From: Epinephelus fuscoguttatus | Taxonomy: Eukaryota; Chordata; Actinopteri; Perciformes; Serranidae | Assembly: GCF_011397635.1 (NCBI RefSeq) | Contig: NC_064756.1 | Coordinates: forward strand, 35,309,996-35,373,995 | Length of the DNA: 64,000 nucleotides | Direction: 5' to 3' | Shown: piece after piece, positions 1 through 64,000 of the stretch | Position numbering within the stretch: the stretch's first letter is position 1 | How the letters are laid out: every line of letters starts with the position of its first letter | Notes under the pieces: generated by a model | The model's database searches: none | What the model was told of the DNA's origin: nothing | What the model saw: the letters and a program-made list of their open reading frames with translations, nothing else | Made by a program: the position numbers and the translations under genes

Positions 1-240
1 CACTGCCCCAGGGCCGCTACAATATGCTATCTACAGAGATAGCACTGGCGATCTGAACCGGTCAGTGGCGAAAAAAAGCACTTTTATATGCGACGCATTT
101 GCCCCCATCACCGTTTTAGCTCGTTTCGCGGCTCAATACTGAACCAATTTTAGAGCGAGTGGTACCCATGAATCATATGCACACATACACATGAGGAAAT
201 AGAGCCCAGGTTGAAAAATACCGAAGTTGTCCTTTAATAT
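1..240. repeat. Diverged dispersed repeat, truncated by the left edge
   Basis: The stretch that includes 'gcggctcaatactg' and 'gcccaggttgaaaaatac' has a recognisable diverged relative at about 56720-56960, where 'ctctcaatactgg' and 'gtccaggttggaaaatac' occur in the same order and spacing. Two copies in unrelated introns indicate an interspersed repeat. Family not identified; no coding potential seen. Confidence 0.5.
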
Positions 241-1664
241 CACAAATCATATCATAACAGCAATATCAGTCAAAATAGTATATAGTATATAAAAGTAGTA
301 TATAAAAAAAAAAACTGAAACACAAACACATAAACAATTATTTGACTCTCACAATAGTTGCCATTCTGTTGATCAACAAATTGATTGATCAACTAATTGT
401 TTAAGCTGTAAATCTGAAGAGGAATCTAACAATTTAAACTGATTAACATTATCTCAAAGTCAATTACAGATCATATTTCGTCTGAAATATTTGGAAGCAG
501 TAGTTTAGCCCACATCTGAATATCAGCACATTCAGAAAGAGAATGATAAATTCGTGCTGACTCAGCGCTCAGTCATTCTGTTTGCTTCCTGCTGGTTTGC
601 CAGAAAAAAGAAACAAACATTAAATGCACTGCACTTCTTCATAGCAGCTCAGCCCCTTAACTTGCACAACATACTGAAAAACAGAATGTTTACACAGGCT
701 TATGGCCCGATGTCGTGCTGTTTGTGCCACTGTTTTGTGGGTTCATCAGTTTCTGGCCTGTAATCATTCAGGGAGGCTCGCTGAGTTTACTCACTATTTT
801 CCTCAATCTGAGTGTTACTTTCATAGTTTGGGACACGATTCTTATCAGTATCAATGGTGTTATCACGTTACATACTTCATGTAATGTTAGATACTTAATG
901 AAATGTTATGAAGGTATGAAGGCAAGTAAAGTTACGTACAAAATGTTAAGTTATGTAGATTAGGGTTAGGAAAAGAAACATGGTTGGGCATCGTCATGTT
1001 ATCTACTTAACAGTAAGGTTACATACTTAGCGTAAAGTTGCATAGGTTTAGGCAAGTAAAGTTACATTACATACATTGAGCACAGCGTTGATTCAGGCAG
1101 GACACAATGTCAAGCTCAGCTCACATCCCAGCTACATCAGCTGATTTCAAACAGCCAATCAACTGATTGATGAAAGGGAGTCAGCTGATAAATCCCATGA
1201 TTCCTTCCTAGAGAAGCTTTCTGCATAGGCCCGAGGAAAGGCAGAGAGGCCCCAGACCCGAGGCACTGCCAAATATAATACCTTAAATGGAAATAAAGTT
1301 TTCTTTGATTAAAGTTTTCCTGACTGAATTAATGTTAGGGTACATAGGTTAGGTTTTGGAGAGTAAAGTTAGGTAGGTTAGTTTTAGGAAAGAAACACAG
1401 TGATGATGTACCTTAGACCTTAGACCTTGTACCTCAAAGTTCATTTGGTTTCACACAGGAAACAAACACCTGTCTCCTGGGGAAAAGTCCTGTGTTTGTT
1501 TGGCCTATCCAACTCTTTAACCTGCCTCTTTATGCAAACTTTCACTCTTTATACCACATCTTTCTTGGCCCTCATCAGCACATTGGTCACATGATCACGG
1601 CCCTCCTGATTATACACAAATTATGGTGAAAAATTCTCATGGGCATACATGCGAACAGTGCAGC

Positions 1665-2007
1665 CTGAGTAATAACAGTTATTCATTTATCATTTATTAA
1701 TTTTCTATTAACTGCTTATCCTGATGGGGGTTGGGGGGGGGCTGGAGCCTGTCCCAGCTGACATTAGAAGAGAGGCAGGGTACACCCTGGACAGACCGCC
1801 AGACTATCACAGAGCTTACACATAGAGACGCTCACATTTAGAGTCACCAATAAGCCTAGCCTGCACGTCTTTGGACTGTGGGAGGAAGCCGGAGTACCCA
1901 CAGAAAACCCAAGCTGACACAAAGAGAACATGCAAGCTCCACACAGAGGGGCAATGCTAATACGTATATAACCACTGTACCACCGTGCCACCCTCTGAGT
2001 AATAACA
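1665..2007 (-). mobile_element. Retroposed interspersed repeat with 13-bp target-site duplication
   Basis: The body (about 1678-1994) carries the widespread teleost repeat containing 'ctggagcctgtcccagctg', 'ggcagggtacaccctggaca' and 'ggactgtgggaggaagccgg'. It is flanked by a perfect direct repeat CTGAGTAATAACA at 1665-1677 and 1995-2007. The left end is AT-rich, and read on the minus strand it becomes an A-rich 3' tail, so the element probably inserted in minus orientation. The TSD length fits LINE-type target-primed insertion. The minus-strand open frame inside (1764-1991) is not a gene. Confidence 0.75.
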
Positions 2008-3504
2008 ATGAACCACTTATTTAATAGCTGAATTCTGGGAACTCGACGACTTCACTGAAAAGAAGTGTGGGGGGAGTCTGCAGGAGCTGACGTGTACCTC
2101 AGAGGGGTAATGACACACTCAGAGAGCAGTAGTGGAATTAAAGAAGTAATATGATGAAAGATAGAAGTTCCATTCATTTGAAATTTCTTAAAAAATAAGT
2201 CTTATTCAATGTACATATGAATATCATTACTGTCAAAAACAATGTTTCCATATTACTTCTTATTTTTCACATGTAGCAAAGTTAGAATCTGACAAAGTAA
2301 TTTATTTCCGTCTGCAGTGCTTTGGAACAGATGCCACAGTTTCTCTCAGCTGCAGTTGTTTTTCCTGCAGCCACTCAGGTTTTTCTGCTCAGCTGGGACA
2401 TTGTTTACTCTGTACCACATTGTAATGGCCTGGCTCACTTTCCTGGCGTCTCTCTTAGCCCTGCTTGGGGTAGCGATGGGTATTTGTTTGTTTACATTTG
2501 GATCACAGCAGAACTGGCCTCTGTGAATCTCAGCATGGCACAGTGGAACACTTTGGAAATAAATGCTTACAAATGAGTCGGCGCTCCACACTCTGGGCTC
2601 GGTGTGGGTGCTGATGCAGATAGATCACTGTGTTTATGGCCTTGTGTAGACAGCCAAAAGGGGTAGCTTATACGCCTGCCATGGGTTTACTTCATTATAT
2701 ACGTATATCATACTATACTTTAATATTATATTTCTTTTTCACTATTTTGGAGGCAAGAGAGAGTAAATAGGACAACTTTAAAACTTTGCTTATATGGAAA
2801 TTGTTCTTGGATTCAATACAAAACGGAGAGAGCAGAAGACAGAACGATACTGGGATGTGTTTATTGATTTTTGGAATAGTGCAGCTGAATCTAAATCAAC
2901 TCATCCTGCAAAGGAGGAGAGCGCCTCCTCCCTGCTAACTGACAACCCGTTGATTTGAGTGCAGATTAGTTTTGAGCAGGGAGTCCTCTGAGCTCGTGAC
3001 AAATCAAAATATACCAATGAAAAGCAATTTTCTCCGAACAGCAGCGGCTGAGGGCTGAATCCAAAGGAAACGAGATTTGCCAATAATAAAGCAAACCTGC
3101 AGCCAGAACACTTTTTAGTGCCCGATAAAGAAGATTTATTTATTAATCTCCCCAGTGTGCACAAGTCACTGACAGTGTGTTTCTGGTCTGATGAAGTCTT
3201 TGAAACTTTTCAAAATTCAAAATACCTCTTGCTGCCACTCAGAATGCACAACAACACAGCAGTGTTGACCTCAAATGACAGACAATAAGAGGCAGCCAGA
3301 GCAGAAATCAGATGCTGAGGGATCAATGAAATGTGCTCTGAGAGCAGGAGGCCCTGCGGCATCGTTGTCCTGGAGGTGATTTCTTGTTCGACCTCCTGTC
3401 GGCCCGTCCTCTGGTGAAGGCTGGAAGATGATGCTGCTAAGAGGAAGCACCTCAAAGTGAAGTGAAGCCATGTTTGAGTGCACGTGCTGTATTAGTGCGT
3501 GTCT

Positions 3505-3506
<2 letters not shown>

Positions 3507-3536
<30 letters not shown>
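3507..3536. repeat. (GT)n microsatellite
   Basis: Uninterrupted GT dinucleotides, about 15 units. Confidence 0.95.
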
Positions 3537-3537
<1 letters not shown>

Positions 3538-4184
3538 CATGACAGCTTGAAATAGTTTCAGTGAATACTGCAGGGACGGTTGCCATATGCTGCTTTACTC
3601 CTTTACTCCTGCAGTCTTTTCATAATTAAACACGGGCAGCCTTTGAAGAGAGAGGGGAGGGCAATAATCTCTGCCTGTTCTACACACACACACACACACA
3701 CTCACACTGTCTAAGGAAGTGTTCCTAGTGTGTGTGAAGTGTTCCTAAAGCTCTTTGTGGACCACCAGACTGTTACAGCCTCTCTTTGGTAAAGAGAAGA
3801 GACTTAAGAGTCCCTGATTGGCTCAATTTCTTACACATTTCTTGAGCTCTGCTGTTGCCACTTGCATTGCAGTGGAGTTAGTAACACAAAATGGGCCTCA
3901 TGTCAGCATTAATCCCCTCTTCTTGCGAGGTGGTAGCTCTCTATCTCTGTCTTTAATACTGCATGGAAGCCCAGGAAGGAGTCAGAAGTGGGTTGATTTT
4001 GTTAAGAGACACACAGTTAAGCTTTGTGAAAAGAGTTAGGAGCTTCAGTACATCTATCTGTGTATCAGTCAAACCTCCTGAAAAGACCTCATTTCTAGCG
4101 CCGCAAGTTTTTCTGTTGTTGTTTGCAGACAGCAGAAGAGGCTGTCATCTGCTGTCCAACTATCAGCTGTCTGTCTGTCTATCC

Positions 4185-4188
<4 letters not shown>

Positions 4189-4217
<29 letters not shown>
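4189..4217. repeat. (TG)n microsatellite
   Basis: Uninterrupted TG dinucleotides, followed by short CA-rich pieces up to about 4242. Confidence 0.95.
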
Positions 4218-4222
<5 letters not shown>

Positions 4223-5466
4223 CACACACAGAGCACACACACATCATAAATGTCAACAGTCAACGAGTGCAGTATGAGACTGTGTATTTATGTTATTATT
4301 TTTATTATGTTAACTTATGTGCACTCTTGTTTGTCATCTGTGGTGCATGGTGTTTCACTGCAGACCCTCATGACGCCACTGCAAGTGCAACAACAACAAC
4401 CCCACAAGCAAACAACCAATTAGAGTGATTTATTAATGTAATCTGCACATAAGATGTCCAGACAAACAAACATTTAATGGAATACAGTTCTTACAGGTTA
4501 AATTATTTCATATAAAAAAGAAAATAAAACTTTAAGGAGCAGCTTGCAGGCAGCTTTCTTCTTAAAGCATTGCAGAGCTTTTCACTTGTCAAGCACACTC
4601 ACTGGATTGATTTTAAGAACTTTAAAGTACTTTATGTGTGTGCACTGTGCCGCTGTATTAGCCAGGAAAATATAAGTAACAGATCAGGACTCAATATTAA
4701 ATGACTGGGATGGGGATAGGAGGCAAAAAAAACCTTAATGAGGACATCCCTAGTGAGTGTCGGTCGAAGTCACATGAAGATGTCACCCTGGGCTCTGGGG
4801 AAATTGTGTTGGACATTTTTCTTTAAAGCACAAACCCAAAAGGTCATTTTTAGCTGTGTGATTTTGGGCGAGTGTGGTAATATCTTTGGCGGTCAATCAC
4901 AAACAGTTGTCCTACTCCTCTCACTGTGAAACACTTCCACTGACAGGTTTTAGAGCTTTGGCAACAAGAGAAACGCAAACAAATTCAGAATACAATGGCG
5001 AGCTAGCGTAATGCTCAAACTCACTTGAATAGAAATGCCAGCATTGTGGCCAAAGCTTGTTTATTGTTACACTTTACTGCTCTACTTTGCACATTGCATC
5101 TGTTATTTTTGTATGTTTGTTTGTTTTTTGTTTCCTTTTTTTCTTTGCATTGTGGCACTACAATTCACAAGGTTTTAATCACACTCTCTGACATGCTTAA
5201 AATGTGTATTGTGCAGTCTGCCACAGACTGAGACCAAGATTTTATTGGAACTATCTCGCACAGTCTGTAGGCACCTTAAAAGAGCTCATGGGAAATCTAG
5301 AGCTGATGTTGTTTTTATAGATACATATAGATATAGAATATTTTCTGTTTGACTCTGAACTTCAGCTAAGCAGCCAACCAACCAAACGTTAGTGTTTACA
5401 CACCTGCTCTCTGTACTGTAGATCCATCCCTCTAATCTTTCTGTCGCTGTGTTGCTGTTTTCCTGC

Positions 5467-5468
<2 letters not shown>

Positions 5469-5513
<45 letters not shown>
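5469..5513. repeat. (AC)n microsatellite
   Basis: Uninterrupted AC dinucleotides about 260 bp upstream of the first visible slc8a exon. Confidence 0.95.
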
Positions 5514-5516
<3 letters not shown>

Positions 5517-5772
5517 ATACCATCCATCTGTCATCCCCTGATGTCCCTCTCCCCTCTTCCTCTCCCACGCTGTGTGAGAACACACACTCGTACTCAGATT
5601 CAGATACATATTTTAGAGTCATGTGTTGATGCAGTGTTGCTCTAAAGAAAAGCTGACTCATGATCTATTATTGATAGCCGTAGATATCTGTGACATGCAC
5701 CTCAACTTTGAATCCATGCTCACTGTTGGTGTCCTTATTATTTTTCCTTCACATCACCTCTCCATCCTGCAG

Positions 5773-8700
5773 AGGGGGCAGAGGGGCAGATGAGTGCCGA
5801 GGAGGAGGAGGCCCGCAGGATAGCTGAGATGGGGAAGCCCATCCTGGGAGAGCACAGCCGCCTGGAGGTCGTCATCGAGGAGTCGTATGAGTTCAAGGTG
5901 CAGCATTCTTTTATTTATTTTTCTTACATGTTTTCCTTTGAAGGAACACGACCCTCTTTGTGTTTTTTTGCTGTAAAAAGGCAATTTATTCCAGAAATGG
6001 GGTTTGCTTATGTTAATTATTATTATTTTTGTTTCAGTTATTTTACTGTCCTTAAGATAAATGTGAGGATGACTTATTGATGGTAGCCAATCCCAGCTGT
6101 AATTGTGGCTGCATGATCCAAACAATTCCAATAACTCTTGTAAGTCCAAAAGTAAAAACATAAATTGAAAGAAAATAAATACCTCCAAAATATATATCAT
6201 GTTTATCTCAAATGAAAAATTCACCTGTAAAGCCCTGTACACAGACATTTTCCCCGTCTGTTAAAAAATGAATAAATTGTTCGACACCACCCTCATTTTA
6301 CAAAATATCTCAGTCCATCCTAAAATGCAAAAACGACCACGCAGTTAGCTGTCTTCCACAGCCACCCCTCATCACAAAGGTAGTTAAGCGTACAGGCTAA
6401 GGTTACCTTTTTCAAAACACATACTGGAGCTCTCGTCACCGTTGATTCCCCTTCAAGGATGGATATAACAACAAAAGTGTTCACTCAAACATGTGAGTGA
6501 TGCTCTGGACATGTGAAAGTTTAATTCCACATCTCATCAACAACAATCCCACTCTGGAAAGTCTCCCATCATCTGCTGCTTCTACCATGTCTGATGCAAA
6601 ATTGTTGTTTCTGGTTGATGCTGAAGAGGACCAAATAACAGTGGGCACAGCAGACGGTTCCACTCATCCATGAAGTTGTGCAGAAATACTAAGTTTACGT
6701 GTAAAGTACTCATTGGACCAATCAGTGCTGACAAACCAATAGTCTGCTGTTGTTGTTTCTGGGACGTGCTCACACAAAGCAACAATGGGCATGCATGAAC
6801 TGAGGAGATGATGTCATCATTTCCCACACTCCATTTTACCCATCCACACAGAAACACAGTAACTGGAGTTTTGAAAAATTTTCACCTCAAAGGCACTCTA
6901 AAAAGAATAACTGTTTTACTGACCTAAATCTCCCCACGTTCCATCTCTCTCTCTCTCTCTTTCTCTCAATGTTTGCGAGCCAGCTGGAATTATGTTTGAA
7001 TAGAGTTTGAATCTGATACGTTGGAATAAGAGAAAAATAATGTTGTGACAATGTGGTTTAACTTGTCGGACCATAAATTCCAAAGTTTCCATACCTATGC
7101 TATGCCACACTACTACTTCTAAACTGCACTGCATTTTTAAGATAGAGCAATCTTTATGTTATGCAGTGTGAATGGCAAAGGAAATTTTATTATGGGTTCT
7201 TTAAAAGTCAAAGAAAAGAATGGGGTCCATGAAAATGTGTGTGTCTATAAAAAGGGATTAAACTCTGTTTTTCTGCCATTTTATATAATCCACCTTTACA
7301 CCCTCTCACACTCTTGAGCTCAGGTGCTAACCCTCCCAGCGAGCAGGTCTAATATGGATTTAAATTATTGAAAATGCTGGAGTTGCCCTCCATGCAGCAG
7401 ATAGCTTGAGGCATGCAGAATTCAGACTCTCGTGGCATGCACAGAGCGCTGCTACGTCTGCCTCTCAGACTTCCACTGTGTTCCCCTGTGCGTGAAGAGC
7501 AAAATCAGAGGAAGTGTACCGTGAGCAATCCAAATATTTGAAATGTGCGTTGGACTCAGGTGTATTTTAAGCAAATAACAGCAGCCATCATGTAATCTAA
7601 TACCCACTGACCGCCACTCCAGGCAGTAAAATTTGTTTATTTTGCTGGCATAGCAGTAAGTCTCAATTCACAAAAGGTCCAACACACAGAACAATGTTAT
7701 ATTGGTAATCCATCTATTTTAATTGCTCTTAAGAAAATTTAAACAATGGATTGGTTCCCTGATGTGTGGTTACGTTTTTGTGAAGTAAATCGTATGCTGT
7801 TTTACCAGAGGCACTGAGGGAAGTGCGGTTTTGTTTTTACCCCTCTGAGTCTGGGTGAAATGCACAGAATAAATTATTTAAAAGACAAGTAATGTAACTG
7901 CAATTGTTTATGTAATTGAAGGTGTTTCACAAGTTTTAAAACCCTGAAATCAATTAAATTCACTCAAACATACAATAAATAACCAGTGTGTTGTTTATCT
8001 TTTGTCATACTAAGCGTCGGAAGCTCGTCACTGGCTTCAGGCGGTTAAAAGTTAACATAAGTGTGTGTGTGTGTATTCCTCAGGAAACCTCAGCTCCTAT
8101 AAGCCATCTTGTGCTCTTTTACACTTTCCCTAAATAACACACAAATTAATTGAGCAAACAAATCAAACATCCGCTTCACTTTGATCCAATGCAACAGCAG
8201 CAGCAGCAGCAGCATGGACTGTTTGAGAATTAATTACAGCAGGAGAGAGAGAACAAAATGAGCACTAAACAAACATCAACAAAAGAGATGAATGAGAGGC
8301 CGTCGTTCTATTGTCAGTCCAAACACAGTCCACCAAAATTCAATATTCTCATACTCTATTTGATTACTAACTCAACTGACCCCCTGTGGACAGATTTAAT
8401 TGGCCTTGTCTCATATGATTTGCAGGTAGTGAGAACCAGCTGATGGAAAAATGCAATTCAGTTTGATTGGCATTTAAAAATAGTACACAGGAGATCAATA
8501 GGAGTGAACTTTGGCTCTGTGGTGGGTAGGTTCCGGGCTGTGCAATTTCTAATTTAATTGGGCCAGATTTTAAAACCAAGAAGTGTAGATGAGCCAGACA
8601 TTTCCAACAGCCTAGGTGCTATGACCTAAATCCAACAGAAAATCAGCCATTTTGAATTTATTGTGAACATTTAGTGTGTTTTTAAGATTCACAGGGGTCA

Positions 8701-11700
8701 GACTTTAATGAACTCCAACAGGAATTAATCAGATGGACTTCACATTTGGTCTGGCAAATCTGGAGAACTACACACAATGATTTCTGTGATCTTCAGTTCT
8801 CGTTTAGTGTCATTGCGATGGCGACCTCAACAGTTTAAGTTGTCATGCTCGATCTCCAGGCCTGAGGACATCTATGTGCCAATAGTGACTTACAGTCACT
8901 GTGAATAGGAAGTCAGCCTTATGTGACAAACAGCATTTACATGAACTTTACATTGTGCTGTCTACACGTGATGTAGAGCAACATGATGCATGTTTAGTGT
9001 GGGCTCTCTAGCACCACATGGTGGACACCAGAAGTAATACAAAATTTGCAGTACATAATTTCCAGTGCTTTGCACGCTGCACAGTGTCGGATGGGCATGA
9101 AAATGTACAGCTGGGTCAACTGTCATCCTGTCAGTGCCCCAGCATGCTCATGGGTGTGAGGGCCCATTCATCACTGCTTGCAGCAGTGTGTAGGATTTAG
9201 GGGGATTTCGTGGCGTGTAGCGGTGAGGATCGCAGATTGCCATCAGCTGAAACGTCTCTTAGTTAGAAATCCTTCAGTGTTCATTGTTCAGAGAGTTATT
9301 AGCGGGAGCAGAACGGACCAGGGGATTAAAACCAGTTAAAACACTGAATTAGGCAGTTTCATGTTACAAATCAGTGTTTCTCTGACGCTGTTGTGCTTAT
9401 TGCAGACGAGCCATCAGCAAAGCACCTGCTAATGTGTGCTCACCTTTTTATGCCTCTAGCTAAGGCTAGCACCAACGCAGAGGCACTATGCTTTCTGGTT
9501 GTCCAACATAGGTACATCCCATCCTTGTAAACACGATACGTTAAGAAACGCATCAAGGGAATTCCTTCAAAATTGGCACAAACATTCACTTGGACTCAAC
9601 AGTTAGCTCATTTTTGGTGGTAAAGAGTCAAAGGTCAAGGTTGCTGTGACCTTGCAGCCATCTCATTTTCGTGTTTGGCACAAACATTAGAATGATGTGG
9701 TCGAAGGTCAGAGGTTAAGGTCAGTGTGACCTCACAAAATATGTTTTTGGCCATAACTCAAGAATTTATACGCTAATTATGACAAAACTTGACACAGTTG
9801 TCTAATAGGCTAAGATAATGTAGTGGTGACATTTTATATCGAAAAGGTCAAAGGTTAACTTCACTCTGCGCAACATGTGAAAGTCCCTATGTAGATATAA
9901 ATGTCTCATTCTAAGGTAACAAAAATACAACAATTCTTAATTTCAAGTGATTATACACTAAAGAAAACTTACTTATTACATTTAATTTCTGCCAATGTAT
10001 CCCCCTAAATCCTACACACTGGACCTTTAAAGTTTAGATTATAATTCTAGTGTCTTTGAACTTCAACCTCGATTGAGGTGCCCTCGAAGTTGCTCATTTA
10101 CAACTTTTAATGACACTGATGTCATTAAAGAAAAAAAGACGGAAGCACCTGATTTCCTCAAGTATCATCAGAACCAGACTAATGTTGTTTCAGATATGAA
10201 GTGTAATAGAAGGACGCAGCCCCCGCACAGCTAACAAGCTCAGTCTCACTTGGTGACTCTGTCACCTGTCCTCAGCTGTAATTGGTTGCTAATGAAGTGT
10301 ATTTTGTGCTTTTGATTGGCAGAGCACTGTTGACAAGCTCATTAAGAAGACCAACTTGGCGCTGGTGATCGGCACACACTCCTGGAGGGAGCAGTTTGTG
10401 GAGGCGGTCACTGTCAGCGCAGGTGAGCTCTGTGTGTGTCTGCATGTTTGTGTGTGTGTGTAAGTCGACACATTACTGAAGTAAACAAACAGCTGTCACA
10501 GGGAGACTCTGGCAGCCTCTAACTATAAACTCAGCCACACTTAACAACTGCTGAAACTGTGAGTCGTGATTCACTGTCGCATCACCTCAAGTTTATCATT
10601 CAGTGTCTCCATCTGCAGAAGTGTCATCATTCTGCAAAACATATTTTAAACAGTGACTTATATCACTAATATCAGTTCATTAATTAGTTTTACTGTAATG
10701 TGATAAATTGTCTTGAAACAGTAACACCTGTGATATTCTAATGTTTAAGCAAGTTGTCTAATTTCTGTTAGTGTTAATTACAAGTCTTGGCTTCAGTGTC
10801 TTGACTGATAATGCCGAAAATCTGCCTGTTATACGGGAAGTATACTGAGAGCTCTACGCCTTGCAAACACACAGTCAAACACAACTACATACAGACTAGA
10901 GCTATATCTTAGCTGGCTATGGCTACTTTCAGAAATATCACCAAGTAAGCTAGCTGGGGAGCTGGTGGTGGAGCATTTATACCTGTGTAGCAATAACACT
11001 TCCCCATAGGCTGCACTTGTGTGTCCTCACTTCCCTCTCCACCTGAAGCGTCCTTGCTCCTCTTTCCTTGACTTCTACAAATGCATTTAAGTAACTGATA
11101 CGCCCTTCAAGACAGCTGGTCTCGATCGGTTGCCAGGTCAAGCGATCAAGAATAGATGATAGAGGAGTCGAGGAGAGATATTGTGATGAATGCAAGGTTC
11201 ATTTCAGCCATGTACATCACTTTGTAGTGTCTCCTGGGAACAGTTTCCGTTGTCGTGGTTTACTAGCGGCTTGTTTCTTTGCTTCTACAGCGCACTGAGC
11301 TCTCAGGGCCAACAAACATACTAAAGCAACAAAGCACTAGTAATAAAGCATCAGTGAAATCAACAATCAAACACACAACAGGCAGCAGAACATAACTCAG
11401 CAATGAGTTAAATCAATATAAAATACGATGCAGAGCAGTTTTTAATTCTTTAATGGAGTCCAGCATGCTGATGTGAGGGGGGAGTGAGTTCCAAAGTTTG
11501 GGTGCAGCAGAGGAGGGGGCCCTGGCACCCATTGTGCTGAGGTTGGTGGCTGGTAGTGCCAGTAGACCTGCTGATGAAGACCGCAGGGAGTGGGAGGAGG
11601 TGTAACTCTCAAAGAGGCCTTTGAGTTAAGCAGGGATGGGCTTTAAATATTAACAATAAGATTTTAGATTAATTTGCTGTGACACAGGTAGCTAGTGTAA

Positions 11701-14700
11701 TTAAATCATGAGAGGTGTGACATGTTCAGAGGACTTTGAACGTGTAATAGTCCGTGCTGCAGAGTTGTTGAATAAGTTTGTTGGGGATCGCATTGCGGTA
11801 GTCAGTGCGTGATGTAACCAAGGCATTGACTAATACTTCCTTTGAGCGTTGTGATAAAACAGGACACAGTCTGGAGATGTTTCGCAGATGGAAAAAGGCA
11901 ATCCAGGAGACAGTTTTTATAGGACCGAAGAAACTTTAAAACATCTCTACCCCATCTGTAGCTTTTGAAAAAAAACTGTGTCTTTATGTCCGTCTGTTGA
12001 AAGAAATGTTCGGTTGTCTCTGTGTCCATTAACAAGCTGATTAAGAAATTTGCAACATCTTCAAAGCACGAGAGCAAGTTAAAGACATGTCTCTGTTTGT
12101 GTTTTCAACCGTTTACATACAGTTCACCAGGCCTTCATCGCACTGACAAGCATCAAAATTGATATAGCTGATTAAACCCTTAACTCAGCGTGACTTACAA
12201 TTAACTAGTAAGGTTGTTGTTATGACAGTATATAGCTGCCACTAATTAATATGGAAGTTGTTGAGCATCCCTTACTTCTGCCCACCTGATGTCTAGACCT
12301 GTATTGACCCAAGTGTTTGCGGTCTCTGGGTAGTATGCACAGAAAGTCAGCCCTCCCAATTACTTATTGTAATTGGGAGCCACACAATAACACAAACAAA
12401 ATAAACGATCAAGTCGGCAGTAGACCAGCAACTGCTGTGCTCTGCCAAGTAAAAAAAAGTTTCCAGTACGGTTCTGGATGCAGGAGTTTTACTTGTAGTG
12501 CAGTATTTTCACAGTGTGGTGTAAGTAAGAATACCTCATTCACAACTTCCCACCTTATTGGTAAAGGTCTGAAAGGACAGGACACTTGACTTCTTAATGT
12601 ATTGTGATTTTGTCATGTCACAAAATTGGGAAATATTGATAAAGTGTGTTCAAACACATGAACGCAGACGGTGTTAGTGTTAGTTTTCAATCATAAGTAG
12701 TAGGTGGGAGCTGGATTTGTAATTCAAGGCCATCATCTAGTGGAAGTAACAGTCCACTGCAGATAGTAATTATTCTACTTATTCTAATTATTCTATACTA
12801 TGCAACAGTTTGGACCCCAAAGTCTATAATTTTTTTTTGATAGAGACGGGGGGATGACATGCAGCAAAGGGCCACAGGCTGGATTCGAACTCAGGCCGCT
12901 GCGGCAACAGCCTTGTACATGGGGCGCCTGGTCCACCACTAAGCCACCGACGCCCCGAAGTCTGTAGTTTTTAATCAGTATGAAACCCGCTGTTTGTATT
13001 TTAATATCAGTGTGTTCCTACATGAAACCTGTCAATCTGGCGCCAGCTGTGTCAGTGTGACTGTGAAGTTTCAGTATGTTTTACTTGTATTAAAGCTGTT
13101 CTGACAGCTTCTCTGTGATGTGTCTAATGTTCCTCCTGTTTTCTCCCCTCAGGTGACGGTGACGATGATGAGGAGGGTCGTGAAGAGCGCCTTCCATCTT
13201 GTTACGACTACGTCATGCATTTCGTCACCGTCTTCTGGAAGGTTCTGTTCGCCTGCGTCCCACCTACAGAGTACTGGAACGGCTGGGCCTGCTTCTTAGT
13301 CTCCATCAGCGTCATTGGCCTCCTCACCGCCGTCATTGGAGATTTGGCGTCACACTTCGGCTGCACTGTTGGGCTCCGGGACACCGTCACCGCTGTGGTG
13401 TTTGTGGCATTGGGAACTTCTATTCCAGGTGAGTGAACATCCTCTTTCACTGTGTGAGAAGGTGTAGACATTGGCAAAAAAAAATGTATGTCCCTGTAAT
13501 CATCAGCCATCGATGTATAAATCCAGTTTAAGCATTTTAGGGAATAAATCACAAGACAAATACAACATTCATTTGCAAGTCTAGCAGTCATTCATGAAGA
13601 AGATAAAAAAGAATAAAAGAAAAAGGCTGTGGAGGAAAACACCTCTCTGACCCAGGCATACTGACCTGTTTGTCAAGAAATCCACAGTTCATACAATGAG
13701 ATTTGAATTTCATTTACATGAGAGAGAAGCTGCTAAAATAAGATAAAGCCTACACCGACATTGGGCAAACTGAAATGAAATCTACATGGCCTCTCACAGG
13801 CCACAGTGTCTCTTGTTTAACCAGTTTCTCAGAGCTTTTCATTGCCAAGAAGGTGACAATATACTTGTCATTCAAATCATTCAAGACTTTGAGGGGGTTT
13901 TTTTGCTACAGGTGTAATGATAGTGAATGATAGTTCTGGAAAGTGACAGTGAAAACGTGGTTCTTTAATGTCTATAGTCTTATTTGTGCTTGTAGTCATT
14001 TTGTGTCTTTGTGGTAGTTTGTGTGTCTCTCTGTGTGAAATAGTTTAGCTCGAGTGCCAAGGAAGGTGGTAGGTAGGCAGACTCAGCAGACTTCTTGACT
14101 CCGCCAAAGTGTAAATTTATTTACAGTGCTCGCCATTACATGTGCAAATCAGGCAAAAAAAACAAACAAAAACCCAAACAAAAAGCCAAGCAAATAACTG
14201 AGGAAAATTAACTCATAATAAATCATAAGGGCACACGTTCATGGCAGCACAGCCTCTCCTCTCAGCCTCGAGCCCAAACCTCAACTGCCTTTATATAGAG
14301 GGACTGACTCACACTTAGACTGCCTCAGCCCCTACCAGAACAAAAGGAGGTTGCAATACACAGTAACCTTAACACAAGGAAATCAAATAAACACCTAGGA
14401 TTAACTTGCAAGCACATTTACATCACTAAATGAACTACTAAAAGTAAATATCCTAACCGGTTACTTTAAACTGCACTAAACAAACAAAAGAAATATTCCT
14501 ACAAAAGGAAAACCCCTCCACTTAGTTCAGCCCAATGATGTCATTGATGACATCACTAACACTATAAGAGACAGGAAGTGCTGGGCGGCGGCCTTTCAAA
14601 CAATCCTGCATGGTGGGTCTGAACAAAGGAACAGAGGTAAGTACAGACAAAGGAACAAACAATTTGATTAAGTTCAAACCTGAAACACAATAAAGGTAAC

Positions 14701-16268
14701 TGAAACCAATTTATGACTGTGTGTTTGTTTTAATTTACTCATATACATTGACGTTAACTGTAACATAACAAGAACACAAACAAACCCGGGATAATAAATG
14801 GTGTAATGTTACGAAAGCAATGGTAAATTATAGCAAAATAAACGTATGTAAAAGTAACATGGTATACTGTGTACACTGAGCATGTAAGGGACAAGTGGTG
14901 AGTGAAGGTGCATTCTCACCCACTTTGTCACACTCTGTAGTGATGTTTTACCTCTGAGTTATTTTGTTGATATGTGGTGGTTTTGTTGCTCTTTGGTGTT
15001 GTTTTGTGTCACTTTAGTGGTCATTTCGTATCTCTGTGGTTTGTTCCTTGTTGTTGTGGTAGTTAAGTGTCACTTTGAGGTTGTTTATGTCTCTTTGTTG
15101 TTGTTTTGAGTCTCTTTTTGTGATAACTTTGTGTCTCTTTGAGGTTATTTTATGTCTGTTTGTAGTCATTTTGTGTCTCTGTGGTTGGTTTGAGTCTTCC
15201 TCTGGTTTGTTTTTCTTATTGGCAGTTTTGTGTCTCTTTGTAGGCATTTTGTGTCTCTGTAGTTTTTTGTACCTCTTTTAGGTTGTTTTGTGTTTCTGTG
15301 TGGTTGGTTTTTATTTTGTCTTTTTGAGGTAGTTTTGTGTCTCCTTGTAGTCATTTTGAATCCTGGCTGTTGTCTTTTTTGTAGTCAAATGATGGACTTT
15401 CCTTTCAAACAGACTGTTGGGCACGGGCCCAGGGGCCCAAGGCGTCTGAGGGCTCACGGGATCTGTCATTTCAATGCTTCCCATTCATTCCATATGTAAG
15501 CAAAGGTGCAGTGCATTCTGGTAGCACCACTTTGCCAACATGTTGGTCCAGTTTAAAATTCTGGAGCAGACAGCCCACATATCTTGTGTTACACCCATCA
15601 GGTGTCAAGCGTGGGGAGCAGCGTGACCACTTGTGTCCAAAAATGCCCCTGTAGACATGTGCACTTGTGGCATATAGATCCATTTTGAAGTCCATCTATG
15701 GATGCAAGGGTTAGCATGACGTAAATTTTGTCATCTGCTCTGACACGTCTGTTAGGGTCGGCATGCAGCCTCAAATGTATCTGAATCCACGTCTGTGTTT
15801 TGGACTAAATTCACCCCAGCTACCTCTGTATGTATGTGCACCTGTGTCAAGGTGTATGACTTAGTCTCTCTATCTCTTTCTTTAATTTCAGACACCTTTG
15901 CTAGCAAAGTGGCCGCCATGCAAGACCAGCATGCTGATGCCTCCGTTGGTAATGTCACCGGCAGCAACGCTGTCAACGTGTTTCTTGGGATCGGCGTGGC
16001 GTGGTCAGTGGCCGCCATCTACTGGAGAGTCAAAGGGAAGAAATTCAAGGTGGACCCGGGGTCGCTAGCCTTCTCCGTCACACTCTTCACCATCTTCGCT
16101 TTCATCTGCATGGCAGTTCTTCTGTTCAGACGCCGGCCCTCCATTGGTGGAGAGCTGGGGGGCCCAAAGGGGTCCCGCCTCGTTACCAGCCTGCTGTTCT
16201 TGGGTCTGTGGTTCCTTTACATCCTCTTCTCCAGCCTGGAGGCCTACTGCCACATCAGCGGCTTTTAA
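5773..16268 (+). CDS. slc8a2: Na+/Ca2+ exchanger, C-terminal four exons (NCX2-like, 5' end outside window)
   Basis: Plasma-membrane antiporter that extrudes Ca2+ in exchange for Na+. Coding exons: 5773-5897, 10323-10422, 13153-13428, 15892-16268, giving 291 in-frame residues and a TAA stop. The first exon ends the second Calx-beta domain (RIAEMGKPILGEH, LEVVIEESYEFK). The second and third carry the end of the cytosolic loop (KLIKKTNLALVIGTHSWREQ, acidic run, LPSCYDYVMHF). The third and fourth encode the C-terminal membrane segments with the alpha-2 repeat: GDLASHFGCT, GTSIP joined to DTFASK across the last intron, then GNVTGSNAVNVFLGIG. The protein ends in EAYCHISGF. About six hydrophobic segments are visible, as expected for the family's C-terminal half. 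ALVIGTHSW and LFLGLWFLYILF resemble NCX2 more than NCX1 or NCX3, so the family is near certain and the paralogue likely. The N-terminal half lies left of the window. Confidence 0.88.
5898..9183 (+). other. slc8a intron, first part: repeats only
   Basis: First part of the intron 5898-10322. A weak foldback-like segment at about 6270-6900 has 'acctttttcaaaacacatac' near the left and a partial inverted counterpart around 6860-6890. A dispersed repeat at 6971-7135 recurs at 30292-30445. Short CT (6943-6966) and AGC (8193-8213) runs occur. No exon seen. Confidence 0.5.
6971..7135. repeat. Dispersed repeat, copy A
   Basis: Shares ordered blocks such as 'agccagctggaattatgttt', 'gaatctgata' and 'ctatgcyaymctactact' (degenerate spelling) with 30292-30445 in an srsf7 intron. 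A third relative was not found. Confidence 0.6.
9184..10021. mobile_element. Non-autonomous element with 22-bp terminal inverted repeats
   Basis: The left end 9184-9205 begins CAGTGTGTAGGATTTAGGGG. The right end 10000-10021 is its exact inverse, ending CCCCTAAATCCTACACACTG. No transposase frame lies between them. The interior (about 9540-9900) contains another repeat type, with 'aaggtcaaggttgctgtgac' and 'tggccataactcaagaattt', so the element is probably composite or nested. The whole lies in an slc8a intron. Confidence 0.75.
10423..12819 (+). other. slc8a intron, first part: no exon seen
   Basis: Part of the intron 10423-13152. About 11430-11830 resembles a degraded interspersed fish repeat ('gagttccaaagtttgggtgc', 'cattgcggtagtcagtgcg'). 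The rest is unremarkable, and minus-strand open frames at 10977-11195 and 11802-12077 show no family features. Confidence 0.45.
11430..11830. repeat. Degraded interspersed repeat, unclassified
   Basis: Recognised only by similarity to a common fish repeat type with the phrases 'agtgagttccaaagtttggg' and 'gcattgcggtagtcagtgcg'. Boundaries are approximate and no terminal repeats were found. Confidence 0.4.
12820..12972 (-). mobile_element. tRNA-derived SINE with flanking target-site duplication
   Basis: On the minus strand the body 12835-12957 starts CGGGGCGTCGGTGGCTTAGT (A-box-like) and continues through a B-box-like 'GAGTTCGAATCC' to an A-rich end. It is flanked by near-identical 15-mers AAGTCTATAATTTTT (12820-12834) and AAGTCTGTAGTTTTT (12958-12972), 13 of 15 matching. 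Head, tail and duplication together identify a SINE insertion, not a working tRNA gene. Confidence 0.8.
13976..14033. repeat. Left part of TGTGTCTYTKTRG-type minisatellite
   Basis: Imperfect units of the type 'cattttgtgtctttgtggt'. The array resumes at 14940, so the LTR-like element at 14034-14932 appears to have split it. Confidence 0.6.
14034..14932 (+). mobile_element. Probable solo LTR of a retrotransposon
   Basis: The 899-bp segment starts TGTGAAATAG and ends TTTGTCACA, giving the TG...CA ends typical of LTRs. It is bounded by a perfect 5-bp duplication CTCTG (14029-14033 and 14933-14937). A TATA-like 'ctttatatagaggg' sits near 14290 and 'caataaa' near 14688, which favours plus orientation. 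There is no internal coding region. It interrupts a minisatellite that continues on both sides. Family not determined. Confidence 0.7.
14940..15375. repeat. Right part of imperfect minisatellite, about 20-30-bp units
   Basis: Repeated variants of 'gttgttttgtgtctctttg' and 'tagtcattttgtgtctctgt'. The minus-strand lysine-rich open frames here (such as 15014-15247 and 15166-15354) are translations of this repeat, not proteins. It lies in the last slc8a intron. Confidence 0.8.
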
Positions 16269-18372
16269 AAAGGAAAAGTTCTGGAAGAATATTGCACAGC
16301 AGCACACACATATACTTTAACACTCAGTCCATACAGTACACAGTTCAACATGAGTGTAAGATTCATCTGTTTGATAGGGCTCGCTGCAGCTTGGAAGTGT
16401 CCTGATCTTTGATACAGGGATACTAAAACACTACATGTTCAAACACACACACACTACTTGTACGCATGTGTAAACAGATCATAACAAATATGCACACACA
16501 ATTACAGGCATGATAAAGGGCGAGAGGAAGTGTTAGTGAGGGGCGAGAAGTGTGAATAGAAAAGGTTGCTGCAGCAAAGTTAGCAGAGAGAAGACAGAGA
16601 AAGAAAGAGATTGTGAAGTTGAGATTTTAGAGGTGAAAAGAAGGTCAGGTGGGTTTAGGCTGGAGAGGAGTCCTGTAGGATCAGAACACAGATAGAGAAG
16701 AGGAACAGAAACTTGTGCACACCGGACTAAATGTTTCCATTTGAGTTGCAGTACAGGAACAATACCTTTGTTTTCTGTGACAAAACCTGTCCCTCCCGCC
16801 TCTCCTCTGTATCACCTCTGTATCTTTACTGGTACAGCTTCACGGTTCTTCACTGAGGAGGGGCGCTGTGTGAAAACAGGAGTGGAATGTTTACAATAAC
16901 ATTAAGTTTGTTTACTACAAGAGGTTCTTATAAAGTGGTGATGCTTGTCTAATTCACTGTATAGATGAAGGCGGTTCTCCACATGCGCTGTAAATAGTAA
17001 AAACCAGTGTACTGTACATATAGAGTGTTGTGTTTTCAGTAGGCAGATGATGCCTTCCACTGACGAAGTTAGAGAGGGTGGAAATTTGACATGACTATTG
17101 TCATGTTAGTGAAAACGGAAAAACAACAGTCAGGTCTCTGCTTCAATGTTTTTAAAATCCATACCTCCCCAGCATCCTGCGTTCCAGTCAGCTGTGTCTC
17201 TTTACCAAATGGTTTCTGTGGTAACCATAGCCCCTCTGACATAGGTTTGTATATCAAACTGATGGATTATGTTTTTGCATGTACAGCCAGATATGGAGCA
17301 TTTTCACACAATAAGTCATAACTATACTATGTAAAAGGGAATGATCAGAATCCACCTGTAAATTACATCCCTGCATTTGTGTGTCAGCTGGTCCGTGATG
17401 TTAATCTTCTTGTGTAAAGCTGTGTGCGTGTAGGCAGACAGGATGGAGGAGAGAAGTTTGGTCCAAGAGGAACAAAAAGGACATTTTCCTCCTCAGAAGG
17501 ACCAAATATGTTCCCACACACACACGCACCGTGTGGAGTGTAACCAAAACACACATGGAAACTTTGCTCAAGGCTTTTTTCTCAATCCAGATGGACTGAA
17601 ATCTGAGGACAGACACTAAACTACAGTCACTCATCACTATGTCATTATGGGTAGTGACAGACTAATCCATTAATGTGGCATGTATCCTGACAGACTAATC
17701 CCTGACCTTTAGTGACAGCAGCACGGTAACATGCATGGATGGTCAAACAAGACTTAACAGTGTTAGTTTACTTTCAAGAGTGAAGTCTCTAGAGCCAGTC
17801 AATAACATTTAAGTCATTTAAAAACTGACAGTCATCAACATTCAGTCTACAGCATATTGATCAGGACGCAAGATCCTTATCTACACTATAATTAGGATGC
17901 AGGATGCCAGTCTACACCATGCTGATGCTTCAACACGGCACCCATACAATGCCTTAAGGAAAACTCTCAAGTTAAAGTCTAGTATTCAAGCTTTCAGCTG
18001 TACAGAGCTGCACTTTATTTGATGTAAAACATGCTATGTTTTTCTTTTTTTTTAGTCGACAAACTATTAGTGTGCAATACATGAAGGGACAGTCACTGGA
18101 GGAGACAGCTATGGACTGTCTGAAGTTTCCACTGGTTCAGCTGACTAATGTTACACTGAATCCAGGTCTTCTCCTTTGGGACCCAAACACCAGGAAAAAT
18201 GTTGGCATTGCAGGTTTCTGCAAACCATGGATACGTTACATTTCTAAGTTACTATGCTGCGAATACGTTAAAACTTTACATTTAAACAATGTAGTGGTGA
18301 AGTTTAGAACCAAACACCACTTGGTTTTAAATAGGAAAGATCATGTTTTGGCTCAGAATATCTGATTCTGCA

Positions 18373-18850
18373 GTGATATCTCGGTAAAAAGCAACCACTT
18401 TTCAGTTAATGCTCGCTGGAAAAACAGCAACAGGTTACTAAACAACACTTAAGTTTGAGGGCTAAAAAGCTCAAAAGCTTACTCACTCAACAACAACCAG
18501 TTTTTGTGGCACTATTCTGGCATTAAACACAGCAATTTCTCCTTAAAAAACATCCACTTTTTGTGGCTCTATCAGGTGTGGAAACACAATGACGGGTTGC
18601 CAAAAACCACCCTCATTTGGGGGCTAAAAGGCGGCTTGAAACACAGCGATGTGTCGCTAAAAAAAGTGTTTTTGTGGCATTATCCTGGCTGCAAGTTCAA
18701 CAGTGTCACATTACAAAACAACCAGTTTATGTAGCATTTTCAGTGGTGAAAACAGTGACAGGTTGCTAAAAAACACCCACAGTTAGGGGCTAAAAAGCCA
18801 CTGGAAACATAGTGACGGCTCGCTAAAAAACAACCAGCGTTGTTGTTGGT
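18373..18850. repeat. Imperfect long-unit tandem repeat
   Basis: Repeating blocks built from 'ggttgctaaaaaacaccca', 'ggggctaaaaagccactgg', 'aacacagtgacgg' and 'aacaaccagtttttgtggc' variants recur through the segment. Units are roughly 45-100 bp and strongly diverged. It lies downstream of the slc8a stop, possibly in its 3' UTR. Confidence 0.65.
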
Positions 18851-20280
18851 CCACATCCACTATCCCCTCCTTCTCCTGATGACAAAGTCAGCTCACATCA
18901 CTTAACAAACATTGATATGATATGTATGAAGCATGCAGATGTAAGGTATTCATGGTTTACAGAAACGTACAGCGCCAGCATTTTCTCCTGGTGCCTGGGC
19001 TGTATGGGAAGACTTTGTTGTGATTTGTCCCTGCACATCCATCTGTGCTCAGAGCACAATACGAGTACCAAACATGCTAAAAAATTGATTCTGTACAGTG
19101 TTTAAAAGAAGTAACTTACTAAGGTCTATCATCTAATGCTCTCAGTCTGTAGGTCATCACAAAGAAAAGTAACACACACCAAGGGTTGCAGCGACGTGCT
19201 GATCACTGGAAGACTCTGTCTTTTAATCAGATGACATTTCGGCTCATCTGAATAAAAGAGAAATGCAAATGGAGCCAGAGTGCAATACTATTTTCCTACC
19301 TTACAGTCTGCAGGTCAGCAGCAGACAATGATTTGCTTTGCAGACAGCTGTCAGGCAGTCCATTACAGGTTTAAATCCAGGACAGTTTCTGTAGTCTTAG
19401 CACCATAGCATAGGGTGTTTTCACTGTAAAATTCATTAGAAAACACTGCCCCTCAAGGCATATATATGTTGCTCAGTATTGCATGGCAGAGTTGGAACAC
19501 ACAGTAAAATGTCCACAAGCTACTGAGACTACTGGCTGCTTAATAGACAATTTAATAAAACAGAACCAGAACACACAACTAGAGAAGTGCAAATCAGTGA
19601 AAACTACTGCACCAGCATTTCAGTTTCATTTCTTTCAACACTGAGATACATAAAGCTGAGAAGTCAGTGCATGAAAAAATCTCAAAGCAAGCGCAGTGAG
19701 CAGTGTGCAACATCACAGTACGATGATAAAATAGCCAACTGTCGCGTTAGACTAGAAGCATCACGAGTCCAGCATCCTTTTCTACTTTGATTTATCATGT
19801 CGACGCATCACAGTCAATGTTTTGATTACTGTAATACTCACTGCCTAATATCAGTCACATGAAGTACATTGCACTTTGTGCTGCAGGTGCATCACAAACA
19901 TTTCACAAACAAATGATAAGTGCTATACAAGTGGAAATTGTCGTTATTACACACGATAATATCAGAAAGATTTGATTGGTTTACCCTTAACTAACTATAC
20001 TTTGTAAACTTTCTAAAACAGATTTTGTATCTTTTCCTTGCGGATAAAGCCAAGGTAGATTTTTTTGTATTTCTAAACAATGTTTAGAATAGTATCAATA
20101 TATACAATTGGTAGTGTAGATTGCGTCTTAATGAATTTAGTGGATGAGGTTTTGATATATTTTCCACAGCGAGGAAGCTCCCCTTTGAACCGCTCAAACA
20201 GTGTAGTGTATCATAACCAAACAATATCCCATCTAATTTACTGATGAAGTACGTTCGTGTCTATGTTACTTATGTGTAAG

Positions 20281-20330
20281 ATTATTTATTTAGATATTTA
20301 TTTATTTAAAAGAAGATTATTTATCTATGG
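20281..20330 (+). promoter_or_regulatory. Cluster of AUUUA motifs
   Basis: Several overlapping ATTTA pentamers within 'ttatttagatatttatttat'. If this is still slc8a 3' UTR, it would be an AU-rich element affecting mRNA stability; that placement is inferred. Confidence 0.35.
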
Positions 20331-20737
20331 ATAAGCTGTGCCGCAGGTCCTTGAAGCAAAAAGTTCAGAGTTTAGTTCAAGGCGTGTGGTTTCAATGTGC
20401 AATACAGAAAACAAAACATATTTCGTTAGTAGCTTTGACAAGAGGTCAGTTCATATCTTATTTCTGCTCCAGTGTTTGTTGTAACCCTCCGCCAGCATTC
20501 ATTTCTTCATTCAGTTCTCTTGGAGGAGGAGTTTTTGAGTGTAAGTAGCATGTTTACATGAAGAAACAGTGTGGAACATTGCCAGTATAATTGTCAATCT
20601 TGGGTGGTCATGAGCTAAAGAAGGACTTTCTGTAGATATCAGTGGTGGCTGTGGGGCAGGTCAGTGCTGTCTGAGATTGTAACAGTAGTTTAACTGTAGT
20701 CTACTCACTAAACCACCAGGTGGGACCAAGAGTATAC

Positions 20738-20739
<2 letters not shown>

Positions 20740-20795
<56 letters not shown>
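20740..20795. repeat. (AC)n microsatellite
   Basis: Long uninterrupted AC run, the longest dinucleotide array in the window. Confidence 0.95.
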
Positions 20796-20797
<2 letters not shown>

Positions 20798-21229
20798 TCT
20801 GCTGAACTCTTGTTTAATCTGTGACTGGGAAAAGAATGCATCAGGTTGTGTACCCAGCAGCGTTGTCCCAGCAGGTGTGACCCCGGTGTGGCTCAGCACC
20901 CAGAAACAGAACTGTCTACAATGTCCGGACAATGTTCCATGTTTCCATGAACTTCTGTACTAACTGTCTGGCTTCGGCCTTTGCTGTTCTGTATCTAGAT
21001 GTGATGCCTCCCCATCCAACCTCTCCTCCTCACCCAACCCTCCCCCAGTGTGTGTCTGTGTTTGCTTCCCCTCCGTGTTCCTCTACAGATGCATGATGAA
21101 TCCCCGTGTTCGTGTGTTAGCAGCATGGTCTACTGTGATGGACGCCTTTTGGCATATTTTACCCATGGGGGTGATTCCCCACAGTTTGAATCCCAAAAAC
21201 CAGAGGCTCTTTGTGAAATAAAATGAGCA

Positions 21230-22470
21230 CACACAGACACAACCACAACTCCATACTGAAGAGAAACATTCACACAGAGACAACATTTATGGATTCAGTG
21301 TCTATGGCTCATTCGTTTTGTTCCCTTTAGAAGCTGTGAAAAAAGAGCGTGCTCTGTTGTGTCAAAGCTCCGTCTGCAACAAGCAACATCCCAGGTCATC
21401 TTTTTGTTTGTTGGTGTACGATATTTCTGTGTCTGTGTTAGTGTTCCCCCTCTTCTTCTTCTTCTTCTTCTTCTTCTTCTTCTTCTTCTTCTCTTGTTCT
21501 CCCATTCGCTCCCTCCCAGGTCTTGCTCTTCAATGTGTCTCTCTGTGAAGTTTTTTCCTGTGATGATGAAAATTTCTCTCTCTGCCTGAACCTTTGTAGG
21601 GAAATAATGACTGAGTTACTACAATATCATGTGATAGACATAAACATTTATTCAATACTGTAATAAATTATTAACTGAAGATGATATTTAAGTTTTTTTA
21701 TGAAATGCAAAGAAAAAATCTTTGAAAAAAAAGACAACTTGTTTTTGAGAACGTGGCATGAGGTGTAATGTGTTACTGAAAGACAATGAAGGTCTTTAAT
21801 TAAGTGAAATTGACCTTATTTGAATATAGTTTATTTATTTTCAAGGCTTAACGTGTCTGAGTCATTATTTTTGCACCGAATGAGCATAAAACAGTCAAAG
21901 CCAGCATGGATGTCAACAGACCCTCTTTGTACCCAGCACCTGCACCATCTTTTGTAGACATTTTACAGATTATATAACTCTTAAGTTTTAAATTAATTAA
22001 TGTTAGCTGACTGCAGTCTAAGTGTTTACTATGCAGAAAAAAATCAACACAAATTTCAAAACATAAAGCAAATAGAGCAGTGGACTTGGCATGAGCAAAA
22101 TTTTAAGAAAGATAAGGAGAAAGCAAAGAAAAATATCAGGACGTCCAACCTTTGACCGGGCTTTTTGACTTTCAATATGCAACATTAAAAGAATAACTTA
22201 AAGGCTTGGACATACTTTCAGCATTGAATGTTCGCGTACATCTGCAGTCACACACATGCAGTTGTATTTATAGTATAGGGGGTCTGCGTCAGCCCCCAGC
22301 AGTAAATGGGAGTGCTGGGAGGTGAGCTTACTGCCCTCCTACAGCTGGTGTCGTGTGAAACTGAAACTAAGTAGACACTGCTGGGTCTGGAGTGAATGTC
22401 TGTCAAATATCCAACTTCAAAAATAATTCAACCGTGGTGCAGCAGCTGTGGCTGGCCCAACCATGGTATT
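21230..22470. other. Intergenic, mostly featureless
   Basis: Contains the CTT array at 21451-21491, another AATAAA-like site near 21652, and AT-rich single-copy-looking DNA. No gene recognised. Confidence 0.4.
21451..21491. repeat. (TTC)n microsatellite
   Basis: About 13 TTC/CTT triplets. The leucine- or phenylalanine-rich open frames over it are artefacts. Confidence 0.95.
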
Positions 22471-22539
22471 TTTGATTGGCCTAGAGTTTGGAACAAGAGA
22501 ATGGGGCTTACACAGTTGCAAAAAAATGTAAAAAAATTC

Positions 22540-22760
22540 AAAAAATTGGCTGCATGCGGACGCCTGCATAAGGATCTGTGAGGACCCTCATGGACATGGG
22601 TGGATGACAACATTTATGTCACATGGACCAAAGCCAAATCCACGTCTGCCTGTCTATGAGGGTCTGCTTAGGTCCGAGTGATGCAAATGTCATCATCCAC
22701 CCATGACTGGAAGGGTCCATACAGACCCCTATGCAGATGTCTGCATGCTGCCCATTTTTT
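22540..22760. mobile_element. Foldback (hairpin) element core
   Basis: The arm at about 22540-22620 ('tgcatgcggacgcctgcata', then 'tcatggacatgggtggatga') is inverted at about 22682-22760 ('tcatccacccatgac', then 'atgcagatgtctgcatgc'). A short spacer lies between. Weaker inverted similarity continues outward (GATTGGCC near 22474 against its inverse near 22812-22855). It looks like a degraded MITE-type element. No target duplication recognised. Confidence 0.6.
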
Positions 22761-23525
22761 CTGACTGAACAGAATGTACTCATTGCAAGCTCTTTAACAG
22801 CACATGTTCCAATTGGCCTTAAAGGCCCTAGAGCCAATCCACAGTTTATGCATCTGCCAGAACACAGCTGTCCACAGATATTCAATGTGTAGAGAGTGTA
22901 TGAGCCTTCATTTTAGAAACTGTGACTGTAGAACCCCCTGACCCTGTGTCTGGTGGGCCCATTCAGTAATCACTCTATCCATCAAACACACAACCACACA
23001 CACACATCATGATCAGGACCCATAAGAAGAGCATTTTTCATATCTGGGTATGAGCACAGGTGCCAAGGGGAAGGCAAACTGACTTCATTTTCATTTACCA
23101 CAAAGAATATCTAATATTATTCTGCAATGCAGCTTGAAGCTGAATCAATTAGTTGATAGACAGAAAACCATTTGGCTGCAACTTTAGAGTACTAACGAAC
23201 AGACATTCTCTGGTTTCAGCTTTCAAATGTGAGGATTTGCTGCTTTCTTCCACAGACTCCAGCTCTTTGGTTTAATGTATTAATATTCTGGGCCATTGCA
23301 AATATAATTGCCCATGCTGCCATTTATAACTTTAACTATAATCTGGGAGGACAAGTGCACAAGCACAGGTGTTCATACTGATGATTTGTATTAATGTGTT
23401 TACTGCCCTCCAGTGGTCCATGATTACCTCGACATTTAATGGTGCAGGGATTCATGTTTTCTATGATAACAAATGGTACATAAAACAATCATTATCTTCA
23501 CTTAAGAATGTGGTGTTGGTGTTTC

Positions 23526-24170
23526 CAGGGGTGGAACATAACTAATTACATTTACTCAAGTGCTGTACTTGAGTACAATTTAAAGGTACTTTACCTGAGT
23601 ATCTCCAATTTATGCTACTTTATGTCTACTCAACTACATTTAAGAAGCCAAAGATTTAATTCATTTACAGTATCAGATTATTACTTAATGCTGCACTTAA
23701 GTACCATTTAAAGGTACTTTACCTGAGTATCTCCAATTTGTACTTTATATGCCTACTCAACTACATTTAGGAAGCCAAAGCTTTAATTCCTCTGCAGAAT
23801 CAGATTATTGATACAAAAATGTAAATCAGCTAATTATTATGATGTATTATTATGAATTAAGCAACCCAGCAAAGTGTTTAAAAAATATATAAATTAGCCA
23901 CACTTTGACCAGCTGAAACTTTAAAGTGACATACACATAAATGCATACATCTATAATTATAATCCAATAATATTATAGACATTATTCTGAAATGGGTCAT
24001 CCCGCATAATGATTACTTTTACTTTTGGTATTTTAAGTATATTTTATGGTAATATGTTCGTGCTTTTAATCGAGTAAGATTTTGAATGCAGTACTTTGAA
24101 TGCTATTTTTACTTAAGTAAAATATGTTATTATTTCTTGCACACTGAGTATCCTGAGTATTTTCAACTAT
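23526..24170. repeat. Dispersed repeat with internal tandem duplication
   Basis: The 'ggtggaa...acatttactcaag' to 'ttacttaagtaaaata' type repeat common in fish genomes. About 23563-23688 and 23691-23811 are tandem copies: both contain 'aaaggtactttacctgagta' followed by 'tctactcaactacattt' or a near variant. A related element lies at 33789-34157 and a fragment near 53140-53190. Confidence 0.65.
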
Positions 24171-24249
24171 GACCGATAATAATAAAAAAAAACTATAAAT
24201 AATATTCTAATAAAATAATGTAAATCGAAGTTAAAGTGCTCAACAAATG

Positions 24250-24524
24250 ACGAGAGTAATAATATAAAAGTATCCACCGGAAGTGCGCCTTTTAAGTCTC
24301 AGTGCGCAGATGCGGAATTGACGCGGTTAGGTCGTTTCTGGTGGTTAACCCGGTCAATGTGGGAGACTCGGACTTCAATGTCCATGAAAGAGACTATTTA
24401 GCGAGTAAATTCCGCAAGAAACAGTCGTTATTTGTTGAAGGACCACTTCAGGCTTCTGTTTGAAGCGGCTGAGTTTCACTTCTGCGTGGAGCTGAATCAG
24501 AAATCATCGGAGCCGCGGGAGAAG
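24250..24524 (+). promoter_or_regulatory. srsf7: srsf7 promoter region and 5' UTR exon (inferred)
   Basis: A CpG-richer segment precedes a strong donor GAAG|GTAAGG at 24524/24525. The next exon (25874 onward) begins only 10 nt before the srsf7 ATG, so an upstream non-coding exon is required and this is the best candidate. The start site is not determinable. A short upstream frame, ATG at 24378 to TAG at 24399-24401 (seven residues), would be a uORF if transcription starts before it. Intron 1 would be 24525-25873. The 102-codon open frame inside that intron (24982-25290) shows no family features. Confidence 0.5.
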
Positions 24525-25883
24525 GTAAGGTTAGCCAACGCGTGCTGTCGCCATTGTTTATGGGCAGGCGGAGAGCAAGGCCTTCGGCTAATTCCGGGTT
24601 ATAACCACCTCGATACACACACTGAACACATATTTTGCATTTTATTTACATAGTTATCAATGGAAATATTTGTACGCTTAAAATTAGTTATTCAGCGAAG
24701 GATTAGTGAGCTTGAAATGACACAGCTTTATGATCCCGTTGGCCGCAGGTAAGCTAACATTAACGTTGTGTAGTCGATCCGCGCGTATCTCTAACGTTAT
24801 TCAAGTGGACAACAGTGTGTCCTCAGCTGATATCACATACCGATAAATACCCATCACAGCAGGACTAAATAGAGTGTGGATTGACTTTGATGAAACGTGT
24901 CCGGTTAATAAATAACCCAACGGCTCTGTATTTACCAGGTTATGGCGACGGTTGTTTAAATAATATTAATCAGTCGTCTCTGTGAATGGAGTTGATTCAG
25001 ATGACTTGTACCTTGAACATGGCGAACAGGACGAGACCGATCGTGGTTTTAAGAGGTTTCAGTGGGTGTTTGGCGCGTTAACAGGCGGTAGGACCAGTGT
25101 GGCGCTGTTGCACCTGCTGAGCTACCAAACAGTATCTTTCCAAGCACCTTTTCCCACAGGAGTCCTTCAAAGCCCCAACCAGCTCGATGATTTTGTGTTG
25201 CTGACAGAGAGCTTCGACCTAACTAGTGGCACGGAAATTAGGTTTTCTCTCCCACAGGGATCAATAAGGGAGATTCTGGTGCTATATTAATCCCAGCGGG
25301 AAACTGTACCAATACAGCTGCTTCGAGCAAAAAACACAAAGATAATGTGCTCACAACTATAATAGACTCATCATCAATATCTTTAAAAAATCGGACTTTT
25401 TACTGTACATATATGCACCTGTAATGCTCTGTAGTAGTAGAAAAGTAAAGCCTAGTGAGATGGTCATAGTGCAACATTAGATGCATGTAAACTAAAGTTG
25501 TAGTATACTCTTTGATCATATAATTGAAAGACGTTAAATCGTGTGAGTCTAGGGTGAGTGTGTGTATTATTTTTCTAATGTCTCTAGAAGGAAATGTAAA
25601 GTCTAAAACCAGCAGCTTATCAGCTGTAGTTGTATGTGCATACGTTGCTGTAGACAAAATGATCTGCAATGAAGTAAATGTATTGTTTATTGGGCCACCG
25701 ACTATATCCTGTCATCTTAATTGTGGGAATACAACTTATTTTCATAATTGATTATTTTCAAGTTTACAAAATGTGAGAAAATTGGGGAGTAATTTTATGT
25801 CACTTAAGTTATTAATTAATGGCCTAATTGTTTCAGCTCTAATTTATGCTCATTCCCCCCTTTTTCCAAACAGGTAAGGAGAG

Positions 25884-28800
25884 ATGTCGTACTACAACTC
25901 CCGTAGTTCATCTCGGGCCACTGACTGTAAAGTGTACGTGGGTGATTTAGGCAATGGTGCTGCCAAGGGGGAGCTGGAGCGAGCATTCAGTTATTATGGC
26001 CCACTGAGGACCGTCTGGGTGGCCAGGAACCCACCTGGGTTTGCCTTTGTGGAGTTTGAGGATCCCAGAGATGCAGAAGATGCTGTGAAAGGCATGGATG
26101 GAAAGTAAGTAGTAACCTTTTCTTTCCTTTTTCCAGTAGTTCTCCATTTTGTTCTTCCCATTAAAGGATGGAGCAGAAAAGATGACCCACTACACAATAG
26201 TGTTACAACAGTGTTTAGCCTTAAAATCCTGTGTGTTACCCTGTAACAGAAAAAGAAATTTAAATAGCCTAATACGAAGAGACTTAAGATACAAAGATGT
26301 AATAAATCTAGATTTTTTTTATCCTTGCAGCTGGCATGAAGACCATAGCAGGACAAAAAAAAACAGTCTTTGGCCTCTCTTACTGACCTTTTTCCCCTCA
26401 GGGTCCTTTGTGGTTCCCGTGTTCGTGTGGAGATGTCAACAGGCCTCTCCAGGAAGGGCCGTGGGCGCCCCAGCCGACGCCAGTTTGACCCCAATGATCG
26501 GTGTTACCAGTGCGGGGACCGGGGCCACTATGCCTATGACTGCTATCGCTTCAGCAAGAGAGGAGGCCGCCGCAGCAGCAGGTGAAGGAATACAGTCCAT
26601 TTTGCTTGTAGTTATGACTGATGAGATTAACTTTATCAGTGCACGCTGACACTTGCAGCTCAACATTTATTGCTCTGATGCAAACAGTACTTGCTATCTT
26701 GCACCATCAAGGACAGAAGTGTAAACTTGTTTGTGTTTCTTTTCCAGGTCTCGCTCTCGTTCTCGATCTCGCTCCAGGTCCAGGTCCCGTGGGCGCCGTT
26801 ATCGTTCTCGCTCTCGCAGCCGCAGCCACAGCCGGTACGTCACCACAGACAAGTGGTTGCTTTTTATTTTCAATTTTTTGGTGCTTTGTACATCAAACCA
26901 AATGTATTTGAAACAGAATGTTCTGGTGTGAGCAATGGAGGAGCCAACCATAGCAAATCTCACTGATTATATCAGATTAACAAAGATTAATATCTAAATT
27001 GATAACTAACTTTGCAAATAAGAATCAGCTGGTCCTTGGTTTAGAAGCTGTAATTGTGCCCACTGTCGTATTAATATTTTTGTTAACATGCACACAGCTG
27101 TTTTAATTTTGAATAATAAATTTTAAGTAGTTACACTTTGTCATGTTTATTCATGCCAGCCAGGCCAACAGGTGACCCCTCTGTTTTTACTTTGTCAGGA
27201 GCCGTCGCCGATCTCCATCTTATTCCAGGCGCAGGAGCAGGTAAGAATACAGTTTGCGAAATTATAAGTAACTGTTATGGTAATACATTCATTTGTGTGC
27301 TTTCGGTATTGTTATGGCGTCATGTGACAGATGTAGCTACTCGTCTTGTGTTAATTCAGTTGTGCAGCAGAGGCTAACTGAGGACAGAACAGATGAGTAG
27401 TACATCCCTCAGGGATCAATTAAGTACATGTGCAGTGTGTGTGAAATTTTTTCAGCCTCGCTCTGCTAGTTAATGCGTCAGGTGTTGCCATCGTTCCCAC
27501 CATAGTTATAATTAAATCCACTTTATTTCCTGTAATACTAGGTCTGGCTCCCCAGCACGTTCCAAGTCCAGGACTCCAGTGAGAAGGTAGGTTCTGAAAG
27601 CTGCAAGTTTACACACCATCATTACACAGCTTGTATCTGAAACACAGTGTCACATTTAGCAAACCACAGTGTAAACAAAACACAGAAATTCAGGAAACAA
27701 ACTACATCTACAATAAATAAGAAAGAATTTGGATTGATCGGTCCAAATAAATGGGACAGTGACAAGATTGTCAACTATATTACGTGAAATGAAGAGGAAA
27801 TTATTTTCCAATGATCTGCAAGAGGATCTCTTTTTACGGCAAACCACTGAAAGAGAAAACTTCCTGACTCCATTTTGGATCAGCCAGTCAGCATGGATGA
27901 CGTGCAGGTCAGCATGTTGAGGTTTTGGGAGCTGTGCACGTCTCTGAGCCTCTGCAAGCTACCCATAACACCTGTATCTGCTTAGGTTTGCCGAGATGTC
28001 TTTATGTATCTCAGCAGAAGCATAATATCAGCCTTTTCGTTCAATAGAGAAGCATGTAAATGTTGTTTTTGTCTCTCTTCTCCAGTCGTTCCAGATCTCG
28101 TTCTCGGTCCGGCTCTGCGCCCAGAGGACGCTCTGTCTCCCGATCCCGCTCGCGATCGCAGTCTGCCAATCACAAGAGGAACAGGTAAACCCTCAGTCTA
28201 CATGTCTCTCATTCACTGAAACAAGGTGTAGGCTGTGAAGTCAATTTCTAGTGCTTAGTCCTGACAGTTGTTTTTACCAAGACATTAGCAAGGTCTAGAT
28301 TAACACTGTAGAATTTAGATATCACAGTTCAGACCACAACTATCTTGCGTTCCAAGAGAGGGCCAGTTATGTTCTTGACGTTATTCAGAACTAGGTGCTC
28401 ATTGTAGGCAGGGATGACTTTGAAATAGGCTCTCCTTCACCGGGGAGCATTGTGCTGCCACCGAACGACTGCCACGTGAAGGTGAGATGGACGACCACCG
28501 AGACTCCTCCAGCTCCTCGACTCAGAGAGATCTGCATCTTCTACCGCGTCTCTTCTGCCACTGCTGTTGGCCAGCAGTGGCATGGCGTGGCGGAGGGGTA
28601 AAGGACAGTGACTTGGGCCCTTTGTCTGGTGTAGGGAAGTATGAGTAGATGACAGATTAGACCTCTCTCTTGTGCTCTTTTTCCAACTCTTGGTAGCTCT
28701 ACACTGTTTAACATCTTATTCAGTCTCACATGATCTTGAAAAAAGAGCACATGAAAGACAGTCTCCACTCAGCCTGTAAACTGTTCAGACTCACAGCAGC

Positions 28801-31500
28801 TAAAAATGCACCCATATCCTTTGTACTCTTTCATCTCACCCACCCTAGGTGAAACTCGATTCTACAGAAATGAACTCAGGCTGACAGACCAAGAGAGAAA
28901 ATTGTATTTAATGAATTGACAAGTGTTAATGGTCAGAGGTAGTCTTGTAAATGTTTTTATTTTTCTTCAATTTAAATTCCCTATCCTGAATTTGGCAACT
29001 CTCCAGAAAAATATTAGCTGTTATCAGACAAAACGACACCATTGGTGTGACTTAAGTTAAGCATCTCTGCAGCACAGTTTTGTTTATTTTTCATATTTTC
29101 TTTAAAGTGGTGGGAGCTGAGCACTGCACTGACAACGCAGATCAGCCTTCGCCTGCATCTGGTGTTAGACAGCGAGAAAGAGGTCGACCTACCGACCGAA
29201 CCCGCCCAACAGTGAATGGGTGACCGTCTGTTCAACCGACGCACACGCTCAGACGAGATCAGCCCGTGCACACATACAGTTGCTCTACTAGAATCACCCA
29301 GCCAGCCAGCCAGCCTTCAGATGTACCAGAGGGCTGACCCACACAGATCAGAGTTCGACCACTACCTTTTTAAATCCATTACCTACCTACCAGACCCCCT
29401 ACCTACCAGAGTTCTTCGGCCTCTGTCTTAGCTTCTGAAAGTGAGAGAAAGAGAGCTGACGAGAGATCAGTCTTCAAGAGCCTCCCAGCGCAGTGTCTCT
29501 CCAAGTTGTAGTCATCCGTCCTTCAGTCCTTTCATCCTTCGCTTCTCTGTACTTGTTGTTTCTGCCACTGTCTCCAAAGGTAACCAAAAATCAACCCCCC
29601 TGACAAGCTCATGTTCATGGTGAAAGAAAATGCACAGGCTTGATGTAGTCTGGAAAACTGGTGATTATAGAGCTAAAGTTGAGCCTTTAACAAGCATGCT
29701 CAGAGTACAAATGTGAGTGCGTGAGAGTGTGTGGATGATCGAGAGAGAGCAAGATGAATATTAATGGGCTGTTAGCTCTGAGGAGGCTTTGTCAGACATG
29801 TTTTTCCTGTTGTGCCATATATGTTGCAACATTATTACCATGTTAGGATGCTTTGTCATTATAGTGTTTATTTTAGTACTCAAACTCAGTACAACAATAA
29901 TGGTGGCTTTCAGATTTGCACTTCTTGGTTGGTGCTAGAATTGATGGGATGGGGGAGGGAAGCTCTGTTGTGCTCTCTGCTGTGATTGACAGGGTTCCCA
30001 CAGTCATGGAAAATCTGGAGGAACGGAATTTCACAATCTCATTTTCCAGGTCTGGGAAAGTCATGGAATTAGTAAAATCCTTAAAAGTTCTGGAAAAGTC
30101 CAGGAAATTTTGTCGTGTGTAATAAAATCAATTGTTACAGTAATCTTTTGGATAACATTCTACATAATGTAACATAATGGCCACTTTATTTTCTGTAACT
30201 GACATAATGCAGCTTTAATATGTGCCGTTGTTATGTTTTGTTTACCATCACATACATTTCTTCATTTTCACGCCGCATTCAGTTTCTTCCTCAATGTATG
30301 CCAGCCAGCTGGAATTATGTTTGAATCTGATATGCTTGAAGAGAAACATAATGTTATGATTGAGGGATTTAACATGTAGGGTCATGAATCCCAGAGTTTC
30401 CATTCCTACGCTATGGCTCACTACTACTATTGAATTGTATTCTTTTTTGGGATGGGGCGATATTCACAGCCAAGACACTTTTTCTGCTGCCATTTACTGG
30501 TAGTGTTAATTATCACAGAACATCATATTTCATAAACTCTTCATGTATGTTTTTGTTTTTAAAAGTCTGGAGGCTTTACTGGGGCGGGAGAGGCAGTCAT
30601 AGCGGGTGAGAACAGAGCCAGGGACTGTAGAGCATGTTGGAGGCTCAAAATCCATGAGTGGGTGGATACTGAACGACCGCCAACAGTGCGCACTCGACTG
30701 GACAGGGACTCCACAGACCTCCCTCCCTCCCTCTGGTTCTCCAACATGCTAAGCAGGCCCTGGGTATCCTCTTACCCACTATGACTGCCTCTACAGCCCT
30801 GGTAAAGTGTTTAGTAAATTTGTGTTTGGTAAAGTGTTTGGTAAATTTAATGCCCCTGCTCCCCAATTGTTTGTTCACAATGATAGGATGAAAAATGTTT
30901 GGCGCTCTTATCACAGTGGGACACATTATAAGGCATTCCTCCCCCCGTCCCTCAAGACCATCCATTTTAGCACCAACCTCATTTCTCTGGTTATGGTATA
31001 GAACAGTTTCCATCCATTTGTGACCCCCACCCACTCTTTGTGTGTTTAGTCATCAAAGGATTAAGTCCTAAATTTCTCCTCAGTGCAGAAACTATGCTAA
31101 TTATGTGTTGTTGTGGGTATGTCAAAAACCAGTGTCAGTTATTTGAATGGGTGTCTTCTCGCCCCGAGGGGTTCAATTATGTAATTAGCTTTTGACCCTG
31201 AACAGTTATTTCTTTGAAAGATTAGCTGCCTTATACAAATATGCCACTTAAAGACAGATAATAATAATTGTGGCTCTTAGGATAAACTTTGGTCTGAGAG
31301 GTCAAAGAGGTATTTGGCACCCATCCAGTTATGAACTTTCTCTAAAGGTCTAAACTGTGTTAAGATGTTGAGTACTGTAGAATTTTGTGTCTGATCATTT
31401 ATCCATCCTCCCCTGTGGCAAGCTAACTCTTCACCATTTCTGTTTCAGTCGCTCCCGTTCAGCAAGTCCACACCGAAGCCCTACGCCAGCGGACGACTGA
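25884..31500 (+). CDS. srsf7: Serine/arginine-rich splicing factor 7
   Basis: Nuclear SR protein that binds exonic enhancers, promotes splice-site choice and aids mRNA export. Coding exons: 25884-26104, 26402-26581, 26748-26834, 27199-27240, 27542-27586, 28086-28184, 31449-31500, giving 241 aa, close to mammalian SRSF7. The RRM spans about residues 15-86 with RNP2 KVYVGDL and RNP1 [13 protein letters not shown] zinc knuckle (C108, C111, H116, C121) separates SRSF7 from the otherwise similar SRSF3. Residues 122-241 are an RS domain ending SPTPADD. The start is the first ATG in the second exon, 10 nt after the acceptor. All six coding introns are in phase 2 and exons 3-7 are multiples of three, so single exon skipping keeps frame. 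Intron retention would meet an immediate stop at five of the six donors. Confidence 0.96.
28389..28481 (+). other. Candidate alternative (poison) exon of srsf7
   Basis: In the 3.26-kb last intron, an acceptor-like 'gacgttattcag' is followed by 93 bp and a strong donor AAG|GTGAGA. Joined to the preceding exon in phase, it reads R-T-R-C-S-L and then TAG, so inclusion would end the frame early. SR genes commonly autoregulate through such exons (known biology). This particular exon is a prediction without transcript support. Confidence 0.25.
29985..30125. repeat. Interspersed repeat, 'gttcccacagtcatgg' type
   Basis: Contains 'gggttcccacagtcatgg' and repeated 'gtctgggaaagtcatgg'-like phrases typical of a widespread fish repeat. 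Ends are approximate. Confidence 0.5.
30292..30445. repeat. Dispersed repeat, copy B
   Basis: Diverged copy of 6971-7135 in the same orientation. 'agccagctggaattatgttt' is shared, and a 12-bp internal segment present in copy A ('tagagtttgaat' region) is missing here. Confidence 0.6.
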
Positions 31501-32310
31501 GTGAAGAAGACATATTAGTTCCTTAACAGACAGACCCTCAACCCCTGCACCCTGTCTGCTTTTACAGCCCTACAGCAGCTTTTTTTCTTGTACTTGTCTC
31601 ATCCCAGTATTGTTTTAAGTTTAATTTTCTCCCCAGGACTGTTGTCTTCATGCAGCCTCAGGTTGTTGAAGTCTGTTTAGTACACAAAAAATCAGTTTCC
31701 TTTCGACAGAGGTTGTTTTAGGTGTTGCTGCGGCTGTGTCTTTCTTCTCTGAATTCGCATAACAAGTGTAAGAAGCACCAATCTCAATGTTGCCGTTGAC
31801 TTTTAGCAGTGATTTGAGCAGCTCGTACATTAAAGTTTCAGTGGAAGACAGCCCACTTGATGCAGTTCTTGAGGGTGAAGACAATGCATTGGAAAACTGC
31901 TTTTATTCCCTAACATTAACACACATGAAAATCTATCCCCATTGAGAAACGGTAATCAATTTTTCTGTATAGCTCTCCAATTAGATTTTTGAGTTCAAAT
32001 GTTGTTTAACCTTTAGTCATGATGGCAAAAGGAGGTAGTTGCTGGCCTGCATGCCTTTAAATAGGATGTCGCATTCCTACTGTCTGTTGTTTCTGTACTG
32101 CACTGCCCCTTTTATGAACCTGATCACCTTCACTGTGTGCTGAATATGTTTTCCCCATGTGTTAGTCTCAGATTTGTTCCAGTGACTTTTAATTTGTGCT
32201 GAAGTTTGATTTCTGTAAGGGCTCCTCCAACAGTTTTGATGTGTTCCTGGCTTATATGGTAAGACAGTGGCAGTTTTATTTTTGAATAAACCTCTTCAAC
32301 ATACCTCAGT
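31501..32310 (+). other. srsf7: srsf7 3' UTR with poly(A) signal
   Basis: About 0.8 kb between the TGA stop and a canonical AATAAA at 32285-32290, followed by a GT/T-rich stretch. This is the expected end of the srsf7 transcript. Confidence 0.7.
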
Positions 32311-33029
32311 GGTCTAATTTTATTTCACCCAAATGAGTTTATTTTGTTGTGTAACATTGTTTTTGCATTTGTCCTGATAATTCCAAATGTCACCGTGAAA
32401 GATGTCAAGGTATCAGCAATTTTTTATAAGATATTTTTACCGTAGGTGTCATGTTTTGTTTTAATTGTTCTAATTCTGTGCCATTAGAAAAAGGTGTTAA
32501 ATGACAGGCATCATTAAGAACGGCATCACAAATTTCAGGTATTTGTGGTGATGGTTTGCTGCGAAATAGCTTTACAAGTGGGACTAACACTAAATACACT
32601 CTGGAAGGCACCAAATGAGAATCACCGTTACTGGCCTAGGAAGTGGTCAGCAGTTTTTCCATGCTCTCATTGTAAAATACATACAAATGGAAATGCGTGA
32701 CAGTTAAAAACAGGGACTGCAAAGCTGAATAAAAGTCAAACGTTTAACTATGTACAGATATATAAAAAAGTGTACATATATATATATATATTTTTATAAG
32801 CGAATATACTGATTATTTTTCAGGATAATCGAGCACGGAGACAACCTCTTGAGTTAAGTGTTTTCCTATTGGCCACAACTAAAGTCACGGATAGACTGAC
32901 AACTGCGTGAGCCAATGACAGCGCGCGGTGCCGCTTTACAGGGTGTGGCCACGGGAGCCTCGTTTTTCTTGACTTTTCCGTCCATTTCAGTTCATCGTCA
33001 CTACCACTATCCTTTTTAACCGGGACAAC
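32311..33029 (+). promoter_or_regulatory. srsf7-hnrnpl intergenic region and hnrnpl promoter
   Basis: The first part is AT-rich with a TA run at 32778-32790. From about 32850 the sequence becomes GC-rich, with CCAAT-type motifs ('attggccac', 'gagccaatgacagc') and CpG-rich 'cagcgcgcggtgccgc'. It is a plausible housekeeping-type promoter for hnrnpl. The start site is not assigned. Confidence 0.5.
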
Positions 33030-36000
33030 ATGGCTGCTACAGCGAGCCGTTACTACAGCGAAGACGGCAGGGCAACGAAACGACAGAAAACCGACGGAAT
33101 GGCCACGGTGAGTTTTTTCTGTGTGGGCTGCAGTGGAGGATTAGTTTAAGTTACATAACGAGCGCGCTCGGCTCGGTTACGGTGCTCGTGGTTGAATTTG
33201 ATTCATTCAGATGCGCGCGTGGAAAAAATGTGTCACGACGCGTCCGAGGTCAATAAATAATGTTTGTGTGGAGGCTCATCGTGCATAACTGTTGTTTTTA
33301 TGAACGTTTCACGTATATTATACATGGAGGGTTTACAAGGACACAACTTGAAGCATGGAGAGCACATATACCTGTGCTGTGCTGACTCAGTGGGAACGTT
33401 GAGGGCGGTTTCCCCCGGTCGGGCCTCGCCTGAGCCCGGCTTTGTTCTAGTGCCGGTAACGGCTAGCACTGTGCTAGCTGTAAGCTGCTCATTGTGATTA
33501 GTCTGGGCAGCGTCACAGCAGCCGTGTGAGGTAGCACTTGAGTCTTAATGTGCATTAAGGTTTACTCAAATCGATATTGTCTTTATAGTCGGAGAGGAGC
33601 GTGTTAATTAAACTATAAACTAATAAATGGCAAATACTGGCCCCTCCCCCAACAATAACCTGAGCTAATTAACGTAAGTATGTCATGTCAGGGCAAATGC
33701 AGAACAACAAATGAGCAACATAATGTGTGTTTTCTGTTTTTAAAAACCGTTACTTGTTATTAACAAAGAATGTGATTCACCCATTCAGAGGTGGAAGAAG
33801 TAGTCACATCCTTTCTTTAGCTTTTCAAGTGCCAGTACCACACTGGAAATACTCCATTACAAGTAAAAGTCTGCATTTAAAACTTTAAGGAAAGCATGTA
33901 AGTATTAGCAGAAATACTTAAATTGCCAAAAGTGAAAGTAACCATTGTGTGTAGTAATTATCTTTTTTTTTAATTATTATATATGATGCCTTTTGATTTA
34001 AATTACTGCTGCATCAAAGTGTGTGTTGCATTTTACTGCATTAGATGTTTATAGTATACAAAGAACAGTAGAAAGTTGCATAAATTGGGGTGCCTTGCGT
34101 TTGTTCTTGAGTACAGTACTTGAATAAATATATTTGGTTACATTTCCATCACTGCCCTCCTTTATTTTCTTTCATTAATTTCTATGGCAGGGACAAAAAC
34201 GTGAATATTATATTTTAATTCCTGTTCCTCCCTAAATATCTGTTAAAAAGTTCATATACATCCCAATAAATATCCTCAAAATAGCACAACACGCATCCAG
34301 TAATAAATATTTCCATAATATAACACATGGTAGTTTGCTATACTACTTATAATACTACCTGTCTATACCTGCACACACCTCAGGTTACAGTTTTTCCCCA
34401 CCACACCAGTTCACCACAGTGGTTTTATTTAATTCTATACTCTATATAGGCTTATGTATATTAAATTTTAATTCTATTTAAACCTCTGTACAATTTTGTC
34501 ATGGATTCTCATTTTTATTTGCATGTTCTTTTACACAGATTTTGTAGTAGCTTTGTTGGAGGGAGCCAGACAACAAAGACTGTATTGCCAGCGACTGCTT
34601 TTCTGTTGCTGTGGTGCATGTGACGAGAAAGGACTTGAAAATACAGTCAGTGTTAAATACGTTGTAAAATATTGCAAGAAATAGCAGAGGACAGTTCAAG
34701 ATGGACAACAAGATTGCAGCAGTGGCTCCCACACATGTGTACTTGAGATAAGACGAGTGTAAATATTACTGACCATGTTTGCTCATTTTCTGTTTTCCTC
34801 AACATAGGGATACGAAGATCCTCACAAGACCCTTCCGTCTGTGGTGGTGCACGTCCGGGGGCTGGTGGATGGTGTAACAGAGGCTGACCTTGTAGAGGCC
34901 TTGCAAGAATTTGGAGCAATCAGGTAGAGGAAGAGAACAAGCTTAATTTGTGTGAAAATACATATCTATATGCATCCCTTCCACAGTGCTGATTAATAAC
35001 ACTATAATGAATGCCTGTATTATAGCACAGCACTTTGTCAGGTTTATGGTGGGTTTAGTTAGATTGCTTTTATTATTAAACTTTGTACCTTCAGGTGAAA
35101 TGGTTGCAAGACGAGTTCACAGTATCTGCCATTTCATCTAATCTCTTGTTGTTGTTTTCTCTTGTAGCTATGTTGTGGTGATGCCCAAGAAGCGCCAGGC
35201 ACTGGTCGAGTACGAAGACATGAATGGATCATCCACAGCTGTAACCTATGCTGCGGACAACCAGGTTTACATCGCTGGCCACCCAGCCTTTATCAACTAT
35301 TCCACCAGCCAGAAGATCTCCAGGCCGGGAGACTCTGATGACTCCAGAAGTGTTAACAATGTACTTCTGCTCACCATCATGAACCCCATCTACCCCATCA
35401 CCACGGTAAATGCGAAGATTTGCGCTACTGTTTATCTCTTCACTAAAAGTGGGGTGCTTCTCTCATTTTATGATGATGTGTTTTTAATTCTTAAAGAGTA
35501 GCAGTGCCACTGTAAGGGTTGCATTTTGTACCAGGTTGAAGGGGATGAAATGTTCGTAATAGTAGTATTAAGCAGAAGCTTGTGTACAAAAAACAGTTAG
35601 CTAATGTTGTCTCTGCAGTTTGATCCTGCATGGATCAAACTGCAGCATTGTTGTGCTCGCTGTGATTTATCATTTGCCATTGTGTGGTATCTATATACTG
35701 ACGAACTCAACTCCCTTTTTTAACCTGGTACATTCTGACAGGATGTCCTCTACACCATCTGCAACAACTGTGGGCCTGTCCAGAGAATCGTCATCTTCAG
35801 GAAGAACGGTGTCCAGGCGATGGTTGAATATCCTTTTCCATGAGTGCTATTTTAACAGGAGGCACAATCTGATTGCTGACTACCAGATTTGCCACAACTT
35901 TACAAACATTATGTGGCCTGCTAGATTTTCTGCAAGTTGTGACACGCATAAAAAGAACCGTGGCTGGTGTAGTTGAATGACAGGAACTTCTTTGGTATGT

Positions 36001-39000
36001 TATGTCAGTTAGAAGCGCCTAATCTCAGGTACAACCAAACCTGTTTGAAAACATGTTGGCGTATTTCACAGATGCAAATAATAAAACCCTGTTAGCCAGA
36101 GTTCATTGGTGAGTGGCTCATGGCATCTGTTAACCATGAGTAGGCTTATGCACATGCAGGCATTATGGGTACCCGATGAAAACCATTAGTGGTCAAAACT
36201 TAATCATAACCCTGTAGAATTACAGAGGAGCTTGGAACAACATACCTGTGTGCAGGTTTTTTTTTTTTTGTTCTTGTGTGACGTCTGTTAGTCTGCATTA
36301 TCCATCCTGTCATAAAGACAGCCTGGTACATCCCTGTCTTGTCCTTAACACTATCATTACGTTCGACTCTGTGCAAAGTGCCCAGCGAGCCAAGGCATCA
36401 CTCAACGGAGCAGACATCTACTCTGGTTGCTGTACACTGAAGATCGAGTATGCCAAGGTACAGTCGCAAAACAGCCAGTGTTAATAGCCAAAATGAGTGT
36501 GGTGGACACAGAACAGCATAAACACCTGTACAGTATAACACACACCCAACACATTAGCCCTGTGAGGAATGTTCTGAGTAGACAACTCGCCCCATGACAG
36601 CTTAATTAACACACGTTTTTTTTTTAACTGCAACACTGTAAACATGGTATATCTGTTTACCAAAATGGCCCCATCTCAATTTGTCTGTATATGGAGCAAC
36701 TTCATGGCAAACAAAATGAACATACTGTGAACATATATCAGGTTAAACTTTTACTGTGTGTATTTATGCTTGTTTTTATAAAAAAATTATTTCCTCAGCC
36801 CACTCGCCTGAATGTATTCAAGAATGATCAGGACACCTGGGACTACACGAACCCCAATCTGGGAGGCCCAGGTAAAACCTCAAACACCTTAACACATTCC
36901 CAACTGTTTGCTGAGCGCCACACACTGCTAAGCATCCTTACTGCCACTATGGGGAGTTTAAGCAACACCTTCATTGATAATGCTACTATATAGATTTAAT
37001 TTGTGGTCATTATACTAATATAGGTTTTTTGTGATGAACCTGTGTGGCATTATGACTGAAGTGTTGCTTGTGGTCTAATTCTTACACTTTTCAGTACACA
37101 CTGATCAGGGTCCATATGCAGGAGTGAAAAGTCTGGGGAAATGAGGGCTTGATGTGAATAATAATGTTAGATAAAAGGGCTTGCATAATATAACATTTTC
37201 ACTAAACTGTTATTTAGGCCAAAAGCATTCAGTCAAATTCACCTTCAGCATTTATTTATTGTGCATTTTGTCTCTTTCTTGGTAAATTACACTCTGGTTG
37301 TAGGGAGGCATAGAGGGAGACAAAGTGAAAGTGAAAATGGAAAGAAAGAGACCATGGAGGGGCTGAAGTTGCTTTATTGTGAACATGATACCAGTATTTC
37401 ATTTAAGAAAAAAAAGTTAATCGTTAATACCAGTATCGCAACACCCCATCAGATAACTCTTAACAATTCAGCCATAAAAACTTAATGCTGTGGGAAAAAA
37501 AACAAAAGATCAAGAATGTGAAATGAATACATACAGTTCCTGCTAAATATTTTACAGCTAAAATGTTGAACCCTGCTGTGTGGGGGGGAATGACAGGAGC
37601 ACATTTGCAGACAGAAAGATGACTGTATCAGATGAACTGTATTTTTCAAGGTCAGTCATCAGTGACTTTCCTGTAAGTGGACACGTAATGTTTGGAAACA
37701 GTATGTTCATCTCTGTATCCTCAGGCTAGCATTCTTGTTCCTTGTGGCATGCAGTTGTTCTGGTTTCCTTGACCTAATAGGTCCACACTGACAGGGTGTT
37801 GTCTTCACTTACTTTACATTTGAAAGGTGTCCGAAGAAAGTGTATACAAAAACAATGTAGCAACAACTGAAACGAATGAGACTGTGTATCCAGTTTTAGC
37901 ACCTCAGTTGTAATTATTAATTATTGCAAAAATAAATGTCCTTCCATAAAACTTCCACTGGCCCACATCTCTTTGACCAATGTCTTAGTTCAACAGGTAA
38001 AGTCACTGCTTTGTAATAATACAGTGACTGTAAACACATTTGTCAGGTGAAATACTGAGTCAAAAGCAGTTACTGAATACATGCCACATATGTAGCATCT
38101 TAGCACGGGTTGGACAGTGCTAATAAATGAGCATTGAATCTTAAAAGACAAATTTATCTATTGTTGTTTTACACTGTCTTGGTCAGGCCCACCTATAGCC
38201 AGTGGGAAGATATTTAAAAAGGGCATGGGTTAAAGGGGAAATTTGCCATGTTTTGCGTATATCCAATTAGTGTGGATGGTAAATCTAGTCAATTAAAGCA
38301 CTAAATTCCTCAGAGCTGTATTGACAGAAAAGGCTTTTTCCCTCTTGCAACATCCTTAGTGCAGTGCCTACATGCAGCAGGATGCATTGTGCCCAAGCTC
38401 CTGATGCTCAGCCCCCAGATACTCTCAAAACCCACCCAGCTTGTTGAGGTGGGCATTTCAAACATAGCTTTGTTTCCAAAAAGTAAAGTCAACTTAATTA
38501 AATTACTTCTTTGTTTGACTAGAACACCAAACAAAACAAGATAAATTGAATAACACTAGTTTTATCAACTATAAACATGCCCATTGTATAGTGCCTGGAA
38601 GCCGCCCCACCCTCCCCTATAGCTATTACTTTGTTGGCATAAACAAAGCCTTGGGTGACAGAAACTCTCAGTGATCATTTGCCCTTTCAGCCCTGCTGGT
38701 TTTGGTCATCTTTTCCAGTTTATCTGTGCGATCCTGAATAAGATCCTCTGTGATTTTTCAACTGGCCACAGTTAGCCAAACAGCCAGGGACTGACAAAAT
38801 ATTCACACACTTCACTCAGACTCAACAGAAACAAAGTAAAACTCACCCTAGCCACCATGGTTAGTTAGTGCACTGCTCCAAAGATCACCAACTCCAGTTT
38901 GGCTGAATTAAAACTCTAAACTAACATAGGTAGATGTGAACTACTCCATGTGCTGTATTACCCCACTGTTTCTCAGCTGATTGCAGAGCAGCGTCTCTGA

Positions 39001-42000
39001 CTCATACAGGGGCAGAAGCATAAATGAAATGCTAATAATAAAACTGTTGATCCCCTATATCCCTTTTTCGGATAGATGGATATTATTGATTGTGGTCTTA
39101 GACATGAATTACCGGTAAGGCAAATGGCGATGAATGTTTATGTCCTCATTCTGATAAGTGTAAAGGTTTTTTTTGGTTGTGTGTTTGTTTTGTTTTTTTA
39201 ACCCAGTTGTAGTGAAAGCAGGATAAATGAGACTGAAACAGGACTGTTAAACTTTAATTACATGGGGTTCCAGTGCAGTTGAGTTTTCTGTCGGTCAAAA
39301 AATCAGCCCAGAGACAGAAGACAAGAGGTGCTGCTGTCCAACAGGCTGAGTGACAGGATGTTTTTGTTTCCTCTTAGAGAAACTGTTTACATATTTTTAA
39401 GTCATAAAGACACAACTAAGTAGTATTCACAGTTTTCTTTCTGCCGCATTTGCTGTTCCTGCCCTCCTCACCACACCTGTAGATGTTGCAGGGGTTTTGG
39501 AATCTCTAAGGGTTAAATAGGTGTATTAGTTTAAGTTAAAAATTATAGCACCATTACAGTTTTTAACAATTCAGGTAGGGCTGGGCAATACAAGGAAAAT
39601 TAAATCATTCAGTGTTTCAGTAGTATGGATATAATAGAACAGTCTGGTAAGTTTATTTCTTTTCACCAAGAGTGATCCTGGTCTTTTCCACTGTCATCTA
39701 ACTTTGATTTAAAAATTTCCCTTTAGTTGTGTTTTAACTCGACCAAAAACATACTGAAACCTAGCACTTGAGTCCCACTCAGTGCAGCCAAAGTGGGTTT
39801 AATATTAAACAGAAAGTGGGTCTGGTTTTACCAGACCAGGTGGTTTAACTCAGACAGACGACCCTTTTTTTTGAAGTGTGATATGTCTGAGAAGTGAGAT
39901 CAGAGGCAAGGACCAGTATCAGTTAACAGCTGCCGCATCATGTAACCCTTATCTCCTCCTGATAAGTCGGTGATCTCAGCAAGTCCAGAACAAACATGCA
40001 CAGGAGGGAGAGGCAGATACATGCTGACAACATCACCACTCCGCAACCACCATCTCGAGTATCCACTTCTTCAGTGAGGACACAGCCACTATCATACAGA
40101 GGGCCAAACGTCCCCTGAGATACACGGGGATAAACTACAAGGCACTACCCATTCAACATGATGATGTAGGACTGATATACCACTCATTCCTCATCTCCGC
40201 ATTCAAGACCCACGAAGACAACGCACACTTCTAGAGGGTGGGGAGTTTTGGGCACTAAGCTACACTTGGGCCCTTCCCCCTTCTTCTTTCTCACCCACTT
40301 TGAGACACAAGACACATTGAAGCAGGCCAAAGCTTGCATCTACAACCTCCCACTGTCTACACCAAATGGAGACTGATACCAGAGGAGACACAGCATCCAC
40401 CCAAACAGAAGGTAGTGACAGACATCTCAGTACAACAGCTGATGCATACTGATATTAACCAGTTGTAAAAGCCTCAGCCCTTCCTGTACTGTTTTGGGCC
40501 ACATTGCTCGTCATGCTTGTTGACACGAAAACAAAACACTCAAGCAGCACACTCTCCGACACTCGCTGACGCCGTTCCAACTGATCCAATAGATGACTCA
40601 CACCCCTGAATCAAGCTGTAGCCAGCCACATTGGAGTCAACACAAGACAACTGATGAAGACAAGACACTGCTGACAACACCGTCAAGCACACTCAGGCCC
40701 ATTTTTGGTTTTATGTGTTTCCTCCCACATGGAGTTCAGCTTTTCTCTCTTGCTCTTTCTCCTCATCTCTTCATCTTTCCCTCCCTCTGATTTTCTTACT
40801 ACATGCATCCCTGTTAAGCTATCCCTTTTTTGAGTGCAGTTTTTTTTCTTGATATTTTAAAGAACCTGTGTAACACCTTCCATGTGATGCAGGTTTGGCA
40901 ATATGCGGCTAAGAGGAGCCATCTTCCCCAACTGAAATGTGCTCTATGGCAGCCTCAAGGCCTACCCGTGGGCGCTAAGCGGATTATACCAAAAAGGAAC
41001 AAAAAGGATGGAAATGCCAGCCAAACGGCCAACCAACGCACCAATGGGCGTTTCAACTTGATAAAACCAGGAATGGATCCTGAGGTGGAGAGTTGTTTCC
41101 CCAAAAGAGGAAATGGATAGGAGTATGGAATGAAATGAATTGAGTGGAGAGTGGTGGGACTACTGCAGCAAATATCTTCCTCCCCACTGTTTGTAAGCAT
41201 GCAGTAAGTAAATCGAGACCCTCCTCGGGGAACATAACTGCACAGCACCACATGACCCCAAAGCCCAGCACCCAACATCGCCACACAAGACTGACATGAC
41301 TCCATTTTTCCCCTCATACAGGCTTAATCTTTCTTTCTCGAAGAGGGTGTTGGTTGGGGTTCTGTCGGAAACTGCGTTTCTAATGTCACTCAAACCTACT
41401 GTGTGTCTGTTCACTATGTCTTGTCCCAGGAAATCCCATCTATACGTGGTTCCCTGGACTTTCCTTGGGAATTAAAATCATGTTTTTAGAGAAAGGATGT
41501 GAACTTCATATTGATTTTATGTAGGATGTGCTTGACTCATGAACAGCCCACAAAGCGAGGAGAGCTTGTCATCCACCAGCCACAGTGGCTGCTGGTGTCC
41601 AAAATTTAATAGCTGCTTTTTATTTTAGTTGCCAAATTGCTCTTAGAATCTGGAAGAGCCTGGTTGGTCACCTGCAGAGGTACCAAGCCATCCGCATTCA
41701 TAATCAATGCATTTACCTCCCAAATAAGGGCAGACAGCTTTGTCATGAGTGGGTTCACTGCACTCTCCTGACATTTAAATGGGGTGATTTCACTTTTGCC
41801 CGGAAAAAATGTACCTTTTGATTAACCCGGCTTCCATTCTGATTGTGTATGATTGTGTACCTGTACAGATGGTGATGCAGATGGCAATGGGAGCAATGCA
41901 GGTGTGTGTGAGCGTACAAACTTTATATTTAAATTTAGTCATTTGTGATACTTATCCAGAGTGACTTTTGTTTGATATCCTTTTACCTTTTCACTCTTAG

Positions 42001-45000
42001 ATCATCAGCATCCGCCTCATGTTTGCCATTCCCCCCTGTTCCGCTTTATATGCTAAAAGTTGATCATTGTGAATCAGGGTGTGTTTTCAGATCATTCCCA
42101 TAGAACCTAATATCAGTCTTGCCATCTCTTACATCCCCACGCCTCCCTCCCCATTTCTCTCGACCAGTTTTAATACAGAGCAAGGTCGATCACTAAGATA
42201 AGCTGAGCCACTTGGTTTGATTGTTGGAGCCTGTTTGGAGTGTAATGTGGGGGGAGGGCTATAAATCTGTTAAATGGCTCTTTACAGGCAAGATGAATCA
42301 ATCTTGAAATGCATGCATCTGTCTCAAGTACTAATTAAAGTCCTTGATAAAAACACCCATGACAAATTATTTACTTAGTTCATGGTGTGCAATTCGAGGT
42401 AGATTTTGACGTCAAAATGTCATAATACCATATCCTAAATGCTCATATTTACCTGTAACTTTTCCCTTCTCTACCCTTTCTTCTCTTACTTTGTCTTCCT
42501 GTTCTCATAGAAGACGTGAACGCCAACCCCAACAAGCGCCAGAGACAGCCTGCTCTGCTGGGCGACCACCCTCCAGAGTATGGTAAGGCTCTCACTCCCC
42601 TTAGGAACAAGGAAACACACGTGTAGACAAAATACTGAGCTTTACTCTTCCATACTCTGATGGGCAAAGTCACAAAGAATGTTGGCCACTGATAGCGCCA
42701 TGAATTGGGCAATCTGAAACACTGCTTGCGCTAAATCTTTAAAGGACTACTTCTGTTAATACATTTTGTGAAGACAGTCTGAATAATTAAAATTCATGTA
42801 TTTAGGTAAATGTGAGTTTATAAATGGGTCCTCCACACAGTGGCAGTAAAGTGATGCTGTTGTCATTTTTAACTGTGACTATGTATTTATGATAATGAGA
42901 CCAAATCTTTTTCTCGAAGCAGTTGCAAAGCTTTCCAGGAAAAAAAGTTCTCTGTTGATTTGACCGTGTTCATTTTCTGTTCTCTCACTTGCTTGCCTCA
43001 TTCTTCAGGAGGTGGTTACCATGGCTATGACGAGAGCTACGGATCCCCACCCTTTGAGGGTCGCCGCATGGGTCCACCAATGAGAGGGCGTGGAGGGAGA
43101 AGCTACGGGCCAGGCTACGGACCTCCTCCCCCTCCTCCTGGAGAGTATGGTGGCCACGCTGAATCTCCAGTTGTCATGTTGTACGGATTGGACCCTGTCA
43201 AGATGAATGCTGACCGTGTCTTCAATATCTTCTGTCTCTATGGCAATGTGGAACGGGTCAGTATCTGCCGGCAGATGTGTCTGTTTTTGCTGTAAAGGGG
43301 AAGAACAGGCTTTCCACACACTAAGATTTGCAAGCTCCCAGGTTTTTATCAGTGTAATGTTGTGTTCAGGCAAACATTCATATGGCTACAATCACTTGAT
43401 ACACAGTAAGGAAATAACTCGTGATTTCTTACTCATTTTTACAAAAATTGGTTTTATGTCAAGTTCCTCATTTAAATCTGATCTAGTTTTGCTGTGAGCA
43501 GCGGTTGTTGTGTTTCTATGAATAGCTGCACTAACAATAGTAATGACTTTGATTTATCACTTACTGTCAGGCATTAAAGGCCCTCACAGACAAAACAGTG
43601 TTGGAAAAACAATGATTTATAATGTGGCACTGTTTTATACATCTGGTCAGTTTTTTTTTGTTTTGTTTTTTTTTAAGAGGAAAGAGACCTCTGTGGATAA
43701 TTCAGCTCCTAGTAAAAACCTCCTGAATAATGAACACAGCTGAACAATTGAAACTGGGAATTCACGCTTGCTACACAGGAGAAGTTTCAGCTGCAGTCCA
43801 ATCTGCAGTCCTCACTGCTGGATGCCACAAATTCCTGCACACTGCTCCTTAAAGTGACAGGCTGAAGTCATCAGTAGGATGAGGTCTAAAGAATAAAACA
43901 GTGGATTATCAGCTGAAATCTACTCCACACACAAACACACCCTTGCCTGTAGCCATCATCTCACACTCAACTGCTTTTGTCTGCAAAGCAATCTTGTCTC
44001 TTAGGGACAGCTGTTGATCCTTCCCCCTGTCACTTTCCACAGGTGAAGTTCATGAAGAGTAAGCCTGGGGCAGCCATGGTGGAAATGGGAGACTGCTATG
44101 CAGTGGACCGCGCCATCACTCACCTCAACAACAACTTTCTCTTTGGGCAGAGACTGAATGTCTGGTGAGTTCATGCTATCCAGTTCCAAAAATATTTCTG
44201 TTGTACAGAAGTAGGCTGAGGTACTATTCCTCGGGCGTATTCAAACCACTGAAGCCTCCTGAATATGGATCAGATTCATACTGTTCTTGAAATGTAGCCG
44301 TCAGGTCACACAACTGATGAAGGAAGGGAAAGAACTGCACAACCCCTAATATTAATATAACATTCTTCATATATCATACAACCCATTTGTAGTGTATCAG
44401 GATTGTCAGTGCTCCAGCCTCTCATGTCTCTCCTAACTTGTAAAAAAGCAATTTTATAAATGAAATTTATAATCTTCCCTCCCTGCAGTGTGTCTAAGCA
44501 GCAAGCCATTGTACCTGGTCAGTGCTATGAGCTGGAGGATGGCTCGAGCAGTTTCAAGGACTTCCACGGCTCTAGGAACAACCGGTTTACGTCACCAGAA
44601 CAGGCGGCCAAAAACCGCATCCAACACCCCAGCAACGTGTTGCACTTCTTCAACGCTCAGCCAGACGTCACGCCAGAGGTTTTCTCTCAGGTCTGTAGAA
44701 AGGAAAATATGGGGCGTGTGTTTGGAGGAGTGTCAGTTACGTAAACACACACTATCACCTGCATTGTCTTGTTTGTTAGGAAGGCAACAGGCAGAAAACA
44801 CTTCTTACCACTGCTGACTGGGCTTTTTTACATTGGAATTTGCGTATGGCCTGTTGATGTTAGATTCACTACTAAGCATCTGTATAGTGCGTGTGCAGTT
44901 GTGCATAGAGCTGAATATTATTTAAGAGATACCAGTACCCTTAAAGTCATAATTATATCAATAGAATACTTCATCCGATACCCATAATATAAATGCAATG

Positions 45001-48000
45001 GTGTGTAGTGCAACCATAATTTTGAACGTTTTGGTGGCATCTCGGCATGCTGAACTGCCAACTCTGAATACAGCGTGTTTGATTTCACCACACCACAGAC
45101 TGCATGGGTTGTACCTGCTGCTGTGGGAGGCAAACTTGGGTTTCCTGATGGTGAAGGCATGACCTGCCCCACACTCCCTCTGATTGGCTGGTAACAGTCG
45201 CTTTCATTGGTTGGGTTGGTTAGGTTTTGGCAAGAGGAGTGGGATTAGTTAGGGAAAAAATGTCAAGGTAAACCAGTCAAAGGGAAGAATAAGGTGGAGA
45301 AGGGCGGGTCGTGCCTTTCCTATTCTGTGAATCACAACTGTGTCCAGGTGTGTGAGCCCTGTACTGGGTATAGTTGGTTAGAGTCTGCCCACACTCGCAT
45401 AGTAATAGGGCTCACTGTTAGCATCAAGCAGCTAACTTATCTTAAGGGTTGCTCTTTTGATGTCGGTGTGAGTTTGTTTGGAGCGTTCAACAGCTCGGTG
45501 TGGGATGTTACCTGCTGCTTCTGTGTTAGCCCATGCTAACTGGAGACATTGAACTGACTATTTGTCAGAAGGAGAGAGGCTGTCGAGATGGCAGCAACAG
45601 AAAGTTTGCTTATCTTGCAAAAAGTCAGGGCAGTCCAGTATCAGCACCCCAAAAAAGGGACTGAAAGCAGGCATCATTTGACTGGTGAAGTTTTGATTGC
45701 ACTTGGTTCTGGGGTATTTCAGTCGATACATTGAAGTATCGAGTACTGATACCCCGCCCTTGTTGTGCATAAGGGTCAGGTTAACTTCGGAGAGCTGCTG
45801 CTCCACACTCTGGTTCAGGGTGCAGCCCCTGAGCCGAAGAACGAGCCGTTAATGAGCACACACTGTCTGAGTGGAAGATCAAGTACGTTGGGTGGGGGGG
45901 TAGATTGGCCTGAAGAGTAGTTAATGAGTTGGTTCACTAGTGATGGGCGAGACCTGTTGTGCATGTAGTTCTCTAATATGTGTTGTGTTCTTTACAGATT
46001 TGTGAGGAGATTGGTGTCAAGTGCCCTGTCAACGTCAAAATGTTCACAGGAAAGAGTAAGCTGCTTTGATTCTGCTAATTGAGATGTATATTAATGTTTC
46101 AGGTATGCTTGTGTGCAGAAAAATTATAGTTGACATCAAATGTGTCTGCTGTCACATCTGAGGGGTATTCCAGGTAGGAGGTTCAACAGACTCTGAGTCT
46201 AACCCTGAACTCTGAGTTGATTTACCCTGAGATGGGAAACTCTGAGTTACCGGTTCCAGAACAGCTGATTTGAGTTAGTTCAGTCAACTCTGAGTATGTT
46301 CACTCTGAGTTAAGCCGACAATAAAAAGCCATCATCAATGGAGCTCCGACTCCACGATTCACCATGGCAACAGGTAAATAAAAGACAGCGCCTCCATTTT
46401 AATCCAGTGGATGTAGAGATATCAATGCATGAGTAGCAGACGGTGCACGTTTATCTTTAAAAGAAGAGCCTGAGTCAGAGCAAGGAAAGCGTAAATAAGT
46501 TTACCATAAAGTCAATAAAAAAGTTTATTCATTTTATCAGACTTACATTTCCTTAATGAAGATAAAGTGGTGGAATCTGACTGTGTATCAGGCTGTAGAT
46601 ACATTACATTATATTAATAATATATAATAATATATTTGTTCAGATTTAATCTGATGGGGGAAAACACAGGAGGCAGCAACTGAAAAATAGGAAGATTATA
46701 ACATATAGGTCAGGCTATAGATCAAAGACATAAAGACATGACTGTAAACTCACAGTCTGACCCAGTAATAATATGTTTGGTGATTTGCACTTGAAAAGAC
46801 ATTGAGGTTAAAATACAGTAGATTTTAAAATGTTGCACATCTATTTGTATCTTGACTCAACAGCATTCAGTGACTTTATTTCAGCTACAAATGTAGTAAA
46901 TTTAAAGACACTGAAATGCTGCACCATTGTTCACTCAGAAATATTAACATATAATCCCCAATATTAGGCTATAGGAATTATGTTCCATCAGTGCGACCAG
47001 TGACATCAGTGATAGAGATCATTAGTCACTGATACTACATGTCTAAAGCTTCATACCGATTTTTAAAATTTAAATAATTAGAGCTACACATTATGTGCAA
47101 CAAACATTTGGGAGCTGCTCTAACAGACTGACAGTCTGATCCTTGTGCACAGTGTTATAAAAAATAATAAATATAAAAAGGACAGAGCCCAGCAAGCAAT
47201 AGTCGTGATTTAAACGTATTTGCTATATTTAGCTCTGATTTAGTCTAGCTACATGTAACCCAAATCTAGCGGATTTAATTTTGAAATTGATTAAATGTAA
47301 TTTTTGCCATTGCAGATGGCGTGCAGTATGATATTCAATCACGTATGGAGAGTCAACAGTAATTAAAATATGTTTCTCTCCATTTTTTGGACATGGTCTC
47401 TACATAGCCGTATAATTGATGACGTCTACACTTTGGCTATGGTTAGATGTCTACCAAATTTTCACTGACAGCCCAAATTCAGCCGTGATTTAGCCTAGAC
47501 GTCAGGTCTTCATGTAGCTAGACAGCTATTAGATGTTTTTTAAACCAAAAAATGCTTGCTGTGAGGTTTGATTCTGAGCTGAGGATGAATTCTCGCTGTG
47601 TAATATTTGAATGTAAAGACAAAAACCGATGTCCAAAGAAATAATTGATGTGCATAAATTCAGTAACTTAAGACAGTCCTGAGTAAGAAACTAAAAGGCA
47701 GCAGGAATTAGACTGTGACAGACGGTAAATCTCCGCTAATTAATGCACTTCCATACAAGCTTTGACACGGACTGAATGAATGAGGAAATGAAACAGCGTG
47801 TAAGAGGGAGGAGACAGAGAAAAACTCAGGGTTTATTGAAGAAAACCTGTCAGCGAGCAGGTTATGTTCACAGAGTCTGTTACCATGGTGACTGACTCAG
47901 AGTTTCAGTCACCTCTCTTTCTGGAACGGATAACTCAGAGTTTCCCTCATCTCAGGGTTAACTTACTCTGAGTTTTAACATAACCCACTTTCTGGAATAC

Positions 48001-48636
48001 CCCTCTGGAATCCCTCAATAGAAATAAAGTCAACAAAAACAATGTAACAGCCAAGCTGCAATATGTGATGTAAATTTGAGCCCTTTCCCCACCAGGTGGT
48101 GCAGCTCCCAGTGACCGCAGTGCTTCAGGTCTGCTAGAGTGGGAGTCTATCAATGATGCCATGGAGGCCCTGGCCATGATGAACCACTACCAGATGAAAA
48201 ATGCAGGTATGACTGAGACTGAAATTATTCCCATGAACCTTTTGGTGTAGGAGAAGGAATTCAGATTGAAAACAGCCCTGTGTTTAAAAATAAATAAATA
48301 AATATGGTATTAATGTTGGCATGTTGTTTCCGGTACCTTAAAACTCTGCAGTTTGAGAAACAGAGTCAAGAATTGGAAGGCTTTTCACTGCACAGTGGTT
48401 TATAAGGCTTTAAGACGAGTTCATTACTCTTTCATGTTATTAAGCAGTTTCTTTTCTTATTCCAATAAATATAAAGTTAGAAAATAAAACGTAAAACTTC
48501 CCAGAGAAAGACTGGTAGATCTTATGTGTCTTGTCTCTTGTTGCCTAATACCAAGACTCTTCTCTCTCTGTTTCCAGCTGGTCCTTACCCGTACACCCTC
48601 AAACTGTGCTTCTCCACCGTTCAGCACGCCAACTGA
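33030..48636 (+). CDS. hnrnpl: Heterogeneous nuclear ribonucleoprotein L
   Basis: Nuclear RNA-binding splicing regulator that prefers CA-rich RNA. Fourteen coding exons: 33030-33107, 34808-34923, 35168-35405, 35742-35827, 36361-36457, 36799-36871, 41869-41901, 42511-42582, 43009-43256, 44043-44164, 44489-44690, 45998-46055, 48096-48206, 48578-48636, giving 530 aa. Four RRMs lie at about residues 36-113 (VVVMPKKRQALVEYED), 126-215 (RIVIFRKNGVQAMVEFDSVQ), 317-395 (FMKSKPGAAMVEM) and 433-530 (NVLHFFNAQPDV to CFSTVQHAN). The linker between RRM2 and RRM3 is glycine/proline-rich (RGRGG, GPGYGPPPPPPGEYG). The short N-terminus lacks the long glycine run of mammalian hnRNP L. RRM spacing and the NKRQRQPALLGDHP block identify hnRNP L over hnRNP LL. 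Intron 4 is AT-AC. The second exon of the linker is only 33 nt. Confidence 0.97.
33789..34157. repeat. Dispersed repeat in hnrnpl intron 1
   Basis: 'aggtggaagaagtagtcaca' to 'tacatttccatcactgccct', with internal 'aaatactccattacaagtaa', is a widespread fish repeat related to the copy at 23526-24170. No transposase. Confidence 0.6.
35613..35645 (+). other. Perfect 14-bp hairpin in hnrnpl intron 3
   Basis: Arms CTGCAGTTTGATCC (35613-35626) and GGATCAAACTGCAG (35632-35645) pair without mismatch around a 5-nt loop TGCAT. It ends 96 nt before exon 4. A structural or regulatory role is unproven. Confidence 0.7.
35828..36360 (+). other. hnrnpl: U12-type AT-AC intron (hnrnpl intron 4)
   Basis: Exon 4 ends ...GTTGA and the intron starts ATATCCTTTT, the minor-spliceosome AT-AC donor consensus. 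It ends ...CATTAC before exon 5 (GTTCGACTC). A U12 branch-site match GTCCTTAAC lies at 36341-36349, with the presumed branch A 12 nt from the 3' end. Only this AT-AC excision joins VE to FDSVQSAQRAK in frame, as the hnRNP L family requires; no GT-AG pair gives that junction. Confidence 0.92.
36872..41868 (+). other. hnrnpl intron 6, longest intron of the gene
   Basis: Almost 5 kb with few recognisable repeats. A CA-rich tract spans about 40380-40700 ('acaagacactgctgacaaca' and similar). About 41390-41868 is an AT-rich, complex-looking stretch next to exon 7. An uninterrupted 96-codon frame at 40830-41120 has no family features. In mammals the intron after the same exon carries a CA-rich regulatory poison exon; whether this one does is unknown. 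Confidence 0.5.
41869..41901 (+). other. hnrnpl: 33-nt microexon of hnrnpl
   Basis: Flanked by 'ctgtacag' and 'gcag|gtgtgt', this exon fits phase 1 on both sides and adds GDADGNGSNA-type residues between NLGGPG and EDVNANPNKRQRQ. Skipping keeps frame (PG joined to EDVN), so it may be alternative. As I recall them, mammalian proteins have a shorter linker here. Confidence 0.65.
46162..48003. mobile_element. 1.84-kb element with terminal inverted repeats in hnrnpl intron 12
   Basis: Starts GGGGTATTCCAG (46162-46173) and ends with its inverse CTGGAATACCCC (47992-48003). Sub-terminal regions carry many inverted 'actctgagtt' / 'aactcagagt' motifs. Flanks TCTGA and TCTGG may be a 5-bp duplication with one mismatch, or CTG a 3-bp one. 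No transposase frame, so non-autonomous. A nested insert at about 47189-47564 is bounded by CAGCAAGCA and TGCTTGCTG. The right end lies 92 bp before exon 13. Confidence 0.75.
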
Positions 48637-49200
48637 GTGCACCCTTGTAGCCAGAAAGATGAAGATTGGTCCACCATTCCCATACTTACATGTACCTGGA
48701 TCATGACTGCTTGCACCACACCTGGAGAAAATTGATTTTCAAAAACACCTCAAATACTGTGAAATAATAAATTTTCACAATGTAATTGATCCCTAAAGTG
48801 CAAACTCCTCATATTTGTTATATTAAACAGATTTAACAGATGCTTAAAGGCATTTAGAAGTTTTGATATTTATGCCCCAGATGTGGTTTATGGAGTATCA
48901 GTACCTGTGTGTCTTCATATTAAGTTGTCCTTTTTACTTTTTGTATTATGCTTATTCAGTAACCTGACACGTGAGAAAGTGTAGTTGACAGAATTGGTTT
49001 TATGCTCAGGAGGTTCAGTGGCAGTGGACAACATGGTTTTTGTAAGAGTTGTCTTTTGAAACTTTTATTATTATAGCTAACTTTTTTCTTTGTTATTTTA
49101 ATTGCTACCTATTCAGTTCTGCGTCTCCGTGTCTGATATGCAGGTGGAGACTTGTTTTGTTCTAAGAAAATAAAAAATCACTTTGAAGTTGAGTTTTTTT
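48637..49200 (+). other. hnrnpl: hnrnpl 3' UTR with poly(A) signals
   Basis: AATAAA at about 48766 and, more likely the main one, at 49169-49174, followed by T-rich sequence. The 3' UTR is about 0.5 kb. Confidence 0.65.
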
Positions 49201-49504
49201 TCTGAATTTCCTGTTTTTATGTCACTGTGTTTCCTGTCTGTTCTGTAAATGACTGATGCATTTTGAACTGTTTTCACACTGATTCTCAGCCTGAATATAA
49301 AACATACTTTACAGTGGTTTAGTTTATCTTGGGTGGACCTTGAGAACAGCTATGGTATTTTATGGTGGGCTATCAAGACCTTGGTTATAGAAAGTATCAG
49401 TATGACGTGCACTCTAATGAAGTACACTCAAACCAAACAGGAGCTGTCAGACACTAATGCAACGCATCAAGGGAATGGAGGGCCTGCTCACAAACTGGAA
49501 AGAT

Positions 49505-50230
49505 AAAAGGAGTATTGTATGTCATAAAAATACAATTAAATATAATATGGTATGTCATAAAATTTCATTACGAAAGGTCAGTATAGCATGTCAATGTGTC
49601 AAAATTTCATAAAATGATATATATGTGATGAATATACAAACAAGGTAATAGAATGCCATGTCAAAGATTTTTTAAAAGTGTCAAATTTCATTAAAATAAA
49701 ACTTGTTAAAGATATTTTTAAAATAGTAATTAGGAAGAAAATATTAAAAGTCATAGTATAACATGTCAAAATGTCAAAATTTCTTTAAAAAAAACCTCAG
49801 TATTCTATGGCATTAAAAAGTAAAAATTTCAGTATAGTATAAGAAAAAACAACAGTATGTTAAAGAAAAAAAAAGTATTAAGTCATAAAGATTTAGTTTT
49901 AAAAAGTATAGTTTATCATAGGTAAGTTTAAAAAAATGTTTAAAAAGTCAGTATAGTGCGTCATATTTCCCCTAAAAGTCACAGTTTAGTGTGTCATAAA
50001 AAGGTGTCAACATCTTATAAAAATCAGCATAGTATGTCATTAAGATGTTTTCTTTTTTTTAAAGAAAGGTCGAGTGTAGTATGTCGTAAAATTTAGTCAA
50101 AAACAGTCAATAGTATGGTATGTCATAAAGATAATTTCATTTAAAAAATCAGTGTTTAATATGTCAAAGTGTCAGTTCATTAAAAAAAATCATAGTATAT
50201 AGTAGGTCAATATAAAAATACTTTAATAAA
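49505..50230. repeat. AT-rich imperfect tandem repeat
   Basis: Variants of 'cagtatagtatgtcataaaa' recur roughly every 35-60 bp, separated by 'atttcattaaaaaa'-like spacers, across about 0.7 kb between hnrnpl and ech1. Strongly diverged units. Confidence 0.7.
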
Positions 50231-50905
50231 TGTATTGAACGGTATGATATACCCATGTGCATTCATTATACCAACAACACATCAAACCTTTGTCTCAAAC
50301 CAATAAGGTATTTTTATCATGTAATGGTTGTATTATTCCACAAGGTGGAGCCATGCGCTGTGAAATTATGTATTAGTTAAACAATATTCATTAATGGATT
50401 CAGTTCATTAAGCAGTTTAGACATTTCAGAATCAATTCTCAAAATGTCTGCCCTCCAACTTGTAGTATAAACATTTTGGAGTATGTGACCACATCACACC
50501 AGGCTGTGATACATCCTCCAGCGGTCATGATCCGGGTTTGGCTCTCGCGTTTGAGCCTCGTCAGCCACCGTATCAGGCTAATTAGAATAGAGGTTGAGTA
50601 AACTGAGTAAAGGAGGGGTTAAAGTGGGTCATGAACGTTTTATTCATAGCATACGCTTTTATTATATTTGCCAGGCTTCACCCTGCAGCCTAACTTTTGG
50701 TACTGTGTTTTAGTTTTTTGTAAGTTTGTTGGCGCGAAGCTAGCATTAGCACCAAAGAGGTTTATAACTAGTTAGCATTAGCTAGCATCACTTTAGCTGC
50801 ATGCTAACGTTATTCAACAGCACAGAGAAGAGACAGGTGAATTACTGTAGTTCTCTCTGCTGACGTTATACCGATCACTGAAGAGTCTGCAACGTCCAAA
50901 GGGCG
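50231..50905 (+). promoter_or_regulatory. ech1 upstream region
   Basis: Non-repetitive DNA before the ech1 ATG. No clear TATA box. The segment around 50730-50830 has repeated 'gctagcattagc' and 'ttagcattagctagcatc' motifs. Promoter position is inferred only from the gene start. Confidence 0.35.
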
Positions 50906-53900
50906 ATGTTGTCAGTGATTGCCCGGTCAGTCCTCACCAAATGTAAGTGACAGTGCTTTGTTTTGCTCTTTTGCTGTGTTTTGTAATTAATGAAAATGTG
51001 ATTAAGAAACCTCACAATGCACCTGATGTCAGCTTCACAGCTGTGTTAGCTCGTGCTACTTTGTAGATACATGATTATTAATATTTAACTGTGTTAAAAA
51101 GCTCAGGAGGGCTCTGTAGGTGAAAGGTCACCAGCATTAGTTTGCAAGCAACATGCTGGGCTGTGCTGCAGAACTCATCTCTGAAGCTTTAATACTTTAT
51201 TCATCAAGTAATATGTACGTTCAGGAACAGCTACCATGCGGATTATTTCCCTCGATGAATAGTTAAGTCCATGAAATGTGATGAATAAGCAGAACAACTG
51301 AGCTAATGTAAATCAGTGGCAGTATACATTATAATTTTAAGGCCATGCATGTAATTTGTGCAGTGTGCAAACAGCTGTGCATGTGCATATTAATGAGTCT
51401 AGCGGTGCAACATTGCAGATCTTGCTGAGGTGGAAATGACATCATATGGATTACGTACATCTGTTATTCATTGTCTGGTATAATAAATTAGTCTACATAC
51501 ACAGGTGTTTTTTATGTGCATGTAGACAGACAGATAGGGGTGGGAAATAACCTGAATTTTGAATTTAAAAAAAAAAGATGTATTGCACTTTTGCAGAGGT
51601 TACAGCAGTGTATTAAACATTAGAAAATGGTAAAAATCCCAGTTTGCAAAAGCCCAAGGAGATGTTGTTTAAATGGCTTATTTTCCACTAGTTAAAAACC
51701 TAAAATTGTTTATCAAACAGAGGAGCAATAAAAGCATTACATGCTCACAAATTGAGAAGCTAGAAGTTATTATTCTTTGGTCTGAAAAACAATTTTAAGG
51801 ATTTATTGATCATCATAATTAATTTTATGTGGATCAACTAAGAGATAACTACTCAGTGTTGCCGCACCTTCTGTTTGCTATCATACAAATTTCTTGTACT
51901 GCTATTTTCCCTGTGTGACACTTTGTACTTCATGTATGTCGACTAAATGAATGAAATAAATCGGTATTTTTAGATTCTTTTACAGGATAGTCTGTTTTTA
52001 TTGCAGTGGAAGGAAAACACTACAGGATTGTTATTGATAATTTCTTTAAGTGAATTTTTAAAAATCTGTCCAAACCCCACAAAATAGCAAAAAACTTCCC
52101 TCACATGTTCAAGCGTCTCATTCTGTCAAATCTAAAGTTACTGTTACAGTTTGTCGTCCTCAGAGGATTGGGTGGTGTCATGTCATTCTGTCTCTGTCCT
52201 CTCAGACAGGAGGTCCTGCCTGCCCAGTCAGGCTGTGGTCAGGGCCATGTCATCTTCAGGAGGCACCTCCTCTCCTTACACCACCCTGGCCATCAGTCAC
52301 CCAGCAGAGTCCATCACACATGTGGAGCTGCACCGCCCGGAGAAACGCAACGCCATGAACAAAGCTTTCTGGAGGCAAGAACCTGTTTAAATCAATATGT
52401 CCAAAATCATACAAAACAAAGCAAGTCTCCTTCATAAAGCAACAGTTTGTCCTGAAATCACAAGAAATATATTAAAGGAACTAACATTTAACTGATAATC
52501 AATAGTAAACCACTGGAATTCATGATTGAAGCACTTGTATACATGTATTTCTATAACAGTTAATCCAACACTGATCAGGATGTTCGGCATTTTTCTCTCA
52601 GTGAGATGGTGGATTGCTTTAATGTGATAGCTGCAGACCCTGACTGCAGAGTGGTGGTGGTGTCTGGAGCCGGGAAGATCTTCACAGCTGGTGGGTATCG
52701 GGCTGTTTGCTTCTTTTTTTTTTTGACTGTATCGTCATAGTAAAGTATCGTCATCTGTGCTGTGTTGCTGTCCAGGTATTGACCTGATGGACATGGCCAG
52801 TGATGTACTCCAACTTGAGGGTGACGACACGGCCAGAATGTCCTGGAAACTGAGAAAAATTATAACCAAATATCAAGAGACGTTCTCCGTCATAGAGAAG
52901 GTCAGCTTCATAATGTGTTCAAATCTGTAATTTTATTTAAGAAATGCGACATCATATAACCTTTAACCCCCGCTAGTTGCTCTGTCTACAGGGGAAACAC
53001 CAGATGATACTGATTTTTTTAGATGGGCTTTTTCTCAGGTTGCTAAAATATATTTTGCTGCTGCCCTGTTGAAGCTCTCTTCAAAGCCACCAGACTCCTT
53101 TTGTCAGAAACAGTAATTTTACCCTGCAGAATGTTTTCACAGTGTGGTCTCAGTACTTTTACTTAAGTAAAGGATCTGAATACTTGTACCTCTGGTCATA
53201 CCTGAAGAGCAGTTGTGTTTATCACATTGAGGAATTACAAGATTGGACTGGTCACAGATATGATTATGTATTTGGACAACATTGAAAATATTGGGTTATC
53301 AGTTTATGTTCCTGTAACATTATTGATTATTGTTTTCTTCTTGTAGTGTCCAAAGCCTGTTCTGGTGGCCGTCCACGGAGCCTGTGTTGGCGGAGGTAGG
53401 ACATTATCATCACACTATCATAGCACAGCCATAAATTCAGATTGTAAAGACCAGGGGCCCGTATCACAATGTGAGATTTGTGGGTTTATACATCAGTTAC
53501 TTCTTTCTGTATCGCTACAGTATGTAATCACTTCAAATTAGTAAGCCCGGTGTGCTGCAAACATTGTATCAGAGGACAGTGTGTAACTTAAACTGGTAGG
53601 GAAAAAAACTTGTGAAAAGCTTTAGTGAGTTCACACACCTTCATGTTCACTGTGGATGTTGTGCTCTGCCACAGGTATTGATCTGATCACAGCCTGTGAC
53701 ATTCGTCTGTGTACCCAGGACGCCTGGTTCCAGGTAAAGGTACGTACACGTCCCAACTATTTTTCATAATTTGGAAATGTGGTGACGTAAATGAGGAATA
53801 TTGCTTGAAAAAAAATAGGAGACAGATGAATAATTATGATTAAAAAAAAAAAAGAAATAAGCTGGTTATGTTTGTTTTTGTCAGTTTTGGGCCCCCATGT

Positions 53901-56900
53901 AAAACAAACTAATTATTGAATTTAAATGAAATGGGGTTTTTTTTTAATATAAAAATAGAAATAAGTATATAGCATTTTAAGTTACAAAGCATCGGCAAAC
54001 ATTGTATTTTGTAGGAAGGACCAGAGTAGATTGTATCCATGTTGTATCGGAGGCTGCAGGTCATGTTCTGATGCAGTACTTGTGAATGATCTTGACCCGG
54101 TGTCTGTCTTAATCGGTCGACTTTACAGGAAGTTGATGTTGGACTTGCAGCAGATGTTGGAACTCTCCAGAGACTTCCCAAAGTCATTGGCAGCCGCAGG
54201 TAAACCGGCTACAGGCTATATGTAGAAATACATGTGATGTAGTGTGCTAAGCATTTAAAGTTACAGATGTCATCAAATAACAACGACCAAATTATAGCTG
54301 CTGTGCACCAATAGTCGGGGCCGGGCAATTTTAGGCAAAATTAGGCAATTCTGAGCAACACACACACTAAAACAAAGCATATCACAACATAGAAGTTACA
54401 TCATATAATTATGGCATGCCCTTCAAATTGTGGATGAGTGGCTGAAGTGATCAGACTCATAATATACAAAGGAAAGAAAAAACTCAAGAACAAGAAAGTA
54501 AGATTAACATTAACTGCTAGCAATTATGAACAAACTGGCCTGATCTAGCTTAAAGCTAAACATTATCCATGGAGACAAAGATGAAAACAGTTTTTAAAAT
54601 GTAAAAGTAGCTATTGGATAGACTCTCTATATTGACTGATAGCTAAGCCAAATAAACAGGGAAAAGAGACAAGGGATAACAGGGAAAAGTGTTGATAAAG
54701 AGTATTTGTCTCTCCGCAAAACTACCTGGATCAGAATTATTTTAACCTTGGTAGTCTCTAATCCACATAGCATGATGCCTGAACATAGGACTTTCACATT
54801 AGAATGTCTGTTCTGCCTTAGCTGAGGCTTGAACTCACGACTTCTAAGACGGAGGTCCGTCTTCTATCTCACTGAGCTAACTGGCAAGTGACAGTTCATG
54901 TGTGGCTTCACAAATTGACTAAGCCAAGCATCAGGGTGCCAGACAGTAGCCATCCATGCCATGGAAAAGCAAATTTCAAAGTGAAAGTTCCAAAGCTGTA
55001 GCACATATGGTTGATTTGTTATGGATTTTCAAAGTTTTGAAATTTAGAGGCTTGCTGTAGCACCACCATCAGGACTATTGTCTTGTGTTTCCAGTTGAGG
55101 ACATCTGGCATGGGAAAATTCAGTTATTAAGACAAAAATCCGAAAATACACAAATTGCATCTAGACAGCATGGAGATGTTGGTAATTTGTTTTTAACAAT
55201 GATTGATTTGCTCCATAAGTGAAAAATTGATGTTTAAAAACGCCATTTTTACGCTGACTCCAATTGTTCACATTAGAGCGAAGTTCAAAATGCTGTAAAA
55301 AGTTCAGTTTTTGAGATAAAATTCTGATATTTTCCAATCATCTACCATGACTCCAAAATATTGTCATTTTTTAATGAACATTGAAAATGTATTTAGCAAG
55401 AATTTGCACATATATGTTTACAGTACCATTTACAGTCACATACAAACATTTTGATGCACTGTAGGCTCAATTTTCGATAAATCAAAAATCTGAGAAACGT
55501 AGTTTGTGTAGGACAGTCTGAAGATGCTCTGTAGCAAGTTTGGTGTCAATTGAGCAAAAATTGTGGGAGGAGATAGGTTTAAGAAGTTTTACTGTTTTTG
55601 AAAAAAACAGAGTGATGGACTTAATAATTTGCAATAGGTTTAAATGTACAAAAGTTTCTTCAGTATTGAGGCTACATTTTGGTGAAAATCTGTACCACAT
55701 ATGGTTCATTTGTTGTGAATTTTCAAAATTTTGAACTTGCTTGAGGCTTGCTGTAGCGCCACCATCAGGACTATTGGCCTGTTTTTGCAGCTGAGGCAAT
55801 CTGGCATGGGTATGATCTCTCCCTCTTTCTCCAGCCTAGTGAACGAGTTGGCTCTGACTGCCAGGAAGATGTACGCCGATGAAGCAAAGAGCAGCGGACT
55901 GGTCAGGTAAACACATCCTCTACAGAATCATACACATATGTCTGTGTTGTCTCACATTAAAAAAGTGTTAAATAGTTTCACTGAACCTGGACCAAAGACA
56001 GATACCAGCCTGTTTTAATTTTGTCATTGTTGATTCTGACATGGATCATCAGCATCACCTAAATGCTAAATTGATTCGAGGAGAGGATGCAGTGTAGTGA
56101 TATTTTTAGTGGATTAACCAGAAATCTTCAGGCATACTTCTGGATGTTATATCACATACAAAAACAAACTGGTTATGCAGGATCATTAATATTGGACTCA
56201 GTAAACACGTTGGACCTGCTTTGTGATACAGACCCCCACAGCTAAAAAGTGGCTACAGGTTTGTTCTCGTTAACACAGGGGCTCTTTACTGAAATACATG
56301 AGTGGTGCAAGATGAGCTCCATCTGGGGTCTAATCTGTGTTCTTCAGTTTCAAACTCCCACTCAGCCATTAGGAAAAAGTAGTGATGTAGGTCACAGTGC
56401 TGATGCTCTCCCCTCCCTCCACTCAGGCAGTTCAGACAGTGTATGCATGGAGAGTGAGGCACAGAAGCAAAGTAATGTAGCCTACAGCTGTGGACGCCTT
56501 GTTAGTTCAGTTCAGGAAGTCAAACAATAACACAAACAAACCGATCAGAGGCAGTGGTAGACCAGTTGAAATAAACCCTTAAGTCTCAAGTGAGACGTGA
56601 AAACATGCTGGCTCTATAAACACTAAAATGACTGTTTCTTTAAAGGAGTCTGGCAGGTTTGGCGATGACACTTCAGGGGCCGTTTCTGGTTAAACAAAAA
56701 GGTTTCTCTGTAGGATTTCTATAATGTTGTCAGACACTTAAAATAACAGTGTGTGCGCGTTTGTTTTTTTGGGCAAAAACAAACACTTTCAGTGGACATA
56801 AACTAACGGTGCAAACATGCCTGAGTGGTGACATTGCAGCCCGTTTCACTCTCAATACTGGACTCATTTCAGAACCTGGTGTTCTCATTAGTCACATAGA

Positions 56901-57353
56901 CACAAGACATGAAAATGGGGTCCAGGTTGGAAAATACTACAGTTACCCTTTCAGTATTTCATCTTAAATTTTCCCACATTTCCTCTCCAGCCGAGTGTTT
57001 GCAGATAAGGAGGCCATGATGGCTGGAGCTCTGGAGATGGCCAGGGAGATCGCTGGTCGCAGCCCTGTAGCTGTGCAGGGCACCAAAGTCAACCTAATCT
57101 ATTCCAGAGACCACAGTGTAGCAGAGGGACTGGACTACATGGTGAGACCACCTTTGAAATAACATAAAAAATAATGGAGGATTTTTCTGAGCATGCTTCT
57201 TTTGTCAGCTGCAATAAGTCAATTGAATACCTTGCTGATCATTCCCAGGCCACCTGGAACATGAGCATGCTTCAGACTCATGATGTGATGAAATCAGCTC
57301 AGGCCTCCATGGAGAAGAAGAGTCCCAAGACGGTAGCTTTCTCCAAACTCTAA
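50906..57353 (+). CDS. ech1: Delta(3,5)-delta(2,4)-dienoyl-CoA isomerase
   Basis: Crotonase-fold enzyme that isomerises 3,5-dienoyl-CoA to 2,4-dienoyl-CoA during oxidation of unsaturated fatty acids. Ten coding exons: 50906-50942, 52206-52374, 52602-52690, 52776-52900, 53347-53395, 53675-53739, 54129-54199, 55835-55906, 56991-57141, 57249-57353, giving 310 aa. Family motifs include ELHRPEKRNAMNKAFW, SGAGKIFTAGIDLMDMASD, AVHGACVGGGIDLITACDIR and KEVDVGLAADVGTLQRLPK. The three catalytic acids of the rat enzyme (Asp176, Glu196, Asp204) correspond to D159, E179 and D187, with identical spacing. The C-terminus FSKL gives a PTS1 peroxisomal signal. The N-terminus MLSVIARSVLTKYRRS is basic and hydrophobic, compatible with mitochondrial import, as known for mammalian ECH1. 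The intron after exon 2 has a GC donor. Confidence 0.96.
50943..52205 (+). other. ech1 intron 1
   Basis: 1.26 kb, AT-rich, no exon, RNA gene or clear repeat recognised. Confidence 0.4.
52375..52601 (+). other. ech1: GC-AG intron (ech1 intron 2)
   Basis: The frame and the family junction FW-S-EMVDCF require the exon to end TGGAG and the intron to begin GCAAGA. AG|GCAAGA is the usual context of GC-AG introns. The nearest GT would put the downstream exon in a frame starting with TGA. Confidence 0.8.
54816..54887 (-). repeat. tRNA-like sequence, probably SINE remnant
   Basis: On the minus strand 'GCCAGTTAGCTCAGTGAGAT' gives a good A-box and 'GTGAGTTCAAGCCTC' a degraded B-box, spaced as in a tRNA. 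The ends do not form a proper acceptor stem and the B-box is off consensus, so a working tRNA gene is unlikely. Confidence 0.5.
54996..55810. repeat. Pair of about 120-bp direct repeats
   Basis: Copies at 54996-55114 and 55690-55810 share 'gaggcttgctgtag', 'ccaccatcaggactattg' and end 'ctggcatggg'. The second copy ends 24 bp before ech1 exon 8, inside the region of its splice acceptor. Confidence 0.75.
55907..56990 (+). other. ech1 intron 8
   Basis: About 1.1 kb. A diverged relative of the left-edge repeat lies at about 56720-56960. Near 56216-56235 'gctttgtgatacagaccccc' resembles an inverted copy of 'ggggcccgtatcacaa' near 53456, perhaps ends of a common MITE. No exon seen. Confidence 0.4.
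56720..56960. repeat. Diverged dispersed repeat, second copy of left-edge type
   Basis: Matches the order of motifs at 1-240 in the same orientation ('ctctcaatactgg', 'gtccaggttggaaaatac') and ends about 30 bp before ech1 exon 9. Confidence 0.45.
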
Positions 57354-57885
57354 ACCTCAATTACACAACACAAAAGCTGCTGTTTACTCCTCCATTGTGG
57401 CCTTCCATGGGAACCACGTGTGACTTTGTCTTTTTAAGATATCTAGCCATCTGTGGCCGTTTGACAATGACATAATGTGACTTAATAAAGATGGCTTGAG
57501 TCCACTGCTGGAAATATTATGTCAAGATCTATATTACTGTTTGCCTGGAAAAGCCTCCAAAACATTTTGATAACAGGATACTGTTCTTTCCATTTAAACT
57601 GAGGAATTAAAAAGTCATCTATGTGTGAGGTCAGAATCATAACTAAAGTTGGGCTAACGTCCTGCCCGGGTGACGTCTTACAAGCTAATAAGAAGTCACT
57701 CTCAGCTCGTCGCAGTAAAGCAGTAACAGCCAGCTTGGTAATTCTTTCATCGACTTCATGAATGTTTTCTTATTAAAGAAACTCAACTGACAGTTAGCGC
57801 TGACTGTGATCCATAGTAACCTGTTATTTTGTCAAGTAATTTTGCAACAAAGGTGCCAAACGTGGATTCAAATAACTTAAAATGC
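57354..57885. other. ech1 3' UTR and convergent intergenic region
   Basis: The ech1 poly(A) signal AATAAA is at 57484-57489. The minus-strand gene has its signal (TTTATT on the plus strand) at 57886-57891. The two genes converge with about 400 bp between signals. Nothing else recognised. Confidence 0.65.
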
Positions 57886-57952
57886 TTTATTAATAAATCT
57901 TTACAAAATAACTTAAATGTACAAAAGCATAACTAGAACACATTCAGACCCA

Positions 57953-60900
57953 CTACAGATTCTGCTTGGCACGAAGTTTCTGTAAGGTTTTCTGTGAAGA
58001 GATGTGAGAAAATATTCTGGAATCAACTTCAGGCAACCAAAACAAGATATTTTGTTGCTTGCAGTTCTGTAATAAGCACATTATGTTTAAAAACATTTTC
58101 TCAAATAAACACAAATAATTCCAGTGTTTACCTTGTGGAACTCTTTGGCCTTCAGTCTGTTCTTTGCAAAAGCTTCCTGTCTGTTCTTGATGGCTTTCTG
58201 ATGTTTCACCTCCTCCAGCTGCTCATACAGTCTGCAGGAACATGATGGCACACACACACACACACACATGCTGCATCATTGTTTTGGGAACGCCACATCT
58301 TTTAGATTTAATGCCAGTAATCCATTTAGGTTCAACCAATTAAATTATATTGTAAGAAAAAAAAAACCATCTGATTTTTTTGGTAGGAGTATTGTGTAGG
58401 GGTGATAGGTGTTCATGTAGGGCAAACTGTTGGAGCATTTATTCCACATCTTTGATATCAGACCAGTTTACTCCACTAGTTTGGTCTTTGACAATACTAG
58501 TCAGACATTCTGTCTGTCTAGTTGAACAAAAACTCTTACTGTTAATTCTTTCAGCAACTAGTCATATTTTTACCCAACAAGTTTCAACCAGAATTTCTGA
58601 CGTCACAAATTCCTCCAAATGTTAGACACTGGTAGGGAGCAGACAGTGTACACTACACAGCAGATAATGCAGAACAAAGCTGAAATCACTCTGACTCTGA
58701 AATGGGTCCTGCAGCTCAAAATTTGGGTCAGATACAGGCTCAAATCATACAGCATATGACCAGCTTTACATAAGTTCAACAGTGGAAGAAACTGCCATCT
58801 GACATGAAGCATACGGAATAAATGCTCAAAAGTCTTTCCAAAGATAAACATTTACTCCACAGTAGATGGTGCAGCAGTTAAAAGCTTATAATATTCAAGT
58901 ATTACCTCTGAGTTCTTTGGTGCATCTCAAAAACATCCCGTTTCCTTTGCTCTGGTGTGCAGGTCTTCACCTCATCCAACTTTTTCAGCCTGGAATCGCT
59001 CACTGAATAATAATAATAATGAAATGATATGAATGAATGATATGTAGACAATGAAATAATAATTTCAATGTCTACGTATCAATCCCAGCACCCTTTCAAT
59101 TCTAAAGGTCAGATGTCCGTATCAAATTATCACTTCCATGAACGCAACTTGACCACACACACTCCAAAGATTTTTTTTCTCCTTTAGTTTAATCTGTTCA
59201 CACAGATTTCCACCTCAATATTTTTTTCTGCTATATGACCCTGGGGGGCTCTGTAGTAGTCTACAGAAATAATATTTTAAAAATGATTAGATTTTTTAGC
59301 TGTACAGAGACTACAGTGCAACTCATCAGATTAAAGTCCTATCAGGGAGGTGAATGGCCGGGATAATTCTGACTTTGGGACTAGTTTTAATCAAAAAATA
59401 CAATTTAAAGTTGTGCGTTAGGTAGAAAATGTCCACCAGGAGACAAAAAATGTTGGAAATGAGTTTGAGAACCACTGCCTTAGATAGAACATTTTGTCAG
59501 TGTACCACTTTGAAATATTTTTCAGCCATGTGCACCCTGACCAGCACAAAACATTTTGGCAGACAAAAACAAAAAAGACGATATAAAAAGGTACAGTACA
59601 GCACCATCAGTGTCTGATTTACTGAACAACCTTGTAACTGACAAACACTTCAATGCTACATTGCAAATGTTTAGAAATAGTTACTAAATTCATGGCAAAA
59701 CAATTTGTCATGATGCAGTAACACTAGATGGCCATGTAGTTGCATTAAAGTGCATCATTTTGTAAGTTTCATTTACAATTTAGTGATATAATTATTTTAG
59801 CAAGGTGCCTCACAAACAGCTCTAACTTGTGGGCCTGTATGGTTGTTCTTTTTCACCATCCATGAAACAAATGTAGTGCTCACAATAATTAAAGTGACTT
59901 AATGTGTCAAATTATATTAAGTTGAGATACCTGGAGGGGGAAGCTGGGCCTTTTTCTGCTTGGTGAATCCAGATTTCTCAGTGGTCTGATGTGGCTCAGC
60001 CTGCTCCTCCTTTGACTTGGCATTAGTCTTGTGTTGAGATTCTGACTTCATCTTTGCCCCACAGGTGACAGGTTGAGAGTCCTGAGCTTTAGACTGCTCT
60101 CTTGCTTCAGATGGAGCTTGGATCTTAGGTTGAATCTTAGCAAGAGCCCCTTTGGCCTTGATTTCCTCCACTCTACGGGACGATCTCTGGAGCAGTGCTC
60201 TGCGTTTCTGCTGGTGGACCTCCTGTAGGTCTCTGCTGGGACCCCAGTGAAACTCCAGGAGCATTGCTGAATCTAGCGAGGGACATTTTTTCAAAAGTTT
60301 ACAATGTTACTGACTAAATGACTAAAAAAAGATGCAAAAAGAAGTTTGTTAATTATTACTCCTATGTTCCTGATCACATTCATCTTAAAAGGGATACAAT
60401 TCAGGATTTTCCTACAAAACAATGTACAGACTAATACAGAAGTAATACCTCTCAATCATCACTTATGAGCCACTAGAAGAGTGTGGTGGTGTATTATTCT
60501 GCAGAGGCTCTGCCCTCTGCCTGTATTTTCATATTGTCTGTGCTCAAAACCTTTATGGGTGTGTACATCCACAATGGTTAGGGAAGGTCAAGATGTTATA
60601 AAAAGGTAGCAACCAGGTGCCAGCCTGTAAGCAGCAAGCTATCTGAGAGGAAGCTATGAAAATCATAGCGCTGAATAAAAAAAAGTGAAGCGAAATGCCA
60701 AGCAGACAAAGTTTGTTCAAAAACGAGTGAATCTGGAATTGGCTTTCACTTTCACTAGAAATACTGCTTACAAACAGCCGACACTTCCTGCATAGCACGC
60801 CTTTAAGTCAGAAACATGTTTCCCCACAATTCAGGTATCTCACACATGCAGCACTCCCAACAGTGTTATATGTCAGATATATTTAGTCTGTAACTGTTGT

Positions 60901-63599
60901 GGTTGTACCTGGATGTGTTTGTTTCTTGTCCTCTGGAGTCTCATCCAGTGACATCGAGGATTCTGACCCCTAGAGAAGACAAGGTTTGTGTTCAGAGATC
61001 ATTAAGACGCCTGCCACTGAAATCAAAAAGTCAAAAACATGTATAGACAGTCACCTCTGTCTCGTAGCCTTTCTGTCCCTGTTCCTCAGTGATGGTTGTT
61101 TCTTGGTCTTGCAGTGTTGTGTCTGTCAGGCTCACTAGTGTTATCTCTGACTGTTCCAGTATCCCCTTCTCACTGGCAGCTTCCTATTTGGCAGGAAGAT
61201 ATAACAAGTACACAACTCAGCCAGTGACACACGTGAGTTATAGAAATAGGTAAAAGCTGCCAACAAGGTTTAAAAACATTATAAAGGAGTCATTTTCCAA
61301 AACAAACTGTGACCTTTGACTCTACAAGTCAACCTGCAGTTTAAGTGTGACAGAACAATGCAGTGCTCTAAATAGGCAGGTGTTGTCTTTGTAAGCACTG
61401 CAATGGTCGGTTAATGTCTGAAAGATGATGCAACAAAAAAACAAAATCATACCAATATCTTATTGGAGATAGGACAGAGGTCACCAAGTGGGATTGAATT
61501 TCTCCTTTCAGAAACACAGTTTCTATCGGCATCCGCTTCTTCTGGCTGCAACGTGCCCACAGTAGGTGCATCATCACACATGGTTAAATTTGACAGACTC
61601 AGAGCTGTTAGCTCCACCTCTGCTCTCATGGGAGACACCATGAGAGCAGATTCATCAGGATGGTTCTGTGATGTGATGAGCTGGGTGAAAGAGTCGGGTA
61701 AGGCAGGGGAAGCTGTGATGCAGCGAGACGACTCCTCCGTTCTGAGGCGCTCAGGTGACGGTTCAGACTCAATAGAAGCATCAGTGTGGCTTGGTGTGGA
61801 AACACTGGGTTCCCCACTGGCTGGCTGTCCGTCAGGGGAGGTAGGCACATTGTGTTCAGGCAGGTGAAAGGTCATGGAGGGGTCTACTGTTTCATTGTGG
61901 GTGACCTCAGCTAGCAGCGGATGGAATGACTCTGAGCCTGGAAACACTAAAGATGGTGATAAACATAAAACACTGTTAAGTTCCTAAGTAAGTCAGAAAA
62001 ATACATGCACACTACAGCTGTTATGGTTTGTGTATTCATACTGAACTGTCATGGTATGGGAGTCAGGGTCCGGTGCACAAAGCCGCATGCAGAATACACA
62101 GTCTGTAAACTGATGCACTTAATTTGGAACAAAGTTCACAAGTGTAGGTTCTGCACCAAAACTTTAAGCCCTGCACTGTTAGCAACGTAATAACAAGCGG
62201 ACTGGCCTGCACGACAGAGCTGGAAGACGTGCAGCACGTTCACGGTCAGCTATAACAGCTCCAGAGATTTGTGTAAAAGACAAAGACTACGTGTCAACAT
62301 TGCTCCAATGTTGTAGGGTCTGTCAATGCAAACACGTCCCAAATGCTACGCACATTCAACATCATCACCCAGGTGTGTCAATCGCCGGGATGATAACTGT
62401 TTGAGTGCTTTGAATATTTAAATATATCCAAGGTGGAACTAACCAAGTTTTATTTTTTATTAATTTATTTGTTTTGTATTTTCAACTTAATATCATGAGA
62501 GCATTTTCAGTTTTATAGCCTGTTATGGTATAAAGATGTGCCTAAAAAAAGTTTCCTAAATCAAACTTTAACTTGACTTAAGCTACTAACTGAAACTACA
62601 GATATACAAACTGTTCATGATCATAGTGTACTCCCTCCAATACAACCATCATACGGCCATTTTAGAATTCACTGTAACTACTTGAATATTTTATACCTCA
62701 CCTTCAGTGCTCTGTGGGCCCAGGTCCATTGGACTGGTTTGGTTCTGCAGTGTCTGGTCCTGTGGAGGTGGATTCACATCTGGAACAGAGGCACTGTGTG
62801 ATGAGGCTTCGGGAGGCAACGCTGGGTATGACGGCCCACTGGCCTCAGCTGAGACACCAAGTTCCACGTGGGTTCTTTCATCTACAAACAAACCAACAGT
62901 TGAATAAGAACAGAAGAAATCACCAGTCAACAATGTTTCAACTACAACTGCAACTAACATTGCTTCATTTGATTCATTCATTTGTATTTATCCATTCATT
63001 GTTTAACGGTAAGACTTTGCAAAGATGACAGTCACTGTGAAATTATACAAGTTAATAACTAGAAGGTTGGAGTCTGCCTTTTTTTAAACTAGAAGTTTAA
63101 ACCCTAACTGCATGTTTCAGTTCCCCATACACCTTGTTTTACCTGAGTTTCCACTGTGCTGGCCAGCAGACTCATCCAGCTCCCCAACCAGCGGTCTCAT
63201 TCGGCTCTCGTCTGGACCTTCATCCAACCATGTGGTCGACTGCTCCGATGGCGTCTGACCCATCAGCTGACCTGCATAAAAGTCCTGCCCCCCACTCAGC
63301 CAGTGAAAGCTGGACTGATGGGAGAGTCGACCAATCATCCGACTCAGAGTGTAATCCCATCCACCTTGATCCGAGCTCACTGACACTGGTGGACCTGGTA
63401 GCTGACCAATCATGGACGAGTGAGCAGATGGTTGACCAACCAGTTGCACCATGGCCAAATCCCTCTGATCAGCAGCGAGACAGGATGACTGGTCTGTCAG
63501 CTGGCCAATCAGAGGTCTGAAAGACTCTTGGTCCTCAGTCAGTGACAGGTCCTCGCCTGAGTGGTGCTCCAGGATTGGATTTACTGTATTGTGCCATTC
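57953..63599 (-). CDS. ALMS-motif protein, C-terminal nine exons (cep295/alms1-type, 5' end outside window)
   Basis: Exons in transcription order: 63599-63143, 62881-62702, 61946-61453, 61183-61055, 60969-60909, 60266-59931, 59002-58906, 58231-58132, 57991-57953, giving 630 in-frame residues and TAG. The last ~200 residues carry two blocks of the ALMS motif known from CEP295, ALMS1 and C10orf90: SRDLQEVHQQKRRALLQRSS, then RTQRLYEQLEEVKHQKAIKN followed by NRLKAKEFHK and KLRAKQNL. A polar insert separates the blocks. The rest is Ser/Glu/Pro-rich and probably disordered; the first visible exon has internal repeats around IGQL. The motif points to a centrosomal or basal-body role (family knowledge). 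I favour cep295-like but cannot exclude another ALMS family member. Introns 58232-58905, 59003-59930, 60267-60908 and 61947-62701 show nothing else clear except a TG run. Confidence 0.75.
58249..58268. repeat. (CA)n microsatellite next to a splice acceptor
   Basis: Reads (TG)n on the transcribed minus strand and lies about 15-35 nt upstream of the acceptor of the exon 58231-58132. Confidence 0.85.
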
Positions 63600-63742
63600 C
63601 TGAAGCAAAAACATTAATTAAATTTAGTGTATTTTATTGAAGAGAAATATTGAAATGAAGTAGAATATATGCGCAGACAGATATGCACTGAACTGCAGTA
63701 ACATCCATTAGCACCACATATACTGTACATTACAGTTTACCT

Positions 63743-64000
63743 TTAAAGCTATAGTGTGTAACTTCTACAGGTCCGTAAATGTCAGTTTCACCCAAGCCAC
63801 TACTAGAGGAGATGACACAATGCTGATTAAGCCGATCGGCTCCTCTAACATCTTGCGGTATTTTTCAATATATATCATTTTTAGTATGCATGTAGACTGG
63901 CGACATTCCCGCGCTGGCACACAGGAAATACTTCCTCACAACAAGAAGGGAGGGGGAGGAAGAGCGGAGAGTGTCATAGCAAGAGGTAGAGCGCAGGTAG
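63743..64000. repeat. Interspersed repeat cut by the right edge
   Basis: Starts 'aaagctatagtgtgtaactt', a common fish repeat end, and continues to the window border without coding features. 63600-63742 is AT-rich intron of the ALMS-motif gene. Confidence 0.45.

What the first reader, a model, noticed from the sequence alone, without database searches (positions are those of the whole stretch)
35828..36360. U12-type AT-AC intron splits RRM2 of hnrnpl
The donor ATATCCTTTT, branch site GTCCTTAAC and terminal AC at a 12-nt branch distance all match the minor-spliceosome AT-AC class. The protein frame (VE|FDSVQ) demands exactly these borders. A splicing regulator depending on the minor spliceosome for its own mRNA is notable, and standard GT-AG gene finders would truncate or misjoin this gene here.
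Basis: partly seen in the sequence, partly recalled or inferred. Interest (0 to 1): 0.7.

Follow-up and report, generated by a model that had tools for sequence, protein, structure and literature searches.

The report
Conserved minor-spliceosome intron in hnrnpl
A fish-like genome's hnrnpl gene, which makes a splicing regulator, contains one rare AT-AC intron of the kind removed by the minor spliceosome; the same intron sits in all four copies of this gene family found in the genome, so it is an old, ordinary feature of a known kind.

Summary
Intron 4 of a 13-exon, 519-aa hnrnpl gene (33030-48635) is 35828-36360, 533 nt: ATATCCTTTT...TCCTTAAC, AC end 12 nt after the branch A. The other 11 introns are GT-AG. 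The joined exons give RRM2, 60/61 identical to human hnRNP L across the junction. Three equal-length border pairs give that peptide; only AT-AC is a splice-site pair. No frame-keeping GT-AG pair with donor score 3 or more was found. U11, U12 and U6atac genes are present; the U4atac search did not complete. New here: the three other L-family genes found in this genome (one hnrnpl, two hnrnpll) carry the same intron at the same codon and phase, with ATATCCT donors and CCTTAAC branches; three of four end AC, one AG. The intron thus predates the L/LL split. A U12-type intron in human HNRNPLL is in print, as a twintron; no twintron was seen here. Splicing itself is untested (no RNA data).

The parts
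33030..48635 (+). hnrnpl coding region, 13 coding exons, 519 aa (hnRNP-L/PTB family)
   Evidence: gene model; TIGR01649 hnRNP-L_PTB E 2.8e-185, 617 bits against cut-off 287.4
35742..35827 (+). exon 4, first half of RRM2, ends GA of a split GAG codon
35828..35837 (+). U12-type 5' splice site ATATCCTTTT
   Evidence: +4..+10 can pair with U6atac 10..16 of this genome, 6 Watson-Crick plus 1 G-U; the U11 gene found begins AAAAAGGGC
35828..36360 (+). intron 4, 533 nt, AT-AC, phase 2; read through, it adds YPFP and then TGA
36342..36349 (+). U12-type branch site TCCTTAAC; second A 12 nt before the last intron base
   Evidence: the U12 snRNA gene of this genome carries GTAAGGA at position 18
36359..36360 (+). 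terminal AC
36361..36457 (+). exon 5, second half of RRM2

Best explanation
Intron 35828-36360 is an AT-AC (A-type) U12-dependent intron of hnrnpl, removed by the minor spliceosome. It comes from an ancestor older than the hnrnpl/hnrnpll duplication and is kept in all four L-family genes found in this genome. Shown: anatomy, reading frame, sharing between paralogues, presence of U11, U12 and U6atac genes. Inferred: U11 and then U6atac pair with ATATCCTT; U12 pairs with TCCTTAAC and bulges the branch A; exon 4 joins exon 5. If the intron is kept, translation meets a stop after four intron-coded residues, so the transcript cannot make full protein and would be held in the nucleus or decay. hnRNP L output thus needs a working minor spliceosome. 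That the cell uses this dependence as a regulatory dial is possible but not shown; the reported hnRNP L feedback works through a poison exon in intron 6 (review).
For: Exact U12 consensus at donor and branch with 12-nt spacing; strict pairs expected at 0.03 per 64 kb strand. Junction peptide 60/61 identical to human and rat hnRNP L RRM2. The 11 GT-AG introns of the gene have donor scores 4.8-10.2; this donor scores -13.6 as a U2 site (matrix recalled). No frame-keeping, stop-free GT-AG alternative with donor score 3 or more. Same intron and same split codon in 4 of 4 L-family genes found: lengths 533, 138, 98, 772; donors ATATCCTTTT, ATATCCTTTC, ATATCCTTCC, ATATCCTGAC; branches TCCTTAAC, ACCTTAAC, TCCTTAAC, TCCTTAAC; spacing 12, 14, 13, 13. 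By blastn the window-C12 match runs 27 nt into the intron and the body does not match. U11, U12 and U6atac: one match each over cut-off.
Against: No RNA evidence. U4atac was never searched, because the machine was busy at every try (last). 13 of the last 20 intron bases are C or T, so the absence of a polypyrimidine tract is not clear. Unrestricted duplex energies of the branch region with U12 did not stand out: for the window 98 of 424 control segments were as good or better, for the paralogues 60, 139 and 98 of 424 (the U6atac half of that test used the wrong strand and was replaced). The C3 donor has lost the T at +8, and its best pairing is no longer at the U6atac site used by the other three. 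One of the four copies ends AG, not AC.
Confidence: 0.95

Rival explanations
1. A U2-type AT-AC intron removed by the major spliceosome.
For: Such introns exist in sodium channel genes (PMC2831892 passages).
Against: Those carry G at +5; here +5 is C, and donor and branch match the U12 consensus exactly.
Confidence: 0.02
2. A twintron like human HNRNPLL, where U2-type sites compete at the same place and give a second protein or a feedback switch.
For: Human HNRPLL is listed as a twintron (537 against 536 aa). The C3 hnrnpll-like copy has a GT-AG pair shifted +11/+11 that keeps the length, with a weak donor (score 3.5).
Against: In the window gene no frame-keeping GT-AG pair with donor score 3 or more was found, only weaker ones. 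Better-scoring GT donors lie inside the intron (36109 score 8.5, 35995 score 6.4), but the read-through frame stops well before them.
Confidence: 0.05
3. The pair is a chance match and the exons are joined at some other non-standard border.
For: Two sliding borders give the same peptide. A second strict pair in the window (28814-31542), taken to be chance, shows that such matches can occur.
Against: The slides have TA-CG or AT-GT ends. The donor start and the branch core recur in three paralogues, while the body of the C12 intron does not match.
Confidence: 0.01

Closest known systems
U12-type intron (twintron) of human HNRNPLL, Janice et al. 2013 (PMC3564746; parts 1 and 2 of 3 of the text read)
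   Same: Paralogous gene; U12-type intron reported, and the two splice variants are said to differ slightly in an RRM. Two hnrnpll-like genes of this genome carry a U12-type intron at the same codon as hnrnpl.
   Different: The exact position of the human intron was not seen here. The window gene is hnrnpl and shows no competing U2-type pair of reasonable strength.
SRSF10 AT-AC minor intron, autoregulated (PMC7244321, passages)
   Same: Splicing regulator whose productive mRNA needs an AT-AC minor intron.
   Different: SRSF10 has a competing downstream major donor and a non-productive exon; no comparable pair was found for hnrnpl intron 4.
A-type (AT-AN) minor introns dependent on CENATAC (PMC8280824, passages)
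   Same: AT-AC ends, 84% of that class; the AT-AG end of the C16 copy falls in the same class.
   Different: Dependence on CENATAC was not tested here.
HNRNPM U12-type intron (PMC10853781, figure-legend passage)
   Different: A different gene; position not compared.

Membership tests
U12-type (minor) intron, AT-AC subtype | 5' splice site ATATCCTT | tested here: met
   ATATCCTTTT at 35828
U12-type (minor) intron, AT-AC subtype | branch site TCCTTAAC close to the 3' end | tested here: met
   TCCTTAAC, 12 nt to the last base
U12-type (minor) intron, AT-AC subtype | AC terminus that keeps the reading frame | tested here: met
   peptide 60/61 to human hnRNP L
U12-type (minor) intron, AT-AC subtype | no distinct polypyrimidine tract | tested here: inconclusive
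   13 of last 20 bases are C or T
U12-type (minor) intron, AT-AC subtype | minor snRNAs in the genome | tested here: inconclusive
   U11, U12 and U6atac found over cut-off; the U4atac search did not complete
U12-type (minor) intron, AT-AC subtype | same position in related genes | tested here: met
   4 of 4 L-family genes found in this genome; three end AC, one AG
U12-type (minor) intron, AT-AC subtype | splicing fails without the minor spliceosome | not testable with these tools
   no RNA data
twintron (HNRNPLL type) | competing U2-type splice-site pair at the same place | tested here: not met
   no frame-keeping, stop-free GT-AG pair with donor score 3 or more; weaker ones were not excluded
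hnRNP L protein family | near full-length match to the hnRNP-L/PTB model | tested here: met
   TIGR01649 617 bits, residues 36-517, model 1-493 of 493

The most novel reading that the evidence does not exclude
An A-type minor intron held by the hnRNP L and LL genes since before their duplication acts as a shared gate, so that minor-spliceosome (perhaps CENATAC) activity sets hnRNP L and LL output together, and through them a whole programme of major-intron alternative splicing. The C16 copy, AT-AG, would be a natural weak setting of that gate.
Probability: 0.12. Interest if true: 0.55.

Novelty: new member of a known kind. Interest (0 to 1): 0.25.

Why it matters
It fixes the gene model of hnrnpl, where GT-AG-only annotation would break RRM2. 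It also suggests that the minor intron reported for HNRNPLL belongs to the whole L family. The four copies, three AT-AC and one AT-AG, from 98 to 772 nt long and one with a weakened donor, are a small natural series for testing how ends and length affect A-type minor intron splicing.

Tried and rejected
Chance pairing: rejected by the strict search together with the frame requirement. GT-AG alternative: none with donor score 3 or more (donors scanned from 30 nt into exon 4, GC donors not scanned there); one search counted 144 frame-open alternatives of any of GT-AG, GC-AG, AT-AC or AT-AG, of which 25 were printed. hnRNP L self-binding through CA-rich sequence in intron 4: CACA/ACAC density is 11.3 per kb, inside the range of the other 11 introns (0 to 41.1 per kb), so there is no sign of it. 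Rfam over the whole window: 0 matches at gathering score. PTB genes as outgroup: tblastn pieces of five PTB-like loci mostly start near the SLDG/ALDG motif, after the junction, and one (C10) reads straight through the junction point; not modelled further. C16 as a broken copy: not supported. Exons matching RRM3 and the following stretch lie about 38-47 kb downstream; the TAG flagged in one of them is the end of the preceding intron, not inside the exon. No RRM1 exon was found in the 25 kb upstream, so the gene was not seen whole. Literature: nine paper searches (one search listed 25 of 52 papers, the rest I judged from listings and abstract starts) and passages or sections of twelve papers gave no statement of a U12 intron in HNRNPL itself. 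Intron catalogues sit in databases and supplements that I could not open, so HNRNPL may well be listed there. The original hnRNP L autoregulation paper is not held; I cite it through a review.

Full report
What is there. The window is a stretch of one contig of a 1.05 Gb, 26-contig genome (G000:C5:35309996-35373995); its size and contig number fit a fish, which is inference. On the + strand lies an hnrnpl gene of 13 coding exons, 33030-48635, 519 aa, which scores 617 bits against the hnRNP-L/PTB model. Eleven of its 12 coding introns are GT-AG. Intron 4, 35828-36360, is AT-AC.

Check of the observation. The donor ATATCCTTTT, the branch TCCTTAAC and the terminal AC are at the stated places, and the second branch A lies 12 nt before the last base. 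A strict search for such pairs gave 2 on the + strand and 0 on the - strand of the window; 100 Markov sequences gave a mean of 0.03, maximum 1. With one branch mismatch allowed the count is 5 and 0 against a Markov mean of 1.09, maximum 9, so only the exact form is telling. The second strict pair (28814-31542) has its donor inside an intron and its acceptor after the stop codon of an SR-type gene, and is most likely chance.

Borders. Joining 35827 to 36361 gives a 61-aa piece of RRM2 that matches solved human (7evr) and rat (2mqm) hnRNP L at 60 of 61 residues, straight across the junction. Of all equal-length border pairs with an intron of 60 nt or more, three give this peptide: AT-AC, and slides by one base (TA-CG) or two (AT-GT). 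Only the first is a splice-site pair. One search also counted 144 frame-open alternatives of other lengths or weaker sites (GT-AG, GC-AG, AT-AC, AT-AG together; 25 printed). A narrower scan found no frame-keeping, stop-free GT-AG pair with a donor score of 3 or more in the exon 4-exon 5 stretch (the score matrix is recalled).

Relatives in the same genome. A six-frame search with the 61-aa peptide gave 13 matches, which fall into this gene, three further L-family genes and five weak PTB-like places. The three are one more hnrnpl (C12, identical over the 61 aa) and two that match human hnRNPLL best (C16 and C3). All four genes have the intron at the same codon and phase (GA|G or GA|A). Donors are ATATCCTTTT, ATATCCTTTC, ATATCCTTCC and ATATCCTGAC. 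Branches are TCCTTAAC, ACCTTAAC, TCCTTAAC and TCCTTAAC. Spacings are 12, 14, 13 and 13 nt. Lengths are 533, 138, 98 and 772 nt (places). By blastn, window and C12 match 27 nt into the intron and then stop. So the signals are kept while the body has changed, and the intron is older than the L/LL split. Among PTB loci, the pieces seen mostly begin after the junction and one reads through it (not followed further).

One odd copy. The C16 hnrnpll-like intron starts AT but ends AG; the nearby AC would throw the frame into a stop. AT-AG is said to be disfavoured and poorly spliced (PMC3584512 passages), but it exists among A-type introns (PMC8280824 passages). Exons matching RRM3 and the following stretch lie about 38-47 kb downstream with open frames. 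An RRM1 exon was not found in the 25 kb upstream, so I did not see the gene whole.

Machinery. The genome holds one match over cut-off each for U12, U6atac and U11. U12 carries GTAAGGA, which fits the branch site with a bulged A. U6atac 10..16 can pair with donor +4..+10, six Watson-Crick pairs and one G-U. The U11 gene begins AAAAAGGGC. In C3, which has lost +8 T, the best pairing is elsewhere. A looser duplex-energy test of the branch region against U12 did not stand out: 98, 60, 139 and 98 of 424 control segments were as good or better for window, C12, C16 and C3. U4atac was not searched because the tool did not complete (last try).

How it most likely works. Shown: sequence, frame, sharing between paralogues, and three of the four minor-specific snRNA genes. 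Inferred: removal by the minor spliceosome. If the intron is retained, the frame reads VEYPFP and stops, so full protein requires its removal. In zebrafish, the minor introns kept when Zrsr2 is lost are the shorter ones (median 451 bp against 1398 bp; PMC9501576 passages); at 533 nt this intron lies nearer the sensitive group, which is suggestive only. There is no sign of a strong competing major site or of a CA-rich hnRNP L binding cluster in the intron. The reported feedback of hnRNP L works through a poison exon in intron 6 (review PMC7764535 passages). In this gene the only part of intron 6 that matches the C12 stretch tested (C12:3856001-3871000) is 29 nt long and ends just past a likely 3' splice site; an exon starting at 40893 would stop after six codons, so that known switch may well be present here too.

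Against the literature. Human HNRNPLL is listed as carrying a U12-type intron in a twintron, with slight RRM variation between the two forms (PMC3564746). SRSF10 has an autoregulated AT-AC intron; ESRP1 and HNRNPM also have U12-type introns. A splicing regulator with a minor intron is thus a known theme. I did not find HNRNPL itself named as a U12 gene in the listings and passages seen, but intron catalogues were out of reach, so I claim no priority.

Verdict. A real, well-read U12-type AT-AC intron; a new member of a known kind, with the shared presence in all four L-family genes found and the AT-AG copy as modest additions.

Noticed in passing
window 40871-40899 (hnrnpl intron 6): Only stretch of intron 6 that matches the C12 paralogue stretch tested (29 nt, 90%, E 1e-4); looks like a branch and 3' splice site. 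An exon from 40893 would add a TAA after six codons: candidate for the known hnRNP L poison exon.
   Followed up: partly
window 28814-31542: A second strict U12-like pair (ATATCCTTTG, TCCTTAAC, AC at 16 nt) inside an SR-type gene; donor in an intron, acceptor after the stop codon; probably chance.
   Followed up: partly
L022 5094-5191 (G000:C16:38257093-38257190): hnrnpll-like copy with a 98-nt AT-AG U12-like intron, a subtype said to be disfavoured.
   Followed up: partly
L023 4129-4900, - strand (G000:C3:1679128-1679899): hnrnpll-like copy with a GT-AG pair shifted +11/+11 against the U12 sites that keeps frame and length, reminiscent of the mammalian HNRNPLL twintron; weak donor (score 3.5).
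   Followed up: partly
window 26743-31520: Exons of an SR-type splicing factor (RS repeats) directly upstream of hnrnpl on the same strand.
   Followed up: no
window 15756-16265 (+): Exon with a sodium/calcium exchanger domain, Pfam PF01699, E 9.2e-18.
   Followed up: no
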